Shown: piece after piece, positions 1 to 64,000 of the stretch | Layout of the letters: each line of letters begins with the position of its first letter | Position numbering within the stretch: the stretch's first letter is position 1 | From: Caldilineaceae bacterium | GTDB lineage: Bacteria; Chloroflexota; Anaerolineae; Caldilineales; Caldilineaceae | Assembly: GCA_020433455.1 (NCBI GenBank) | Contig: JAGRCP010000080.1 | Span: forward strand, 1 to 64,000 | Direction of reading: 5' to 3' | DNA: 64,000 nt | The notes under the pieces: model-generated | What the model was told of the DNA's origin: nothing | Seen by the model: the letters and a program-made list of their open reading frames with translations, nothing else | Database searches by the model: none | Position numbers and translations under genes: made by a program

Positions 1-63
1 TGACCCCACGAAACCTCAGAGAGCCGGATCTTATAATGAGAACAAATAAACATTGGACTATGC

Positions 64-104
64 GGTAGGGCGGGCGCCCGCAAGGGACGCGCCCTACGGT
101 ATAG
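64..104. repeat. GC-rich palindromic intergenic element (family D, copy 1)
   Basis: An imperfect palindrome beginning GTAGGGCG and ending CGCCCTAC. Its reverse complement closely matches the left arm of the element at 19731-19793, including the shared stretches CCTTGCGG and CGCCCG. This suggests a dispersed intergenic family. The function is unknown. Confidence 0.5.
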
Positions 105-110
105 AATTCA

Positions 111-148
111 GGCGGGTCAACTGCACAGGATGCGAATGTTGACCCGCC
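111..148 (-). terminator. Hairpin downstream of the first sugar-binding protein gene
   Basis: A perfect 11-bp inverted repeat, GGCGGGTCAAC at 111-121 and GTTGACCCGCC at 138-148, starts seven bases past the stop codon at 155. The stem is strong, but no clean U-run follows on the minus strand. An A/T-rich tract (ATTTTATT) sits on the plus-strand side. It may act as a terminator or as an mRNA 3'-end stabiliser. Confidence 0.5.
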
Positions 149-154
149 CAAATT

Positions 155-1435
155 TTATTGCAGCAGCTTATCTACTTCAGCTTTGGCCTGGCTGAGGGCT
201 TCCTCGGCGGTCAGCTCGCCGTCTGCCGCGCGGCTGATGAGGCCGTTAACGGCGTCCTGCATTTCATTCTGACGGGCGATAACCGGCGGCGTCACCGGGC
301 TTTCCAGCGCCTGGAAAACCGCGGCCCGGTTGGCGGGCGGCGTCTTGGCCAGATACGCTTCAAAATATTCGGGCTGATCCAGCGCGGGCAGTTCCCAGCC
401 GGTATCAACGCGTACGGTTGCGGCCTCGGCGCTGCCGGCCAGGAACTCGGCCCACTTGGCGGCGGCTTCGGGCTGCGCGGTGGTAGCGGAAACGGCCACG
501 CCATTGGCGAAGAAGTGATGCGCATGCTGGTTTATGGCCGGTTCAAGCTGCACATCCCAGGCGAAATCTGCATCCTGGAAGGCGTCGAACATCCAGATGC
601 CCGTCACGAACATGCCCAGCTTGCCGCTGAGGAAAAGTTCGGAGTCGGAGACGCCCGATAGCTGGGCTGCGGTGGGCATGATGTCGCTGTTCTGGATATC
701 GATCATCATTTGCAACGTTTCAACGCACGCAGGCGAATCCAGAGTTGACGCGCTCATATCCTCGTTAAAGAAATGGCAATCGCCGTTCTGCGCGGCTTTT
801 TTGTAGAACTCCCAGAACTGGACGGGCGAGAAGAGTCCCCAGGTATCGTCGCCCAGCCCGGCAATGGCCTGGCCTGCGGCAACGGCGTCATCCCACGTCC
901 AGTCGGTCGTGGGATACGCCACGCCGGCCTGATCAAAAAGATCGGCATTGTAGAAGAGGAGCACGGTGGAGAAGGTCTCGGGGAGGGCGAGCTGCTCGCC
1001 GTTGTACTGGAACGCTTCCAGCGCGCGGGGATAGAAGGGCGTATCCGCACTCAGGTAGCTGTCGATATTCAGGAGCGCGCCGTTCGCGGCGTAGGTAACG
1101 AAATTTTCGTAATTCAACTCAAATGCGTCCGGGGCGTCGCCGCCCGCGACATCCGCCTGGAGCAGGGTGAAGTAATCGTCAAAGGGTGCGGTGGTGACGT
1201 CAACGGTAATGCCCGGATTTTGTTCTTCAAACGTCGCGACCAGACCGTCCAGATCTTCCACGTGATCCGGCGCGGCCGAGAATGTGAAGTAGCGCACGGT
1301 AACGGCATCGCCGCCCCCGGCCGCACCATCACCGGTCGCGGTTTGATCCGTCACCGGGGCCGCACAGCCCGCGACGACCAGCGCCAGCACGAGCAGTGCG
1401 CCCAGCCCTATCAAAGCTTTCATCTTGCGTAACAT
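155..1435 (-). CDS. Extracellular solute-binding lipoprotein of a CUT1-type sugar ABC importer
   Basis: This 426-residue protein captures a sugar, probably an oligosaccharide, outside the membrane and delivers it to the two permeases encoded just upstream. The start at 1435 is chosen because AGGAGGAAAA lies directly before it; the open frame extends 32 codons further without a ribosome site. A short basic N-terminus, a hydrophobic stretch and the lipobox VVAGC mark it as a lipoprotein. The mature part has the pattern of family 1 solute-binding proteins, including an early FEEQNPGI-type segment and a W-rich C-lobe. It is the last gene of a ROK regulator, permease, permease, binding protein order, separated from the permease by a palindromic element. 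The substrate cannot be read from the sequence. Confidence 0.9.
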   Translation of the reverse strand: MLRKMKALIGLGALLVLALVVAGCAAPVTDQTATGDGAAGGGDAVTVRYFTFSAAPDHVEDLDGLVATFEEQNPGITVDVTTAPFDDYFTLLQADVAGGDAPDAFELNYENFVTYAANGALLNIDSYLSADTPFYPRALEAFQYNGEQLALPETFSTVLLFYNADLFDQAGVAYPTTDWTWDDAVAAGQAIAGLGDDTWGLFSPVQFWEFYKKAAQNGDCHFFNEDMSASTLDSPACVETLQMMIDIQNSDIMPTAAQLSGVSDSELFLSGKLGMFVTGIWMFDAFQDADFAWDVQLEPAINQHAHHFFANGVAVSATTAQPEAAAKWAEFLAGSAEAATVRVDTGWELPALDQPEYFEAYLAKTPPANRAAVFQALESPVTPPVIARQNEMQDAVNGLISRAADGELTAEEALSQAKAEVDKLLQ

Positions 1436-1464
1436 GATTTTTCCTCCTGTGTCGATAGTACAGC

Positions 1465-1532
1465 ACGTGAATAGTTGATGCATGACGCGTAAAGGTGTAT
1501 AGCCCATGATGCGTGTCCCGTCACGCTTCACG
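1465..1532. repeat. Imperfect palindromic intergenic element (family B, copy 1)
   Basis: This spacer element lies between the permease and binding-protein genes. It shares the string CGTGAATAG followed by TGA...CATGA(C/T)GCGT with the element at 8716-8780. Its right part (GATGCGT, TCACGCTTCACG) is roughly the reverse complement of its left part. As a transcribed spacer it could fold in the mRNA upstream of the binding-protein gene. Confidence 0.5.
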
Positions 1533-1534
1533 CC

Positions 1535-2371
1535 TTATCCCTTAATGCCGCTGGTGACGACGCCCTGAACGAACCAACGCTGGGCGAAGAGATAGACCAC
1601 GAGAATGGGCAAGACGGTAATGACCGCGCCGGCCATGACGACATTCCATTCGGTCAGCGCGCGGGGTCCCGACTGGAGCGCGGCCAGGGCCACGGGCAAA
1701 GTCATCACTGTCTCTTTGCGGGCCACAAAGAGAGGCCAGAGATAGCTGTTCCACAAGCCCATGAAGCTAAAGATGGCCAAGGTCGCCAAAGCCGGCCGGG
1801 ATAAGGGCAGGATAATGCGCCGGAAAACAGTGAAATAGTTGGCCCCTTCAACAAAAGCCGCTTCTTCGTAATCCACCGGCAGCGCGAGGAAGGACTGGCG
1901 CAACAAAAATGTGCCGAATGCGCTGACCAGGCCCGGCACAATAAGGGCCTGATAGGTGTTGACCCACCCCAGGCGTCGAATCAACGCGAATTGAGGCAGC
2001 ACCAGCACCACCGCGGGAATCATCATGGTGGCCAAATAGAGCAGAAAAACAGCATCTCGTCCTCGCCATTGAATGCGGGAGAAGGCGTAGGCGGCCATGG
2101 CCGCGATGAGAATTTGCCCGATGCTCCCGGCAATGGCCACAAAAACACTGTTAAAAAAGATGCGCCCCACGGCCATGCGCTGGGCCAGAGCAGCATAGCT
2201 TTCAAAGGTGAGCGGGCGGGGGATAAACTGGGGAGTGGCGGTTAGAATGTACTCCTGCGATTTGAGCGACGTGCTCACCATCCACAGAAAAGGCGCGATC
2301 ATGGTGATGATGAGGAGCGCCAAAATAGCGTAATTAATGACCGCCTGCATCCGTCGATTACTCGGCTTCAT
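1535..2371 (-). CDS. Carbohydrate ABC transporter permease (MalG-type)
   Basis: A 278-residue inner-membrane permease, the second of a pair forming the translocation channel of a CUT1 sugar importer. About six hydrophobic segments are visible. The cytoplasmic EAA loop, which docks to the ATPase, reads EEAAFVEGANYF followed by ILPLSRP. The C-terminus ends in the typical QGVVTSGIKG-like form. The start at 2371 (MKPSNRR) overlaps the end of the MalF-type gene by 14 bases, indicating translational coupling. The longer frame to 2419 would overlap too far into the neighbour. No ATPase gene accompanies the pair. Confidence 0.92.
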   Translation of the reverse strand: MKPSNRRMQAVINYAILALLIITMIAPFLWMVSTSLKSQEYILTATPQFIPRPLTFESYAALAQRMAVGRIFFNSVFVAIAGSIGQILIAAMAAYAFSRIQWRGRDAVFLLYLATMMIPAVVLVLPQFALIRRLGWVNTYQALIVPGLVSAFGTFLLRQSFLALPVDYEEAAFVEGANYFTVFRRIILPLSRPALATLAIFSFMGLWNSYLWPLFVARKETVMTLPVALAALQSGPRALTEWNVVMAGAVITVLPILVVYLFAQRWFVQGVVTSGIKG

Positions 2372-3251
2372 AATAGACCCAACGATCCTGCAAGCGCAGC
2401 TGTATGAAGGTGATGACAAAAATAATCAGAAAGAGGGCCCATGACATGGCCGAAGCGTAGCCCATGCGCCCGTAGCTGAACGCATTTTGCACCACCTCAG
2501 TCACGATGACTTCGACCTGGCGATCCGCCGCGCTGTCGGGCATGGGCATGAGCCAAACCTGCTCGAACATCTGGAAATAGTTGATGAGCAGGGTAATCAG
2601 CACGAAAAACATGGTCGGCGTGAGCAGGGGCAGGGTGATGCTGCGCACGATGCGTCCGCGCCCAGCGCCGTCAATACGCGCGGCCTCGTAGTAGGTGGTC
2701 GAAATGCCCTGCAAGCCGCCCAGAAAGAGGAGCGCAATGTAGCCCACGTCTTTCCAAATGCTGGTCAGGACGATAGCGATGGCCGCGGTAGTCGGTTCAT
2801 AAAGCCAGGCGGGGCCGGCTATGCCCGCCAGCCCCAACCCCCAGTTGATGAGTCCGTAGGCGGGATTGAAGAGCCACTTCCAGATGATGGAGACCACTAC
2901 CCACGAGGCAACGACGGGCAGAAAGCTCACCGTGCGGGCAAGAATCTTGCCGCGGAATTGCTGATTGAGGTAGAGCGCTAGGACCAGCCCCAACCCAAAG
3001 ACGGCGGGAAGGTAAAGCGCAATCATGAGCAGGGTATAGCGAACTGCATTCCAAAAATCGGCGTCACCCATCAGTTCGCCAAAATTGGCCAGGCCCACAT
3101 AGACGGGCGGCGTCAACAAGTTCCAGCGATGGAGCGCATACCAGAGGGAGGAAAAGATTGGGTAGATGACGAAGACGGCCAATCCCGCCGCGCTGGGCAG
3201 CAGAAAAAAGAGCACCCACTTCCATTTTTGCCAACCCTGCGTACCGGCCAT
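2358..3251 (-). CDS. Sugar ABC transporter permease (MalF-type)
   Basis: A 297-residue permease with an N-terminal membrane segment after a basic WQKWKW start and about six transmembrane spans in total. Its EAA loop reads YEAARIDGAGRG followed by ITLPLLTPT, the hallmark of binding-protein-dependent permeases. It pairs with the MalG-type gene immediately downstream. The ROK regulator gene ends 12 bases upstream, so regulator and transporter probably share a transcript. Confidence 0.92.
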   Translation of the reverse strand: MAGTQGWQKWKWVLFFLLPSAAGLAVFVIYPIFSSLWYALHRWNLLTPPVYVGLANFGELMGDADFWNAVRYTLLMIALYLPAVFGLGLVLALYLNQQFRGKILARTVSFLPVVASWVVVSIIWKWLFNPAYGLINWGLGLAGIAGPAWLYEPTTAAIAIVLTSIWKDVGYIALLFLGGLQGISTTYYEAARIDGAGRGRIVRSITLPLLTPTMFFVLITLLINYFQMFEQVWLMPMPDSAADRQVEVIVTEVVQNAFSYGRMGYASAMSWALFLIIFVITFIQLRLQDRWVYYEAE

Positions 3252-3263
3252 TCGGCTTCTCCG

Positions 3264-4445
3264 TTAGAGTCCGTCGGACTGAATGACGGGTGAGACAAAA
3301 GCCTTGCTCAGCACCAGCCCGGCCGCGCCCCGGGCCCAGTCCTGATCACCGGTCTCGCGAATTAAAATTTGGACGTCATCCAACAGGTGTGCGAAGGCAT
3401 GCTCGCGCAGCGCACGCTCCATGGCGTCCAGCCGATACGGTCCGGCCGCCACACCCTCACCGCTGATGATGAGCAGATCGGGCACGAAGACGTTGATTAC
3501 ATTGGCCGTGGCTTTGCCCAGTAAGGCCCCGCTTTGGGCCAACGCGGCTTGCGCGGCCGGATCGCCTGCACTTGCTGCGGCCGCAACTTCATCGATGGTT
3601 GCGTATGCCGCTCCGGCCGTTCTTTGGGCGTTGAGCGTCGCCAGAACAGCCGGGTCCGAAGCTGACTCCTCCAGGGTTCTCTCCTCATCCGTGGGGGAGA
3701 GGAGCACAATGTGGCCGAACTCGCCCGCCCCGCCCCGGCTGCCGTGATAGAGTTGCCCGTTAATCACCATCCCCATGCCGATGCCCCGACCCACGGTAAT
3801 AACGACAAAATTCTTTTGATGGCGTCCCGCCCCAAAGAGCTGCTCAGTCAGCGTGAGGGTGTTGACGTCGTTTTCAACAAATACGGGGCGCCGACTCCTG
3901 GCGGCCACCAAAGCAGCCAGGGAAACATCTTGCCAGCCGAAGAACGGCGAATGACGCACCACGCCGGACTGGGCATCCACAATCCCGGCCAGGCCGATGC
4001 CTACGCCCAGGAGGCGGGCGGCGTCAACGCCGGACCGGGCGATGTCCTCCTGCAAAACCTGGGATATCCGCATTGCGATACGCTGGGGATCGTCATCGTA
4101 AGAAAAATGATGCTCATGGGCGTGAAGGATGGTCGCCTGAAAATCGGTGATCGCGCTCACCATGCGGTCTTCCATGAGCTTGATGCCGACGGCGTAGCCG
4201 GCCTGGGGATTCAGGCGCAAAGGCGTCTGGCGCCGTCCGCCGGTGTAATCGCCTTCTCCGGCAGGAAGTATCCAACGTTCGCTCAACAGTTCATTGACAA
4301 TATTCGAGACGGCGCCGCCGCTCAGCCCCGATGTCTCCATCAACTGGGTGCGCGAGAGAGCCCCCTCGCGCCGGATAGTGTTCAGGAGTAAACTCCGGTT
4401 CATATCCTTGAGTAAACTTCGGTTGCCCGGTAAATGATTCGCCAT
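3264..4445 (-). CDS. ROK-family transcriptional regulator
   Basis: A 393-residue regulator with an N-terminal winged helix (about residues 15-75; ALSRTQLMETSGLSGGAVSNIV is typical of NagC/XylR proteins) and a ROK sugar-kinase-like domain. The kinase-like part shows a glycine-rich segment (GVGIGLAGIVD) and an ENDVN motif in the sugar site. The usual zinc motif CxCGxxGC, which normally follows GEFGHI, is missing: the chain runs directly into an acidic linker. It heads the sugar operon and probably represses it in response to the imported sugar. An AT-rich stretch upstream (TTCA...TGAA near 4451-4463) could be its operator, but this is weak. Confidence 0.88.
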   Translation of the reverse strand: MANHLPGNRSLLKDMNRSLLLNTIRREGALSRTQLMETSGLSGGAVSNIVNELLSERWILPAGEGDYTGGRRQTPLRLNPQAGYAVGIKLMEDRMVSAITDFQATILHAHEHHFSYDDDPQRIAMRISQVLQEDIARSGVDAARLLGVGIGLAGIVDAQSGVVRHSPFFGWQDVSLAALVAARSRRPVFVENDVNTLTLTEQLFGAGRHQKNFVVITVGRGIGMGMVINGQLYHGSRGGAGEFGHIVLLSPTDEERTLEESASDPAVLATLNAQRTAGAAYATIDEVAAAASAGDPAAQAALAQSGALLGKATANVINVFVPDLLIISGEGVAAGPYRLDAMERALREHAFAHLLDDVQILIRETGDQDWARGAAGLVLSKAFVSPVIQSDGL

Positions 4446-4591
4446 CTTTTTTCATTTGGTGAAATAAGTTGCGAACAGAACTATAGCACTGCTGCTTCAC
4501 CCTGTCAACGTGAATTTTTGCGTTAGGCGGTCAGGCGATGAGGAGGGAGCGCGGCAGGCGGGATTGGCGTCGCGGTAGAAGCCGGTAAACA

Positions 4592-4626
4592 AAAAGGACG
4601 CTGACACATCGTGTCAGCGTCCTTTT
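4592..4626 (-). terminator. Rho-independent terminator of tRNA-Pro
   Basis: A 16-bp perfect stem with a three-base loop, AAAAGGACGCTGACAC paired with GTGTCAGCGTCCTTTT, two bases past the CCA end of the tRNA. On the minus strand the stem ends in a U-run. Confidence 0.88.
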
Positions 4627-4627
4627 C

Positions 4628-4704
<77 letters not shown>

Positions 4705-4716
4705 AGACCAAAGCCG

Positions 4717-4745
4717 AGTATAGCACGGCGTTTGCCGCCAAGCAA
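4717..4745 (-). promoter_or_regulatory. Sigma-70-like promoter of tRNA-Pro
   Basis: On the minus strand TTGCTT, a 17-base spacer and TATACT lie 12 bases before the tRNA. A GC-rich segment follows the -10 box, as is common for stable-RNA promoters. Confidence 0.6.
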
Positions 4746-4787
4746 ATAAAATAACCGGCCAATCACGTGAGGATCCTGGCGCAACAG

Positions 4788-5750
4788 CTACCCCTCCTCA
4801 CCCAGTACGGAGCCAATAAAGTCCGGCGCACCGTTGAGAAAGTCGGCGATGGCCATGGGACGCTTGCCCGCAGGTTGAACCCGACGCAGCAGGAGCAGGC
4901 CGTCGCCTGTTCCCACGGCGGCGCCGCTATCCGCAGCAACGACATGACCGCTCTCCCCATGCCCGGGCAGGACGCCGGCTTCAAGAATCTTGAAGTTCTC
5001 TCCCAGCCAGGCGGTAAAGGCGCCGGGCCAGGGCGCATACGCGCGCGTCATGCGTTCGATGTACGCGGCCGATCGGTTCCAGTCGATGCGGCCGTCTTGC
5101 TTTTTGATGAGCGTACAGGCGGACGGCTCGCCGGGCAGATCGGCCTGATTGATGGGCGCTACGTTACCGGCCAGCCAGGCGGGCAGAAGCGCAACCAGAG
5201 CCTGCGCGCCCTGCTCAGCCAGGCGTTCGCTCAGGACGGCGGCGGTGTCGTCCGCGCGGATGGGTTGAACCGCCTGAGCCAATGCCGGGCCGGTATCCAT
5301 TCCCGCATCCATGAGCATGAGGGTAACGCCCGTTTCGTCCAGCCCGTCGAGGATGGCCGCGTTGATGGGCGATGCGCCCCGATACGCGGGCAGCAGGCTG
5401 GCGTGGACGTTGATGCAGCCGTAGCGGGGCAGATCCAGAACTTCCGGCGGAAGAATCAGGCCGTAGGCCGCAACCACGAAAAGATCCGCCTCCAGGCCGG
5501 CCAGCTCCGCTACGGCATCCGGACGCTTGCGCAGCTTGGCCGGCTGGAGCACGGGGATATCCCGACTCCGGGCATAGGTCTTGATTGGGCTGGACGCGGG
5601 TTTTTTACCCCGTCCGGCCCGTCGATCCGGTTGGGTAACCGCAGCAATAACCTCCCACCCCTCCTCCGGTCCAGCCTCCACCAGCGCGTGCAGGGCAGGC
5701 ACAGCAAACTCGGGCGTACCCATAAAAACGATGCGGATGGGGTCTTTCAT
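4788..5750 (-). CDS. fmt: Methionyl-tRNA formyltransferase
   Basis: This 320-residue enzyme transfers a formyl group from 10-formyl-THF to initiator Met-tRNA. The N-terminal Rossmann domain starts IRIVFMGTPEFAVPAL. The catalytic signature is visible as INVHASLLPAYRGASP (Asn and His) followed by DAGMDTGP (Asp). The C-terminal OB-like tRNA-binding domain follows from about residue 205. The start at 5750 (MKDPIRIVF) fits the family N-terminus; the 36 upstream codons are not conserved in kind. The def gene, a frequent partner, is not adjacent. Confidence 0.97.
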   Translation of the reverse strand: MKDPIRIVFMGTPEFAVPALHALVEAGPEEGWEVIAAVTQPDRRAGRGKKPASSPIKTYARSRDIPVLQPAKLRKRPDAVAELAGLEADLFVVAAYGLILPPEVLDLPRYGCINVHASLLPAYRGASPINAAILDGLDETGVTLMLMDAGMDTGPALAQAVQPIRADDTAAVLSERLAEQGAQALVALLPAWLAGNVAPINQADLPGEPSACTLIKKQDGRIDWNRSAAYIERMTRAYAPWPGAFTAWLGENFKILEAGVLPGHGESGHVVAADSGAAVGTGDGLLLLRRVQPAGKRPMAIADFLNGAPDFIGSVLGEEG

Positions 5751-5878
5751 GCTGTCTCTCCTGATAACGCCTCGCTCCCTTTTGCAACCTTTCCCCCGCG
5801 GCTGCGTATTGTTGAGCGTCGGATAATAAGCCAATATCGCCAAGCGGCATGATACCATAAGGAAAGTCGAGACTGACC

Positions 5879-6427
5879 ATGGACGAGAACAAGAATATCC
5901 ATTCTGAGGGCGAGCCCGGCGGAGAAGAGCGTCGCCCCGAGGATCCCACCATCTTTGAGCGGGCTGTGGGCACAGCCCGGGAGCAGGCCGCCGAGGCCGC
6001 TGATTCCCTGCGCCGGGGCGAATTGCTTCAAGATGCAGCCGTTGACCCGGACGCGACGGACAATGACCGGCTGATCGCTATGCTCTGCTATGTTTCGCAG
6101 ATACTCCTACCGCTGATCATGCCCCTCATCGTGTTGATCAGCGAGAGCAGCAAGCGACGCCCCTTCCAGCGTTATCACGCAGTACAGAGCCTGGCTCTGC
6201 TGCTGACCTTTATCGGCATCTCGATTGTGGGGCTAATTGGCTCAGCGATTTTGCAGATTGTGCCCCTGGTGGGGACCCTGTTTGGCCTTCTGCTTCTATG
6301 CCTGACGCCGATCTTCGGCCTCATGGCCCTAATCGCCCTCCTCTACTATGGCTTGCAGGCGTACAACGGCAAGCGCTTTGCTATTCCCGGCCTGACCAGC
6401 TTTCTGCGCCGGCAGGGTTGGCTGTAG
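5879..6427 (+). CDS. Small membrane protein, DUF4870/Tic20-like
   Basis: A 182-residue protein with a charged, acidic N-terminal third (about 65 residues) and three hydrophobic segments in the rest. The segment DNDRLIAMLCYVSQILLP, a basic loop KRRPFQRYHAVQSL and the ending YYGLQAYNGKRFAIPGL match the pattern of DUF4870-type proteins, in which a short loop containing F..H..Q joins two membrane helices. The role is unknown. It is transcribed divergently from fmt and followed by a strong hairpin terminator. Confidence 0.75.
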   Translation: MDENKNIHSEGEPGGEERRPEDPTIFERAVGTAREQAAEAADSLRRGELLQDAAVDPDATDNDRLIAMLCYVSQILLPLIMPLIVLISESSKRRPFQRYHAVQSLALLLTFIGISIVGLIGSAILQIVPLVGTLFGLLLLCLTPIFGLMALIALLYYGLQAYNGKRFAIPGLTSFLRRQGWL

Positions 6428-6503
6428 GAGCGGCTCAAGCATGACGACCCGCCCTCCGGCGGGCAGCGCTGCATCCAGAAATGCGGATGCTGGCATCGGG
6501 ACA

Positions 6504-6564
6504 AAAAAGCGGGTATACTGGAACCATCAAGCGCGCTGATGATGGTCTGGTATACCCGCTTTTT
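6504..6564 (+). terminator. Rho-independent terminator after the DUF4870-like gene
   Basis: A long hairpin. The outer stem is AAAAAGCGGGTATAC with its complement, a 4x3 internal loop follows, and the inner stem is ACCATCA/TGATGGT. It is followed by TTTTT on the plus strand and is A-rich on the other side, so it could work in both directions. Confidence 0.78.
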
Positions 6565-6613
6565 GATCGTCTGCGCCATTCGTTCACCCCGCCCCAGGCT
6601 GTGAGGTCCGCCC

Positions 6614-7084
6614 ATGGAATGGCTGCAATGGATTTGGATCGCCGTTGCGCTTCTGCTGATGATCGCTCAGATTTTTGTGCCCGGCCAATCCCTAATCGTG
6701 GCCGGCGTGGGCGCGGTGCTGGCTGCGCTGCTGGGCCTGGGCGGCATCAGTTTCGCCTGGCAGTTGCTGACTTTCCTCTTTATTGGACTGATTGGCCTGC
6801 TTCGCCGTCCGCCGCAACCGATGCTGAGCGGAGCCGTGCAGGAGACGGTCTTCGATCTGGATCGCTTGGTCGGGGAGGAAGGGATCGTCATTACCTCCAT
6901 CGACCCTGAGCGCCTTACCGGACGCGTGCTGGTCGAGCGGGAAGTCTGGAACGCCTATTCGGATACCGGCGAATTCATTCCCGACGGCGCGCAGGTCTTT
7001 GTGCTGGCCGTCCATCCCGAACGCCTGCGCGTCCGCCCCATTCCCAATGAACCGCCGCCCCGCACCCGGGCGCGCTGGTCATAA
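6614..7084 (+). CDS. NfeD-family membrane protein
   Basis: A 156-residue protein with two to three hydrophobic segments in the first 65 residues (WIWIAVALLLMIAQIFVPG starts the chain) and a soluble C-terminal OB-like beta domain (about residues 82-140: VGEEGIVITSIDPERLTGRV, then VLAVHPERLRVRP). This is the arrangement of short NfeD proteins, which usually work with stomatin/flotillin-type proteins. No such partner is adjacent, so its role here is open. The C-terminal tail is proline- and arginine-rich. Confidence 0.78.
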   Translation: MEWLQWIWIAVALLLMIAQIFVPGQSLIVAGVGAVLAALLGLGGISFAWQLLTFLFIGLIGLLRRPPQPMLSGAVQETVFDLDRLVGEEGIVITSIDPERLTGRVLVEREVWNAYSDTGEFIPDGAQVFVLAVHPERLRVRPIPNEPPPRTRARWS

Positions 7085-7102
7085 CCTCCGGACGCGTGCC
7101 GA

Positions 7103-8410
<1,308 letters not shown>

Positions 8411-8483
8411 TGGGTGATTTCCTGTGATCGCGAAGGGGAAAGAGCGGACGCACGATAGATTGATCGCGCAGGTTGACAACGCG

Positions 8484-8512
8484 ATTATAGAGGATTGCCG
8501 CGCCAACCACAA
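8484..8512 (-). promoter_or_regulatory. Putative promoter of the aminotransferase gene
   Basis: On the minus strand TTGTGG, a 17-base spacer and a perfect TATAAT lie about 75 bases before the start codon. The -10 box is consensus and the -35 box is weak. Confidence 0.45.
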
Positions 8513-8715
8513 TGCCGCGCGTTTCATCTGCACGCCGTATCATAATTATTGGTCCGGTCCGAAACCGAATTCTATTTACCGCTTCACCATCCATTTAGAA
8601 TTGCGCCAGTCGTTTGCCGGCAAACGCATTTTTATCCGACGGGTGGTACAATAATTCCCATATATCCATGTATACTTTCCCGTTCAACCGGATTTCATGC
8701 ACTTGATCAATGCAG

Positions 8716-8780
8716 AATACGTGAATAGCTGAATCATGATGCGTCACGGCACGTCCGATTACGCATCACGAGTCACGTTT
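8716..8780. repeat. Imperfect palindromic intergenic element (family B, copy 2)
   Basis: The left arm runs AATACGTGAATAG to ATGATGCGTCACG and the right arm ATTACGCATCACGAGTCACGT. The arms are roughly reverse complements. The left arm nearly repeats the element at 1465. Confidence 0.6.
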
Positions 8781-8854
8781 TAGGCGGCGGCCCGCATGAA
8801 TTCCGCAAGAGCCCGCTTTTCCACTTACTTTGTATGCAAAGGAGCATATTCCCC

Positions 8855-11791
8855 ATGAGCGCAACGATTGAACAGAGCCGTCCTGTCGGTAAAGGCGATA
8901 CCGTCTTGCCGCGTGATCTCTTGCCGGCTCAGGACCAGTTTGTACATCGGCATATCGGTCCCCGACCGTCAGACCTGCCCGCCATGTTGGATGTCATCGG
9001 CGCGCCTTCGCTGGATGCGCTAATCAACGCCACCATTCCCCCGGGCATTCGCATGAAGCAGCCCCTCAACCTGCCCCCGCCCCGGGCTGAATCCGACGTG
9101 CTGGCCGAGATGCGGGCCATGGCGGCCAAGAACCCGCCCTATCGTTCCTTCATCGGTATGGGTTATTACGACACATTGACGCCGGCGGTTATCCAACGCA
9201 ACATTCTGGAAAATCCCGGCTGGTACACTCAATATACGCCCTATCAGGCCGAAATCGCTCAGGGACGGCTGGAGGCGCTCCTCAATTTTCAGACCATGGT
9301 GAGCGATCTCACCGGCATGGGGATCGCTAATTCATCCATGCTGGACGAAGGAACCGCGGCCGCTGAAGCCATGACCCTCTGCAAGCGGGCCCAGAAGCGT
9401 TCCTCCACGGCGAATGTCTTCTTCGTAGCCGACACCTGCCATCCCCAAACCATTGATGTGGTGCTGACCCGGGCCGAGCCCCTGGGCTTTGAAGTAATTG
9501 TGGGCGACCCGGCCACGTACGATTTCAGTGAACCGACTTTCGGCGCGCTGGTCCAGTATCCGGACACCCGGGGCGACATTCTGGACTATGCCGATTTCTG
9601 CGCTAAGGCCCACGCACACGGCGCACTGACGGTCGCGGCTACAGACCTGCTGGCGCTTACGCTGCTCACGCCGCCGGGCGAGTGGGGAGCCGACATCGTG
9701 GTGGGCAACAGCCAGCGTTTTGGCGTGCCCCTGGGCTATGGCGGGCCGCACGCTGCATTCATGGCCACGCGGGAGGAATACAAGCGCCTTATCCCGGGGC
9801 GGCTGGTTGGCGTTTCCCACGATTCGGCAGGCGCCCCGGCCCTGCGCCTTGCCCTCCAGACCCGGGAGCAGCACATCCGCCGGGATCGGGCCACCAGCAA
9901 CATTTGTACGGCCCAGGTGCTTCTGGCCATTATGGCCTCCATGTACGCGGTCTATCACGGTCCCGCAGGTTTGAAGCGCATTGCGCTCCGCGTGCGCCTG
10001 CTGACCGGCATTCTGCGCGACAGCCTGTTGAACTTGGGCTACACCGTCAATCCGGGCCCGGTCTTTGACACCCTGACCATCAGCGGCGGCCCTCACACCC
10101 AGGCCGAGCTGGTCGCCGCGGCCCTGGAGTGCCGCATCAATCTGCGCGTTCTGGATGATGGAGAAGTGGGCGTATCGCTGGATGAGGCCGTCACCCTGGA
10201 GGAATTGACTGAATTGCTGGCCATTTTCGGGGCGACTGATGTCGTCGGCATCGAGAACCTGGCCGACGGTGTCGTCCTCGCCTATGCCGCGCCCTTCCAA
10301 CGCACCAGTGAGTATCTCACTCACCCCGTCTTCAACAGCTACCACTCGGAGACGGAGATGCTGCGCTATATCACCAAGCTTCAGTCCCGGGATCTCTCCC
10401 TGACCTTTTCCATGATTCCCCTGGGCTCATGCACCATGAAGCTCAACGCCACCACGGAGATGCTGCCCATTACGTGGCCCGAGTTCGCCCACATCCACCC
10501 CTTTGCGCCGCAGGATCAAGCCCGGGGATACAGCGAACTGTTTGAAAAGCTCGGCCATGCGTTGGCCGAAATCACCGGCTTTCCCGCCGTTTCCTTTCAG
10601 CCCAATGCCGGCTCCCAGGGCGAATACACGGGCCTGCTCACCATTCGCGATTATCACCTGAATAATGGCGATGCGCACCGTACCATCTGCCTCATCCCCA
10701 GTTCGGCCCACGGCACAAATCCGGCCAGCGCGGTCATGGCGGGCATGGACGTAGTAGTGGTAGCCTGTGATGACGACGGCAATATTGACCTGGATGACCT
10801 GCGGGCCAAAGCCCAGGAGCACAGCGACAATCTGGCCGCCATCATGGTCACATACCCCTCTACCCATGGCGTCTTTGAAGAAGGCATCATGGAGGTCTGC
10901 GCCGTTATTCACCGTCACGGCGGTCAGGTCTACATGGACGGCGCGAATATGAACGCGCAGGTCGGCCTGACCCGGCCCGGCGACATGGGCGCGGACGTCT
11001 GCCACCTCAATCTCCACAAGACATTCTGCATTCCCCACGGCGGCGGCGGTCCCGGCATGGGCCCCATCGCCGTGGCCGGACATCTGGCTCCCTTCCTGCC
11101 CGGCCACATGGTGGTCGATGGCGTAGGCGGCGAGGCGAATATGGGCGCAGTTTCCTCCGCTCCGTACGGCAGCCCCAACATTCTGCCCATCTCCTACATT
11201 TATATCGCCATGATGGGCGCATCCGGCTTAACCGCGGCGACCGAGTACGCGATTCTTAACGCCAACTATGTTGCCAAGCGGCTGGAGGGCTACTACCCGG
11301 TTCTGTATCAGGGCACCAATGGGTTCGTGGCCCACGAGTGCATTCTGGACACCCGCCCTCTTAAGGAATACGCTGAGGCGGAAGATATTGCCAAACGCCT
11401 CATGGATTACGGCTTCCATGCGCCCACCGTGTCCTTCCCCGTGTCGGGCACGCTCATGATCGAGCCCACGGAGAGCGAATCCAAGGGGGAGTTGGATCGT
11501 TTCTGCGATGCGATGATCGCCATTCGCGAGGAAATTCAGGCGATTGCCGACGGTGAGATCGACCCGGAAAACAATCCCCTTAAGCACGCGCCCCATACCG
11601 CTAAGGCCGTTCTGGCGGCAGAATGGGACCGCCCCTACAGCCGGGAGGATGCCGCTTTCCCCGCGCCGTGGGTGAAGGAGAACAAATTCTGGCCGGCCGT
11701 GGGTCGGATTGACAACGTCTACGGTGACCGCAACCTGATCTGCGCCTGTCCGCCGCTGGAAGCGTACGCGGCCAATGGGGCAAGCGCCTAG
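8855..11791 (+). CDS. gcvP: Glycine dehydrogenase (decarboxylating), P-protein of the glycine cleavage system
   Basis: A 978-residue full-length P-protein that decarboxylates glycine and passes the aminomethyl group to lipoyl-GcvH. Both halves (gcvPA-like N-terminal, gcvPB-like C-terminal) are fused, as in Proteobacteria and mitochondria. The N-terminal half starts with FVHRHIGP and [11 protein letters not shown]. The C-terminal half has [12 protein letters not shown], the PLP lysine at about residue 722 in [17 protein letters not shown], and [10 protein letters not shown]. The start at 8855 is chosen because AAGGAG lies 11 bases upstream; an in-frame ATG at 8834 has no such site. gcvT and gcvH are not in this window. 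Confidence 0.97.
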
Positions 11792-11809
11792 CTCATTAGT
11801 TTTGTGCAT

Positions 11810-11848
11810 AAAAAACGGGCGGGGATCGTCGATCCCCGCCCGTTTTTT
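11810..11848 (+). terminator. Strong rho-independent terminator between gcvP and the convergent gene
   Basis: A perfect 18-bp stem, AAAAAACGGGCGGGGATC with its complement, with a three-base loop. It has a T-run on the plus side and an A-run on the other. It can stop both gcvP and the convergent secreted-protein gene ending at 11862. Confidence 0.93.
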
Positions 11849-11861
11849 TATGCGTCTTTCA

Positions 11862-13088
11862 TTACATTCCGCCCAGGATCCCCATGATCATCTGGACGGG
11901 CAGGACGAAGGCTCCGCCCGGCGCTTGCACCTGCGCGCCCGAGTTGGAATCGCTGTAGACCGTCTCGCCTTCCATGTAGATTTTAGGCGGACTTTCCACC
12001 ATCATCTCATCTGAATTCTGAAGCGTGGCAATGGTCTCGAAGAGGCCGGTGGTATCCCAATCCAGCACGCCCGCCACGCTGGTCACCGTTTCGCTGGCCG
12101 TATCCACTTCATGCATCAGGGTATAGCTCAAGTCCTCAAAGAGTACGGGCGCCAGCATAGTCAGGACGGAGGCCATCTGGTCCACGTCATCCGCCGTCAG
12201 CTCGCCCTCCGGCGCGACGTCGGCCTGTTCCAGCACCAGCATGAGCAGATCCCGAAATTCGGAGCTGGTGAAGTAGCCCACGAAATTCTCATCGACTTCA
12301 TAGGTCGCCGTATCGCTGCTGCCGTCATCCTGGCGGTAGGCGTCGGCGTAGCGGTTCAGGGGAGCATGCATGGCCAGGCCCACGCCCGCCAAGCCCACGC
12401 CGGGGGCCACAAATTCCAGCATTTCGGGCCCTACGGGCAGGCCCAACGCATCGGGATCCGCCAGCGCCTGGTCGATGAGCGGCTGAATCTGAATGCCGAC
12501 CCACCCCCGGAGCAGCGGCGGAATGTTGGGCACAAACTTGATGATGTCGTCCAGGAAAATGTAGACGGTTCCGTCCTTAAGCACCAGATCCAGCTTGAGT
12601 TCGGTAGGAATATTCATGCCCGCCGCCTCGGAGATGGTCGCGGCCAGCTCTTCCGAGAAGGTGAAGTTGAGGGTCTGGGCCGTATCCAGCCCTGCGATCA
12701 GTTCCGCGGTCAGCGCCCTGTATTCATCCTGATCGGCCAGCAGCGCGGAAATCTCTTCTGAACTCATGGCCTGCAGATCGATGAGGCGCTGGACCAATGC
12801 TTCGTCGGCGTTGAACTGGGCTGTGCGATGCACTTCCAGGTTGATGCGGTCCATGGGCAGATTGGGCACATTGCTCACATCCAGCGCCAGATTGGATTCG
12901 CTGCTGCCCGAAGTAAGCTGCTCCATATTTTTCCAGGCGGTGAGCAGGAGGTCGCAGTCGTCTCCCTCCAAAACGCCGCAAGCGACAAATGGCGAGGCGG
13001 CTGTATCGCCCTCATCCTGGGCAAAGACGACGCTTGCGGAGAGCAACGTCAAAATCAATGCCAGACAAACGACAAGCAACTTGCGCAT
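11862..13088 (-). CDS. Secreted protein of unknown function
   Basis: A 408-residue exported protein. The start at 13088 has AAGGAGAT just upstream and gives a clear signal peptide (MRKLLVVCLALILTLLSA, cleavage near FAQ/DEG). The mature part has two cysteines near the N-terminus (VACGVLEGDDCD), long acidic stretches and a conspicuous hydrophobic segment near the middle (VAPGVGLAGVGLAM). Its pattern of amphipathic strands, including LTFT/YTLMHEVDTASETVTSV-like repeats, recalls lipid-carrying exported proteins such as the LppX/LolA fold, but I cannot assign it. It stands alone and converges on gcvP. Confidence 0.7.
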   Translation of the reverse strand: MRKLLVVCLALILTLLSASVVFAQDEGDTAASPFVACGVLEGDDCDLLLTAWKNMEQLTSGSSESNLALDVSNVPNLPMDRINLEVHRTAQFNADEALVQRLIDLQAMSSEEISALLADQDEYRALTAELIAGLDTAQTLNFTFSEELAATISEAAGMNIPTELKLDLVLKDGTVYIFLDDIIKFVPNIPPLLRGWVGIQIQPLIDQALADPDALGLPVGPEMLEFVAPGVGLAGVGLAMHAPLNRYADAYRQDDGSSDTATYEVDENFVGYFTSSEFRDLLMLVLEQADVAPEGELTADDVDQMASVLTMLAPVLFEDLSYTLMHEVDTASETVTSVAGVLDWDTTGLFETIATLQNSDEMMVESPPKIYMEGETVYSDSNSGAQVQAPGGAFVLPVQMIMGILGGM

Positions 13089-13669
13089 ATGAATCTCCTT
13101 TAAGAGGTGGGCGGTCATTTATTTTTTGTAGAAGATTGACCCTATCTTAACATCTTTTCGGGCGAAAGAAAATCGCAGATTTTATCTGGAGAGCGTTTCA
13201 TGACAGGTCGGCGGACTGATACGTGACGGGTGAATATTTGAGACGCGACGCGCGATGCGTGGCAGGCTTCGCTCGCCTTACGTTTTCGACGACGCCCGTC
13301 GGAATTCTCCAGGTTCCCGTTTGCCTGCCGCCTGCGCTTCATACCCTGTTCGGATAGGCGCAGAAAAGGCGAACGGATGTTTGGGGAGATGTATGGAAAA
13401 GCACTTGTCAACCCGTGATGGATACAGTACAATTGGGGCGGATTCAGGATAAGGCCGCGCAATGTTGGCCCGCCCGTTACGGAACGGAAGGCCGCGGCGG
13501 CCCATCCCACGTGATTTTGTTGAGATTGACAGCGATTTATTCAAGGTACGAGAAGGCATGTTGCGGTAACATTCAATGCGCTTGATTTGACTGAAGATCT
13601 CCCCCACGGTTGGTGGATACCTGCGTTGGATGGAACCGTAGGCCTGCTCTATTAGGAGTATCGGTTTCC
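13089..13669. other. 581-bp gap without a convincing gene
   Basis: The stretch begins with the ribosome site of the secreted-protein gene, then carries a family B-like repeat at 13219-13282. The remainder leads to the TTG start of the GNAT gene. Short open frames here show no recognisable domain or good ribosome site. I see no clear promoter or RNA structure. Confidence 0.45.
13219..13282. repeat. Family B-like intergenic repeat, degenerate (copy 3)
   Basis: Contains ATACGTGACGGGTGAATA, GACGCG and GATGCGTGGCAGG, then CTTACGTTTT. These words match the ACGTGAATAG and GATGCGT words of the family B elements at 1465 and 8716. The palindrome is poor. Confidence 0.35.
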
Positions 13670-14890
13670 TTGATCCGCACCTTTCGGTTAAGCGACATCT
13701 TCCTGGTTCAACGACTCGCCGGTCAGGCAACGAAGTTGAATGCTGCTCAGGCTTTGCTTTTTCCCACTGCCTCTACGCGAACGGCCCTGAGCGCGGTCAT
13801 TCCCTGGGGCGATACACGCATCTCCACCTACATTCTTCAGCAACAGGGCCATCAATTGGCGCGCGCCGGTTTCATGCAGGTCCAACGCCGCGCGGGCGAC
13901 GGCGAAGCGGATCTGCTGCTGCTCGCGCCCGCGCTGGACACGCCGTCCGGTCATCCCGCAATTTGGGAAAAACTTCTCTCCCACTACATCCAGGAAGAGG
14001 CCACAGACCTGGCGCGCATCTATTGCGACGTGCCGGATCAGCCGCTGCTGGTGAATACTTTTCGGCACGTGGGGTTTATTCCCTATAGTCGGGAGACCAT
14101 CTGGCGCCGGACCCGTTGGGAGGCGCTGCCGGCGCCGACGGGCGAAAACGCCTTCACCCTGCGCAAACTGGCTCCTCAGGATGAGTGGGCGGTAAACCAG
14201 CTTTACGCCCGCATGACGCCCGAGGCCATGCGCCGGGCCGAAGGCTTCACCGACGATGAGGGTGCACAGGCGCCCATGCTGCGCTATCGACGGGCCGGAA
14301 CGACCCACACCTTTGTCGCCGAAGCGCGGGGAGAGGTGACGGGCTGCCTACAGATTCGGATGGGAAAACGGGGCATTTTGCTGCAACTCTATGCCGACAT
14401 GCTGAACCCGGATCAGCAACTGATGCGTAGTATGGTACAGGAAGCCCTGACCGCTGTGCGGGAAAGCGGCCTGCGCCTGCCCGTTTACATCGGGGTGAAC
14501 GAGCATCACGGCGGCCTCTCCGCACTGCTGACCGACTTCGGCTTTGCGCCCTTCACGGATCGAGCCAAGCTGGTAAAGCACGTGGTTCAGTGGATCCGCG
14601 AGCCGGTCCGGGCCATGACGCCCGCACTGGAGAGCGTGACCGAAGCGGTGCCGACCAACTTTATATCGACGAATCTTACAATAAATCCTACATCATTGAA
14701 CGACCCGCTGGGGAATGCCCCGGTGCCGGAAAAACAAGGAGCTGTTCCCAAGTCGGATTCGAGTCTTCTCGCCGGAAGCGCATCCTTTGCCGCCCGTATA
14801 CGTCAAGCACGCGGACGGCCGCTTCCCCCAACCAAGGCGGTGAGCCGAAGTGGCAAAACCAGTCGCAAAATTAGACGCGCCGGAACTTGA
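13670..14890 (+). CDS. GNAT-family N-acetyltransferase-like protein
   Basis: About 406 residues if translation begins at the TTG at 13670, chosen because TAGGAG lies ten bases upstream; an earlier TTG at 13610 has no such site. Two GNAT-like halves can be traced. The first (about residues 1-150) ends with [17 protein letters not shown]. The second (150-320) includes [21 protein letters not shown] and [19 protein letters not shown]. The last 80 residues are low-complexity and end in a basic tail ([10 protein letters not shown]). The stop lies 41 bases inside the next gene, so the two are likely translationally coupled. The acetyl acceptor is unknown. Confidence 0.72.
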
Positions 14891-16631
14891 CCAATTGCAG
14901 GAACGTCCTATTGACCAGTTACCGATCGACCAGTTAATGGAGCTAGAGACTGAACAGGTGATAGTGAACGCGGTTACAACTACTAACGAGATGGATACCT
15001 TACAAATTACCGATGATCTGGATGTGCTGTTAGCCGTCTTGCCCATTCGCATTTCCCGCGCGCTGGACGCGGTGGAGCGCAGGTCCGAACTGATTGAGGT
15101 AGTCATGGACCTGGGCCGCTTGCCTGAAGCGCGCTTTGACAGCGGCGAATTAACGCTGAGCGATCAGGAGATCACCCCCGCTGATCTCCAATACGTCATT
15201 GATCGCATCGGCGACTTCGGCGCGGACAACCGCGCCGGCATCGAGCGCACGCTCCACCGCATTTCGGCAATCCGCAATCGGCGGGGCGACATTATCGGCC
15301 TGACCTGTCGGGTAGGCCGCGCCGTCTACGGCACCATCGAGATCATCCGCGACATCGTCCTCAGCGACAAGAGCATTCTGCTGCTGGGCCGGCCGGGCGT
15401 GGGCAAGACGACCTTACTGCGCGAGGCAGCTCGGGTGCGGGGCGATGACCGTCGGGTTGTTATTGTCGATACCAGCAACGAAATTGCCGGCGACGGCGAC
15501 ATCCCCCACCCCTCCATCGGCCGGGCCCGGCGCATGCAGGTGCCCCTGCCCGATCTCCAGCACGAGTTGATGATCGAAGCGGTGGAAAACCACATGCCCG
15601 AGGTTATCATCATCGACGAGATCGGGCGGGAACTGGAGGCCGTGGCCGCGCGCACCATCGCCGAGCGGGGCGTTCAGCTCATCGGCACCGCACACGGCAA
15701 TACGCTGGAAAATCTGCTCATGAACCCCACCCTCAGCGATCTGGTGGGCGGGATTGAGTCGGTGACCCTCTCGGACGAGGAGGCTCGACGGCGGGGAACC
15801 CAGAAGACGGTGCTGGAACGCAAGGCGCCGCCCACCTTCGAGGTCCTCATCGAGATTAAGGATCGTCAGCATATGGTCATCCACCATAGCGTCTCAGAAG
15901 CGGTGGACGCGCTGCTGCGGGGATGGACATTATCGCCCGAGGTGCGGCGCGTCAACGATGACGGGAACGTGGAGATTGCGCGATCCGAGCCGGCGGAGGA
16001 AAATGAGGAAGAGGGGCGTCATCACCGTCGGCGCAAGCGGGAAGAGCCGCGCACAGCTCACAACGGCAGTCGAAGCAGCCCGGCAAGCTGGAACGCGGGT
16101 CAGAGCAACGGCCACGGCCGCTCTCGGGAATTGGCCGCGGTGGTGAGCGCGGCCGAAGAGCCGTCCCAGCGCAGACCGCTGCGCATCTATCCTTACGGCA
16201 TCGGTCAGAATCGTCTGCGCTCGGCCTCCAAGGGGCTGAAGGCGCCCATCCAAATTGTGGACGACCTGAAACAGGCGGACGTCATGATGACGCTCAAGAA
16301 TTATTATCGCCAGCAGCCCCAGCCCATCCTGGACGCGGAGCGGCGTAATGTGCCCGTCTACATTCTGCGCAGCAACACCATCACCCAGATGGAGCAGGCG
16401 CTCATCGATATCTTCAAGATTCCCGCCGAGCCGGAGGATGCGTTCTCGGCGGCCATGCGCGAAACTCAGGAAGCGATTCAGCAGGTGCTTAACGGCGCGT
16501 CCATGGCCGAGTTGAAGCCCCAGGCGGCCAATATCCGCAGCCAGCAGCATCAGCTTGCCCGGGCCGCCAACCTGATTAGCCACAGCTACGGACGCGAGCC
16601 CAATCGCCGGGTGCGCATCTTCAGTCAATGA
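14850..16631 (+). CDS. AAA ATPase with R3H-like C-terminus (SpoIIIAA/Ycf45 type)
   Basis: A 593-residue protein beginning with GTG. An acidic N-terminus is followed by an ATPase core: Walker [10 protein letters not shown] with Lys at about residue 186, then Walker [11 protein letters not shown]. This is the SpoIIIAA-like domain found in Ycf45 of cyanobacteria. A highly charged linker (about 375-440) separates it from a C-terminal part with [13 protein letters not shown] and [15 protein letters not shown], matching the single-stranded nucleic-acid-binding R3H arrangement. The ATP and nucleic-acid roles are inferred from the family; the substrate is unknown. It overlaps the GNAT gene and lies seven bases before tmk. 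Confidence 0.85.
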
Positions 16632-16638
16632 TACAATC

Positions 16639-17286
16639 GTGACGCTCTTTATCACTTTCGAGGGGCCGGAAGGCAGCGGCAAGACCACCCAGATTCGCCT
16701 ACTGGCAGACGCGTTGCGCAGTCAAGGATACGACGTGTTGACAACGCGGGAGCCGGGCGGCACGGTTATCGGCGACGCCATCCGGTCGGTGCTGCTCTCC
16801 ATTGAGCACCACACAATGAGCCCCCGGGCCGAGACGCTGCTCTTCAATGCGGCTCGGGCCCAGATTGTCGATGAGGTAATCCGGCCGGCATTGGATGCCG
16901 GTCGGATCGTCCTTTGCGATCGCTATGCCGACAGCACTTTGGCCTATCAGGGGTATGGACGCGAGCAGGACCTGGATGAGCTGCGCGCGCTGGGGCGCTA
17001 TGCCACGGCCGCGCTCACGCCCGACGTAACCATCTATTTGGATATCGATCCCCATGCAGGACTGGCCCGCAAGCGAGCAGGCGATGCCGCGGAATGGAAT
17101 CGTATGGAAGAGGAAACGCTGGCCTATCATCAGGCCGTACGGGCCGGCTATCACGCGCTGGCCGCACAGGAGCCGGAGCGTTGGCTTCTGCTGGACGCAA
17201 CGGCTCGCCCCGGCGTTTTGCATGAAACGCTGCTCAGTCGCCTGGAACCGCATCTTATCGCCATGAAAGAGAGAAACCCGGCATGA
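16639..17286 (+). CDS. tmk: Thymidylate kinase
   Basis: A 215-residue dTMP kinase making dTDP for DNA synthesis. The P-loop is FEGPEGSGKTT. The TREPGG motif and the DRYADSTLAYQG substrate motif follow in the usual order. The start is GTG at 16639; the nearby ATG at 16628 is in another frame and stops at once. The gene ends in an ATGA overlap with darA, an arrangement also known from Firmicutes (tmk-yaaQ). Confidence 0.96.
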   Translation: MTLFITFEGPEGSGKTTQIRLLADALRSQGYDVLTTREPGGTVIGDAIRSVLLSIEHHTMSPRAETLLFNAARAQIVDEVIRPALDAGRIVLCDRYADSTLAYQGYGREQDLDELRALGRYATAALTPDVTIYLDIDPHAGLARKRAGDAAEWNRMEEETLAYHQAVRAGYHALAAQEPERWLLLDATARPGVLHETLLSRLEPHLIAMKERNPA

Positions 17287-17612
17287 AAATGATTATGGCC
17301 ATCATTAACACCGAAGACAGCCGTGCGCTGCTGGATCGCCTGACGCGCCGGGGTTTCTCCGCCACGCTGACCAGCTCGGCCGGCGGTTTTCTGCGCGTGG
17401 GCAACACCATGATATTTGCGGGCGTGGAAGACGAGAAGGTGGAGGAAGTGCTTACCATCATTCGTGAGGGCTGTCCCAACCGCATTCAGTACGTCACGCC
17501 TTTGCCCCCGGTCATGGAGCCGGGCGAGGTCCACATCCCCAAGCCGATTGAAAAGCAGGTGGGCGGCGCGACAATTTTTGTGCTGGATGTGGAGCATTTT
17601 GAGAAGACGTAG
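17283..17612 (+). CDS. Cyclic-di-AMP receptor, PII-like (DarA/PstA/YaaQ family)
   Basis: A 109-residue PII-like protein. It starts MKMIMAIINTEDS and contains GFSATLTSSAGGFLRVGNTMIFAGVED, the family's ligand-contacting stretch, and ends with GGATIFVLDVEHFEK. In Gram-positive bacteria such proteins are trimeric sensors of c-di-AMP; ligand binding here is inferred from the family. The start codon overlaps the tmk stop by four bases, so the two are translationally coupled. No holB-like gene follows. Confidence 0.88.
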   Translation: MKMIMAIINTEDSRALLDRLTRRGFSATLTSSAGGFLRVGNTMIFAGVEDEKVEEVLTIIREGCPNRIQYVTPLPPVMEPGEVHIPKPIEKQVGGATIFVLDVEHFEKT

Positions 17613-17662
17613 CCTGCCGCATGAGCAGCGGATACGGGATGCGCGCCAGACTCCGCCGCGTG

Positions 17663-17995
17663 TTATGCATCATCCCCGGCCGCGAATCGCTCTACATCCG
17701 CCTTCGTCTCTTCATCCAGCGATTCGCCGGTTACCCCTTCCATTTGGTGCATAAACGCCGCCAGCGCGCGGGGATCTTCTTGCTCCAGTCCCTTCATCAG
17801 ATCGGAAGATGACGCCAGTTCCTCAAGGCGCCGTTCCTCCGACTTGGGCGCATTGATCCGGCTCACGCGTCGCTGAAGCCGGACGCCCCCACAGTGGGGG
17901 CAGCGGGCCTCCTCTTCCTCCGCCTGACGTACAGAACGAAAGAAAAGCGTGACTTGCTGTCGGCAGTCGGAGCAGACATACTCATAAATGGGCAT
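17663..17995 (-). CDS. FmdB-family zinc-ribbon protein
   Basis: A 110-residue protein beginning MPIYEYVCSDCRQQVTLFF with a second pair CPHCGG, which together form the four-cysteine zinc ribbon of FmdB-type regulatory proteins. The remainder is acidic and helical (SSSDLMKGLEQEDPRALAAFMHQM), a helical part reminiscent of archaeal/Chloroflexi FmdB homologues. The role is unproven. It converges on darA with a 50-base gap and no clear terminator. Confidence 0.85.
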   Translation of the reverse strand: MPIYEYVCSDCRQQVTLFFRSVRQAEEEEARCPHCGGVRLQRRVSRINAPKSEERRLEELASSSDLMKGLEQEDPRALAAFMHQMEGVTGESLDEETKADVERFAAGDDA

Positions 17996-18050
17996 CTGCG
18001 TGCATCCTCTCCTGATTTCGCAACCGGGCGTTTTGTCGCGTATACTCTAG

Positions 18051-18148
18051 CGTAATACGTAATACGTAATGCGTACTATGTGATTTCTTGTCTCTACCGC
18101 CGGTCCGCATCACTCATTACGCATCACTTATTACTCATCACTCATTAC
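18051..18148. repeat. Imperfect palindromic intergenic element (family B, copy 4)
   Basis: The left arm is built from GTAATACGTAATACGTAATGCGT. The right arm is built from CATCACTCATTACGCATCAC repeated with variation. The arms are roughly reverse complements, with a GC-rich centre (ACCGCCGGTCCG). It sits between the fmdB-like gene and gmk. Confidence 0.6.
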
Positions 18149-18186
18149 CTGAAGTATAGCGACTGACAGGCGAAGGAACAAACATC

Positions 18187-18837
18187 TTGATTTTTTCCGT
18201 GGAAGAGAAAGATGGGGCTGATGCGCTCTATGCCAGCATTCACCAGCCTCGCCCGCTGCTGGTGGTCATTTCCGGCCCCAGCGGCGTAGGCAAGGACGCG
18301 ACCCTGCAACTGTTAGCGGAAAGCAACCACAGCTTCTATTTTGTGGTCACGGCTACAACCCGCCCCATTCGTCCCGGCGAGAAGGACGGCAAAGATTATC
18401 ACTTTGTAAACATGGGCGAATTTGCCGGGATGATCGAAAATGACGAACTGCTGGAGTATGCCGTCGTCTATGGCGATTACAAGGGCATCCCCAAGAAGCA
18501 CGTGCGCGCGGCCCTGGCCAGCGGGCAGGATGTGGTCATGCGCATCGACGTTCAGGGCGCGGCCACCATCCGCAGCCTGGTACCCAACGCCATCACCATC
18601 TTTCTGACTGCCGAGAGCGAAGAAGCGCTGGTCAATCGCCTGCGCGAGCGCAAGACCGAAGCGCCGGATAAGCTGAAGATGCGCATCGTTACGGCGCGCA
18701 AGGAGATGGATCGAGTGAAAGAGTTCGACTACGTAGTCGTCAACCGGGAGAATTGCCTTGAGCAGACGGTGCAGCAAGTGCTGAGCATCATCGCCGCGGA
18801 AAAGGCCCGGGTCGACTGGACGCCGGTGAGCCTATAA
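18187..18837 (+). CDS. gmk: Guanylate kinase
   Basis: A 216-residue GMP kinase. The P-loop is ISGPSGVGKDATLQ, with Asp instead of the more usual Ser/Thr after Lys. The GMP-binding segments are TATTRPIRPGEKDGKDYHFV and LEYAVVYGDYKGIPK. The start is TTG at 18187, with GAAGGAAC a few bases upstream. The gene ends two bases before the rhomboid protease start, suggesting one transcript. Confidence 0.94.
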   Translation: MIFSVEEKDGADALYASIHQPRPLLVVISGPSGVGKDATLQLLAESNHSFYFVVTATTRPIRPGEKDGKDYHFVNMGEFAGMIENDELLEYAVVYGDYKGIPKKHVRAALASGQDVVMRIDVQGAATIRSLVPNAITIFLTAESEEALVNRLRERKTEAPDKLKMRIVTARKEMDRVKEFDYVVVNRENCLEQTVQQVLSIIAAEKARVDWTPVSL

Positions 18838-18839
18838 TC

Positions 18840-19700
18840 ATGTTTGATCCACGCGATGAAAAAGGCCAGGAAGAGGCCGTTCCGCCCCGGGCGCGTGTCA
18901 GCGAACCGGAACGCGGGCCGAGTACGCCGTATGCAGGCCAGGGGCCGATTGGTCACCCCGAATTTTACATCAAGCTATCCACCCCGCGCTGGACAAATGT
19001 GCTTCTGGCTCTCAATGTGCTTGTCTTTGTGGGCATGATTATTTTCGGCTACCTCTTCTACAATACGCTGAGGGGGCCGGAAACGACCGAGGTGCTCATT
19101 ATTTTTGGAGCCAAGGTCAATCAGCTGGTTGTCGCCGGTCAATATTGGCGGCTTTTTACCGCCATGTTTATTCATATCGGCGTGCTCCATCTGGTCTTCA
19201 ACCTATATGCGCTCTATCTCTTTGGGCCCATGGTTGAACGCTATTACGGCCGCGGGCGCTTTCTGGTCATCTACCTGTTGGGCGGACTCTTTGGCAGCCT
19301 GGCCAGCTTCGCCTTGTCGCCGGCCATCTCAGCGGGCGCATCGGGCGCGATCTTTGCGCTGATCGGCGCCATTACGGTCTATTTTCTCCGCTACCGGGAG
19401 AACTTCGGCGCGCGCGGGCGGGCCATCCTTCAAAACATGGCCTTTATCATTGTCGTCAACCTGGCTTTTGGTGCGATCGGCCAGGGCATTGACAACTGGG
19501 GGCATATCGGCGGGCTGCTCGGCGGCGCCCTGATCGCATGGGGGCTCATGCCCCAATACGTTGCGCCCGAGGTGATTAAACCGGGCCGCCAACCCTTGGT
19601 GCGCAAAACGCGTACGACCAGTGAATTGCTCTGGCTCGCGCTCGTGGCGGGGCTTTTTCTGCTCGGCTTCCAATACGCCCTGACCATTACGCCGATTTAG
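18840..19700 (+). CDS. Rhomboid-family intramembrane serine protease
   Basis: A 286-residue membrane protein with a charged 50-residue cytoplasmic N-terminus and about seven hydrophobic segments. The catalytic dyad is visible: Ser168 in GASGAIFALIGA and His222 in GHIGGLLGG. The Arg-type L1 motif region is MFIHIGVLHLVFNLYALYLFGPMVE. It should cleave transmembrane substrates, but the target is unknown. It starts two bases after gmk. Confidence 0.93.
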   Translation: MFDPRDEKGQEEAVPPRARVSEPERGPSTPYAGQGPIGHPEFYIKLSTPRWTNVLLALNVLVFVGMIIFGYLFYNTLRGPETTEVLIIFGAKVNQLVVAGQYWRLFTAMFIHIGVLHLVFNLYALYLFGPMVERYYGRGRFLVIYLLGGLFGSLASFALSPAISAGASGAIFALIGAITVYFLRYRENFGARGRAILQNMAFIIVVNLAFGAIGQGIDNWGHIGGLLGGALIAWGLMPQYVAPEVIKPGRQPLVRKTRTTSELLWLALVAGLFLLGFQYALTITPI

Positions 19701-19730
19701 GCCGATGAAATTAATAAATATTCATTCCTG

Positions 19731-19793
19731 TAGTGCGATCCTTGCGGTCGCCCGACAGACGCACGGGCGGTGGCAGGCCCCGCGTCCTACCGT
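19731..19793. repeat. GC-rich palindromic intergenic element (family D, copy 2)
   Basis: The left arm is GTAGTGCGATCCTTGCGG followed by TCGCCCG. The right arm is CGGGCGGTGGCAGG to GCGTCCTAC. The arms are imperfect reverse complements, and the left arm matches the reverse complement of the element at 64-104. Confidence 0.5.
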
Positions 19794-19854
19794 CTTGACG
19801 CGACAATAGCTCTCACGCCGAATTTCTTTATTCCCGTTATCTACGGAGTTTTCC

Positions 19855-21426
<1,572 letters not shown>

Positions 21427-21473
21427 TGAATTACTCATAATCGCGACAGAGCGCGAGCCGAAAAAATTCTCGC

Positions 21474-22715
21474 TCAGCCAACACTCGGCCGGCCGCCGCG
21501 CCGCGTGTCCCTACTACCGTGGCGAAGCTGCTGGGAGAGGAAAAATGCAGGTGCCCCGGCGGCCAACGTCAGAAGTGCGCCGATCCAGTAAGGAAGCGTC
21601 GGAGCAACATCAAAGATGATTCCGGCGACCAAGGTGCTGAAAATAATAGCCAGGCTGGTAGTGGACTGGAAGATGCCCAGCACGCCGCCGCGTGCGCTGT
21701 CATCGACCGTTGTGGTGGCGATTGATTGGAGCGACGGCATGGTAATGCCCATACCCACGGCGAAAAGGATGCTGGCCGGCATGCCCAGCCACGGCGAAGT
21801 GATGGCGGCGAACGTGAGCATGGCAATCGTTCGAGCGGCGATGCCCAGCAGCACCAATGAAACTTCATCAAAGCGCTTTAGCAATCTCCGCAATAACCAG
21901 GTTTGGGTAAAAACCTGGCCCAGGCCGATAGACGCCAAGAGTAATCCAATTCCTACCAGCGCCGCCTGCTGACTATAGCCGGCAAACAGTACCGCCTCTC
22001 CGTAGAGCGAAAAAGTCGATTGAAGCAGCCCAAAGCCGAATTGGGCCACAAATCCAATCACCAGAACAAAGAGCAGCGGCGCGTTGCTCAAAATTTGCTG
22101 CGCGCTAAAGTTTGCTTTCCGTGCCGTGCGGTTTGATGCCTGCTGCTCGTCGGTGACCGTTTCGTCCAGCGTAAGCCAAGTCAACAGAACCACCAGGCCC
22201 GCTGCGACCGCGGCCATAATGTAGGGCATACGCGGGCCAAAAGCCGCGGCCAATATACTCCCCAAGGCCGGACCGACGATGAAGCCCACGCCGAAAATCG
22301 CAAAGATATAGCCCAAGGCCTCGGTGCGCTTTTCCCGGGGCGTGATGTCGGTGATGTAGGCCTGGGCTACGATGATATTGCCGCCGGTAATGCCGTCTAC
22401 GATGCGAGCGATGAAGAGGATCGCCACGGAGGGCGCGACGGCCAGCAGCGCAAAACTGAGCGCCGTTCCGATCTGGCTGACGATGAGCACCGGCATCCGC
22501 CCAATCCGGTCCGACAAGCGGCCGAGATATGGCCCCGCTAAAAACTGCGCGGCAAAGAACGCCGTTCCCAACCAGGTGATCTCCCGGGGCGACATGGCGA
22601 ATTCATTCTTGGCATAGAGCGGGAGAATCGGCATGATCATGGCCGCGCCCACCATCTGAACAAAGACAATCATCAGGATGGTGAAGAGTCGCCGATCCAT
22701 GGTTCTCAAATTCAT
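21474..22715 (-). CDS. MFS transporter (TetA-like drug/metabolite efflux type)
   Basis: A 413-residue, 12-TM major facilitator protein. The inter-helix motif between TM2 and TM3 reads GPYLGRLSDRIGRMPVL, the DHA1/TetA pattern, and TM5 contains a GPALGSILA motif typical of antiporters. The start at 22715 has AAGGGG upstream. The C-terminus is basic (SRDTRRGGR). The substrate is unknown. It converges on malQ with about 50 bases between. Confidence 0.88.
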   Translation of the reverse strand: MNLRTMDRRLFTILMIVFVQMVGAAMIMPILPLYAKNEFAMSPREITWLGTAFFAAQFLAGPYLGRLSDRIGRMPVLIVSQIGTALSFALLAVAPSVAILFIARIVDGITGGNIIVAQAYITDITPREKRTEALGYIFAIFGVGFIVGPALGSILAAAFGPRMPYIMAAVAAGLVVLLTWLTLDETVTDEQQASNRTARKANFSAQQILSNAPLLFVLVIGFVAQFGFGLLQSTFSLYGEAVLFAGYSQQAALVGIGLLLASIGLGQVFTQTWLLRRLLKRFDEVSLVLLGIAARTIAMLTFAAITSPWLGMPASILFAVGMGITMPSLQSIATTTVDDSARGGVLGIFQSTTSLAIIFSTLVAGIIFDVAPTLPYWIGALLTLAAGAPAFFLSQQLRHGSRDTRRGGRPSVG

Positions 22716-22831
22716 ATTGACCCCTTAATTGTTCCTCATCCTCTCGTAGAGAAATCAAATAGATTTGGCTCTTTTGGAACTCATGCGGTCCACTTTGTTT
22801 ACCTGTTTTCGCGATCAGCCTGAAGAGCAGC

Positions 22832-24796
22832 CTACTCCAAATCAATCCACTCAATAACCTGAGGCGCGCCGGCAGCTTCGCTGGTGGCCACGTCGTAGAC
22901 GACGATTTCCAGCCCATAGCGACCGGGCGGCAGATCAGCAGGCAGTTCCAGCACTTTGGGATCGGGCAGGGGCGTAGCGAAGAAAAGCGTCGTGGGAATG
23001 ATGCCCCGGGCGGGCGGTCCGTCGGCTTGCGCCAGGCGGCCGCCCGCTTCATTGATCAGACGCAGGGACGTGTTGTATTGGCGATCAATCGCGCCGGCGC
23101 CTTGCCAGATGAGGGTCACGTGGAAGGCCCCGCCTGCGCGCGGGGGGGAATACGCCCAGCCGGCGAGGGCCAGCGGGCCCAGGACCAGGGGCGTGGCCAA
23201 CTCTCGCTCCTCAGTCATCTCCGGCGCGGAGCGGGCGCCCGCCGCATAGAGGGCCAAAACGCCGCGCTCGCTGTATGCGATGTCGAACTGCTGAATAAGT
23301 ACGCGCAGAAACGCTGCATCGTAACGGGTGGCCAGGCGCAAGCTGTCGCTCACGAACCAGACGCCGGGCGCTTCCTCCAGCAGCCCAGTGAGTTCCTCTG
23401 CGGATTGGAGCAGGGGCGCGCCGGACCAACGGTCAATGAGTTCGCCGTCCCGCTGAATGACGTACTCCTCATAGCCGTGCTGGATAGCGTAGTAGTCGCA
23501 TTCGCCCAGCACCTGAGCGCAAGCGGGCGGCTGGGGCGACAGCACAACCTCGCCCGGTTGGCGCACATCGGCCACATAGGCAAATACCCGGTCATAGCCC
23601 TCTACCTGCTGCGCAAGCGTGCTGCGCGCGGGCTGCCAAAACAGAGCCAGCAGCACGAGCGCGGTGACGCCGGTGACCGCCCAGCGCATATTCTCCTGCG
23701 TAAGAAGCCGATCGATCAGCCAAACCATGCCCGCCGCGCCGCAGAGCAGCCAGAAGGGCTGAACGAAGAAAAGGTAACGCGCGTCGCGCCACGTAGTCCC
23801 CACCAGCGTGAGCATCACCAGAAAAACAAAACCGAACTGGAGGGCGAAAAAGAGGGTCGCCTGATGAAAGCGCGGCAACTTCTCCAGCGAACGCATTTGT
23901 CCCCACAGGACAAGCGCGACCCCCAGCGCCAGGAGCCCGGCAATCGTCCACGGCAGGCGTGCGGGCGCGATGAGCAACGGCGCATAGGTTTGCCATGCTC
24001 CCTGCACATCAAAAACCAGGCCCATGTAGGGGCGAGTGGACTGGATGGTCTCAAAGTAGCCGGGCTGGCCCAGCTTTTCCATGAGGAAGCGCGCGGCTAT
24101 TCCTCCCAGACAGATGAGGTTGACCGCCATGACCCCGGGACGCAGCAAATAGCGCGGTCCGCGCCACAGCAGCATGGCCAGCAGCAGCGCGGGGTAGAGC
24201 AGGATTATCTGCTCCTGGGTGAAGAGCGCAAGCCAGAAGAGCAGGGCGAAAAGAGCAAGACGCCGACGTTCCCGGGCCGGTTCCAGCGTGGTCAGGGCTG
24301 CAAAGAGAGCCCACGCGGTGAGGAGCGCCAGCAACTGGAACAGGGCGTAAAAGCGCGCCCGCCCGCTCCACACGATGGCTTCGGGCAGGAGCGTCAATCC
24401 TGCCGCGGCCAGGATGCCGACGCGTGCGTTCCACGCCTGCTTGCCGCACCAGAAGATAACGCCGATGGTTGCCAGCCCCAGGAGCAGGCTGGGCAAACGG
24501 CCTACGGTGTACGTGTCACCGAAGAGCGCAAGAAAACCGGCTTCCAGGTAGGAAGCCAGGATGCCCCGGGTGTAAAGTACGCCGCTGGGCATTCTGGGCA
24601 CGCCGATTTTCTGGATGCGCTCCGCCGCCCACAGGGTGGTGAATTCGTCTACGTAGAGGCTGATGGTGCGCAGGTAGCGCCAACGCAGTTGCGCGCCCAG
24701 CAACAGGAGCGCAGCCAATCCCGTCCAGACGACGAGGGGGAGACGATCACTCCGGCCGGCGCGCGAAGGGGATTCAGGTGAGTGGATTGGGTGCAT
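22832..24796 (-). CDS. GT-C family membrane glycosyltransferase (GT39/ArnT-like) with C-terminal soluble part
   Basis: About 654 residues. The first half has many transmembrane helices. The catalytic acidic pair of the GT-C fold lies in the first external loop (SLYVDEFTTLW). Such enzymes move sugars from polyprenyl-phosphate carriers onto proteins or lipids on the outer face of the membrane. The last ~130 residues are beta-rich and soluble (LVLGPLALAGWAYSPPRAG, then LPPGRYGLEIVVYDV), echoing the C-termini of the next two genes. The ATG at 24796 overlaps the upstream stop as TGATG, so the genes are coupled. The acceptor and sugar are unknown. Confidence 0.82.
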   Translation of the reverse strand: MHPIHSPESPSRAGRSDRLPLVVWTGLAALLLLGAQLRWRYLRTISLYVDEFTTLWAAERIQKIGVPRMPSGVLYTRGILASYLEAGFLALFGDTYTVGRLPSLLLGLATIGVIFWCGKQAWNARVGILAAAGLTLLPEAIVWSGRARFYALFQLLALLTAWALFAALTTLEPARERRRLALFALLFWLALFTQEQIILLYPALLLAMLLWRGPRYLLRPGVMAVNLICLGGIAARFLMEKLGQPGYFETIQSTRPYMGLVFDVQGAWQTYAPLLIAPARLPWTIAGLLALGVALVLWGQMRSLEKLPRFHQATLFFALQFGFVFLVMLTLVGTTWRDARYLFFVQPFWLLCGAAGMVWLIDRLLTQENMRWAVTGVTALVLLALFWQPARSTLAQQVEGYDRVFAYVADVRQPGEVVLSPQPPACAQVLGECDYYAIQHGYEEYVIQRDGELIDRWSGAPLLQSAEELTGLLEEAPGVWFVSDSLRLATRYDAAFLRVLIQQFDIAYSERGVLALYAAGARSAPEMTEERELATPLVLGPLALAGWAYSPPRAGGAFHVTLIWQGAGAIDRQYNTSLRLINEAGGRLAQADGPPARGIIPTTLFFATPLPDPKVLELPADLPPGRYGLEIVVYDVATSEAAGAPQVIEWIDLE

Positions 24797-27342
24797 CAAG
24801 GCGCCTCGAACGTTCCAATGCGGATGGAATCCCCCGCGACTTCACCGTCGTGAAGAAGGGGCAATCGTCCCTCCTCCTGGGTGTAGAGGCCCACGCGCAC
24901 CTCATAGCGGCCTGGCTGCAAATCAGCCGGCAGTTCCACTTCCAGATTATCGACAATGCGTTGGCCTGACTGCCAGAGAGAGGTAGCCGCGAAGCCGTTT
25001 CGGGGCGGACGATCCAGCCCGGCCACCTGCTCGCCGTCCGGACCCATGACGTGGGCGAAGACGGTGTAGTCTGTCGCAGTGGGTGCAAGACTTTCCCAAT
25101 AAAGGTGGAGGTCCAGGGTCAAGCCGGCGGCTGCGGTCGCGGGCAGATCGGCACCAGCCAGCCGAATCACGTTGCCGAAATTGTCAATGGTTTCCGGCGG
25201 CGATACGGGAACGGGCCAGGGGAGAGAGCCGACGCGAACGAGCGCGACCGGCTGCTCCTGCGCGTCAACGGGCGCCCCGGTCGCGCTGTTCGCAATCGAC
25301 AGGCGCTCCAGCGTGACCGGATCGTAGACGGCCAGGGTAATCTGGTAGAGTCCCGGCGGCGTATCGCCGGGAACGACGATGATATAACCGTCAGGGCGAA
25401 TCTCGCGAATGGGCCAGTTGCTGGTGGGCGCGCCCCAGGGCCAGCCGTCGGTCTTCCAGATTTCCTGTCCGTTTTCGCCCACCATCCGCACCTGCACATT
25501 GTAATCCAGCTCCATCTCGGCCAGACTTTGCAGGTAAAAAGTCGCGTGGAAGGCGTCGCCCGGCGTCACGGTCAGCGGATCGAATTCGTAGGCGGCCAGG
25601 CGAATGCGCTCGCCGAAGTCAGCGGTCCGGGTCTTCCCGATCTCCACAAAATCGGGCACAGGGCCGGCACGCAGATCGTAGATGCGCGCCAGCTCTATCC
25701 CGCCGGAGCGAACCGTATGGACCGGCTCCCGGGCAAAAAAATAGTCAATGGCCTGGGGCGACGGCTCTTCACGCTGCCACTGATTGACGTAGAGGACCGC
25801 GTAATCCGTATCCAGCCAAAAGAGAGGCGAATCAGAGGAAAGCGCCACTTCCTGACCGTCGAAAAAGTAGGAAAAGGGCCCGTCATGATACCAGGCCGCG
25901 ACGCGCAGGTTTTCGGCGTCAGGCTGCTGGTTGAGGTACTCGGCAGCCTGATCCAACCCTTCGCCCCAGCCGACAAAGAGGGTGCGGGGCGCGGTCCAAC
26001 TGCCGCCGACCAGGGGGTTGTAGTAGGTGAAATAATAGGGGTAGTGAACGAAGCCCAGAACCCCGTGCAGCAGCGCCGCGCCGCCGATAATCCACGCGGG
26101 CACGAGCGGATGCTGAGTCCAGGCCCGGGCCGTCATGTGGCGGCGCAGGCGGAAGGCCAGGGCCCAGTAGCCCAGCACGGCCACCATGTCCAGCGCCAGC
26201 AGCGCAGGCAAGAGGTAGCGGTCAAATTTCTTGGCCCCCACGCTCATGCCTGCGGTAAAGAGAAGCGCAAAGAGGAGCAGGCCCAGGGTCGCCTGCTGTA
26301 CCCGGCTTATGGTGAAGGGTAATTGTCGTCGCCATGCGGCAATTGCCGCGGCCGCCAGCCCCAGCCAGGTGAGCGGCGTGCTGCGGAACAAATAGGCCAC
26401 CGGATAAAACAAGATGCCGGGGTCTTCCACCGGCCGCCCCATAAAAAAGTTAACGTTGGTGTGACGTTCCACATACTCGCCCATCTCGCCCGCCATGCGC
26501 AGAAGCGTCCCCAGGGGATCGACCCACATGGCCGGCCAAAGAACGACAAAGACCGCGGTGGCAACTCCCCCCCAAAGTGCCAGCCATCCAAGCCAGCGGA
26601 GGGCGGCATGCGCCGGTTTCGTACCGGCCAGGCGGGCAGCCCGATACTCCCGCCGCCACTCCACGGCCATGAGCAGCGCGCCGGCAGGAGCGAGAAAAAT
26701 GGCGGGTGTTTTGGTCAGCCAGGCCAGCCCCATCACCGCACCCGAAGCAATAAGCAGATGGAGGCGCCGACCGGCGTAGAGCCAGGCCAGAAAGAGGAGA
26801 AGGGCAAAAAAGGTCAGGCTGGAGACCAGGCCGTCGGGATGGAGTTGGCGGGAAAGGGCCACATAGAAGGGCGTCCACGCCAAATAGAGCGTGCCGCAAA
26901 TGGCAACAATTTCTCCGAAGAGGCGGCGTAAGGGCAGAAAGGAGAGTGCCAGGGTCAGCGAGATGGCCAGGACGATCCACCAGCGGCCTGCGGCCAACAG
27001 GTCCAGGGGATCATGCGCGCCTGTTTCGGCCAGCCACGCTTCCAGATATTCCCGATCCCAGGCGAAGTAGCCCGGCGCGTCAGCCGCATAATCGGGATAT
27101 TCGCGCAGGAGTCCCAGAGATCCCGCCCACATAACGGTGACGCCGGGATGCTCGCGCTGGAAAGTTTCGGACCATTCCTGCCGGCTGAGCGCGTAGGTGA
27201 AGTTGGCTGAGCGGGCCAACCACTTGCGCTCGTCGATGGTGACAAACTCGCTCAGTCCCATGACCCGGGGCAGCCAAGCCGCCAGAAAGAGAAAAATCAG
27301 GATTACGCCTGTGCGTGTGGAGCGATTCGTGACGAGCTTCAT
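24796..27342 (-). CDS. Large GT-C family membrane glycosyltransferase with two C-terminal beta-rich domains
   Basis: About 848 residues from the ATG at 27342; an upstream TTG at 27384 is possible but less likely. The acidic motif in loop 1 is FVTIDERKWL. About ten to twelve hydrophobic segments follow to roughly residue 440, then an extracytoplasmic region. The final 300 residues hold two related segments, each with a PGD..H.TFYLQSL or LHLYWESL strand and each closing with a PPGLYQ/QPGRYEVRVGLY strand. It is coupled to the downstream GT-C gene and separated by 50 bases from the upstream one. Confidence 0.82.
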   Translation of the reverse strand: MKLVTNRSTRTGVILIFLFLAAWLPRVMGLSEFVTIDERKWLARSANFTYALSRQEWSETFQREHPGVTVMWAGSLGLLREYPDYAADAPGYFAWDREYLEAWLAETGAHDPLDLLAAGRWWIVLAISLTLALSFLPLRRLFGEIVAICGTLYLAWTPFYVALSRQLHPDGLVSSLTFFALLLFLAWLYAGRRLHLLIASGAVMGLAWLTKTPAIFLAPAGALLMAVEWRREYRAARLAGTKPAHAALRWLGWLALWGGVATAVFVVLWPAMWVDPLGTLLRMAGEMGEYVERHTNVNFFMGRPVEDPGILFYPVAYLFRSTPLTWLGLAAAAIAAWRRQLPFTISRVQQATLGLLLFALLFTAGMSVGAKKFDRYLLPALLALDMVAVLGYWALAFRLRRHMTARAWTQHPLVPAWIIGGAALLHGVLGFVHYPYYFTYYNPLVGGSWTAPRTLFVGWGEGLDQAAEYLNQQPDAENLRVAAWYHDGPFSYFFDGQEVALSSDSPLFWLDTDYAVLYVNQWQREEPSPQAIDYFFAREPVHTVRSGGIELARIYDLRAGPVPDFVEIGKTRTADFGERIRLAAYEFDPLTVTPGDAFHATFYLQSLAEMELDYNVQVRMVGENGQEIWKTDGWPWGAPTSNWPIREIRPDGYIIVVPGDTPPGLYQITLAVYDPVTLERLSIANSATGAPVDAQEQPVALVRVGSLPWPVPVSPPETIDNFGNVIRLAGADLPATAAAGLTLDLHLYWESLAPTATDYTVFAHVMGPDGEQVAGLDRPPRNGFAATSLWQSGQRIVDNLEVELPADLQPGRYEVRVGLYTQEEGRLPLLHDGEVAGDSIRIGTFEAP

Positions 27343-27391
27343 GGCCGACACGGGATGCGGTTGAGGATAGGCAATCCGGCACAAAAGCGCA

Positions 27392-30001
27392 TCATTCTTC
27401 CCCCACCCGAATGTCGGTTAGCTGCACCTGGGCGCCGACCGTATTGCCGCTTTCGTCCAGCACGTTCAAACGCTCCAGCGTCTCTTCGATGTAAAGGCCG
27501 GTGTAAAGGGGGTAGAGCCCGTCAGGCGCATCATCAGCGACAGGAATTTCGTACCGATCGGTGATGAGTTCGCCGGGATCCCAACGCCACGTTTCCCGGC
27601 TTTCGCAGACGGGGTAGCCGTCCAATTGTGCAATCATGCCGCTGTCGCCGTAGTAGGCTTGGTTAAAAACTTTGTAGGAGGCGTCTACCGGCTTTTGCGC
27701 GCGCCAGAAAAGGGTCAGGGTGATGGTATCGCCCTGACGCAGCGGTTGGGGATAGTCGATATTGTAGCCTTCCAGCCAGATGAGATCGTCAAAGTTTGTG
27801 TGAATCGGATTCTCAATCAGCTGATTGACGGCGGGATAAGTGAGGGGGAAATCCGGTCCGGCCAATTCATCAAAGCGCGCGGTAAAGTCGGCCAAATCGT
27901 AGCGGGGAACGTCATCGGCAGGCTCCTGCGTGGGGAATTCGCTGCTTTCGCCCGTACGCCGGTAGATGACCATCTGGTCGGTATCATTGATCTCCACGAT
28001 GCCCCACTTGCTGAAGCCGTCGCGCAGGTAATGCTCCATGGCCAGCTGATCGCCGTTGCTCCACGGCTCCAGATTGTCGATCTCGAAGAACCAGTCCGCG
28101 GTGCGGCCGCAGCGGATTTGCCCCCGCGTGTACCAGGAAGGAACCCAGGCTTCCTTTTCGTTGGTCTCGTAATCTCCCGCAATCACGCCCTCTTCGTAGA
28201 GCACGCCGGCGACCTTCCAGCCGTTGGCCAGGGGAAACCCGAAGAGGGCTTTGTCGTCCGGCTCGTCGTATGCGACCCAGTAGCCCTGAGGGTGCCAGGC
28301 GTCCCACGTGCGCAGCACTTCCGGCGTGTTGGAGACGAAGTACCAGTAAGCATATACGCCGAAGAGCGCGATGAGCGCGGTTGCCGCGATGGCTCCGCCG
28401 ATGCGCGCGGCGGGCGCGCCGATTTGCTCCCGCAGCCCGCGCCAAATCCGCACCAGCGCCCAGGCGGCCAGCAAGACCCAGGGAGTGAAGAAAGTATAGA
28501 CGTGGGTGCGGGGCTTCTCCACAAAGAAAAGGGCCAGCAGCATCCCAAAACCGAACCAAAGCCAGAGCATACGCTCGCCCGGCTTGAGCCTGGGCGTCAA
28601 TACGGCCAGGACGATGAAGAAAGCGAAGGGCAGCACAATCAGATCGGTTTCGCCAAAGCGCAACCATGTCGGATTGATGAAGGTGAGGATCATCACGCCG
28701 GTTGCTGCCAGACTCAACCCCGCGGCCCAGCGTCGTCCCCAGCCCTGCCGGTAGGCGAAGTAGAGCGCGGCCAGGGTCGTAGCAATCAACAGGAGCACGT
28801 AATAGGTGGTGCTGTAAACGGTGGTGCGCAGAAAGAAGTCGGCCAGGTTGTTATAGGGAAAGCTGCCGCCCACGCGCCGGTCGGTGAGATAGGTATAGGT
28901 CGCGCTGAAGTGAGGATGGCGCACGAAGGGAATGTAAAAAAGCGCCAGCATCACGCCGCCGGTCAGGATAGGCGGAATGAGATCGCCGAGAAATTCCCGC
29001 CAGCGGGTCGGCCGCTGCCAAAAAAGGACCAGGAGCAGAAAGAGCGCAGGAATGACCGCCAGCGCGGCTTCGTAGTGGGAAAGCAGACCCGTGGCCAGGA
29101 TGACGGCCGCCAAGGTCAGGTAGCGGCCCACGGCCACGGCGTTAACGGTCAGGCGGTAAAAAATCAGCACCGCCAGCGCAGAGCAGAGGAAAACGATGCT
29201 CTGATACTGCACAATATGAGAATAACCGATGAAATAACCGTCTACGGCCAGGAACATAGCCGCGGTCCAGCCGACCAGCGGACCGGCCAGACGCCATCCC
29301 AGCAGGAAGAGGATGAAAAGCGCGACCACGTTGGCAACGGCAAAGGGCCAGCGTGCGGTCGTCTCGGTCAGATGACCGGTGAGGGAATAAGCGACGGCGG
29401 GGACGACAATTTCAGTCGGTCCCTTTTTATGGATAAGGAGTACGTCATCCACGCCCTGAATGATGGCTGCGGCGCGCAGCGTAGCCCGGGCCTCATCGCC
29501 CTGATACTCCGCGTAGCCGAGATTGGTGAAGCGCAGAAAGCCCGCCACCAAAAGCAAGGTCAGCGCGCCGATCCAAATCCAGGTTCGGGTCGCCCTGTCC
29601 GGATCCAATTCGGGGAAAAGCGCAGGGGTAGGGCGGGGATAAAGGGGCCGACGGCGGGCCTGGACCGCGATGAGTGCGAGAAGCAGAACAATGATGCCGT
29701 CAAAGGCCAGAAGCGTCTGCCACCAAAGAAGCGGGCCCGGCAGGAAGCTGAGCAAGGTCATGCCCATGACCATGACGCCGTAGCCCGCGCCCACCGCATA
29801 AAGCAGACGCTCCCAGCGCGTCGGCGCAGCCCCGCTTTGGCCAACCAGGGCGTCTACCAACAAAAAGCCGGGTAAAAAGCCCGTCAGGAAATAAACCGCG
29901 ATTGCCTGTACCAGATGGGGCAGAGGCAGCAACAGCAGCCCATTCAGCAACGCTGCAATCAAGAGTGAGATGAGTAAAAAAGAACGAGTTTTGAGATACA
30001 T
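27392..30001 (-). CDS. Large GT-C family membrane glycosyltransferase with C-terminal beta-rich domain
   Basis: An 869-residue protein with many membrane helices. The external acidic motif is AEYQGDEARATLRAA, the GT39/PMT style. The N-terminal ~120 residues form four extra hydrophobic segments before that motif, longer than in the two neighbours. The C-terminal 270 residues are soluble and end with a domain starting IDYPQPLRQGDTITLTLFWRAQKP and closing DGLYPLYTGLYIEETLERL. This resembles the ends of the other two GT-C proteins. It is first of the three in transcription order, about 100 bases after the GT2 gene. Confidence 0.82.
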   Translation of the reverse strand: MYLKTRSFLLISLLIAALLNGLLLLPLPHLVQAIAVYFLTGFLPGFLLVDALVGQSGAAPTRWERLLYAVGAGYGVMVMGMTLLSFLPGPLLWWQTLLAFDGIIVLLLALIAVQARRRPLYPRPTPALFPELDPDRATRTWIWIGALTLLLVAGFLRFTNLGYAEYQGDEARATLRAAAIIQGVDDVLLIHKKGPTEIVVPAVAYSLTGHLTETTARWPFAVANVVALFILFLLGWRLAGPLVGWTAAMFLAVDGYFIGYSHIVQYQSIVFLCSALAVLIFYRLTVNAVAVGRYLTLAAVILATGLLSHYEAALAVIPALFLLLVLFWQRPTRWREFLGDLIPPILTGGVMLALFYIPFVRHPHFSATYTYLTDRRVGGSFPYNNLADFFLRTTVYSTTYYVLLLIATTLAALYFAYRQGWGRRWAAGLSLAATGVMILTFINPTWLRFGETDLIVLPFAFFIVLAVLTPRLKPGERMLWLWFGFGMLLALFFVEKPRTHVYTFFTPWVLLAAWALVRIWRGLREQIGAPAARIGGAIAATALIALFGVYAYWYFVSNTPEVLRTWDAWHPQGYWVAYDEPDDKALFGFPLANGWKVAGVLYEEGVIAGDYETNEKEAWVPSWYTRGQIRCGRTADWFFEIDNLEPWSNGDQLAMEHYLRDGFSKWGIVEINDTDQMVIYRRTGESSEFPTQEPADDVPRYDLADFTARFDELAGPDFPLTYPAVNQLIENPIHTNFDDLIWLEGYNIDYPQPLRQGDTITLTLFWRAQKPVDASYKVFNQAYYGDSGMIAQLDGYPVCESRETWRWDPGELITDRYEIPVADDAPDGLYPLYTGLYIEETLERLNVLDESGNTVGAQVQLTDIRVGEE

Positions 30002-30100
30002 AAGCGTAAGAAGGAATGCGGACCGCGTCCGGTCGCTATGGCCGGACGTTCAGAACATTTTGGCGCGTGCGCTGCCGCGAAACCGATTGTGCGTCACGCA

Positions 30101-31123
30101 TTATGCAGAAGTATTTTCACCGTTTACCACTTCGCGCACGTAGTAAATCGGCTTGTTTTGGCTTTCGAAATAGGTCCGGGTAATCATCTCGCCCAACAGG
30201 CCCATGGTGATGAGCTGGACGCCGATGACGACCAGAAGCACGGCCAGGAGCAGCAATGGCCGCGAGCCGATGTCCTGGTGATTGAAGAGCTTGAGGCCGG
30301 TGAGGTAGAGGCCGACGAGTACGCCCGCGGCCGACGAGATCAGCCCCAGAGAGCCGAAAACCTGAATAGGACGCGTGGCATACGAACCGAGGAACCAGAC
30401 GGTGATCAGGTCCAGGACGACGCGTACGGTGCGGCCGATGCCGTATTTGGATGTCCCGTACTGACGCGCATGGTGATCAACCGCCACTTCGGTCACAGAG
30501 CCGCCCACCTGGCTGGCCAGAGCAGGGATAAAGCGGTGCAGCTCGCCGTAAAGGTGAACATGCTGCAACACGTCCCGGCGATACGCCTTGAGGGAGCAGC
30601 CGTAATCGTGAAGGCGCACGTCGGTGACGTTGGAAATCATGCGATTGGCGATCATGGAGGGCAACTTGCGGTCCAGAAAGCGATCCTGACGGTCTTTGCG
30701 CCAACCGCTGACGATATCATAGCCCTCGTTCACTTTCTCCATGAGCAGCGGAATATCTTTGGGATCGTTCTGGAGGTCGGCATCCATGGTGATAATCACG
30801 TCGCCGCTTGCATGATCGAAGCCGGCGGAAAATGCGGCGGTCTGGCCAAAGTTACGCCGCAGCTTGATGATGCGATAACGCGGGTCACGCGTGCCGATCT
30901 CCGCCAGCAGGGCAAAGCTGCCGTCGCTGGAGCCGTCATCCACAATGATGATCTCAAAGGTTGCGCCATACTCCTCCAGCGCGGCGGTGAGCCGTTCGTA
31001 AAGCGCGGGAATGCTCTCTTCTTCGTTATAGAGGGGTATGACCACCGAAATGCGGGGCGGGATCGATTTGTGAATACCGCCGGCCGGAATGGTCGTACGG
31101 GACAGTGCCGCTAAACTCTGCAT
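30101..31123 (-). CDS. Polyprenyl-phosphate glycosyltransferase (GT2, DPM1/GtrB/ArnC-like)
   Basis: A 340-residue protein. The GT2 catalytic domain starts ISVVIPLYNEEESIPALYERL. The metal-binding motif is MDADLQNDPKDIP and the acceptor region SGWRKDRQDR. Two C-terminal transmembrane helices follow (VLVGLYLTGL, LLLLAVLLVVIGVQLI). Enzymes of this type attach a sugar to undecaprenyl phosphate on the inner face, supplying lipid-linked sugar for GT-C transferases. That fits the three GT-C genes directly downstream on the same strand. The start at 31123 is chosen from the family N-terminus; its ribosome site is weak. Confidence 0.9.
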   Translation of the reverse strand: MQSLAALSRTTIPAGGIHKSIPPRISVVIPLYNEEESIPALYERLTAALEEYGATFEIIIVDDGSSDGSFALLAEIGTRDPRYRIIKLRRNFGQTAAFSAGFDHASGDVIITMDADLQNDPKDIPLLMEKVNEGYDIVSGWRKDRQDRFLDRKLPSMIANRMISNVTDVRLHDYGCSLKAYRRDVLQHVHLYGELHRFIPALASQVGGSVTEVAVDHHARQYGTSKYGIGRTVRVVLDLITVWFLGSYATRPIQVFGSLGLISSAAGVLVGLYLTGLKLFNHQDIGSRPLLLLAVLLVVIGVQLITMGLLGEMITRTYFESQNKPIYYVREVVNGENTSA

Positions 31124-31314
31124 GATGCTTGGCTCGTTTCGTTCGTCATGATGTCGCCCAAATTTCGGGCGCATACCGCTTGTCCGACCCGCTATCTAAC
31201 CACACAAGCGCGTTTCAGGAAAAAAACAAGAGGCAGCGGATGAAACGGATAGGTTCAATTACGTCCCATGTGATGCCGGAAACAAGTGATGTGCGACACG
31301 CAAATTGTGCGCAA

Positions 31315-32808
31315 TCATTCCAGCGTCACCATGTCGCCGACTTTTAGCTCGGCATAGCCGGAGCCGAAGCCGGTTAGCATGGGGACGGCGGCGGAACGGG
31401 CGGCGGCAGCCAGTGGGTCCACGGGCGTACCGTAGGCGCCGATCACGCCGTTCACCAGTGGCAGGAGTAACGACCAACCGCTGTCCGGCTCGGCAATGCC
31501 GACGATGGTCCCCGGCTCAAGTTCCGCGTCCAGGCCGATCACGGATCGGAAAGGTCCGCTTGCCTGTCCGCGCCCGGCAGGCGTGCCCGCGACGACGGAG
31601 AAGGCTTCGGCATCACCCGCCAACAGATCGCCGGGCATCAGCGCCAGATGACCTGCATAAACCTCCCGTCGTTTGGCGGCTGTGGCGCGGATTTCCTCCA
31701 TGGCGCTGATGTTCCACTCGCCGGTCATCATCTGCTTGATCTCTTCCAGCTCATAGAAAAAGATCTCGGTGGAATCGACGAGACGCCTGTCGCTGATAGC
31801 CTCCCTGGCCGCGGCCAGGGCCCAGCGTCGGGTCCCGGCTAAAATGTAGGCCACGGCATTGAGGGCGCGGCTTTGCAGCGTCAATGCGGACTCCATACTT
31901 GTCAGCAAAGCCGCGGCTTCCTTCCTTCCTTTGCCGGCGGCGGTCAGCAGTACCTGCTCGTCTATGGAGGAAGGCGGAGATGCCGCATCCGGGGCTGTTG
32001 TCGCATAGTGTGAGCGTAAGCGCCGGAGCAAATCGGGCTCCTCATCCCAGCGCGGATTTTGCAGTTCCCCCTCGCCCGCGGCCCGATGGCCAAATTCCGC
32101 CAGCCAGGAGGACAAATCTGCCCCGCTCTGCGCCGACAATTCGGCGATCATGCGGGTTTCCACCAGATCGCCTGTGGGGAGGGCCTGGTTGATCCGCGCC
32201 AAATTTTCGGGAAGTGCGATCTGATCCCTGGTTAGAACCAGGAGGCGATTATACGCTTGCTCCAGGCTGCGCCGCGCGGCCAAAAACGCCGCAAAGCTCT
32301 GGACGCCGATGCGTTCGATCTCCTCCATCACCTGCAGGATGTCGGCTTGGGTCCACTTTAAGTCGCCGGTTTTGGCATACCAATTCCTGACCCGAACCAG
32401 GATGTCCGGATAGGCGGCGTTCAGCTCGGTGATGCGGTTTTCCATACGCTTCTGTGCGCGACCGGCGCGCAGGCCGCCCAGAAAGCCGCTCTTCTCCCAC
32501 GTGCAGACGGGCGTTCGACGTCCGTTGATGACAAATTGGGCGGGGGGGACGTCCGCCTGTTCAGCTTCCAGGCGCGCAGCAAGAGTAAGGTTGAAGTAAG
32601 GGCGTCCCGCATGCATGCGGACAACCTGGGAACGCGGCCTGGGATCAAAACCCAGCGCGGCGTAGTGTTCATACCACCCGCGGTTGATTAGCTCCATCAG
32701 CACGCTGCTGCTAAAGGGCGTCAGCGCATCCGGAGCCAGAGGTTGGAGCGTTGTCAGGCTCCAGATTTCCTGTCCCACCTTGTCTGTTTTGGTCTGATAT
32801 TCAAACAC
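31315..32808 (-). CDS. PEP-synthase/rifampin-phosphotransferase-like protein lacking the ATP-grasp domain and the catalytic His
   Basis: A 497-residue protein starting at GTG 32808. The N-terminal part has LTPFSSSVLMELI and VVRMHAGRPYFNLT. The middle has EFGHRAAGEGELQNPRW and an EIFFYELEEIKQ helix. The C-terminal 85 residues form a PEP-utilising swivel domain (AGTPAGRGQASGPFRSV, EPDSGWSLLLPLVNGVIG). In active enzymes the swivel has a His in a GG.xSHAAIVARE motif. Here the segment reads YGTPVDPLAAAARSAAVP, with no His. The N-terminal ATP-grasp domain is also absent. It is probably a non-catalytic relative or a subunit of a split enzyme. Its function is unknown. Confidence 0.7.
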   Translation of the reverse strand: MFEYQTKTDKVGQEIWSLTTLQPLAPDALTPFSSSVLMELINRGWYEHYAALGFDPRPRSQVVRMHAGRPYFNLTLAARLEAEQADVPPAQFVINGRRTPVCTWEKSGFLGGLRAGRAQKRMENRITELNAAYPDILVRVRNWYAKTGDLKWTQADILQVMEEIERIGVQSFAAFLAARRSLEQAYNRLLVLTRDQIALPENLARINQALPTGDLVETRMIAELSAQSGADLSSWLAEFGHRAAGEGELQNPRWDEEPDLLRRLRSHYATTAPDAASPPSSIDEQVLLTAAGKGRKEAAALLTSMESALTLQSRALNAVAYILAGTRRWALAAAREAISDRRLVDSTEIFFYELEEIKQMMTGEWNISAMEEIRATAAKRREVYAGHLALMPGDLLAGDAEAFSVVAGTPAGRGQASGPFRSVIGLDAELEPGTIVGIAEPDSGWSLLLPLVNGVIGAYGTPVDPLAAAARSAAVPMLTGFGSGYAELKVGDMVTLE

Positions 32809-33142
32809 ACCCGAATCCTTCCGCTTTTCTGGTAACCGGAAATCACTTATGTTTTCATTCTCTTATGAACATAGAAATGTGTCAATCTCCAGCGTATTTG
32901 AGGGTGCATTTCATACAGGAGACAGGGATTAGAGACGGCGTCCGGTGCGCCGACTGAAGCCGCCAACTTGAAAACGGACAATTCCCAGGACTCATCAAAG
33001 GTCGTAAGTATGCTGAACGCCCCAGCAGATTGCGGGGCGTTCAGAGAGATATATGTATCAGGCGGAGAGTGCGGCAGGCAGTTACTGATTGTCTTGCAAC
33101 TGTGTGCGTAGACAGAAATTGATGATTGCAGTATGGCGTATG
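32809..33142. other. 334-bp intergenic region
   Basis: It contains the upstream region of the PEP-synthase-like gene, somewhat AT-rich near 32830-32880, and one strong hairpin at 33013-33044 on the side of the dehydrogenase gene. No convincing coding sequence is present. Confidence 0.4.
33013..33044 (-). terminator. Hairpin downstream of the LacI sugar module
   Basis: An 11-bp perfect stem, CTGAACGCCCC paired with GGGGCGTTCAG, lies about 100 bases past the dehydrogenase stop. There is no U-run, so intrinsic termination is uncertain. Confidence 0.4.
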
Positions 33143-34255
33143 TCAGGATGTATAGGACAACACCGCCTGCACAATTTCTTCGTTGTGCTGGTCAATAAGC
33201 CGATAAGCCTGAACAGCTTCATTAAACGGTACGGCGGTCGTTAGCAGCGAGGATAACTGAAGCTCACCAAAAGCGGCTAGCACATTTTCCGTGCGTCGCA
33301 CGATGTCATGTGTGGCGCTTAGTTCGGGTGCAATTCCCGCAACTTGGGAACATTTAATCGAGATGCGGTTATGATGAAATTCATCGCTTAGCTTTAATGC
33401 CTGACCGGTTCCACCATACCAGGACATTGCCACAACGGATGTATTGTAAGCCGCTGTACGAATTGCTTCCTGGAGTGCTGTATATGAACCGCTGACCTCG
33501 ATTACAACATCCGCTCCTCTCCTATTGGTCATGTTACGCACCTGGAGCGCGATATCACCTTCGGCGGGATCCAGAGCAATGTCTGCACCAAGCGAGAGAG
33601 CCAACCGGCGCCGCGAGGGAAGCGTATCAACAACGATTATCTGCTTTGGCCCCACACGGCGGACGAATTGCGTAACGAGCAGACCGACAATCCCCTGGCC
33701 GAAAATGACGACGACGTCATCCAACCGAATGTTTGCCTCCAGAACGCCATTATATGCCGTATTGAGGTTAGCAAAGAGCACGCCTTCGGCTGGATTGGTG
33801 AGTTCAGGCAGTCGAATGACCGTTTCGGCGGCCGCGACATAATAGTCCTGATGAGGTTCATAGGCGAAGACCAGATCGCCTTTCCGAACCCCCGTTACCT
33901 GCGGGCCGCATTCTATGACACGCCCAACATTAGCATATCCATAAGCAAGCGGGTACCCCCACGTCGTATCGGAAGGTTTCCAATAGCCGCGTGCCGGTGG
34001 GTGCGATACCGCTTCTGTCGGCAGGGGCAGAAACAGACGCAAATCCGGATCAAAGTACTTGGTTAATTGAGGCGCTTTTCCGCGGTAGACGTTCATTTCA
34101 GTCCCGTGACTGATACCGGAGTATAGCGTTTGCACGCCAATATCCCGGTCCCCAGGCCGGGGTAACGTTTGCTCGATATAGGTCAATTCCTTGGGTCCGG
34201 CCAGGGCAAGAATTTGGGCTTGTTCAGGCAGGTTTGCCTCAGTAATCATGATCAT
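33143..34255 (-). CDS. MDR-family (zinc-type alcohol dehydrogenase-like) oxidoreductase
   Basis: About 370 residues, last gene of the second sugar module. The catalytic-domain motif that usually reads CGICGTD is replaced by YSGISHGTEMNVYRG, as in MDR subgroups without the standard zinc cysteine. The Rossmann segment is VVIFGQGIVGLLVTQFV followed by VVDTLPSRR, consistent with NAD(H) binding. The start at 34255 follows AAGGA; a second ATG two codons later is also possible. Context suggests oxidation of a sugar, polyol or derivative imported by the adjacent transporter. Confidence 0.85.
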   Translation of the reverse strand: MIMITEANLPEQAQILALAGPKELTYIEQTLPRPGDRDIGVQTLYSGISHGTEMNVYRGKAPQLTKYFDPDLRLFLPLPTEAVSHPPARGYWKPSDTTWGYPLAYGYANVGRVIECGPQVTGVRKGDLVFAYEPHQDYYVAAAETVIRLPELTNPAEGVLFANLNTAYNGVLEANIRLDDVVVIFGQGIVGLLVTQFVRRVGPKQIIVVDTLPSRRRLALSLGADIALDPAEGDIALQVRNMTNRRGADVVIEVSGSYTALQEAIRTAAYNTSVVAMSWYGGTGQALKLSDEFHHNRISIKCSQVAGIAPELSATHDIVRRTENVLAAFGELQLSSLLTTAVPFNEAVQAYRLIDQHNEEIVQAVLSYTS

Positions 34256-34272
34256 AAAGTCCTTGCTGATCG

Positions 34273-35103
34273 CTACCCTTTGACGCTGCCGGAGGTCAAG
34301 CCACCGAGGAGGTAGCGTTGGAAATAGATAAAAAGAATGGTCGGCGGAATTGAAATCAGTACGCCGCCCGCCGTCAGCATGCCCCAATCAATGGTGTAGC
34401 GCCCCAATGCCGCCTGGAGCGCCAGCGGCAGCGTCTTTGATTCGGTTGAGGTCATTAACGAAAGCGCAAACAGGTATTCGCCCCAGGCTAACATGAAGGT
34501 GAACGCGGCCACCGCGACCGTGGCCGGAGCCATTAGGGGGATGATGATACGAGTCAGCACCTGCCAGTCCGTAGCGCCGTCGATCATGGCCGCCTCATCA
34601 AGGGCCGGCGGAATTTCGTCCATGTACCCTTTTAGCATCCAGACAGCCACCGGCAACCCTAACAGCAGATAGGTAATCATCAAACCAAGAATATTGTCGG
34701 TTAGATTCATCCTGCGCAAGATGACGATAAGCGGAACCACCATGACAATTCCGGGTAACATCTGCATCGCCAAAATTGTTGTCGCGAAGACGCCCTGTAG
34801 ACGGTAGCGGAATCTTGATAGACTGAAGGCGGCCAGCAGAGCAATGCTGGTTACAACTACTGCTGTCGCTAGCGCGACAACCAGGCTGTTGCGAAGAGCG
34901 TCCTGAAAACCTACAGCATTCCACATCCTGGTAAAATTGCTGAGCGTTACGCTACGCGGCAACAAATCAAACGGCGCGCCTACGATGTCCGTAGTCGGCT
35001 TAAGCGAAGCCGAATAGAGCCAGATGATCGGAAACAGGTAAACCAATACCAGACCAATGGTTGCGGCGTCAAAAGCAAAATTTTTAAATCGCTTGTTGGT
35101 CAT
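34273..35103 (-). CDS. Carbohydrate ABC transporter permease (MalG-type), second module
   Basis: A 276-residue six-helix permease with the EAA loop DEAAMIDGATDWQVL followed by IIIPLMAP and a C-terminus ending GLTSGSVKG. It forms the channel with the MalF-type protein encoded 12 bases upstream. No ATPase gene lies in the module. Confidence 0.92.
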   Translation of the reverse strand: MTNKRFKNFAFDAATIGLVLVYLFPIIWLYSASLKPTTDIVGAPFDLLPRSVTLSNFTRMWNAVGFQDALRNSLVVALATAVVVTSIALLAAFSLSRFRYRLQGVFATTILAMQMLPGIVMVVPLIVILRRMNLTDNILGLMITYLLLGLPVAVWMLKGYMDEIPPALDEAAMIDGATDWQVLTRIIIPLMAPATVAVAAFTFMLAWGEYLFALSLMTSTESKTLPLALQAALGRYTIDWGMLTAGGVLISIPPTILFIYFQRYLLGGLTSGSVKG

Positions 35104-35115
35104 GAGTTTGTTCCG

Positions 35116-35991
35116 TTAGGCGGTCTGACGCTTCCGTAACAGCCCCAGATAAACGCTGGAAAAGGCGAGCAGAAGCAAAAGCATTGCAACGCCGATTGTG
35201 GCGGCGTAGCTCAGTTCATTGCGTTCAAAAAATTGCCGAAAGAGATATACCCCTAACAACAAAGTTGCGTCGGTAGGCCCGCCTTTGGTCATGATCCATA
35301 CCAGATCGAAGCTGTAGAAGGCGAGAACCCCTAAAATCAGAGACATGACGACGCTGACTGGAATCAGCAATGGAAACGTTATGAAACGGAATTGATTCCA
35401 CAGGTTAGCGCCATCAACCGCGGCAGCTTCGTACAGCTCTTCCGGGATTGATTTTAATGTGGCAAGCAGCGCAATCGTCATGAATGGGGCGCCCTTCCAG
35501 GCGCTGACTGCTGTGACAGCAAGCAGCGCAAGTGAAGGATCGACCAAAAGCGACCGTTCGCCTACAAGTCCGAACTGATACAGCACCTGATGCAACGCCC
35601 CATATTGGCCGTCCAGAAGCCAGCGCCACGTATAGGCAACAACGATGGATGGCGCAACCCAGGGCAGGAGGATGAGACCGCTGAGGATGGCATTAATCCG
35701 GCTACGACGGTTGAGAAGCAGAGCAAATAACAGACCAATCACAAATTCTAACGCCACCGTACCAACGGTCCAGATAATCGTACGCAGAAAGCTCTCCCAG
35801 AGCACCGTATCGGCAAGAAGTCTCTTATAGCCATCCAACCCATACCAGACAGGCGTCAAGCTGCGCAGCAGGTACCAATCGGTGAAGCTTAGGTAGATTT
35901 GGTAAAGAATCGGGTATAAGCCCACCAGCAGAAACACGATGAGCGCCGGCGCAAAGAACAGATATCCGGCTGCCGAGCGTCTAGACCCCAT
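35116..35991 (-). CDS. Sugar ABC transporter permease (MalF-type), second module
   Basis: A 291-residue permease. Its EAA loop reads YEAAAVDGANLWNQF followed by ITFPLLIPV. A strong AAGGAGG ribosome site lies directly before the start, and a stable hairpin separates it from the binding-protein gene. This layout lets the binding protein be made in excess over the membrane subunits. Confidence 0.92.
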   Translation of the reverse strand: MGSRRSAAGYLFFAPALIVFLLVGLYPILYQIYLSFTDWYLLRSLTPVWYGLDGYKRLLADTVLWESFLRTIIWTVGTVALEFVIGLLFALLLNRRSRINAILSGLILLPWVAPSIVVAYTWRWLLDGQYGALHQVLYQFGLVGERSLLVDPSLALLAVTAVSAWKGAPFMTIALLATLKSIPEELYEAAAVDGANLWNQFRFITFPLLIPVSVVMSLILGVLAFYSFDLVWIMTKGGPTDATLLLGVYLFRQFFERNELSYAATIGVAMLLLLLAFSSVYLGLLRKRQTA

Positions 35992-36010
35992 GTTACCTCC
36001 TTGAAAAGTG

Positions 36011-36048
36011 AAGAGGCGTCGGATGAGTTGACTCTTCCGACGCCTCTT
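36011..36048 (-). terminator. Intercistronic hairpin between binding-protein and permease genes (attenuator or mRNA stabiliser)
   Basis: A perfect 13-bp stem, AAGAGGCGTCGGA paired with TCCGACGCCTCTT, with a 12-base loop. It lies ten bases past the binding-protein stop and just before the permease ribosome site. Only a weak U-rich tract (CTTTTC) follows on the minus strand. Partial termination or 3'-end protection, as known between malE and malF, is the likely role. Confidence 0.7.
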
Positions 36049-36057
36049 TTATATCCG

Positions 36058-37401
36058 CTATCGGCTCAGCGTATCGTTAATGCGTTCGCAAAGCTGCGTA
36101 ACGGCATCATCGACACTTTGACCAAGCATGACGCTCTGCACGGCGGTCTGTACGGCATCGACTTCAAGGGAAGCCATTTCGGGGATTTCCGGATCGGGAT
36201 ATTGGTAAGGTTGCGCATATTGGAGGCCCTCCAGGAAGAAGTTGAACTCGCTGCGCAGCGGCTCTTCATAGGCTTCCAGCCACTGATCGGCAATGGACTG
36301 GCGGCCTGGAGGCAGATTGGCCGGCGCAGCAATATCAGGCAAGCCCTGCTCCGGGTCCGTAGCAAACTTAATCCACTCCCATGCGGCGTCAGGATTGTCG
36401 GAGCCCTTCCACAGCACCAGTGGCCAGCCGCCCAGGAAGCCATAGCGTCCGGCCGGACCTTCCGGGATCAAGGCAACCTTCAGATCAGGCAACCATTCAG
36501 GATTGGCCTCTGCCAGCGTTCCATAGATCCACGGCCCGTCAATATACATAGCCAGCTTGCCTTCGGACAGCATTTGTACCAGCTGCTCCCGGCTGTAGTT
36601 GGGCGTATCCGGCGGCGTTACCCCATCTACCAAATAGAGATCCGTATAGTATTGCAGGGCTTCACGGAACTCAGGGGTGTCAAATCCACACATCCCATCA
36701 TCGTTCAGGAAGCGAGCGCCATAGCCAAGATAGACGTTCGTAAAAACCTGCAACGTAGGATAATCTATTGCGCCGGGAACGCCGATCCCATATACATCAT
36801 CCGTCGTCAGCTGAATAGCGACATCCCGCAAGTCGGCCCAGGTATTCGGCGGTTCTTCGATACCGGCCTCAGCAAAGAGATCGGCCCGGTACCACAAGGC
36901 TCTGGTCTCCACGTTCATGGGAGATCCCCACCATTCGTCTTCAAGCAGGTAGTAATAGCGATCGCCAGGCCAGAAATCCGCGGTAATATCTTCCCCCGCC
37001 TCCTCAGACCACTGCTCAAAGTAGGGCGAAAGGGATTCCAGGGCGCCGATTGCCTGATATTGGGCTACAACATTGTTACCTAACATCGACACATCCGGCA
37101 GTGCGCCGGTCGTCAGTGCAGTTGTCAGCTTCTGCTGTTGTTCAGCCCACGGCACGATTTCCATCTGAACATCAATGTCGGGATGGAGCGTTTCAAACTC
37201 CTGGATGGCATTTTCATAGGCCGCGATGATTGGCGGGTCGGTGAAAAACTGCCAGAAGACGACTGATGCAGGCACCCCCTCATCCGTAGTTTCTGCACCG
37301 GGTTGCTCTGCCGGCGCTTGAGCTGGAACAGAAGCGCAGCTACTCAATGCGAAAGCAAGCAATACGAGGACAAACAAAGAACTGAACAGACGAAATTTCA
37401 T
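36058..37401 (-). CDS. Extracellular solute-binding lipoprotein, second sugar module
   Basis: A 447-residue lipoprotein with signal sequence MKFRLFSSLFVLVLLAFAL and lipobox LSSC. It follows the family 1 solute-binding fold (IQEFETLHPDIDVQMEIVPW near the N-terminus; WEWIKFATDPEQG near the C-terminus). The start at 37401 is preceded by GGAGAAG at a good distance. The mature part is preceded by a short Pro/Ala/Glu linker. It is the first gene after an internal terminator and probably has its own promoter in the 324-bp gap upstream. Confidence 0.92.
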   Translation of the reverse strand: MKFRLFSSLFVLVLLAFALSSCASVPAQAPAEQPGAETTDEGVPASVVFWQFFTDPPIIAAYENAIQEFETLHPDIDVQMEIVPWAEQQQKLTTALTTGALPDVSMLGNNVVAQYQAIGALESLSPYFEQWSEEAGEDITADFWPGDRYYYLLEDEWWGSPMNVETRALWYRADLFAEAGIEEPPNTWADLRDVAIQLTTDDVYGIGVPGAIDYPTLQVFTNVYLGYGARFLNDDGMCGFDTPEFREALQYYTDLYLVDGVTPPDTPNYSREQLVQMLSEGKLAMYIDGPWIYGTLAEANPEWLPDLKVALIPEGPAGRYGFLGGWPLVLWKGSDNPDAAWEWIKFATDPEQGLPDIAAPANLPPGRQSIADQWLEAYEEPLRSEFNFFLEGLQYAQPYQYPDPEIPEMASLEVDAVQTAVQSVMLGQSVDDAVTQLCERINDTLSR

Positions 37402-37725
37402 TGATCTTCTCCAATTACCTACATAGGACATAAAGGTGTAAACGATGGTTGGGGGAGGCAGACGTGATTGGGTGCGGCAATCTCCTTTCTTCACTCACAC
37501 AAACTCAGTAATTGCCCGTTTTCAAGTTAGCAGTACTTTGTTTCGGGCGCCCCGGACTCCAATCCGGCAATAATGCCAAGCCGGCGCCTGGCGTACCCAG
37601 GCAACGATCCGCAATCGCTATCTTATTGGCGGGCAATTACGTTAAACGGAAAAAGCAACAGGTTAAGTCATAAAAATTGAGCTTGCTTCGCAAGCTCTTC
37701 AGGCCAACCGCCGGAGGCTTGAGCG
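37402..37725. other. 324-bp intergenic region upstream of the second binding-protein gene
   Basis: The upstream end holds the terminator of the isomerase gene (37673-37697). The rest is expected to carry the binding-protein promoter, but I cannot pick a clear -35/-10 pair. A CCGGACTCCAATCCGG inverted repeat lies near 37552-37567. A possible half-conserved LacI-type site with a central CG (AATTACGTTAAA) lies near 37635-37646. Confidence 0.35.
37673..37697 (-). terminator. Rho-independent terminator after the isomerase gene
   Basis: An 8-bp perfect stem GAGCTTGC/GCAAGCTC with a three-base loop, followed on the minus strand by AATTTTTA. It separates the regulator/isomerase transcript from the transporter transcript. 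Confidence 0.75.
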
Positions 37726-38547
37726 TTATGCTCCCGCCCACTCGCTGCGGAGAAAGTGAACGGTTTCCGGTAATGCGCTGTCAGGCGCCCCCTCAATTAC
37801 AGGACCTTGCGGACTCCAGCATTCGATTGAGATGAAGTTTTGATAACCTATCGCTTTCAGCGCGGCGAACCCGGGCCGAAAATTCAGGCAGCCGCGTCCA
37901 GGCTGTAGCCGGTTGTTGTCGGCGACATGGACCATTCCAAGCCGCTCTCCTGCAGCCAGCAAGGCAGCGCTTATATCCGCCTCTTCGATGTTCATGTGAA
38001 AAAAGTCCGCCAACGCCTGGACCCGCGGATGACCGATGGCTTGGGCCAGATCAACCGCCTGTCCTATGCGGTTCAGAAAATGCGCCTCGTAGCGATTAAG
38101 GGGTTCCAGCAATAACGCCGCCGTACCCGACGGAAGTGTGGCGGCCCATTCCGTAAGCGCAGCGATCGCAAAATCGTACGTTAACGCGTAGCTATCCTTC
38201 CAAGGGGAAAGATCCGGGAACTGATACGGCGGCCTTACCGGTACAGATACCACTCCCGACGCTCCCAGCTCATCTGCCTGCGACAGCAATTCCTTCAGCA
38301 CCTGCAGGCGCCTCGCCCTTTCATTTGAATCCGGAACAAGCGGATCATGCATGGGGTGCGTGCAAAGATTGGAAACCGGCAAACCGCTGGACTTCATCGC
38401 CCGTTGCACTTCTGCCATATGCATTGTCAAGTCGAATGTAGGGTCTATGGCAATCTCAACACCGTCAAAACCATAACGGGCCGCATTATCGAACTGCTCC
38501 GCCAAGTCTCGGCCGGGCAGCAATAAAGTTTGGATAGCAAGCCGCAT
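37726..38547 (-). CDS. Sugar phosphate isomerase/epimerase-like TIM-barrel protein
   Basis: About 273 residues of the xylose-isomerase-like/AP endonuclease 2 superfamily. Barrel strands carry FDGVEIAIDPTFD near the N-terminus, LLLEPLNRYEAHFLN (metal-site Glu and Asn), FHMNIEEADI, LGMVHVADNNRLQPGRG (His/Asp) and FISIECWSPQ (Glu). This matches sugar epimerases such as tagatose 3-epimerase or 2-keto-sugar isomerases. Two start ATGs are adjacent; the second has better spacing to AGGAG. It follows the LacI gene and probably acts on the imported sugar. Confidence 0.86.
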   Translation of the reverse strand: MRLAIQTLLLPGRDLAEQFDNAARYGFDGVEIAIDPTFDLTMHMAEVQRAMKSSGLPVSNLCTHPMHDPLVPDSNERARRLQVLKELLSQADELGASGVVSVPVRPPYQFPDLSPWKDSYALTYDFAIAALTEWAATLPSGTAALLLEPLNRYEAHFLNRIGQAVDLAQAIGHPRVQALADFFHMNIEEADISAALLAAGERLGMVHVADNNRLQPGRGCLNFRPGFAALKAIGYQNFISIECWSPQGPVIEGAPDSALPETVHFLRSEWAGA

Positions 38548-38693
38548 CATATGCTCCTTTGTTATTGGAACTGCATTTCCGGTGAACCACGAGAGAAATT
38601 CTCAATATGCGGTTTTTCCAGCGGGAAAACTGTTGGATTTCCGTCGTAGCATTCACGCCGAACTATAGTGGCGGGCGTGCTGTAACCATGCCC

Positions 38694-39770
38694 CTACCGG
38701 TCAGGCGCCGGGCCGGTCGAGGAGCGAACGGACAGGTATGTCGTGAGCTGCTCGCGTCGTTGGACTGCCGGCTCCTCCGATTCCGGAGCGTCCTGCAATT
38801 CAATTAAAATCTGCGCCGCCCGGCCGCCTATTTCCAACATGGGCTGCTGGACTGTCGTCAGCGATGGCGTCAAAAAGGGGGCGTAGGTTCCATCAAACCC
38901 TACCACCGACATATCATCAGGCACCCCGAGACCGTGACGGTACAGCGTTTGGAGAGCGCCGGCCGCGAGAATGTCACAAGTGGCGAAAATAGCAGTCGGC
39001 GGATTCGCAACCCCGAGGAACTCCTCGGTATAGAGCGCACCGTCTCCGGCAAAGCCTCCATCTTCCATCGAATAGTATTCGCCCAGAGCAACCAATTGCT
39101 TATCGACAGGAAGGCCATATTTGTTGAGTACATCCACATAGCCGGCCAGACGCTCTTCCTCAATCAGACGATAACTTGTCGGCTCTCCTCGCTTCTGGTA
39201 ATAGTGCGGATCGCCGCCGATGTATGCAATGCGCTCATGCCCTAGCTCAATGAGATGTTCCATCGCCGCTGAGGAACCGGCATAGTTGTCAATCAGAACA
39301 GCATGGGTCTCAACATGCGTGATTCGTTCGACCTGGACGACTGGGACGCCATTGCTCACGGCAAGCTGCACATTCTCCGGATCAACCGCCGTTGTAAATA
39401 TGATGCCGTCAACACGTCTGTCAAGCAGCGTTTCGACACCCCGTCGTTCCTCGGCCGGATCGCCTTCCACGTTGTACAACAGCACATTGTAGCCATAGCG
39501 ATGGGCCTCCTTTTCCGCCCCCAAAGCGACGCGGGCAAAGAAAGGGTTGGGTGAAATACAGTGCAGCAAATGTCCAAGCGTCTTGGTCTGCTGCTGACGA
39601 AGCGCCCGCGCCAAAGTATTGACGCGATAGCCGGTCTCTTCGATGGCGGCCAGGACCTGATCCTTGGTTTCCTCTGCTACATATCCTCGTTGTTGAAGTA
39701 CGCGCGTGACTGTAGCAGTGGAGAGTCCGGCGTGTTTGGCTACATCTTTAATCGTAACGTGTTGACGCAT
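38694..39770 (-). CDS. LacI-family transcriptional regulator
   Basis: A 358-residue repressor. The N-terminal DNA-binding region is VTIKDVAKHAGLSTATVTRVL, with hinge helix region NTLARALRQQQTKTLG. The periplasmic-binding-protein-like effector domain follows (about 62-345; VDGIIFTTAV, HERIAYIGGD, DMSVVGFDGTYAP). A near-consensus promoter and a perfect 36-bp palindrome sit 95-157 bases upstream, so autoregulation is very likely. The effector is probably the sugar handled by this module. Confidence 0.94.
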   Translation of the reverse strand: MRQHVTIKDVAKHAGLSTATVTRVLQQRGYVAEETKDQVLAAIEETGYRVNTLARALRQQQTKTLGHLLHCISPNPFFARVALGAEKEAHRYGYNVLLYNVEGDPAEERRGVETLLDRRVDGIIFTTAVDPENVQLAVSNGVPVVQVERITHVETHAVLIDNYAGSSAAMEHLIELGHERIAYIGGDPHYYQKRGEPTSYRLIEEERLAGYVDVLNKYGLPVDKQLVALGEYYSMEDGGFAGDGALYTEEFLGVANPPTAIFATCDILAAGALQTLYRHGLGVPDDMSVVGFDGTYAPFLTPSLTTVQQPMLEIGGRAAQILIELQDAPESEEPAVQRREQLTTYLSVRSSTGPAPDR

Positions 39771-39864
39771 GGCGCCCTGTCTTTTGTGGCCTCAACTTTG
39801 CCCAGCGGTTATGAGCAAAGTCAATTATATGTGGTTGGAGTGATGGATTTTAGGTCAGAAACAC

Positions 39865-39900
39865 ATATGTAATCGTTCACATATGTGAACGATTACATAT
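39865..39900. promoter_or_regulatory. 36-bp perfect palindrome containing two LacI-type operators
   Basis: The whole 36 bases equal their own reverse complement. Within it are two 14-bp sites, TGTAATCGTTCACA at 39868-39881 and TGTGAACGATTACA at 39884-39897. They are reverse complements of each other, each with the central CG typical of LacI operators, centred 16 bp apart. The block overlaps the -10 box and start point of the lacI-like promoter. Confidence 0.82.
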
Positions 39901-39927
39901 AGTATCGCATCATCCAGGCTCTGTCAA
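39899..39927 (-). promoter_or_regulatory. Sigma-70 promoter of the LacI-family gene
   Basis: On the minus strand TTGACA, exactly 17 bases and TACTAT. The transcript would start inside the palindromic operator, giving a leader of about 120 bases. Confidence 0.8.
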
Positions 39928-40041
39928 TACGTACGCAAGGCTTTATTTTTCTTGAAGTATCTGTTTCAGTTGCAAATCGGGCCGAACAAGGTACAATGGG
40001 CGGTGGTATACTTCTCGATCAACAATGCAAGGAGGGACGTT

Positions 40042-40734
40042 TTGACTCAGGCAAATTGGGCTGCCGTCCAGCCGTTACTGGCCTTTGTGGATGCAGATAT
40101 CGTCAGCGGCAAAGATGAACTGGCGCGCGAGGCGCTGCTGGACAACCTCCGCCGTTATTCGTCGCCCGGCGTGGCCCCGCTCTGGGTAAACTGGATGCGG
40201 AATCGGGCGGACTTGCGCTTTGCATGTTTGGTGCGCGATGTGGGCGAGTTCAACGACTTTATGCTGGACACTGTACGCTGTGTGGAAGGCGTGCGCGAAA
40301 CGCGCACGGTCCTCAGCTTCGGAGGCCGCGCTGACATTGACACGCTGCTGGATCTGGAGATGGAAGTCAGCCCCAATAGCCAGATGGTGGCGGCCAGCGT
40401 CCAAATTGATGTAGAAGCGGGCGAGGATCGGGCCTGCTTTCAGGCCCTGCTGGACCTGCCGCCCCACCCTGACGTGCGTCGGGTTTGGCTGCTCAACTCC
40501 TACCACAGCAGCGATGCGGACCTGATGATGCTGCTGTTGGGCAAGAACATTGCAACGCTGACCGGCTACGTCATGAGCTGGATTCGTACTACACCGGGCG
40601 TCATCGACACAGAAACAAGCACGGTACTGGACTGGCGCTGGGTGGCCAGCCCCGAGAATATAGTGGAATTGTGCGAGCTTTTCTTCAGCCATAATTTCCG
40701 AGGCCAGTATCTGCCGGGCAATACTGACGTATAG
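40042..40734 (+). CDS. Protein with Lrp/AsnC ligand-binding-like domains, no DNA-binding domain
   Basis: About 230 residues from the TTG at 40042, chosen because AGGAGG lies six bases upstream. Two or three segments with the beta-alpha-beta-beta pattern of the RAM (AsnC effector) domain can be traced. The clearest is FACLVRDVGEFNDFMLDTVRCVEGVRETRTVLSF split over residues 50-100; a second, with MVAASVQIDVEAG, follows. No helix-turn-helix is seen. A plausible promoter (TTGCAA-16-TACAAT at 39970-39997, or an extended TGGTATACT at 40004-40012) lies just upstream. It may be a small-molecule sensor. Function unknown. Confidence 0.62.
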   Translation: MTQANWAAVQPLLAFVDADIVSGKDELAREALLDNLRRYSSPGVAPLWVNWMRNRADLRFACLVRDVGEFNDFMLDTVRCVEGVRETRTVLSFGGRADIDTLLDLEMEVSPNSQMVAASVQIDVEAGEDRACFQALLDLPPHPDVRRVWLLNSYHSSDADLMMLLLGKNIATLTGYVMSWIRTTPGVIDTETSTVLDWRWVASPENIVELCELFFSHNFRGQYLPGNTDV

Positions 40735-40755
40735 GATGAGGGAGAAGCCTGCTCC

Positions 40756-41610
40756 ATGATGAAATACTTCTCTCTGCTGCGCGAGGCCATTGTTCAGTGG
40801 CAGCAGGATGATATGTCGCGCATGGCAGCGGCGCTGGCCTACTTTACCGCCATTTCTATTGCTCCCCTGTCTCTCCTCATTATTTTGATTGCCGGTTTTC
40901 TGTGGGGCGGAGAACGCGCCGTCCGCATGGAGTTGATGCACTACATGCAGACGGCCATCGGTCCCGAAGGAGCCCACTTCGTCAGCATGGCAATCGAAAA
41001 TGCCGACCGCCCTACTTTCGGCAGCGTCGCCGGCATCATCAGCGCGGGCGCATTGCTGTGGGGTTCCACCAACGTGTTCGCACAATTGCAATACGCGTTG
41101 AACAAAATCTGGAACGTGACCAATAACAGAAACATCTTGACAACCAGCCTGAAGCAGCGCTCCGTCTCTTTTGCCGTGGTACTGGTGATTATCTTTCTTC
41201 TGCTGGTCTCCGTCGCTCTGAGCACGGCCGCCCAGACCATGCTGCGCTCGGTCCGCGCATCCCTGCCCGGTGTGGACTGGCTCTGGCAGGTAACGAACTT
41301 CGTCGTTTCGATTCTCTTCTCTACCATGCTATTTGCCTCCATTTTCAAAGTACTGCCGGACATCGACATTCCGTGGAGCGATGTTTGGCAGGGCGCCGTT
41401 GTTACCGCATGCCTCTTTGAAGTCGGGCGCTTCCTGCTCAGCTACTACCTGGCGCAAGTCAGCTCCTTCTACGGCGTGGCCGGCTCCATGCTTGCTTTTC
41501 TGATTTGGGTATATTTTTCTGCACAGATTATATTTTTGGGCGGTGAGTTTACCCAGGTTTACAGTCGGCGATACGGTTCGCTCAGCCATGAAGCTTTATC
41601 CCCCGATTGA
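40756..41610 (+). CDS. YihY/BrkB-family membrane protein
   Basis: A 284-residue protein with about six transmembrane helices, starting with KYFSLLREAIVQWQQDDMSRMAAALAYFTAISIAPL, the hallmark of the YihY/virulence factor BrkB family. GSTNVFAQLQYALNKIWNV and the C-terminal IFLGGEFTQVYSRRYGS also match. The biochemical role of this family is unsettled. It starts about 20 bases after the preceding gene. Confidence 0.9.
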   Translation: MMKYFSLLREAIVQWQQDDMSRMAAALAYFTAISIAPLSLLIILIAGFLWGGERAVRMELMHYMQTAIGPEGAHFVSMAIENADRPTFGSVAGIISAGALLWGSTNVFAQLQYALNKIWNVTNNRNILTTSLKQRSVSFAVVLVIIFLLLVSVALSTAAQTMLRSVRASLPGVDWLWQVTNFVVSILFSTMLFASIFKVLPDIDIPWSDVWQGAVVTACLFEVGRFLLSYYLAQVSSFYGVAGSMLAFLIWVYFSAQIIFLGGEFTQVYSRRYGSLSHEALSPD

Positions 41611-41702
41611 GCAGCGCACAAGAAAGATTCCCCATCGCGCTGCTCCCCATAGAAAAACCAAACAGATTTGAGACAACCACAAAACTGCGAAAGGAGTATT
41701 CC

Positions 41703-42401
41703 ATGGACCGCACGTGCGCCCAGTCATTCGACTGGATCATCTACAGGGATGCAACGCTGGCCGGATTGTCCGCTCTGCTGCCGTTGCCGTTTTTGGATGA
41801 CGCCGCTGAGGAGCGTTTTCGCAAGCAGATGCCCCAAAGCATTGCCGCACGTCGAGACTACGATCTCTCAGCCCAGCGCCTGAAACAGATAAACGCCAAC
41901 CCCATCAACCTGGTGCGGCGCATCAAGAACGTGGCGCTTTGGCCCATCAAGCTGCCCCAGCGTTTCCTTTCCCGCATTTGGCGCAAAGCCGTCTACGTCT
42001 TCACCATACGCCGCGCAGTTGTAAGCTTAAGCCACTATTGGCAGCGCGCCTTTCTTATCGATTACATGATCTGCTCCGGCTATCTGGAAGATGACGAAAC
42101 CGCGCAAGCAGCCATTGCCGCCATGCGCACCATCCTGGAAGAACGAGAGCCGGATACGCTAACCGAGTTAGCTGTAGACACGCTCCGCGCCATCCCTGGC
42201 GTTTCCCGCCTTGCCCGCAGCGGATTGAGTTCCCTGCGCAAGCGAGACGAAGAGGCGGAGGAGCTGGACCGCATAGTTCAACAATTCATGCGCAACAACT
42301 GGTCCCGCTACGCAACGTATTTTGATCGTTTGGCAGACCAGTATGACGAAGGCGTAAACGAACGGTTGGCCGCCGGACGGACTATGTCGCGCACAGCGTA
42401 A
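41703..42401 (+). CDS. Protein of unknown function
   Basis: A 232-residue protein from the ATG at 41703, which has AAAGGAG just upstream. A mildly hydrophobic N-terminal stretch (RDATLAGLSALLPLPFLDDAAEERF) is followed by a basic region (KLPQRFLSRIWRKAVYVFTIRRAVVSLSHYW) that could associate with the membrane. The C-terminal half is acidic and helical. I recognise no domain. It lies close behind the yihY-like gene, so they may work together, but no function can be assigned. Confidence 0.6.
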   Translation: MDRTCAQSFDWIIYRDATLAGLSALLPLPFLDDAAEERFRKQMPQSIAARRDYDLSAQRLKQINANPINLVRRIKNVALWPIKLPQRFLSRIWRKAVYVFTIRRAVVSLSHYWQRAFLIDYMICSGYLEDDETAQAAIAAMRTILEEREPDTLTELAVDTLRAIPGVSRLARSGLSSLRKRDEEAEELDRIVQQFMRNNWSRYATYFDRLADQYDEGVNERLAAGRTMSRTA

Positions 42402-42496
42402 GCGGAAATACGCAACTTGCACTGCGGGATTGTCGCCAGAATAGAAGATATCGGTTATTCTTATCCTTTTATGGACGAATTCCGTACACCCTCCCT

Positions 42497-43717
42497 ATGC
42501 ACGAGCCGCGCCCCATGAACACCAACCGCATGAATGCCAACAGACTTTCCGCTATTTCGCTGGGCCACTTCGCTATCGACGTCCTCAATTCGTCGGTGGT
42601 GATTATTTTGACCGTCTTCACGCGGGATCTGGCCCTGGGTTACAGTAAAATTGGCCTGGGCGTCATGATTTATATGCTGGCGGCATCCCTGAGCCAGCCC
42701 TTCTTCGGCCTGCTGGCGGATCGCTGGCGCGGGCGCTGGCTGGCTGCTTTTGGCCTGCTGTGGACCATGAGCTTTTACGCCATTGCCGCCTTCGCCGATA
42801 GCTATACGCTCCTCCTCACCTTATTGACCATCGGCGCACTGGGCAGCGGCGCATTTCACCCTACCGGCATCGTCAACGCCGGCGATGCCGGCGGTTCCCA
42901 ACCGACTACGGCTACGTCGGTCTTCTTTTTATTGGGCCAGACCGGTCTTTCCGTCGGACCGTTTGTGGCCGGCCTGGTGTTGGACCAAATGGGTATGCGT
43001 GGTCTGCCCTACATCGCGCTGGCTACACTGCCCGCGTTCCTCTACATGCTCTGGGCATTGCGCGCGCCCATGCAGGAGCAGGATGAGGTCGCACACGTCG
43101 CCGCGACCGGCAGCCGGTCACGCGGCGCGGCCGTTACGATTGTCGTCCTCTTTCTCCTCCTGGTGATCCTGCGCTCCAGCACGCTTCAGAGCTACATTGC
43201 GCTGCTGCCGCCCTACTTTGCCGACCAGGGCTACACTTCCGGCCAATACGGTTTCATGGTCAGCATCTTTACCCTGGCCGGCGCCCTGGGAACCTTCAGC
43301 GGCGGTTTTTTGGGCGATCGCTTCGATCGCCGCCACGTAATTGCCGTGACGCTGATCCTCTCCGTCCCCTTCTCCTTCCTCCTTTTGCGCAGTTCCGGCT
43401 GGGGCTATTACATCACAGCCGCGCTCTCGGGCGCGCTGCTCAACGTCCCCCACAGCATCCTGCTGATCATGGGGCAGGAGTTACTGCCCAAACGCAAAGG
43501 CATGATCGGCGGCGTGGTGTTGGGGCTCATGTTTGCCGCGGGCGCGGCCAGCGCCTGGCTTGCCGGCCTGGCCGCGGACCGGATCGGCCTGATGTCCGTC
43601 CTGACGCTGCTGGCTTTTGTGCCGCTTTTGGCCGCGGCTTTGGTTTACACCATGCCCAAAGCGCGTCCGCGTCTGCTGCGGACGCCCGCCGACGCCGCGG
43701 CCGTAGCCGCGGATTGA
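42497..43717 (+). CDS. MFS transporter of the fosmidomycin-resistance (Fsr/FosR) type
   Basis: A 406-residue 12-TM protein. SLGHFAIDVLNSSVVIIL opens TM1, followed by LLADRWRGRWLAAFGLL (motif A) and GSGAFHPTGIVNAGDAGG, the GxFHP motif characteristic of the FosR subgroup. The start is uncertain: ATGs at 42497, 42515 and 42530 all lack a strong ribosome site. It stands between an unknown gene and the Suf locus. The natural substrate is unknown. Confidence 0.86.
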   Translation: MHEPRPMNTNRMNANRLSAISLGHFAIDVLNSSVVIILTVFTRDLALGYSKIGLGVMIYMLAASLSQPFFGLLADRWRGRWLAAFGLLWTMSFYAIAAFADSYTLLLTLLTIGALGSGAFHPTGIVNAGDAGGSQPTTATSVFFLLGQTGLSVGPFVAGLVLDQMGMRGLPYIALATLPAFLYMLWALRAPMQEQDEVAHVAATGSRSRGAAVTIVVLFLLLVILRSSTLQSYIALLPPYFADQGYTSGQYGFMVSIFTLAGALGTFSGGFLGDRFDRRHVIAVTLILSVPFSFLLLRSSGWGYYITAALSGALLNVPHSILLIMGQELLPKRKGMIGGVVLGLMFAAGAASAWLAGLAADRIGLMSVLTLLAFVPLLAAALVYTMPKARPRLLRTPADAAAVAAD

Positions 43718-43823
43718 GCGTAAATAGCTCGCTTGACCCCATAGCAAAGTTTGCCGAATCCATCCGCCCGCGTCCGACGCTCATACGCCCCCTAACTTCG
43801 CCGCCGAATAAAAACATATTTTT

Positions 43824-43852
43824 TTGACAAAATTGTTTCCAGGGCGTATACT
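43824..43852 (+). promoter_or_regulatory. Sigma-70 promoter of sufR/suf locus
   Basis: A perfect TTGACA, 17-base spacer and TATACT. An ACAA-N2-TTGT inverted repeat (43827-43836) overlaps the -35 box and spacer and could be bound by SufR. The promoter is about 55 bases before the sufR start. Confidence 0.78.
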
Positions 43853-43907
43853 CTGCTTAATCGTTCTCGGCACGTAGCAATACGGCCCTAGCTCACGGTA
43901 TAGATCT

Positions 43908-44546
43908 ATGTCTCTGCCTCGTCTGCAATCCGATTCCGATAGTCCGTCATGGCGCATCATTACCCACTTACAGCGCCGTGGCAGCGCAACCATTAAAGAG
44001 CTGGAAGATGTACTGGGCGTTACGACGACAGCCGTACGCCAACATCTTGCCTCGTTGCAGGGTGAAGGCTATGTGGAGCGACGGCGCGAGAGTGCGGGCG
44101 TAGGCCGTCCTCACCACCTTTATTCTCTCACCGGCAAGGCGGATGAGCTGTTTGCCTGCTATTGTGACGATCTGGCGCTGACTTTGCTGGAGGAGGTATT
44201 GGCGGTGGAAGGCCCGGAGCGGGTCACGCTGGTGCTGGATCGGGTAAGCCGGCGGCTGGCCGATGGCTATGCCGATAGCGTCCGGTCCAGTGCGCTGCAC
44301 GAGCGGGTGGAGGAGATGGCCGCGGCGCTGGAAGCCAGGGGCGTCCTGACCGATGTGGCCATAGCCGAAGATGACATCATCACCCTGCACACTTACAACT
44401 GTCCCTATCACGAACTGGCCCAAAAACATGCGGAAATTTGCGCCATGGATGAGCAAATCATGCGCATGGTGCTGGGTTCGGACGTGAGCCTCAGTGCATG
44501 TATGATGGGGGATGGCGGTTGTTGCACGTTTTCTATCCAGTCATAG
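43908..44546 (+). CDS. sufR: SufR-type Fe-S-sensing transcriptional repressor of the suf locus
   Basis: A 212-residue DeoR/ArsR-like winged-helix regulator (HLQRRGSATIKELEDVLGVTTTAVRQHL) with a cysteine-rich C-terminus. Cysteines are at about 165 (NCPYHELA), 178 (AEIC), 198, 205 and 206 (CMMGDGGCC). In cyanobacterial and mycobacterial SufR these ligate a [4Fe-4S] cluster and the holo-protein represses suf. The position directly ahead of sufCBD supports this role. Confidence 0.88.
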   Translation: MSLPRLQSDSDSPSWRIITHLQRRGSATIKELEDVLGVTTTAVRQHLASLQGEGYVERRRESAGVGRPHHLYSLTGKADELFACYCDDLALTLLEEVLAVEGPERVTLVLDRVSRRLADGYADSVRSSALHERVEEMAAALEARGVLTDVAIAEDDIITLHTYNCPYHELAQKHAEICAMDEQIMRMVLGSDVSLSACMMGDGGCCTFSIQS

Positions 44547-44592
44547 TTTAAGATAAATTTTCTTTAGCAAAAAAAGAGGAGTTTGAGTTCGC

Positions 44593-45405
44593 ATGAGTAT
44601 TTTGGAAATCCGCAATTTGCATGCCGGCGTCGAGGATACGGAAATTCTCAAGGGCGTCGATCTGACGTTACGGAGCGGCGAGATTCACGCATTGATGGGC
44701 CCCAATGGGTCGGGCAAGTCAACCCTGGGCTACGTCATTGCCGGTCATCCCCACTATGATGTCTATGAGGGCGATATCCTGCTGGACGGCGAGAGCATTC
44801 TGGATATGGAAGCCGACGAGCGCACCAAGGCCGGCATTTTTCTGGCCTTCCAGTATCCCGTGGCCGTACCCGGCGTGAGCGTGGCCAACTTCCTGCGCAC
44901 CGCGGTCTCCAACGTGCGCGGTTACACCGATCAGGAAAACGGTTCGCAGCGCAGCGGCGTCATCGGCAGCAATCTCATGCCCATGCGCGATTTCCGCCGG
45001 GAGCTGAACGCCAAGATGAAAGAATTTAACGTGGATCCCAGCTTCGCCCGCCGCTACCTCAATGACGGCTTTTCCGGCGGCGAGAAGAAGCGCACCGAAG
45101 TCCTGCAGATGGCCATGCTGGAGCCCAAGTTCGCCATCCTCGACGAGTCGGACTCGGGCCTGGACATTGATGCCCTGCGCGTCGTTTCCGACGGCATCAA
45201 CAAGCTGGCGACTGAAGACCGAGGCTTCCTGCTGGTGACCCATTACCAGCGCATTCTCAACTACGTTACGCCCGATTACGTAAGCATCTTCTACGGCGGA
45301 CGCATCGTTCAGACCGGCGGCCCCGAAGTCGCGGCCATGCTGGAGGAGAAGGGCTACGGTTGGGTGGAAAGCGAATTTGAAGTCGTCGAAGTCGTTGAGG
45401 CGTAA
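44593..45405 (+). CDS. sufC: Fe-S cluster assembly ATPase SufC
   Basis: A 270-residue ABC-type ATPase. Walker A is GPNGSGKST, the signature FSGGEKKR, Walker [13 protein letters not shown] and the H-loop VTHYQRIL. It binds SufB and SufD to form the SufBC2D scaffold for Fe-S assembly. The start is 46 bases after sufR, with AGAGGAG upstream. Confidence 0.97.
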
Positions 45406-45407
45406 CG

Positions 45408-45493
45408 AAGAAAAAGAGAAATAAGAAGCCGGAAACGCAATCCTGTACAAGTGCGATTTCTAATTCCTCCTTCCTTATTTCTTATTTCTTATT
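45408..45493. repeat. A/G-rich imperfect palindromic element (family C) in the sufC-sufB spacer
   Basis: The left arm contains AAAAAGAGAAATAAGAAG and AACGCAATC. The right arm contains GCGATTTC and TTCCTTATTTCTTATTTC, roughly the reverse complement. The centre is CTGTACAAG. It starts three bases after the sufC stop and ends before the sufB ribosome site. Confidence 0.5.
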
Positions 45494-45510
45494 AGCTTTT
45501 AGGAGAAATC

Positions 45511-46926
45511 ATGGCAACGCAAGCAGATATGGAACAACTGTCAGGCGTTAAAGAACAATATCAGTACGGCTTCCATGACGATGTGGAGGCGTTTTACAAG
45601 GCCGATAAGGGGCTGAACCACGCGGTCATCGACCAGATTTCCGACCAAAAGAATGAACCAGACTGGATGCGCGAGTTCCGCCATCAGGCCCTGGACATCT
45701 TTCTGGAAAAGCCCTTGCCCACCTGGGGCGCGGACCTTACCCAAATCGACTACGACGATATTATTTACTATTTGCGTCCGGCGGAAAAGCAGGGCAAGAC
45801 GTGGGACGAAGTGCCCGAAAGCATCAAGAACACCTTCGAGCGCCTGGGCATCCCCGAGGCCGAACGCAAGTTCCTGGCCGGCGTGGGCGCACAGTATGAT
45901 TCGGAGGTCGTCTACCACAGCCTGCGCGAGGAATGGGAGAAGCAGGGCGTTATCTTCCTGGACACGGATACCGGCCTGCGCGAGCATGAAGACCTCTTCC
46001 GGGAATACTTCGCTACGGTGATTCCCGCGGCCGACAACAAGTTTGCTGCGCTCAACAGCGCGGTGTGGAGCGGCGGCAGCTTCGTCTACGTGCCCGCGGG
46101 CGTGCATGTGGACATCCCGCTCCAGGCCTACTTCCGCATCAACGCGGAAAACATGGGCCAGTTCGAGCGCACCCTCATGATTATCGAAGAGGGCGCGAGC
46201 GTGCATTATGTAGAAGGCTGTACCGCGCCGGTTTACAGCTCTAACAGCCTCCACAGCGCGGTGGTGGAGATCATTGTAAAGAAGGGCGCCCGCTGCCGCT
46301 ACACCACCATCCAGAATTGGAGCACCGATGTTTACAACCTGGTGACCAAGCGCGCCATTGCCCAGGAAGGCGCGACCATGGAGTGGGTGGACGGCAATCT
46401 CGGCTCCAAGGTCACCATGAAGTATCCGGCCGTCTACATGCTGGGCCCCAAAGCCCACGGCGAGATTTTGTCGATTGCCTTTGCCGGTCACGGTCAGCAC
46501 CAGGACGCGGGCGGCAAGGTCGTCCACGGAGCTCCTTACACCAGCTCTAAAATCGTCTCCAAGTCCATTTCCAAGGACGGCGGCCGCGCCAGCTACCGCG
46601 GTCTGCTCAAGGTAGGCAAGGGTGCGCACCACAGCAAAAGCAACGTGGTTTGCGACGCGCTGCTGCTGGATGAAGCCAGCCGCTCGGACACCTATCCGTA
46701 TATTGAAATTGAGGAAGATGACGTCAGCGTCGGCCATGAGGCTTCCGTCTCTAAAATCGGCGAAGAGCAGCTCTTTTATCTTATGAGTCGGGGCATCAGC
46801 GAAGACGAGGCCGCGGCCATGATCGTCGGCGGCTTTATCGAGCCGCTGGTCAAGGAGTTGCCCATGGAATACGCCGTGGAGATGAACCGTCTCATTCAGT
46901 TGCAGATGGAAGGCAGCATCGGCTAA
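45511..46926 (+). CDS. sufB: Fe-S cluster assembly scaffold SufB
   Basis: A 471-residue scaffold subunit. The central beta-helix has [24 protein letters not shown] and [11 protein letters not shown]. The sulfur-accepting cysteine is Cys381 in [14 protein letters not shown], matching Cys405 of E. coli SufB. The [11 protein letters not shown] motif with the conserved His follows. The start has a strong TAGGAG site. Confidence 0.97.
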
Positions 46927-46986
46927 ATCATTACGCGCGGGCGCGGCAATTATCGCCCGCGCGTCGCATTATGCGGGAGGAAAAAA

Positions 46987-48339
46987 GTGACCACTGCTGT
47001 AAAAGATAAAGAACAAGCAAAAGAAGAAGTGATGGAATATGCGATCGGGTTGAGTGAGGAAGGCGTGCGTGCGCTTTCCGCCGCGCGCAACGAACCGGAA
47101 TGGATGCTGGAATTCCGCCTGGAAGCATGGCGCATCTTTGAGGCCATGCCCTGGCCCAAGCCCACGGATGAAGCTTGGCGGCGCACCCGGTTGACCGGCT
47201 TTAAGCTGGAGGACTACCAGCTTAACAATGCCGCGCCGACGGAAGGCGACCGCACTGGAGTAAGCAAGCTGTTAGGCCAGGAACTGGACGAAATGGAGAG
47301 CGCCGCCAGCCTCATCTTTCAGGACGGCGGACTGCTCTACCGCGACAGCAGCGAAGACCTGGCCGGCAAGGGCGTAATCTTTACCGATCTGCAAAGCGCG
47401 GTGACGGAGCATGGCGAGTTGCTCCGCCGCTACTTTATGACTCAGGCGGTCAAGCCTGACCACAACAAGTTTACGGCGCTCCATGCCGCTATGTGGGATA
47501 CGGGCGCGTTCGTCTATGTGCCCCGCAATACCAAGGTGGACCTGCCCCTTCAGATCATCCTGAATCAGGCGACCGAAGGCGCGGCCGGTTATCACCATAC
47601 GCTGGTGGTGACGGAAGAAGGCGCGGAGGTAACCGTCGTCGACGATTTGCTGGGCGGTAAAGACGGCATGCAGAGCGCGGTCGTCGAACTCTGTCAGGGT
47701 GAAAACAGCATCCTGCGCTACATGAATCTCCAGGACTTCGACCACAGCACGTGGAATTTTCTCACCGGCCGTGCGGCCATGCAGCGTAACGCAGACCTGC
47801 GTTGGATTCAGGTGAGCTGGGGCTCCAAGGTGACCAAGGCGTTTCTGGATATCGATCTGCTGGGCGAAGGCGGTCATGCCGAACTGCTGGGCATTTATTT
47901 TCCCACCGGTCGCCAGCACATTGATCATCAAACCTTGCAGCTTCATCGTGCGCCCCGCTGCTTCAGCGATCTGCTCTTTAACGGCGCGCTCAAGGACAAG
48001 GCCCGCAACGTCTATATGGGCATTATCAAGGTCTTTCCCGGCGCGCAACAGACCGACGCGTTCCAGCGCAACGGCAACCTTATCCTCGACGGTACAGCCC
48101 GGGCCGACAGCATTCCCGGCCTGGAGATCGAAGCGGATGACGTGCGCTGCACCCATGCCGCCACGGCCGCCCAGGTGGAGGATGAGTATGTCTTCTATCT
48201 CATGGCGCGCGGTCTCAGCCGTCCCCAGGCCGAGCGCATGATCGTACAGGGCTTCTTCCAGGCCGTTCTGGACCGGGTTCCGGTCGAGAGCGTGGTGGAG
48301 AAGTTGGAGCGGGTGATTGAACGGAAAATTGGCGGATAA
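46987..48339 (+). CDS. sufD: Fe-S cluster assembly protein SufD
   Basis: A 450-residue partner of SufB in the SufBC2D scaffold. It shares the beta-helix region (TGAFVYVPRNTKVDLPLQIIL) and ends with CTHAATAAQVEDEYVFYLMARGLSRPQAERMIVQGFF, including the conserved His. It starts at GTG with GGGAGGAA directly upstream. It is paralogous to the adjacent sufB. Confidence 0.96.
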   Translation: MTTAVKDKEQAKEEVMEYAIGLSEEGVRALSAARNEPEWMLEFRLEAWRIFEAMPWPKPTDEAWRRTRLTGFKLEDYQLNNAAPTEGDRTGVSKLLGQELDEMESAASLIFQDGGLLYRDSSEDLAGKGVIFTDLQSAVTEHGELLRRYFMTQAVKPDHNKFTALHAAMWDTGAFVYVPRNTKVDLPLQIILNQATEGAAGYHHTLVVTEEGAEVTVVDDLLGGKDGMQSAVVELCQGENSILRYMNLQDFDHSTWNFLTGRAAMQRNADLRWIQVSWGSKVTKAFLDIDLLGEGGHAELLGIYFPTGRQHIDHQTLQLHRAPRCFSDLLFNGALKDKARNVYMGIIKVFPGAQQTDAFQRNGNLILDGTARADSIPGLEIEADDVRCTHAATAAQVEDEYVFYLMARGLSRPQAERMIVQGFFQAVLDRVPVESVVEKLERVIERKIGG

Positions 48340-48345
48340 AATAAG

Positions 48346-48415
48346 AAGATTGATAATTAAAGATTGGTTGATGGGGTCTCAAGACCCGGCAAACCAATCT
48401 TCAATCTTTAATCTT
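48346..48415. repeat. Palindromic element (family A, copy 1) in the sufD-rhodanese spacer
   Basis: The left arm is built of AAGATTG/AATTAAAGATTGG words. The right arm is CCAATCTTCAATCTTTAATC. The centre GGGTCTCAAGACCC is a perfect small hairpin. The two arms are about 33 bases each and mostly complementary. Confidence 0.65.
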
Positions 48416-48435
48416 CGCGCTTCTTCGGAGGAATA

Positions 48436-49293
48436 ATGGAGATCAACGAACGCGGCTACGTCAATCCTGACGTGCTGGTAAGTACCGAGTGGGTAGCCGA
48501 GCACGGCAATGATGAAGGCGTGCGGCTGGTGGAGAGCAACGAGGACATTCTGCTCTACGACACCGGTCATATTCCCAGTGCGGTGAAGGTGGATTGGCAC
48601 ATGGATCTGAATGATCCCATGGTGCGCGATTATATTGATCAGGCCGGTTTTGAACGCCTCATGAGCCGGCTGGGCATTACGCCCGAGACGACTGTCGTCT
48701 TCTACGGCGACAAGAACAACTGGTGGGCCACCTACGCCTACTGGGTTTTTCAACTTTTCGGCCATGACAACGCCAAGGTGATGGACGGCGGACGGGCCAA
48801 GTGGGCGGCTGAAGGCAGGGAGATGACCCGAGAAGTTCCTGCCTATCCCGCGACGGCGTACCGCGCGCAAGCCCGCAACGATGCGCCCATTCGCGCGTTT
48901 CGCGACCAGGTGCTGGAGCACGTCAACGCGGGCAAGCCGCTGGTAGACGTACGCAGCCCGGCCGAGTACAGCGGCGAACTTCTCCACATGGCCGACTATC
49001 CTCAAGAGGGCGCGTTGCGCGGCGGTCATATTCCCGGCGCCAGGAGCGTACCCTGGGCCCGGGCGGCCAATGAGGACGGGACCTTCAAGAACGCGGCGCA
49101 ACTGCGCGCCATCTACGAGGAAGAGCAGGGTCTGAGCCCTGACGATGAAGTCGTGGCCTATTGCCGCATCGGCGAGCGGAGCAGCCACACGTGGTTCGTG
49201 CTTACGCATCTGCTGGGCTATCCCCACGTGCGCAATTACGACGGTTCCTGGACGGAATGGGGGAACGCGGTCGGATTGCCGATTACGCGGTAG
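48436..49293 (+). CDS. Sulfurtransferase (two-domain rhodanese, SseA-like)
   Basis: A 285-residue protein with two rhodanese domains. The inactive N-terminal domain is about 1-130; the active C-terminal domain has Cys243 in [19 protein letters not shown]-type loops are known from thiosulfate/mercaptopyruvate sulfurtransferases. A strong GGAGGA site precedes the ATG. Between sufD and sufS it may supply or channel sulfane sulfur, an inference from position. Confidence 0.92.
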
Positions 49294-49300
49294 AGGGTTT

Positions 49301-49330
49301 AAGATTGAAGATCGAAGATTAAGGATTGAG
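49301..49330. repeat. Half element of family A (copy 2)
   Basis: Contains AAGATTGAAGATCGAAGATT followed by AAGGATTGAG. It matches one arm of the family A palindromes and lacks the second arm; a family B element adjoins it. Confidence 0.55.
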
Positions 49331-49338
49331 AAAAAATA

Positions 49339-49430
49339 GTGCATACTGCGTGATGCGTAAGGACGGGGCCGCGAAATCAGCTTGTATTTCCGGCCCGTTC
49401 GTGACAGCATAGAAATACGCAGTACGCATT
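49339..49430. repeat. Imperfect palindromic element (family B, copy 5) in the rhodanese-sufS spacer
   Basis: The left arm is GTGCATACTGCGTGATGCGT with GGACGGGGCCGCGAAAT. The right arm is ATTTCCGGCCCGTTCGTGAC with GAAATACGCAGTACGCATT. The arms are imperfect reverse complements about 40 bases long. Confidence 0.6.
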
Positions 49431-49446
49431 CCTCCAAGTCAGGCGA

Positions 49447-50688
49447 ATGATGAAGACCACAACTCTTGACCGCGCTGCCGCCCTGCGCGCGGATTTTCCC
49501 ATATTGGCGCGCAAGATTGGCGGACGCAGACTGGTCTATCTGGATAACGGCGCGACTAGCCAGAAGCCGGAGCCCGTCATCCGCACGCTGGATGATTACT
49601 ACCGCTTCCACAATGCCAATGTCCACCGGGGCGCGCACACGCTGAGCGAAGAAGCGACGACCCTCTACGAGCAGGCCCGGCTGCACATCGCCCGCTTTAT
49701 CAATGCGCCCAGCGATACGCAAGTTATCTACACGTCGGGCACAACCGAAAGCATTAACCTGGTGGCCAATACCTGGGGCCGCGCCAACCTCGGGCCGGGC
49801 GACGAAGTGCTCATCACCGAGATGGAGCATCACAGCAACATCGTGCCCTGGCACATCTTGCGCGACCAGCTCGGCTTCACCCTGCGTTATGTGCCCGTCA
49901 CCGACGACGGCCTTTTGGATGAAGATGCGCTGGACGATCTCCTGACCGAGCGCACCAAGCTCTTTAGCTTCATCCACGTGAGCAATGTGCTGGGAACGGT
50001 TAATCCTGCCGCCGAGCTAACGGCCAGGGCCCATGCGGTTGGCGCAAAAGTGCTGATTGACGGCGCCCAGAGCGTGCCCCATATGCCCGTGGACGTTCAG
50101 GCGCTGGATGCGGATTTCCTCGTCTTCAGCGGCCACAAAATGTGCGGGCCCACGGGGATCGGCGTTCTCTACGGCAAACGGGAGCTACTGGAAGCCATGC
50201 CGCCCTTCAAGGGCGGCGGCGAGATGATTCGGGACGTAAAGATGAGCGGCAGCACCTGGGCCGATCTGCCCCACAAATTTGAAGCCGGCACGCCGCCCAT
50301 TGCCCAGGCCATTGGGCTGGGCGCAGCAGTCGAATATCTGACCGGGATCGGCATGGCGTGGGTACATGAACACGAACAGGAGCTGCTTGCCTACGCCTAC
50401 CCTCGCCTGGGCGAGATCGAGGGGCTGCGCATCCTCGGTCCCGGTCCGACCCGGCGAAGCGGCTTAATCTCCTTCATCCTGGATGATGTTCACCCCCACG
50501 ATCTGGCGGCCGTGCTGGATCAGGCGGGCGTAGCCGTCCGGGCCGGTCATCACTGCGCACAGCCGCTCCACGATCGCTTCGGCATCAGCGCAAGCGCACG
50601 GGCCAGCTTTTACCTGTACAACACGCCGGAAGAAGTAGACATACTCTGCGCCGCCCTGGAAAAAGCCCAGGATATTTTCGCCTTTTGA
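49447..50688 (+). CDS. sufS: Cysteine desulfurase SufS
   Basis: A 413-residue group-II PLP cysteine desulfurase that provides sulfur for Fe-S assembly. The N-terminus is LDNGATSQKPEPVI. The PLP lysine is Lys231 in SGHKMCGPTGIGVLYG and the active cysteine Cys370 in RAGHHCAQPLHDRFG. It is followed four bases later by the sufU-like gene, its expected sulfur acceptor. Two adjacent ATGs make the start uncertain by one codon. Confidence 0.97.
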   Translation: MMKTTTLDRAAALRADFPILARKIGGRRLVYLDNGATSQKPEPVIRTLDDYYRFHNANVHRGAHTLSEEATTLYEQARLHIARFINAPSDTQVIYTSGTTESINLVANTWGRANLGPGDEVLITEMEHHSNIVPWHILRDQLGFTLRYVPVTDDGLLDEDALDDLLTERTKLFSFIHVSNVLGTVNPAAELTARAHAVGAKVLIDGAQSVPHMPVDVQALDADFLVFSGHKMCGPTGIGVLYGKRELLEAMPPFKGGGEMIRDVKMSGSTWADLPHKFEAGTPPIAQAIGLGAAVEYLTGIGMAWVHEHEQELLAYAYPRLGEIEGLRILGPGPTRRSGLISFILDDVHPHDLAAVLDQAGVAVRAGHHCAQPLHDRFGISASARASFYLYNTPEEVDILCAALEKAQDIFAF

Positions 50689-50692
50689 GCCT

Positions 50693-51061
50693 ATGAACCC
50701 TGTCATCCTCGAGCACTACAAGCATCCCCGACGGCACGGTGCGCTGGCCGCGCCGACCGTGCGTCGGCGCGATGTCAACCCGTTTTGCGGCGATGAGGTA
50801 ACGATTGACTTGTTGCTGGCGAATGGTCGTATAGAAGACGCCGGATTCGACGGCCGCGGCTGCTCCCTCAGTTTAGCGGCGGCCAGTATCCTATTAGACA
50901 ATGTAACCGGACGGCCTATTGATGCTGTCCGCCGTATGAGTTCGGACGATATGCTGGCCCTTTTGGATATGGAAATCGGACCAATACGCCGCAAGTGCGC
51001 GCTGTTGCCCTTTTCCGTGCTCCAGGCCTGCCTTGCCGAGGAGAAGAATGGTCATGAGTGA
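50693..51061 (+). CDS. sufU: SufU/IscU-like Fe-S assembly protein
   Basis: A 122-residue NifU-N-type protein. The metal/sulfur ligands are Cys32 and Asp34 in NPFCGDE, Cys57 in GRGCSLS and Cys102 in RKCALL. In Gram-positive SufU these bind zinc and accept sulfur from SufS. The distance from Cys57 to Cys102 (45) is shorter than in Bacillus SufU, where an insertion lies there, and is closer to IscU. Its stop overlaps the Rieske gene start. Confidence 0.9.
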   Translation: MNPVILEHYKHPRRHGALAAPTVRRRDVNPFCGDEVTIDLLLANGRIEDAGFDGRGCSLSLAAASILLDNVTGRPIDAVRRMSSDDMLALLDMEIGPIRRKCALLPFSVLQACLAEEKNGHE

Positions 51062-51371
51062 TTTTATTAAAGTTGCCGAAAAGCGTGATGTACCGCTCAA
51101 CGGCAGCAAGCTGGTTGAAGTGGATGACGTGCGTATTGCGCTCTTTAATCTGGACGGCGAATTCTACGCCATTGAGGATGTCTGCACCCACGACGGAGGG
51201 CCGCTGGTAGAGGGCGAAATTTTGCCCGGTTGTCAGGTGCAATGCCCGCGTCACGGCGCACGTTTTGATATTTGTACCGGCGCCGCGCTCTGCTTTCCCG
51301 CTTTTGAACCAACCAACACCTACGAGGTTCGTCTGGACGGCGACGAGGTTTGGATCGAGTCGCCGCTGTAA
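51054..51371 (+). CDS. Rieske-type [2Fe-2S] ferredoxin
   Basis: A 105-residue soluble Rieske protein. The ligand motifs are Cys44-x-His46 (CTHDGG) and Cys64-x-x-His67 (CPRHG), as in dioxygenase ferredoxins and NirD. The start ATG at 51054 or 51048 lies inside the end of sufU, so translation is coupled. It may carry electrons for Fe-S assembly or receive the first cluster. The partner reductase is not in this window. Confidence 0.92.
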   Translation: MSDFIKVAEKRDVPLNGSKLVEVDDVRIALFNLDGEFYAIEDVCTHDGGPLVEGEILPGCQVQCPRHGARFDICTGAALCFPAFEPTNTYEVRLDGDEVWIESPL

Positions 51372-51460
51372 TCGAGAGACCGCGGCGCCTGCCGGGAATT
51401 TGGTGAGGGAAACGTTCCCTCCTCCGGCGACGGACGCGCTATTCAATTGGGAGATTTATT

Positions 51461-51781
51461 ATGAGCTTACCAACTTCTACAGAAATTCGTGACTTGATCC
51501 AGTCCAAGGTCAGGGATCCTGAATTGATGCTGAACATTATAGACCTGGGCCTGGTCTACGATATCGAAGTGCAGGAGGCCGATCTCAAGACGGCCGAAAT
51601 CACCATGACCCTGACCAGCCCGGGCTGCCCCGCCGGTCCTGAGATCATTTCTAACGTTCAGCGTGAGACCCACACGGCTTTTCCCGATCTGGATGAGGTC
51701 AACATTCACCTCACCTGGACGCCCTTCTGGAACCCGGACATGATGTCCGACGAAGCCCGGGACGAACTGGGGATTTTCTAA
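51461..51781 (+). CDS. MIP18/DUF59-family Fe-S assembly factor (SufT-like)
   Basis: A 106-residue protein starting with IRDLIQSKVRDPELMLNIIDLGLVYDI and containing the invariant Cys56 in TLTSPGCPAG. It ends with the DPDMMSDEARDELGIF-type tail typical of this family. SufT proteins help maturation of Fe-S enzymes. A GGGAG site precedes the ATG. It appears to end the Suf locus. Confidence 0.93.
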   Translation: MSLPTSTEIRDLIQSKVRDPELMLNIIDLGLVYDIEVQEADLKTAEITMTLTSPGCPAGPEIISNVQRETHTAFPDLDEVNIHLTWTPFWNPDMMSDEARDELGIF

Positions 51782-51869
51782 CCCCGCCCGCTCAAGAACA
51801 GAGCAACTTCAAGCCGGTCCACGATTGGATCGGCTTTCTGCCTTTCGCGCCCAATCTGTGGAGAATGCA

Positions 51870-53666
51870 ATGGAGCGGAACCCCCTTTATTCTGCAAGCG
51901 GAATCGATCTGACCGAGGAAGAGCGCGGGATCGTCGCTGAGGAATTTCCGCGCATGGTTGCGGCCTTTGAGCCGACCTTGGCCCATGTTCACGCGCCGGG
52001 GTTGGCCATGGGCGTCGTCGTCAACGGCGAGCTGGTCCATATCCATGTCGCCGGCAAACGAAACCTGGCGGCAGACGCGCCGGTCGCAGCAGACACGGTT
52101 TTCCGCATCGCCTCCATGACCAAGAGCTTCGGCGCGCTGGCGATTCTGCAGCTACGCGACGCTGGTCTCCTCGAACTGGATCATCCCGCGGCGCGCTATG
52201 TACCGGAACTGGCCGGGCTCGCCTATCCGAGCGCGGATTCGCCTCCGGTCACCATCCGCCGGCTGCTGACGATGCAGGCGGGCTTACCCCAGGACGATCC
52301 ATGGGCGGACCGCCAGATTGCACAGGACGACGAATGGCTGAGTGACTTTCTGCGCCGGGGGATTCCGTGGTCGAATCCGCCGGGTGTGACCTTTGAATAT
52401 TCCAATTTGGGCTACATGATCCTGGGACGCGTGATTGCCGCTGTCTCCGGTCAATCGGCCCAGGCGTATATCAACGCCAACATCCTCGCCCCGCTGGGGA
52501 TGACGGATACGGTCTGGGCTCCCGCCCAGGCGCCGCCTGAACGATTGGCCTGGGGGTATGACTGGCTGGACGGCCGCCATCATGCGCTTGAGCTGCTGCC
52601 GTCCAACCACGACGGTGCGGTCTTTGCGGGGCTCTTCACCACCCTCGCCGATCTGAGCAAATGGATCACGCTCTTCAACCGCGCCTGGCCGCCGGGAGGT
52701 GAGGCGGAATCGTCGATCCTGCAGCCCGGATCTCTGCGCGAGATGCAGCAGATATGGAGTCCGTACCCGCCTGCTCTGGTGCGCAATGCGGCGGGGATTG
52801 GTCTACGCGCAAAGTTGAGCGGCTACGGCTACGGGCTCTCCATGACGCAAAATGAGCACACGCTCGTCGTCGGGCATAGCGGCGGATTGCCCGGCTTCGG
52901 TTCAAACATGCAGTGGGCCACCAATCGCAGCCTGGGCATTATTGCTCTGGCCAATGTGACCTATGCCGGGGTTGGGCGGATCTGTGGTCAGGTTTTTGAA
53001 CAGTTAACGGACCGTCTTCACAAAAACAGCGCCTGCTTCAGCGTTCCGTCAATTACGCCGCCGTTGACCACGGCGCGGGAAGGCGTCAATCGCCTGCTTG
53101 AGCGCTGGGATGACGCCGTGGCCGACGCGCTTTTCGCCGACAACTTCTTCCTCGATCTGGATCGTGCGCATTGGCAACAGGAATTGCTGGAGCTGAGCGA
53201 GCGTCACGGCGCACTGCGGGAAGCAGGCGCTTTTCGGGCTGAAAACTGGCTGCGCGGCAGTTGGCGAATGCAGGGTGAACGCGGTTGGTGTGATATCTGG
53301 CTGTCATTGGCGCCCACCCATCCGCCCGCAATTCAGGAGCTTGAGGTGACTTCAGTTTTGCCGCCCACTGAAGCCGGGCGCCACAGTATGGAGGCATTGG
53401 CCCGGCTGATTTCCCGCCCGACCCGACGTGAGTTAGACCGGCTGCGCGCAGCGGACAGCGACCGGACGGCGCTGTGGCGGCAGATCGGAATCGCGCATCA
53501 GCTGCTGGGCCCATGCTCCGTCGGCGAACTGCTGGGCGGGGACGGCGCGACGGAGATTCGCATGCGGTTGGTCGGCGCTTACGGAAACGGTGACGTGGAA
53601 ATTCACTGCGACGCGCGCTGCCGCGTGGCCTGCTTGCGATTCATGCGTTTTACCGACGAGAATTAG
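51870..53666 (+). CDS. Serine hydrolase (beta-lactamase/class C PBP-like) with C-terminal extension
   Basis: A 598-residue protein. The N-terminal ~385 residues are a serine beta-lactamase-like domain with Ser82-x-x-Lys85 in ASMTKSF, Tyr177-Ser-Asn in [12 protein letters not shown], and His336 in [10 protein letters not shown]. No signal peptide is visible, so it is probably cytoplasmic. The last ~200 residues form a separate domain I do not recognise. The start at 51870 has GGAG six bases upstream; a longer frame from 51825 is less likely. Family members include esterases and D-amino-acid peptidases. The substrate is unknown. Confidence 0.87.
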
Positions 53667-53712
53667 CGCTTTAAGGCCCGCGCGCCGGCTGGACAGAACG
53701 GATCGGATTATC

Positions 53713-54045
53713 ATGACGACTGCACGCCTTACGGCGGAGACCGTCGCTGCGCCCGTCGTCGTGGCGGAGCAGGTGACAGACCTGGAGCCACGCTATCGGG
53801 TCATCATCCATAACGATGATGTGACGACTTTTGAGTACGTCCATCACATCCTCAAGCTAATCTTTCGCCTCTCCCACGAGATTGCTGACCACATTGCCTG
53901 GAAGACTCACCGGGAAGGCGCGGCCGTCGTGGTCACCCGGCCACGCCCGGAAGCTGAACGGCTGGTACGCACGGCCAATCAACGCGCCCGAGCTGACGGG
54001 TTTCCCCTTACCTTTACTGCCGAACCGGAGGAGGAAGGCGGGTAG
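53713..54045 (+). CDS. clpS: ATP-dependent Clp protease adaptor ClpS
   Basis: A 110-residue protein. After a short flexible N-terminus comes the core [21 protein letters not shown] with the conserved NDD, followed by [12 protein letters not shown]. It delivers N-degron substrates to ClpAP/ClpCP. The start at 53713 is chosen because the upstream part of the frame is not ClpS-like. clpA is not adjacent. Confidence 0.93.
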
Positions 54046-54127
54046 CAAGTTGCAAACGGCATGTGTCAACCAGACTTATCGGTTGCTTCCGCCGCTCCGC
54101 AACATCGCCTCCCCGCTCACTTGCCCT

Positions 54128-54598
54128 ATGTCTGAACCATCTTGGCTCCACGGCCACCCCCACGATCCCAATCCCGAACCGCCGTCGGGCGATGCGTCCT
54201 TTACGCTCACATTTCCGGACGGCGCGCCCCACACCGTAGCCGTTGACGCTCTGCAGCGCCTGCCCTACACGGAAGCAGCCGATTGCTATATCGTCAGTAC
54301 GGGACACGGTACGTCCGGCCCGTTTTGCTTTGGCGGCGTGCTGTTGGAAGATTTACTGGCGGCCTATACATCTGGAGATGCAGCCTGGCGCTATTGCGAC
54401 ATCGTCAGCGGCGACGGCTTCGGCAATCGCATCCTGCGTGCCGAAGTGGAGGCCGGCGAAATGGCGCTGCTGGCCTATGCTCTGGACGGCCGCGGGCTGA
54501 CGCGGGAGGAGGGGCTGGTACGCCTTATCGTGCCCGGCGAGACGGATGATGCTTTGCGTCAGGTAAAGTGGATCGCGCATATCCGCCTGAACGGATAA
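54128..54598 (+). CDS. Small sulfite-oxidase-like molybdopterin-binding domain protein
   Basis: A 156-residue protein resembling the oxidoreductase molybdopterin-binding domain of the sulfite oxidase/YedY family. It contains DCYIVSTGHGTSGPFCFGGVLLEDLL, where the first Cys sits near the molybdenum-ligand cysteine position, and a late segment RLIVPGETDDALRQVKWIAHIRL matching the family's KWV.I end. No signal peptide and no dimerisation domain are present. The start at 54128 is preferred; a longer frame overlaps clpS. Whether it binds a cofactor is uncertain. Confidence 0.72.
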   Translation: MSEPSWLHGHPHDPNPEPPSGDASFTLTFPDGAPHTVAVDALQRLPYTEAADCYIVSTGHGTSGPFCFGGVLLEDLLAAYTSGDAAWRYCDIVSGDGFGNRILRAEVEAGEMALLAYALDGRGLTREEGLVRLIVPGETDDALRQVKWIAHIRLNG

Positions 54599-54814
54599 TC
54601 AGCCATCAACCGGTTTTACGTAAACGGCTTATTACTTTGATCGCAGCCCGGGAGAGCCGGACTGGAGTCCGGCGGGAGGACCTATGGCTTGCGGAAAGTC
54701 TTGCCGGCTATACGCTCCCATCCCCGGGACAGAATACCGGAACGCTTACCCGCGAAAGTTCCGGCACTCCGACCCGAGGACGTTAAACTGCATCAGATCA
54801 AGCAGCGCTTCAGC

Positions 54815-57652
54815 CTATTGATTGAACGTGTAGGGCAGATATATCTCATACGATTGGACGGCAGGCTCATTAGATGTGTAGGATCCTGCAGGAATGCCCA
54901 ACTCAAATGGCCCTTCTTGCTCCGTGGAGCCATCCAGAGAGACGACCGTAAGATAGAAGACCGTCGCCTCTGTAGCAAGCGTAACGCTGTAATCTGTCGG
55001 CTGTACGGAGTCAATCACCTTAGACGGGACCAGTGTCTCGTTTAGTCTTTGCATCTCCCCATTCACTTCGCCCCAAAGATGGAAGCCGGCAATCCCGGTC
55101 TCAGTAGCGGTCTGCCATTCAATACTTACACCATCGGCAGACGATTGGGCCAGAAAGTACCCCAACGTAACCCCGAGCGTTATATCAACTGCTTCACATC
55201 CATTCAGGATGGGGGCATCCGAACCGGACGTATCAGACTGCAAGCCATCATCAACAGTTGCGAGATTGCGGATGGTGGAGTTGACGCAGGCCCAAATTTG
55301 CATATTGCCGGTCGAATCGTCACTGACGGTTACCGCGACATCCATCTGCACACTCTCCGTCGGCGCAACTGACCCGCCGAAGATGCACGTCACAAGTTGA
55401 CCGACAGTATTGCAATTGCCCGTGGCCGGATCAGGCGTGACGGAATCAATGGTCATATCGGCCGGTACGTTCGTCGTCAATATGACCTCAAACATGGGAT
55501 ATGTGTTGTTATTGGTTGCAACTATCGAATAGGTGACGGATTCGCCCGGCTGGGGATTAATGGGACCCGAGGGCAGGACGTAGAGTCCTTCACCAATCCC
55601 AGGCGTGTCAACCGTTACGTCAAAGTAGACCAGCCCTTTGTCGTCCGGCCCGAGCGACGGGCTAAAGATAACGCTGTAGCCGCCTTCATCCAACGGGAAA
55701 GCGGTCGTACCGACGGTATCATCAGCAATTGCATTCCCCCCGGTGGGCGTTGTATTGCGCGTCCAGTAAGTCGAATTGGGCTCGTAGGTCACCCCGGCGG
55801 GCAGCGTATCCAGGACGGTAAAGGTCGTCAGGTTCACTACGCCCGCGTTCTGAATCTCGATGGCGTAACGTAACGTATCGCCGTACTCAATTACGCCGTC
55901 GCCATCCTGATCCCCACTGGGCGCGAAGTCCACCGATTTGCCCGAGTTGAAAGAGGGGAAGGGCGGAATCACCGTGCCCAAGTCGAGGCCGGGCGACGCA
56001 TCAGATGCTGTTTGCGGATCCTGGCCCCAGGCAACGGCAATCTTGCAGCCGGGGTCGCCGATGTTGCCGGAAGCATCCAGCGTGTAGATGAATGTGCCGG
56101 TCTGGTCATTGGTTGCAGGATTGAAGAGGCGAATCGACTTCAGGGCCGTGACGGAAATCCCTTGATTGGATGTGGTTTCATCCAACCCATTCACATTTGT
56201 ATCATCCGTGTCTCCATCACCATTAAAATCAACCCGATCAGGCGTGCCGTCGTTGTCGAAATCCACATAGAGGTAATTCGTCGTTTGGGATGGCGTGCAG
56301 GCCGGCGTGACCCAAAGCGGGCTGCCGTTTTGGCTGCTTGATGAATCAGGGTCTTTGCCTACCGCCCAGCCGGCCAAAACCTGGGTGGTCAGGTTATCGG
56401 TTGGGATCAAGGGAAAGCCCCAATCGTTGGCCTGATTCTCACCATCGTCAGAGTCTGACGCATCAACCGCGGCAATGGCGTAGAAGTCCGAGGCGGCAGA
56501 CAGGTGTAACCCTGACTCAGCCGGAACAATGATGCGGGCCGTGCCGCCGGCCGGGACGGACAGAGAATTACCCGTTGAAGATTCCGTCTCATAGTTCACG
56601 GTCAGAGCGCTTGTCCCCGGGTTATAGACATAGACAACCGTATTGCGCTCATCATCGCCGCCCGATCCGTTATCCCGGCTGCCGACCGGCGCATAATAGT
56701 TAGCGTCCCAATCATCCCGGGGCGTCAGCGAATACCAGCGCATCTCATAAGTAGCGCAAATATCGCCGGTGATGAGGGTCACCTGAACCGGCTCGTCTGC
56801 GACAATCGTAGCGCCCTGCTCAACGCCGCCGTCGACAAAGACCGTCTCCCCCTCATTGAGCGACAGCGTGGTATCAACCGTCCCGTCCCCATCCGTATCA
56901 ATGTCGACAGTCGTACCGTTCTCCGCCGCCATGACGGCTGCACCGGCGTATTGGAAGACAGAGTCATCATTCGGCGTATCTTCGCCGACGGGCACTATAT
57001 AGTTCAGCCCCCAACTGCCGGTGTCAAGCATCTCCTGCGCGCCGGCCAGCAGTGTGCCGGGTTGACCATTATACGTGCCGCTCCATCCGGCGCGGGTGAT
57101 GGCAACCGGAGACGTAGCGCCGATCTTGTCGCTGCCGTCAAAGTCGATTGTGGCGAGATTGGTGCTGTCCACCACATTACTCAGAACGATAACATCGCCG
57201 GAGTTCAGCACGTCGCTTGCAAAGCCTGGAGCGATGCCATTGCTCGGATCGTTGTCACCCCAGATTTGAGTGCCGCCCGGATTTCCCGTACTCCAGAGAT
57301 TCGCGGGATTGGCAATATCCACCTCATAACCGTTTTCATGCTGATCATAGTAGATCACAGTATTATCCGACGCAATGGAAAGCGACAGATAGGTCTGCAT
57401 CAAAGTTTCATCGGGAAGAGGCGCATTAATATTACAGTCAGTATTGAAAAGCGAGTCCAATGCCAGATACATCTCATCCTCAGGAATGGGCACATAAAAT
57501 ATTTGCGACGGCGCGGCGTTCTGCGCCAGTACGGGTTGCGCCACCAGGCTCGCAATCAAAATCATTGCGAGTGCGAGCATAGGTCGATAGAGAATCCGAA
57601 ACGTAATGAATCCCAGCCAGTCATCTTGTGTCCGCCACTGATTACTTTGCAT
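54815..57652 (-). CDS. Large exported surface protein with DUF11-like repeats and Asp-rich calcium-type loops
   Basis: A 945-residue protein. A membrane/signal segment (RPMLALAMILIASLVAQPVLAQ) ends near residue 45. Aspartate loops resembling type-3 thrombospondin/dockerin calcium sites occur (DIDTDGDGTVD, DFDNDGTPDRVDFNGDGD, DQDGDGVIEYGD). Two DUF11-like beta domains follow (about 580-800; YAIEIQNAGVVNLTTFTVLDTLP, YSIVATNNN). A final domain with SIEWQTATETGIAGFHLWG ends with YEIYLPYTFNQ. No LPXTG is seen. It is probably cell-surface or secreted, perhaps adhesive. It is transcribed alone. Confidence 0.8.
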   Translation of the reverse strand: MQSNQWRTQDDWLGFITFRILYRPMLALAMILIASLVAQPVLAQNAAPSQIFYVPIPEDEMYLALDSLFNTDCNINAPLPDETLMQTYLSLSIASDNTVIYYDQHENGYEVDIANPANLWSTGNPGGTQIWGDNDPSNGIAPGFASDVLNSGDVIVLSNVVDSTNLATIDFDGSDKIGATSPVAITRAGWSGTYNGQPGTLLAGAQEMLDTGSWGLNYIVPVGEDTPNDDSVFQYAGAAVMAAENGTTVDIDTDGDGTVDTTLSLNEGETVFVDGGVEQGATIVADEPVQVTLITGDICATYEMRWYSLTPRDDWDANYYAPVGSRDNGSGGDDERNTVVYVYNPGTSALTVNYETESSTGNSLSVPAGGTARIIVPAESGLHLSAASDFYAIAAVDASDSDDGENQANDWGFPLIPTDNLTTQVLAGWAVGKDPDSSSSQNGSPLWVTPACTPSQTTNYLYVDFDNDGTPDRVDFNGDGDTDDTNVNGLDETTSNQGISVTALKSIRLFNPATNDQTGTFIYTLDASGNIGDPGCKIAVAWGQDPQTASDASPGLDLGTVIPPFPSFNSGKSVDFAPSGDQDGDGVIEYGDTLRYAIEIQNAGVVNLTTFTVLDTLPAGVTYEPNSTYWTRNTTPTGGNAIADDTVGTTAFPLDEGGYSVIFSPSLGPDDKGLVYFDVTVDTPGIGEGLYVLPSGPINPQPGESVTYSIVATNNNTYPMFEVILTTNVPADMTIDSVTPDPATGNCNTVGQLVTCIFGGSVAPTESVQMDVAVTVSDDSTGNMQIWACVNSTIRNLATVDDGLQSDTSGSDAPILNGCEAVDITLGVTLGYFLAQSSADGVSIEWQTATETGIAGFHLWGEVNGEMQRLNETLVPSKVIDSVQPTDYSVTLATEATVFYLTVVSLDGSTEQEGPFELGIPAGSYTSNEPAVQSYEIYLPYTFNQ

Positions 57653-58921
57653 CTTCTTTTCTCTCCATATCCTTTTAGACCATTAAGAGAGGTCTACGAA
57701 TAGTCCAGTAATCAAAATAAAATTTTTACCATGCCGCCAATCAATCAAATCGGGGGCAGACTGATTCCGCCGTTCACTACCGGCCCACCCCATACCGCCC
57801 CTGCTCTGCAAACTACTGCAAGTCAACGCCCTGATCAGCGCAAATGCCTGGACGCGCTGCAGAACAAAACCGGCTTGATAAGGCCCTCACGTAAACCTAC
57901 GCCGATTTATTTACATGAGCATAAATTGCTCCCTTTCTCCAGGGTGATGGGCGAACATTGACAAGTAAATCGGACGCAAAAATACATGCAGGGGGAATAC
58001 TCGCCAGACGCCAATAACTCATGACTGCGCGTTGAATACAAGCGCACAGCCTGTAAACTCCGGTTGTGTCGTCGGACGGGCGGCGATGTTAAGACGGATT
58101 TCCGGCGATTAACCGATTTTCCGCTTGCCCGACATGGTTATGCCGGGCAGATGCATGAATCGTTTGGCACGCGCAAATACTTGTTGCGCGCCGGGTAATA
58201 GTTGCAAAAAATTCGATGTGTCTATCGGGGGTAGTGCGCTTAACGGGGGAAACGTACTGCTCAGGGACTGACGCCAGCTATTGGGCAACCAATGTTCCAA
58301 CCATCTACTTTCTCAGGTCAAAACATCTCACAGTGAAGGAAGGGTTTTTGCTTAAAGCTCAGCAGCGTTTCATCAATGCAAAAAAATGCTAAGCGATAAA
58401 ATTAAGCCTGCACAAGGGGAATGTGTGCAGTACGACGATGTAGTCAGGCGTCATACAACAAAGCAGAATCGGCCCAACCGAAGCGTACCCGCTCTGCTAT
58501 GAACAGACGAAACCCATATTTGAAGCCCACCTGTCCCGCAGAATCTAAAAAATGATGAGGTTTTGCCATATGCGTCTACTGCGTCTACCGAGAATCTTAC
58601 AAATCTTATAAACTGTAGCACGGATTTCCCCATAAGTCAACTGCGTAATCAGTGATGGCTGAATTCAAGATCAGTAACGAACCCGTTTCATCCTCTTTTG
58701 CATGCATTCCGTCGCCCTGTATGCGTAACACTCTTACCCCAAGGCCCGGCATATTGTGGCATCGGGGCCCATGCGTTAGAATTCTGCGTACGCATGTTCT
58801 TTTGTATCAATCGACGTAGAGAACGCAATTTCCATTTTTTAACGCCCATAGGCGAATTTCGGGCCGGAAACAGATGTCTTTCTATCTCTATTCGCTTTTT
58901 ACCAATATTCGGGAATATTTT
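57653..58921. other. About 1.27 kb without a convincing gene
   Basis: This is the longest gap in the window. It is visibly richer in A+T than its flanks, especially 58320-58680. The only sizeable open frame (57731-57961, plus) has no recognisable domain and no good ribosome site. A small hairpin with stem TGCCCG/CGGGCA occurs at 58126-58149. The left end holds the leader of the surface-protein gene (AAGGATATGGAGAG upstream of its ATG). It could contain regulatory RNA or gene remnants; I cannot say which. Confidence 0.4.
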
Positions 58922-59473
58922 ATGCAACCCTGGAAGACGCTTTCAAGAGAAATCCTGCTCCAGCCGGATAGCGGGCGCTTTTTAACCGTTGAAAATCACC
59001 AGGTCCAGCTATCGGACGGAAGCATCATCCAAAATTGGCCGTGGCTGATCACGCCCGATTTCGTCAATGTGGTTGTGGAAACGGAAGAAGGCGACTTTCT
59101 CTGCTTTCGCCAGACCAAATATGCCGTGGACGGCGTCACTTTGGCCATCGTCGGCGGCTATCTGGAGCCGGGCGAGGATCCGCTGGCCGCGGCCCAACGT
59201 GAGGTTCTGGAAGAGACGGGCTACGTGGCCGACGAGTGGTCGGCGCTGGGCGGCTACGCCATTGACGGCAACCGGGGCTGCGGCAACGGCCATCTCTTTT
59301 TGGCGCGCGGGGCGCGCTACGTTCGACCCATTGATGCCGATGATCTGGAAGAGCAAACCCTCATCCGCCTGAACCGGGATGAGTTGCGTGCCGCGCTCAT
59401 GCAGGGGAAGTTTCGGGTCATGCCCTGGTCAACCGCAGTGGCAATGGCCCTATTAAAGATGGAAGCGGAATAG
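58922..59473 (+). CDS. Nudix hydrolase
   Basis: A 183-residue protein in the style of ADP-sugar/ADP-ribose pyrophosphatases. The complete Nudix box runs GYLEPGEDPLAAAQREVLEETGYVADEW. The start MQPWKTLSREILLQ at 58922 fits family N-termini; the frame could start at 58874. The ribosome site is weak. It cleaves a nucleoside diphosphate linked to another moiety; the substrate is not identifiable. Confidence 0.9.
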   Translation: MQPWKTLSREILLQPDSGRFLTVENHQVQLSDGSIIQNWPWLITPDFVNVVVETEEGDFLCFRQTKYAVDGVTLAIVGGYLEPGEDPLAAAQREVLEETGYVADEWSALGGYAIDGNRGCGNGHLFLARGARYVRPIDADDLEEQTLIRLNRDELRAALMQGKFRVMPWSTAVAMALLKMEAE

Positions 59474-59506
59474 AGCAGAGAATAAGCAAGACGACAGGAT
59501 AAAAAT

Positions 59507-60250
59507 ATGTTGCGATATGCACAGTACCTATTGTTGAGCGGCTTGTGCTGGCTGGCAACTGCATGCGCCCTTCCCAGCGCGTCATTGCTTGCACCGGACC
59601 ATACGCCGGTTGCGGCGGAAACGGCCTATACCCTTACAGAATTGAGCTTTTCAGGTAATGGGGAGACGTTTTTAACAACGCTGGATAAAACGGCCGAGTC
59701 GGCAAGTGAGCGACGTTTTGTAGAAGTAACGGACAGCGTCGGCAATCGATGGCAAGGAGAATTGCTTACGCTGAGTGAGGGCGATACCCTCTTTTTACAA
59801 CAACCCCAGCAAGGCGGATTAACCGCGGTGCGGATCGACGGCCCGTCAGGGATGACGCCCGCAGCCGTCATTGATCTGCTGCCCCAGGCCGCGGCTAAGC
59901 CGCTGGCCTCGCCCCATCCCGACATTCGCTTTGTCCGCGCCGTACAGGATGATGCAGCCTGGCGCTTCGATGTGACCCTGGCCTACCCTGATACGGGGTG
60001 GGAGGATTACGCCGACGGCTGGCATGTGGCGACGCCCGACGGCGCTGTTCTCGAGTCGCGGCGGCTGCTTCATCCCCACGAAAACGAACAGCCGTTTACG
60101 CGTAGCCTGACTGACGTGAAAATTCCCGCTGACGTGACTGAAATCCTCATTCGCAGCCACGATCTGCGCAGCGGCTACAGCCCGGACACGCTCACCATCC
60201 CCCTGGACACAAACGCAGAGACCGAGCGTTACGCTGTCGTGCGGGAATGA
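59507..60250 (+). CDS. Lipoprotein of unknown function
   Basis: A 247-residue protein with a signal peptide and a lipobox (LATAC), so it is anchored outside the membrane. The rest is beta-rich without recognisable motifs; the last third (FDVTLAYPDTGWEDYADGWHVATPDG, IRSHDLRSGY) looks like one immunoglobulin-type domain. It starts 33 bases after the Nudix gene and may share its transcript. Confidence 0.72.
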   Translation: MLRYAQYLLLSGLCWLATACALPSASLLAPDHTPVAAETAYTLTELSFSGNGETFLTTLDKTAESASERRFVEVTDSVGNRWQGELLTLSEGDTLFLQQPQQGGLTAVRIDGPSGMTPAAVIDLLPQAAAKPLASPHPDIRFVRAVQDDAAWRFDVTLAYPDTGWEDYADGWHVATPDGAVLESRRLLHPHENEQPFTRSLTDVKIPADVTEILIRSHDLRSGYSPDTLTIPLDTNAETERYAVVRE

Positions 60251-60296
60251 GGCTGACAGAGTCGCAAAAGCGCGAGGGAATGCTCGCCGCCCTGCT

Positions 60297-60704
60297 CTAT
60301 TCTTCCTCGATTCCGCCTGCGGGCAAGTTAATCTCCTGCACCTCGCCCTGCTCATTAATGACGATCTGAAAGCCGAGCATCCCCAGCCATTGAAGCGCAT
60401 CCTGGGGAATGGGATTGCCCACCGCGTCCTCCATATTGTCGATGGAGCTTTCGATGGCGGCTTTGGTAAATATGTCGTCCTGCCCCAGCATGTCGAGCAT
60501 ACTGGTCACCGCCAGGTCGCGCTGGCCCTCGACCTGACCGCGCATAAAGCGCAGCACCTGGCGATCCACCATTTCTGCATCAATGTGGCGGTGAAAACCG
60601 TCATCATTCACCACGTAGCAGGCCCGATCGCCCACCTGGCTCACCTCTACGGCGTTGCCCCGTTCATCAATTACCAATCCGCTAAACATGGCGTTTTGCG
60701 TCAT
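60297..60704 (-). CDS. Small acidic protein of unknown function
   Basis: A 135-residue soluble protein without cysteine-rich or membrane motifs. It begins MTQNAMFSGLVIDERGNAVEVSQVG. It contains a helical region (DRQVLRFMRGQVEGQRDLAVTSML) and ends with the acidic EEE. It lies between the lipoprotein gene (convergent) and recD2 (same strand, 75 bases upstream). It could be co-transcribed with recD2. No function can be assigned. Confidence 0.65.
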   Translation of the reverse strand: MTQNAMFSGLVIDERGNAVEVSQVGDRACYVVNDDGFHRHIDAEMVDRQVLRFMRGQVEGQRDLAVTSMLDMLGQDDIFTKAAIESSIDNMEDAVGNPIPQDALQWLGMLGFQIVINEQGEVQEINLPAGGIEEE

Positions 60705-60727
60705 GAAGCCCTCCCAAAGCTAAAGCG

Positions 60728-60767
60728 TGAAGATTAACGGTTGAAGATTGGGCCCCCGCGACCCGGC
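60728..60767. repeat. Half element of family A (copy 3) between recD2 and the small acidic protein gene
   Basis: Contains GAAGATTAACGGTTGAAGATTGGG followed by CCCCCGCGACCCGG (split for length). It matches one arm and the GACCCGG centre of the element at 48346. Confidence 0.5.
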
Positions 60768-60778
60768 CTCAGCGCGTC

Positions 60779-63196
60779 TCACATCATTGCCCGCAGCAGC
60801 CGTGCATCCAGCCCCGTGTGGCGGGCGGTAACCTTATCGTTGCCCACGGCGATGCGCATGGCGCGAGGCTGGCCAACCAGCACCACGAGTTGTCGGGCCC
60901 GGGTTACGGCCGTGTAGAGCAAATTGCGCTGGAGCAGCATGTAGTGGCTTGTCAGCACGGGAATGACCACCGCGGGAAACTCGCTGCCCTGGCTCTTGTG
61001 GACGCTTACAGCAAACGCATGGGTAAGCTCATCCAGTTCCAGAAAATCGTAGGCGATTTCCCGGCCGTCGATCTCGACGCGCAACTCCTGATCGATGGCG
61101 TTGACGGCGCGAATGACGCCCATGTCGCCGTTGTAGACTTCCTTGTCGTAATTATTGCGAATCTGCATAATCCGATCGCCGACGCGATAGACCCGGCTGC
61201 CGAAATGGCGCTCGGCCCGCTGTGCGGACGGCGGGTTCACCGTGGCCTGGATAGCCTCATTGAGCGCGCCCACGCCCGCTACGCCTCGGTGCATGGGGCT
61301 GAGGACCTGGATATCCTCCGGCCGGAAACCAAAGCGGCGGGGAATGCGCTCCTGTACCAACTCTACGCAAAGTTGGGCCGCGCGTTGCGGATCTTCGGTG
61401 CGAAACACGAAAAAATCCGTCGCCCCCTCATTGTCGATGATGGGCATCTCGCCCTTGTTAATCCGATGCGCGTTGGTGATGATGTAGCTCCCCGGCGCCT
61501 GGCGGAAGATGGTGTTGAGGCGAATGACGGCAGGTCGGTTATTGAAGATTGAGGATTGAAGATTGGTATCACCAGGACGCGTGAATTCTTTCTGCGTCCC
61601 CGCCTTCCAATCCTCGGTCTTCAATCTTTGCCCGTCAATCGCCCCCATCACGTCCCGCAGCACATTTCCCGCCCCCACGCTGGGCAGTTGATCCACATCC
61701 CCCACCAGGAGCAGGTGCATGCCCGGGGGGATGGCCTTGAGCAGGTGGTTGGTGAGGGCCAGGTCCAACATGGAGGCCTCATCCACAATGAGGAGATCCG
61801 CGTCCAGCGGCGACTCCTCATTGCGCTTGAAGCTCATCCCGTCCGCGGGCTTGAACTCCAGCAGGCGGTGGATGGTCTTGGCTTCGGCTTCGGTAGTCTC
61901 AGCCAGACGCTTGGCCGCGCGTCCCGTGGGCGCGGCCAGCAGCACCCGGTGACCGGCCTGGCGGCAGAATTGGAGAATGGTGCGCACAGTGGTCGTCTTA
62001 CCCGTACCCGGTCCGCCCGTCAGCACGGTGAGGGGATGGGTCAACGCCGTTTGAACGGCCACACGCTGTTGAGGAGCCAATTCCAGCCCATTGTTGCGCC
62101 CCGCGGTAAAGAAGGCCGCTTCCCAGTTAAACCGATTAGCGGCAAAGGTCGCGAGGCGGCTGGGGCCGGGTCGGGCCAGGCGGGCCAACTGGTTGGCCAC
62201 GCCCGTCTCACTGTAAAAGAGGGGCGTCAGATAAACATCCCGCTTCTCGCGCAGGAGCGCCTCAGCCGTGTGCATGGTATTGGGCGCATAGAGGGTTCCG
62301 GCTTCAGCCAGCAGGCGGGGCGTTTCTTCGGCCAGGGCCGGCGCGGGCGACGCCAGGGCTTCGCCGCCCGGCTCATCTACCAGCTTCACCTGATCCTCCC
62401 GCCACAGTTCCAGCAGGCCGATGCCAATCTGGCGTCGCTCTACAGCGAGCAGTTCCGCCGCCTGCCCAGCCAGTTCATCAATGGGAAGGAAAACGTGACC
62501 ATTATCGGTAGATTGATTCAGGGCGTAGGTGACGCCCGCGGCTACCCGCCGGGGCGAGTCAGGCGGAATGCCCAACGCCTGGGCAATTTTGTCCGCGGTC
62601 AGAAAGCCGATGCCGTAGATATCCCGGGCCAGGCGATAGGGATCGTCCTGAACGATACGGATGGCGTCATCACCGTAATATTTATAGATCTTCGTGGCGA
62701 GACCGGTGCTCACGTCGTGGCTCTGGAGGAAAATCATCACTTCCTTGATGGCCTGCTGTTCCGCCCAGGCCCGGGTAATCATCTGCACCCGCTTTTTGCC
62801 TACGCCGGGCACCTCGCTGAGGCGCGCCGGCGTCTGCTCGATGACTTCCAGCGTCTCCAGCCCAAAGTGCTTGACGATGCGCCTGGCCGTCACCGGGCCT
62901 ACGCCCTTGATGAGGCCGCTGCCCAGATACTTCTCCATTCCCGCGATGGTCGCGGGCAGGACGGTCCGCAGGGTCTCCACGGCAAACTGGCGGCCGTAGT
63001 CGCCGTGCACCGTCCAGCGCCCGTGCAGCTCCACGCTTTCGCCCACGTTGATGGAAGGCAGATTGCCCACGATGGTGATTTCGCCGTCCGAGGCGAACGC
63101 CCGTCGCCGCTCAGGCGCCAAGCGCGCGACGGTATAGCCGTTTTCTTCATTGTGGTAGGTGACGCGTTCGATCACGCCGCGCAGGGTATCGGTCAT
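60779..63196 (-). CDS. recD2: ATP-dependent RecD-like DNA helicase (RecD2) with an in-frame palindromic insert
   Basis: An 805-residue SF1B 5'-3' helicase. The N-terminal OB-like part starts LRGVIERVTYHNEENGYTVARL. Helix-hairpin-helix segments follow (YLGSGLIKGVGPVTARRIVKHFG). The helicase core has Walker A with Lys400 in GGPGTGKTTT, DEASMLD, GDVDQLPSVGAGNVLRDV, IFRQAPGSYI and the C-terminal VHKSQGSEFPAVV and YTAVTRARQLVVLVG. Between LRDVMGAIDG and AVIRLNTIFRQA lie about 30 extra residues (about 523-552) encoded by a palindromic repeat. The start at 63196 is supported by family alignment; the longer frame is non-conserved. Confidence 0.94.
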   Translation of the reverse strand: MTDTLRGVIERVTYHNEENGYTVARLAPERRRAFASDGEITIVGNLPSINVGESVELHGRWTVHGDYGRQFAVETLRTVLPATIAGMEKYLGSGLIKGVGPVTARRIVKHFGLETLEVIEQTPARLSEVPGVGKKRVQMITRAWAEQQAIKEVMIFLQSHDVSTGLATKIYKYYGDDAIRIVQDDPYRLARDIYGIGFLTADKIAQALGIPPDSPRRVAAGVTYALNQSTDNGHVFLPIDELAGQAAELLAVERRQIGIGLLELWREDQVKLVDEPGGEALASPAPALAEETPRLLAEAGTLYAPNTMHTAEALLREKRDVYLTPLFYSETGVANQLARLARPGPSRLATFAANRFNWEAAFFTAGRNNGLELAPQQRVAVQTALTHPLTVLTGGPGTGKTTTVRTILQFCRQAGHRVLLAAPTGRAAKRLAETTEAEAKTIHRLLEFKPADGMSFKRNEESPLDADLLIVDEASMLDLALTNHLLKAIPPGMHLLLVGDVDQLPSVGAGNVLRDVMGAIDGQRLKTEDWKAGTQKEFTRPGDTNLQSSIFNNRPAVIRLNTIFRQAPGSYIITNAHRINKGEMPIIDNEGATDFFVFRTEDPQRAAQLCVELVQERIPRRFGFRPEDIQVLSPMHRGVAGVGALNEAIQATVNPPSAQRAERHFGSRVYRVGDRIMQIRNNYDKEVYNGDMGVIRAVNAIDQELRVEIDGREIAYDFLELDELTHAFAVSVHKSQGSEFPAVVIPVLTSHYMLLQRNLLYTAVTRARQLVVLVGQPRAMRIAVGNDKVTARHTGLDARLLRAMM
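61541..61630. repeat. Palindromic element (family A, copy 4) inserted in frame in recD2
   Basis: The left arm ATTGAAGATTGAGGATTG and the right arm CAATCCTCGGTCTTCAATC are nearly reverse complements. The inner stem is GGACGC/GCGTCC. The 90-bp length is a multiple of three, so the reading frame continues through it. Confidence 0.78.
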
Positions 63197-63404
63197 GGGT
63201 GGTGGCGAGGTAGGAATAGAGTCCGCAGCATTGTACCACAACCGATGCCCGCCTGCTCCACGTAGGGAGCGAAGTTGCGGAGCGGCGGAGTAGCGGGGCG
63301 GGTGCATTGGGGGCGGGGACGGATTGTCTTGCCGGCGCGGATTCAGCAGGCGGCTCCACGTTTTGTCCGCCTCGAGTGCAAATAAATTGCTAAAACGCGG
63401 GGGA

Positions 63405-63447
63405 CCAAAAAAGAGGGAGCAGCGAACTTTCTGCTGCTCCCTCTTTG
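63405..63447 (-). terminator. Rho-independent terminator of hppA
   Basis: A 13-bp perfect stem AAGAGGGAGCAGC paired with GCTGCTCCCTCTT with a nine-base loop. On the minus strand it ends in TTTTTT, about 75 bases past the stop of the pyrophosphatase gene. Confidence 0.85.
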
Positions 63448-63521
63448 GTAATCAAACTTGCCTTATCTCCAGCCGACGAGACAATTATGCTTTTGTCATG
63501 GTCCTGGCCGACAACATGCTA

Positions 63522-64000
63522 TTAGAACAGACCGGCGCCAAATGTGGAGGCGAAGACCAGGCTGACGATGCTCATGAGCTTGATGAGGATGTTGAGCGCA
63601 GGACCGCTGGTGTCCTTAAAGGGATCGCCCACGGTGTCGCCGATGACCGCGGCCTTGTGCGCGGGCGAATTCTTACCGCCCATCTCGCCCGTCTCAATCC
63701 ACTTTTTGGCGTTGTCCCAGGCGCCGCCGGAGTTGGCCATCATGACGGCCAGGAGGAAGCCCGATGCGATAGAGCCGACCAGCATGCCGGCCAGCGCTTC
63801 CGCGCCCAGAATATAGCCTACGGCCAGGGGGGCGATCACCGCCAGAGCGCCGGGCAGAATCATCTGGCGCAGGGCATTGTCGGTGCTGATGGCCACGCAG
63901 GTCGCGTAGTCCGGCTTGCCCGTACCGTCCATGATGCCGGGAATTTCGGCAAATTGACGGCGCACTTCCAGCACGATGGCGTAGGCTGCCTTGCTCACTG
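63522..64000 (-). CDS. hppA: Membrane-bound proton- or sodium-pumping pyrophosphatase, C-terminal part (gene continues past the window)
   Basis: About 160 C-terminal residues are present. The signature [39 protein letters not shown] (split here for reading: [20 protein letters not shown], then [15 protein letters not shown]) is the invariant end of the enzyme. Five to six segments of its 16-helix membrane body are visible. It couples pyrophosphate hydrolysis to ion pumping. The residue that distinguishes K+-dependent from K+-independent types lies upstream, outside the window. Confidence 0.93.

Follow-up and report, generated by a model that had tools for sequence, protein, structure and literature searches.

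Rifampin phosphotransferase-like proteins of Chloroflexota without an ATP-grasp domain and, in most members, without the phospho-histidine

PMC4844700 presents the RPH-like proteins as small-molecule kinases that form a large group, most of it still unexplored. According to that paper, RPH consists of an ATP-grasp domain (residues 1-314), a RIF-binding domain (327-754) and a swivel domain (767-865); Leu478 and Phe479 touch rifampin, Arg666, Glu667 and Lys670 are part of the network around the transferred phosphate, alanine at Arg666 or Glu667 abolishes rifampin inactivation, and even clade Q, a distant one, retains the block 9 Arg/Glu and Lys. A related arrangement is presented in PMC12167813, where HpeH, CreH and PpsA, each the large subunit of a two-component aryl dikinase, act together with an ATP-grasp protein and keep their swivel histidine, following the pattern T/SxxGGxxxH. 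A literature search, made at the level of search results beyond PMC4844700 and PMC12167813, returned no description of a family lacking both this histidine and the ATP-grasp domain.

We analysed one such gene in a 64,000-nucleotide stretch of Caldilineaceae DNA, referred to as the window, together with its relatives (L denotes loci or alignment rows, G genomes and f taxonomic families; f1 is Caldilineaceae and G000 the window's own genome). By description, the window protein is like HpeH, as summarized in PMC12167813, in being a stand-alone RIF-binding-like domain plus swivel to which no ATP-grasp domain is fused, and unlike HpeH, CreH and PpsA in the loss of the swivel histidine and in that no ATP-grasp partner was found in its genome. 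The features discussed below are:

31315..32808, minus strand: protein gene, 497 codons open, GTG start; RIF-binding-like and swivel-like domains, without ATP-grasp
32704..32721, minus strand: TPFS motif, residues 30-35, where the substrate domain begins; P31 common to full-length relatives
32314..32355, minus strand: new family motif WxQAxxLQxMEEIE, residues 152-165; W152, Q154, L158, Q159, M161 and E162 in 33/33 family rows
32047..32091, minus strand: GHRAAGEGELQNPRW, an ancestral feature, residues 240-254, common to full-length relatives
31861..31875, minus strand: QSRAL, residues 312-316, which in a HMMER alignment with RPH-Lm chain 5hv2_A stands where RPH has Arg666/Glu667/Lys670; none of the three is kept
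31714..31752, minus strand: new family motif ELEEIKQMMTGEW (EExKQxxTGEW), residues 353-365, nearly invariant
31318..31626, minus strand: swivel (PEP-utilisers mobile) domain without phospho-His, residues 395-497 (PF00391 match below cut-off; RPH-Lm alignment)
31396..31431, minus strand: GTPVDPLAAAAR, residues 460-471, replacing GGxxSHGAIVAR, with Pro465 at the His position (alignment)

Domain architecture and fold of the window protein

An earlier note, made from the sequence alone, had described the protein as PEP-synthase-like and devoid of an ATP-grasp domain. The second statement was confirmed: a Pfam search with an E limit of 1 gave no ATP-grasp match (PF01326 or other), and the RPH-Lm chains 5fbu and 5hv1 align with the protein from residue 326. 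The first statement holds for the swivel, residues 406-497 of which superimpose on the PPDK swivel at 2.1 Å with Z of 4.2-4.5 (5lu4, 2fm4) and which also gave profile matches of this kind, but not for the protein as a whole, whose fold and sequence are RPH-like and which possesses neither the PEP synthase histidine nor any other PEP-synthase domain (Pfam, E up to 1). This includes the pyruvate-binding C-terminal domain; the swivel forms the end of the protein. The mobile-domain profile search proposed in the note did find PF00391, at residues 431-496, with scores just below the Pfam cut-off of 23.1 bits (22.6 bits in the genome search and 18.1 bits in the protein search).

The second Pfam match, DUF1978, was below its cut-off, and the best NCBIfam matches were rifamycin phosphotransferase and PEP synthase models, far under their cut-offs. 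The profiles of the prodigiosin ligases PigC (NF052631) and RedH (NF052632) matched 11/33 and 13/33 family rows, respectively, at E up to 1e-5. Their scores for the window protein (20.4 and 11.6 bits) were far below the curated 1300 and 1350 bits, and these models are about 880 positions long.

An AlphaFold2 model built from 22 aligned sequences reached a pLDDT of 88.7 and a pTM of 0.91. The only strong PDB match was RPH-Lm, which accounted for all six Foldseek hits with E up to 0.001 (best E 1.1e-16). With VIA, model residues 5-497 were aligned to 5fbt (Z 25.7, 433 residues, 4.6 Å, chain range 200-857), and similar scores were obtained for 5fbu and 5hv1 (Z 25.6 and 25.4, chain residues 326-857); the identity in the structural alignments with RPH-Lm was 14-17%. 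RPH-Lm (PDB 5FBT/5FBU/5HV1) and the window protein thus agree in how the RIF-binding and swivel domains are ordered and folded (Z 25.4-25.7), both folds being present in the model and the alignment running to residue 497 (chain 857). Based on the model and the profiles, the architecture is that of a RIF-binding domain followed by a swivel, with the ATP-grasp domain missing. Residues 406-497 alone matched the swivel domains of enzyme I, pyruvate kinase and PPDK at 1.6-2.4 Å with modest Z (3.6-6.1). A pore-forming toxin and other helical chains also appeared in VIA-align with Z of 4-5.5, and were set aside because such values are common among helical arrangements according to the tool's note.

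The window copy differs from its near relatives in start codon and length. The aligned start codon is TTG in all 11 Caldilineaceae relatives compared (L005-L015) versus GTG in the window; weak starts conserved in this way could point to expression that is low and controlled. GAGG occurs among the bases 5' of the family-gene start in most of L005-L015. The 497-residue window protein compares with 540-558 residues in four near relatives, against which it is missing 30 residues after 226-228 and the final 8 residues.

Phosphotransfer residues and new motifs across the family

A peptide-pattern search of genome contigs yielded 66 matching stretches and 21 confirmed relatives, all from Chloroflexota. 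A profile run against 396 genomes from the window's class gave at least 150 bits in 44 of them, with open frames of at most 665 aa, and the first hit under this set was an 878-aa protein with 106.5 bits. Three genomes scored lower but contained the family motifs (G052, G105 and G030, the last only in pieces). When 400 genomes were scanned across the phylum, only the window's own genome (513 bits) and the same-class G014 (431 bits) exceeded 166 bits, the next score being 165.5 bits for an 875-aa frame. Within these class and phylum scans, no member of the family turned up outside the Chloroflexota class to which the window belongs. Of the 125 viral pattern hits, none was confirmed as a copy, and a role as a defence system was discarded, as PADLOC matched 0/33 rows.

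The tree comprised 46 rows, namely 33 of the family and 13 of His-bearing full-length or truncated full-length relatives, and the two sets were separated at a branch with support 98/96. The family rows are 22-45% identical to the window protein, with a mean column identity of 33%. The window gene is therefore a member of a family and not a lone oddity.

The claim that the catalytic-His segment of the swivel is replaced proved correct for the window: Pro465 within the loop GTPVDPLAAAAR occupies the position that is His in 13/13 full-length relatives, and that corresponds to His825 of RPH-Lm. As to whether this loss is conserved among homologues, the residue is replaced in 22/33 family rows (12 Pro, 4 Trp, 2 Phe, 2 Ala, 1 Gln and 1 Tyr), the whole swivel is lost in four (L061, L064, L066 and L089, with an earlier stop codon and no downstream remnant found), and the His is kept in five, all from f15 (L023, L083, L084, L086 and L060). 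The remaining two rows could not be judged and were not counted as losses (L088, where the contig ends inside the gene, and L082, which ends early). Conservation of the loss is therefore partial, and the homologues that keep the His are a minority. In Caldilineaceae, Asp-Pro replaces Ser-His in 15/15 rows that have the stretch, which L015, L054, L071 and L072 lack. The Gly-Gly pair preceding the His is present in 13/13 full-length rows versus 0/33 family rows. If the His was ancestral and never regained, about six losses are needed on the tree, several of the forks concerned being weakly supported. PF00391 was detected at E up to 0.001 in 22/33 family rows (the window lies outside these 22), and an ATP-grasp domain in 0/33 (Pfam scan).

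The residues that hold the phosphate in RPH are changed as well. In the profile alignment to chain 5hv2_A, for which residue numbers were converted by hand with a 12-residue offset, Arg666, Glu667 and Lys670 correspond to Gln312, Ser313 and Leu316 of the window protein. Arg is found at the first site in 13/13 full-length rows versus 4/33 family rows; the second is Asp or Glu in 13/13 full-length rows, whereas the pair of Arg and Asp/Glu occurs in only 2/33 family rows (L075 and L076); the third is Lys in 6/13 full-length rows (otherwise 4 Arg, 2 Gln and 1 Asn) versus 0/33. No family row combines the His with the Arg and Asp/Glu pair. The earlier prediction that the protein would be incapable of phosphotransfer is thus supported and strengthened, as the phosphate-holding Arg, Glu and Lys are gone in addition to the His.

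Other residues are shared with the full-length relatives. The family features noted earlier in the middle of the protein, FGHRAAGEGELQNPRW, are present, and G240 (29/33 family rows), R253 (32/33) and P31 (30/33, with two gaps and one Leu) are found in 13/13 full-length rows. G240, R253, E356 and R380 are thus common to the family and to full-length relatives of the RPH-Lm kind.

Sixteen columns are invariant in 33/33 family rows: W143, W152, Q154, L158, Q159, M161, E162, W329, E355, E356, K358, T362, G363, E364, W365 and R380. Of these, E356 and R380 do not vary among the 13 full-length rows either; the other 14 do. Most of these columns fall into two motifs that are new relative to RPH-Lm, WxQAxxLQxMEE, which is not conserved in the full-length rows, and EExKQxxTGEW. 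The invariant columns persist in the rows without a swivel. A metal site around His241 was considered and rejected; H241 is present in only 28/33 rows, and because it is not universal no classical metal site is evident.

For the core, dN/dS was 0.16-0.26 in the six measurable of seven close pairs, one pair being saturated. For the swivel, it was 0.08-0.18 in three pairs from one Caldilineaceae genus (g4; L008 takes part in two of the three) and 0.15-0.45 in four f15 pairs. In the three g4 pairs, dN/dS was lower in the His-less swivel than in the core. All 13 measurable values were below 0.5, so the pairs tested, to which the window's own copy does not belong, are under purifying selection. The best match was free of internal stops in 41/44 genomes of the class scan with at least 150 bits, the other three being G000, G056 and G020.

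Gene neighbourhood and the search for an ATP-grasp partner

Neighbours were counted in the 49 loci where the family gene had been called (L018, missed by the gene caller, was dropped; L071 and L072 are from one genome). In 13/49 loci the gene immediately upstream, in the same orientation, encodes a TetR regulator, with TetR_N confirmed by Pfam in four of these and the rest assigned by BLAST cluster. This pairing was found in f32 (4/4), f24 (2/2), f27 (1/1) and f15 (6/15), and was absent from f1 (0/19, window included), f21 (0/5), f17 (0/2) and f31 (0/1). In L061 and L067 the two frames overlap by 4 bp. The TetR-bearing families stand on both sides of the first fork of the family (support 94/86 and 80/51), and for this reason the pair may be ancestral, although the weaker fork leaves this uncertain.

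In 10/19 Caldilineaceae loci, the gene directly upstream is divergent and carries an Lrp/AsnC ligand-binding domain; this gene also occurs upstream with one gene in between in four more. The domain scored 25.7 bits in L011 and 31.7 bits in the window copy (39952-40734), at a cut-off of 25. In the window (33143-40734, AsnC-like gene included), a sugar uptake and catabolism cassette stands between the AsnC-like gene and the family gene as if inserted, with a dehydrogenase, permease and permease-like genes, a binding protein, a TIM-barrel isomerase and a LacI regulator. On the other side, at 22832-31174, an ArnC/DPM-like GT2 gene and three consecutive PMT_2 genes follow the family gene on the same strand.

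The same-strand downstream genes of the 49 loci include a DUF5719-like secreted protein (14 loci; in this cluster L019 is above the Pfam cut-off and L023 has no DUF5719 match), GT2 (8), cobS (5) and cobT (2). The eight loci with GT2 are the window, five other f1 loci and both f17 loci (L075 and L076). Within the 19 Caldilineaceae loci, the next same-strand gene is cobS in five, and in two more after a 99-aa gene, cobT in two and GT2 in six; the gap between the family gene and cobS is 3-13 bp in four loci. Most of these neighbours were identified by BLAST cluster, with Pfam checks for L008, L013, L006 and the window. The 99-aa protein is encoded at 7638-7937 in L008 and at 6876-7175 in L011; Pfam gave nothing for the L008 copy at E up to 0.01. 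A role in cobalamin metabolism, hinted at by the adjoining cobS or cobT in some Caldilineaceae, was rejected on two grounds: in 11 Caldilineaceae loci no match to an Rfam family attained the gathering score, and the window's own genome, 99% complete, gave no CobS match, although cobS is often next to the family gene in its relatives. As the neighbours in Caldilineaceae are cobS, cobT or GT2, no single pathway is indicated.

The earlier note had also considered that the protein might be half of a split system, with a separate ATP-grasp gene elsewhere. In the window's own genome, all PPDK_N matches fell into one 827-aa gene with its own mobile domain, and no free ATP-grasp gene was found, so this suggestion was not supported. 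An ATP-grasp profile, whose 11 positive-control hits were the sequences used to build it, matched none of the 483 genes, those of the family among them, that were called in 50 family loci. In 5/20 family-bearing genomes (G117, G336, G097, G199 and G050) there is a short PPDK_N frame, 305-418 aa long, but in each of them its contig also carries, at a distance of about 1-6 kb, a different gene of 507-603 aa with a strong PF00391 match. This neighbour has the canonical GGxxxH loop in 4/4 cases read (all but G097). Neither of the two family motifs was found in the five stretches around the short ATP-grasp genes, the G097 stretch being one without its PF00391 gene. The family members of these five genomes pass the PF00391 cut-off, with 27.8-35.7 bits.

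Possible functions of the family

Since the parts that pass on phosphate are lost, the part that binds the small molecule is kept and new fixed motifs have been gained, a job different from that of RPH is probable. We favour, with a probability of about one half, an RPH relative dead in phosphotransfer that works as a small-molecule-binding protein, i.e. a sensor, a carrier or a sequestering protein. This agrees with the suggestion of a binding or regulatory relative in the earlier note, as a predicted role. The protein would have retained the RIF-binding type of substrate domain and the swivel while losing the ATP-grasp domain, the phospho-His and the phosphate-binding Arg, Glu and Lys. A putative ligand would sit in the cleft equivalent to the rifampin site of RPH, now lined by the conserved Trp, Gln and Glu motifs; the MEE motif maps to Leu478/Phe479 of RPH by an extrapolation of about five residues along one helix (window residue 169 equals chain residue 484). 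In the window's lineage the His-less swivel may serve as a lid, and the gene product may be linked to the signal of the TetR regulator. The swivel is dispensable, four rows ending before it. Counting against the binding function are the absence of TetR beside the window gene and in all f1, f21 and f17 loci, the lack of a single pathway among the Caldilineaceae neighbours, the five rows that retain the His and the shortened window copy.

We also consider it possible, with some reserve, that the family represents a lineage-specific new class, in which the small-molecule domain of a dikinase became free of ATP and phospho-His and acquired two new motifs, as a ligand-responsive or catalytic module with ancestral TetR co-transcription, the swivel being exapted in one branch (the fixed Asp-Pro loop) and deleted in another. 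The combination of selection in the tested pairs and new fixed motifs with the lack of phosphotransfer elements suggests that the substrate domain can exist alone. The label 'phosphoenolpyruvate synthase', if assigned by similarity, would mislead for such genes. The TetR pair, which four taxonomic families have but the window's does not, offers a direct handle toward a ligand.

The main and serious rival to the binding protein, which we rate as rather unlikely, is a new enzyme in which the old substrate domain catalyses a non-phosphotransfer reaction at an active site of its own, formed by the two new motifs. The conserved Glu, Lys, Trp and Gln could equally form a catalytic site, with Glu162/163/165, Glu355/356, Lys358, Glu364 and the tryptophans as candidate residues. 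The invariance of charged and aromatic residues in 33 rows at a mean column identity of only 33% argues for this possibility, as does the survival of the core motifs when the swivel is lost, and pairing with a TetR gene is also common for enzyme genes. On the other hand, no curated enzyme family stands out beyond those of RPH-like, PEP-synthase-like and prodigiosin-ligase-like proteins, and with His241 in 28/33 rows no classical metal site accompanies the motifs.

It is improbable that the protein is a protein-protein regulatory subunit, for example of an adjoining enzyme of polyprenyl-sugar or cobamide assembly. The cobS, cobT or GT2 genes that come next on the same strand in Caldilineaceae, and the GT2 genes in both f17 loci, point in this direction, but the own genome is without a CobS match and the partners differ between lineages. 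A decaying, functionless dikinase remnant is very improbable and, for the family as a whole, largely refuted: the repeated loss of the His and the swivel, the shortened window copy, the disrupted C-termini of L015 and L054/L082 and the fragmented L077 would suit decay, whereas the dN/dS values, the invariant new motifs, the confidently predicted fold and the stop-free best matches speak against it.

The least probable explanation, largely refuted for the window's own genome, is that the protein forms one half of a two-component dikinase of the HpeH/PpsA kind and is charged by an ATP-grasp protein whose gene lies elsewhere; HpeH was modelled in PMC12167813 with the same architecture and a separate ATP-grasp protein, HpeI, and some family-bearing genomes do have a short ATP-grasp frame, but substitution of the HpeH His, which is Pro here, abolished activity according to the same paper, the RPH phosphate residues are lost, the own genome has no free PPDK_N gene, and each short ATP-grasp gene has another mobile-domain gene close by.

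As a separate observation, these other mobile-domain genes and their short ATP-grasp neighbours at L109, L110, L112 and L113, together with G097:C84, are candidate HpeHI-like two-component dikinases, the His loop being canonical in the four genomes read.

Follow-up and report, generated by a model that had tools for sequence, protein, structure and literature searches.

Cyanobacterial STRRs are degenerate heptad repeats, built on a unit of 7 nucleotides, that are dispersed, mostly intergenic and specific to a genus. The heptameric repeats of Xanthomonas (GGGAATC) and Nostoc (GGGGAYT) likewise have a degenerate, dispersed and genus-specific 7-nt unit and lie partly within genes; as described, they are G-rich, tandem and mostly intergenic, with quadruplex potential (PMC4692102). 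Palindromes that sit inside genes have been described in Rickettsia (Rickettsia palindromic elements (RPEs); Ogata 2000, 2002), with a counterpart in Wolbachia, as reviewed in PMC2229807 and PMC10969869. By the outline given in these reviews, RPEs are dispersed palindromes of about 100 bp, with several families per genome, that occur in frame in unrelated conserved genes, where the extra peptide is tolerated; for guanylate kinase, a carrier that was tested, both translation and activity are reported. Small miniature elements (MITEs) with open reading frames (ORFs), such as ERIC, Correia and RU-3, are short and base-paired, can produce in-frame ORF fusions, and have conserved termini and interiors, often with a TA duplication (PMC2229807). 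REP and REPIN sequences, with RAYT, are short, dispersed palindromes that occur in pairs (PMC3733652, PMC3116915).

Here we describe a 90-bp palindrome within the helicase gene recD2 of a Chloroflexota bacterium. It is very probably a member of a genome-wide family of heptad palindromes that inserted in an already extended, permissive loop of RecD2.

The RecD2 palindrome and its loop

The gene lies near the end of the window, the whole 64-kb stretch of DNA that we analysed, and has the following features.

60779-63307, minus strand: recD2 (SF1B helicase, YrrC/RecD2 family), an 842-aa ORF from the first ATG
61541-61630, minus strand: palindromic heptad-repeat element, in frame; 90 bp encoding residues 560-589 (QRLKTEDWKAGTQKEFTRPGDTNLQSSIFN)
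61541-61566, plus strand: arm 1, degenerate (GATTGAA)n closing with GG; coding-strand reading NLQSSIFN; matches many other sites in the genome
61567-61606, no strand: spacer, the 40-base centre; no second genome match at E<=10
61607-61628, minus strand: arm 2, degenerate (GATTGAA)n; coding-strand reading RLKTEDW

The product is RecD2, on the concordant evidence of its Pfam domains (HHH_RecD2, AAA_19, OB_YrrC, SH3_13 and UvrD_C_2) and of Foldseek, in which the top fold match of the ORF is the RecD2 structure 3GP8. Translation probably starts at MTDTLRG, about residue 38; numbered from there, the insert spans residues 523-552. Misassembly or a pseudogene might be suspected in a draft genome of 172 contigs, but the frame is unbroken across 842 aa with all motifs present, and the pattern is found again at many further, independent loci, as well as in other genomes, which makes an artefact scarcely credible.

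The arms pair imperfectly: 61541-61558 is 89% complementary to 61608-61625, and 61545-61566 is 82% complementary to 61607-61628. The spacer contains an inner hairpin, GGACGC (61575-61580) with GCGTCC (61594-61599). As RNA, the 90 bp fold at -41.8 kcal/mol, compared with -23.9 +/- 3.2 kcal/mol in dinucleotide shuffles (z -5.6); as DNA, the corresponding z is -5.4. The initial annotation of an imperfect, in-frame and stop-free palindrome in recD2 is therefore borne out. An Rfam search of 61300-61900 matched no family, and we rejected a known structured RNA element on this result.

From GDxDQLP to xFRQ, the window's protein has 68 residues. Among the related loci retrieved, 30 readable RecD2s come from outside the family of the window's genome (other Chloroflexota, Clostridia, Poribacteria, Desulfobacteraceae, Prevotella and others), and every one of them has 35 residues in this segment. 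The excess of about 33 residues agrees with the roughly 30 extra residues first noted. The short loop that had been expected at this position is thus the rule outside the family, where the length is fixed, but not among the closest relatives: from VG to xFRQ, we count 54 residues in the window, 28-46 in same-family genomes and mostly 21 in same-class relatives. In every same-family genome read, the loop is longer than elsewhere, and its sequences are hypervariable and unrelated to one another and to that of the window. An alignment with close relatives, which had been proposed as a check, accordingly shows that the sequence is peculiar to this protein but that having a long loop is not. The family-wide length and hypervariability of the loop indicate that it was already permissive before the element entered it or grew there. 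On the Deinococcus radiodurans RecD2 (3E1S chain), the insertion maps to the interval between residues 327 and 336. The RecD2 of the nearest genome has about 72-74% protein identity and provides no DNA-level empty site, so insertion in one event is something that we infer. The sister genome G012 has 131 matches to the repeat, none of them in recD2.

An AlphaFold2 model built with 32 RecD2 sequences has a mean pLDDT of 84.4. With the N-terminal 37 residues set aside, pLDDT drops below 50 only at residues 567-587, and a helix at 549-569 extends into the insert. In the simplest reading of this model, the insert would be a disordered surface loop, in keeping with the tolerated loop proposed at the outset.

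A long loop in all same-family genomes, placed after motif III and near the helicase core, might instead have a function of its own, such as binding DNA or a partner, and be under selection, with the repeat words as mere raw material. Against such a role, the loop sequence is barely conserved between genera, its predicted state is disordered, and identical peptides occur in unrelated enzymes; we regard a selected function as very improbable.

A family of heptad arms with unrelated spacers

The arms of the RecD2 palindrome recur across the genome. With at most one mismatch, GATTGAAGATTG has 456 matches in the 5.25-Mb assembly, compared with 1 for the reversed control. Family arms are tandem heptads, with AAGATTG units that close with GG on one side and CC followed by CAATCTT units on the opposite side, and tandem GATTGAA arrays reach 8 units. 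A BLAST search of the genome with a 111-bp query recovered the arms at other sites and left the 40-base centre unique, ruling out the whole 90 bp as the repeated unit. In the initial annotation, occurrence of the 90-bp sequence nowhere else was to count against a dispersed element; this objection half applies, as the complete sequence is found nowhere else but its arms are widespread. The same words had also been recognized at three other places in the window:

48346-48418, no strand: palindromic heptad element of the same family (GAAGATTGATAATTAAAGATTGG ... CCAATCTTCAATCTTTAATCTTC), in no long ORF
49301-49330, plus strand: single degenerate heptad arm; partner arm not seen nearby
60728-60751, plus strand: single degenerate heptad arm, between recD2 and the next ORF (60297-60704)

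All three are variants of the heptad repeat seen in recD2 and none is an exact copy; a clear partner arm is present only at 48346.

Genes were called from open frames and family matches, and counts combine searches with a 1.11-Mb sample (L091-L150) drawn from contigs that carry matches. In 30 of 30 distinct paired elements, an AAGATTG arm is followed by a CAATCTT arm, never the reverse. These elements are 51-139 bp long, from outermost word to outermost word, and fold with a mean z of -6.1 relative to shuffles. Their spacers range from 14 to 109 bp and share no motif, enrichment being limited to degenerate arm words; the number of heptads per arm is variable. Alone, the spacers fold slightly better than shuffles (mean z -0.9). 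Two arms of one element are no more alike than two taken from separate elements (permutation p 0.98 raw, 0.83 normalised), which leaves fold-back copying, with arms templated on each other, unsupported.

A classical non-autonomous transposon of the MITE or RPE type would be one master whose copies, made by a transposase acting in trans, occasionally land in frame. Palindromic form, dispersal, a length of about 50-140 bp and in-frame positions in conserved genes, as in RPEs (PMC2229807), are what such a transposon predicts, but the spacers are unrelated beyond the repeat words, the arms differ in heptad number and those of one element are not specially matched. The conserved terminal inverted repeats and parent-IS interior of MITEs are likewise missing from these elements. 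Of two Y1_Tnp matches in the genome, the second (L262) is weak and the clear one is an IS200-type TnpA gene (L261:1470-1908) with no heptads in its 3.3 kb, which lends no support to spread driven by IS200 or RAYT from this gene. The elements also differ from REP and REPIN sequences in their heptad arms and coding locations, as well as in the lack of a heptad-flanked Y1 transposase gene at L261. We consider copying of a transposon unlikely. The 'mobile or proliferating' element of the initial annotation is accordingly retained as a proliferating repeat, whereas its mobility finds neither a link to a transposase nor a shared spacer.

Slippage of simple sequence could expand chance heptad seeds locally in a flexible loop, with no DNA from elsewhere. 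Arm copy number does vary, tandem runs do reach 8 heptads, and the similar heptad repeats of Xanthomonas and Nostoc are also found within genes (PMC4692102). Slippage does not, however, generate arms that are inverted and keep a single order in 30 of 30 pairs, each with a new spacer of 14-109 bp, nor does it put the same heptad at many unlinked loci, and we judge it quite unlikely as the sole source. Constant arms around ever-new spacers are explained by neither the copying of one master nor pure slippage. The comparison with STRR-type repeats is similar: GATTGAA forms dispersed tandem arrays of a 7-nt unit, but STRR-type arrays are direct tandems only, without the fixed inverted pairing seen here. 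Unlike the Xanthomonas and Nostoc heptamers, those of the window's genome are not G-rich, form inverted pairs and contribute coding sequence to many housekeeping proteins.

The exact 19-mer GATTGAAGATTGAAGATTG occurs once, in 1 of 300 other genomes of the phylum (all outside the window's family). Genomes within the family differ in its frequency: G000 and G012 have it in abundance, G011, G013 and G009 in moderate numbers, and the others hardly at all. Two further short repeats are dispersed in the 1.11-Mb sample: the octad GGGAGATT (GATTGGGAGATT 48 times, reversed 0) and the heptad GGCAGGT (GCAGGTGGCAGG 37 times, reversed 1).

Reading frames and carrier genes

In the 1.11-Mb sample, 33 elements measure 14 bp or more, and 11 of these lie in frame within protein genes; carriers were selected by an open frame, so the count covers intact ones. 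The sample contains 164 of the 456 short GATTGAAGATTG matches; by scaling, the genome would therefore hold ~90 such elements, ~30 of them genic. Together with further stretches, genic elements total 22.

The two arms differ in how they can be translated. The pyrimidine arm, (CAATCTT)n, encodes NLQSSIF and is stop-free in all frames because 7 mod 3 = 1. The purine arm, (AAGATTG)n, meets TGA in each frame within 21 bases unless there is a closing GG or a base change, and its open phase encodes RLKIEDW or RLKIG. Genic purine arms encode RLKTEDW in RecD2 and KIEDQRLKIG, KIEDLRLKIG or KIEELRLKIG elsewhere; the longer ones have CAA, TTA or similar in place of the expected TGA. The argument is circular in part, as an open frame was the criterion for recognizing carriers; for comparison, 7 of 15 paired elements without a gene assignment have no open frame on either strand.

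Carriers with good family support include TrpF (PRAI), RarA/MgsA (NF009881), a DUF2079 protein, a B12-binding radical SAM protein and a heavy-metal CopA-type P-type ATPase. In Mfd, the TIGR00580 match continues uninterrupted through the insert; PurL and a DEAH-box helicase carry two in-frame inserts each; and in a fused glycyl-tRNA synthetase the repeat sits in the alpha-beta linker.

Several carriers have an unusual layout. The glycyl-tRNA synthetase alpha and beta subunits form a single ORF (L135:7086-10820, minus strand), with part of the linker encoded by the repeat. The DEAH-box helicase ORF (L266:645-3542, minus strand) has an HNH match and an MrfA-type zinc-binding domain beside its two inserts. 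A 737-aa membrane-protein-like ORF (L127:1581-3791, minus strand) contains a composite in-frame insert of GGCAGGT, GGGAGATT and GATTGAA repeats in succession, and three heptad-type inserts occur in a 1026-aa membrane protein ORF (L115:8048-11125, minus strand) with an ILEI-like domain (PF15711) at its C terminus.

The Rickettsia-like situation first proposed, a palindromic repeat in frame in a conserved helicase, is thus upheld and extends to many other genes. As in RPEs, so far as the reviews outline them, the elements form long stem-loop palindromes, belong to one of several families in the genome and occupy several unrelated conserved genes (for example, TrpF, Mfd, RarA and PurL). RPE copies, by the same outline, are one unit with a conserved peptide, whereas the elements described here share heptad arms only, with unrelated spacers, and cannot be aligned over their whole length. 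The host also differs: it belongs to a Chloroflexota lineage with a 5-Mb genome, whose genera each carry a repeat of their own and in which insertions recur in the same loops. On this comparison, the heptad elements appear to work like RPEs, yet they fall outside the RPE definition because the copies lack a shared whole unit. In the literature searched, we found no description of elements of this kind in Chloroflexota, which is weak evidence of absence.

The same loops in other genera

The RecD2 loop is encoded by a different short repeat, the genome's own, in at least two other genera. In G004, it is encoded by CATCGTC heptads, which have 267 matches in that genome and 0 in 8 others, and one copy (C253:7513-7531) falls inside recD2. 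In G011, it is encoded by GGGAGACA octads, with 40 matches in that genome, two of them in recD2, and 0 in 8 others. G006 is a weaker, intermediate case (CGCAGAGG octads; 13 genome matches, one in recD2). G018 and G023 also have repetitive-looking loops, but neither genome contains many further copies of the words concerned, too weak a basis for a claim, and we dropped own-genome repeat families as the source of these two loops. The word of the G023 loop is abundant in G020 instead. The GGAGCGTT octad has 234 matches in G020.

TrpF presents a second example. In the window's genome, about 45 residues are added to the barrel of this enzyme at a single site in the alpha2-beta3 loop. In the alignment to 1DL3, this site lies between residues 50 and 48, and we place it behind the helix whose end is close to residue 50. 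In G012, the corresponding TrpF loop likewise holds a heptad palindrome; in G004, it holds a palindrome of different words (GGAGACC/GGTCTCC).

Under uniform placement, we estimate the chance of hitting a 100-bp loop at the order of 0.003 or less per genome; the recurrence therefore reflects tolerance of the loop, preference for loops, or both. As the repeats of other genera appear to fill the same loops independently, the RecD2 and TrpF loops would be permissive landing sites and not sites specific to the GATTGAA repeat.

These observations are compatible with the following course of events. The palindrome would have entered recD2 behind helicase motif III, where the loop was already extended; its phase was open and its length a multiple of three, and it would be tolerated because the loop is disordered and distant from the conserved motifs. 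In other genera, the RecD2 and TrpF loops may have been filled independently by the repeats of those genomes. As to the origin of the repeats themselves, we tentatively raise the possibility that some process writes genus-specific heptad or octad palindromes with fresh spacers, for which the coding loops of RecD2 and TrpF are repeated landing sites.

For annotation, the recurring peptides RLKIEDW and NLQSSIFNLQSS should be read as translated repeats and not as domains. In-frame genic palindromes are known chiefly from Rickettsia and Wolbachia, which are intracellular and have small genomes, and the same outcome is seen here in a Chloroflexota lineage with a 5-Mb genome. Independent recurrence in several genera provides natural replicates with which to ask which protein loops accept insertions of DNA and by what route short repeats that lack a known transposase are dispersed. 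If the proposed process is real, protein loops in this family would have been extended repeatedly by intergenic repeats, through neither MITE copy-and-paste nor plain slippage.
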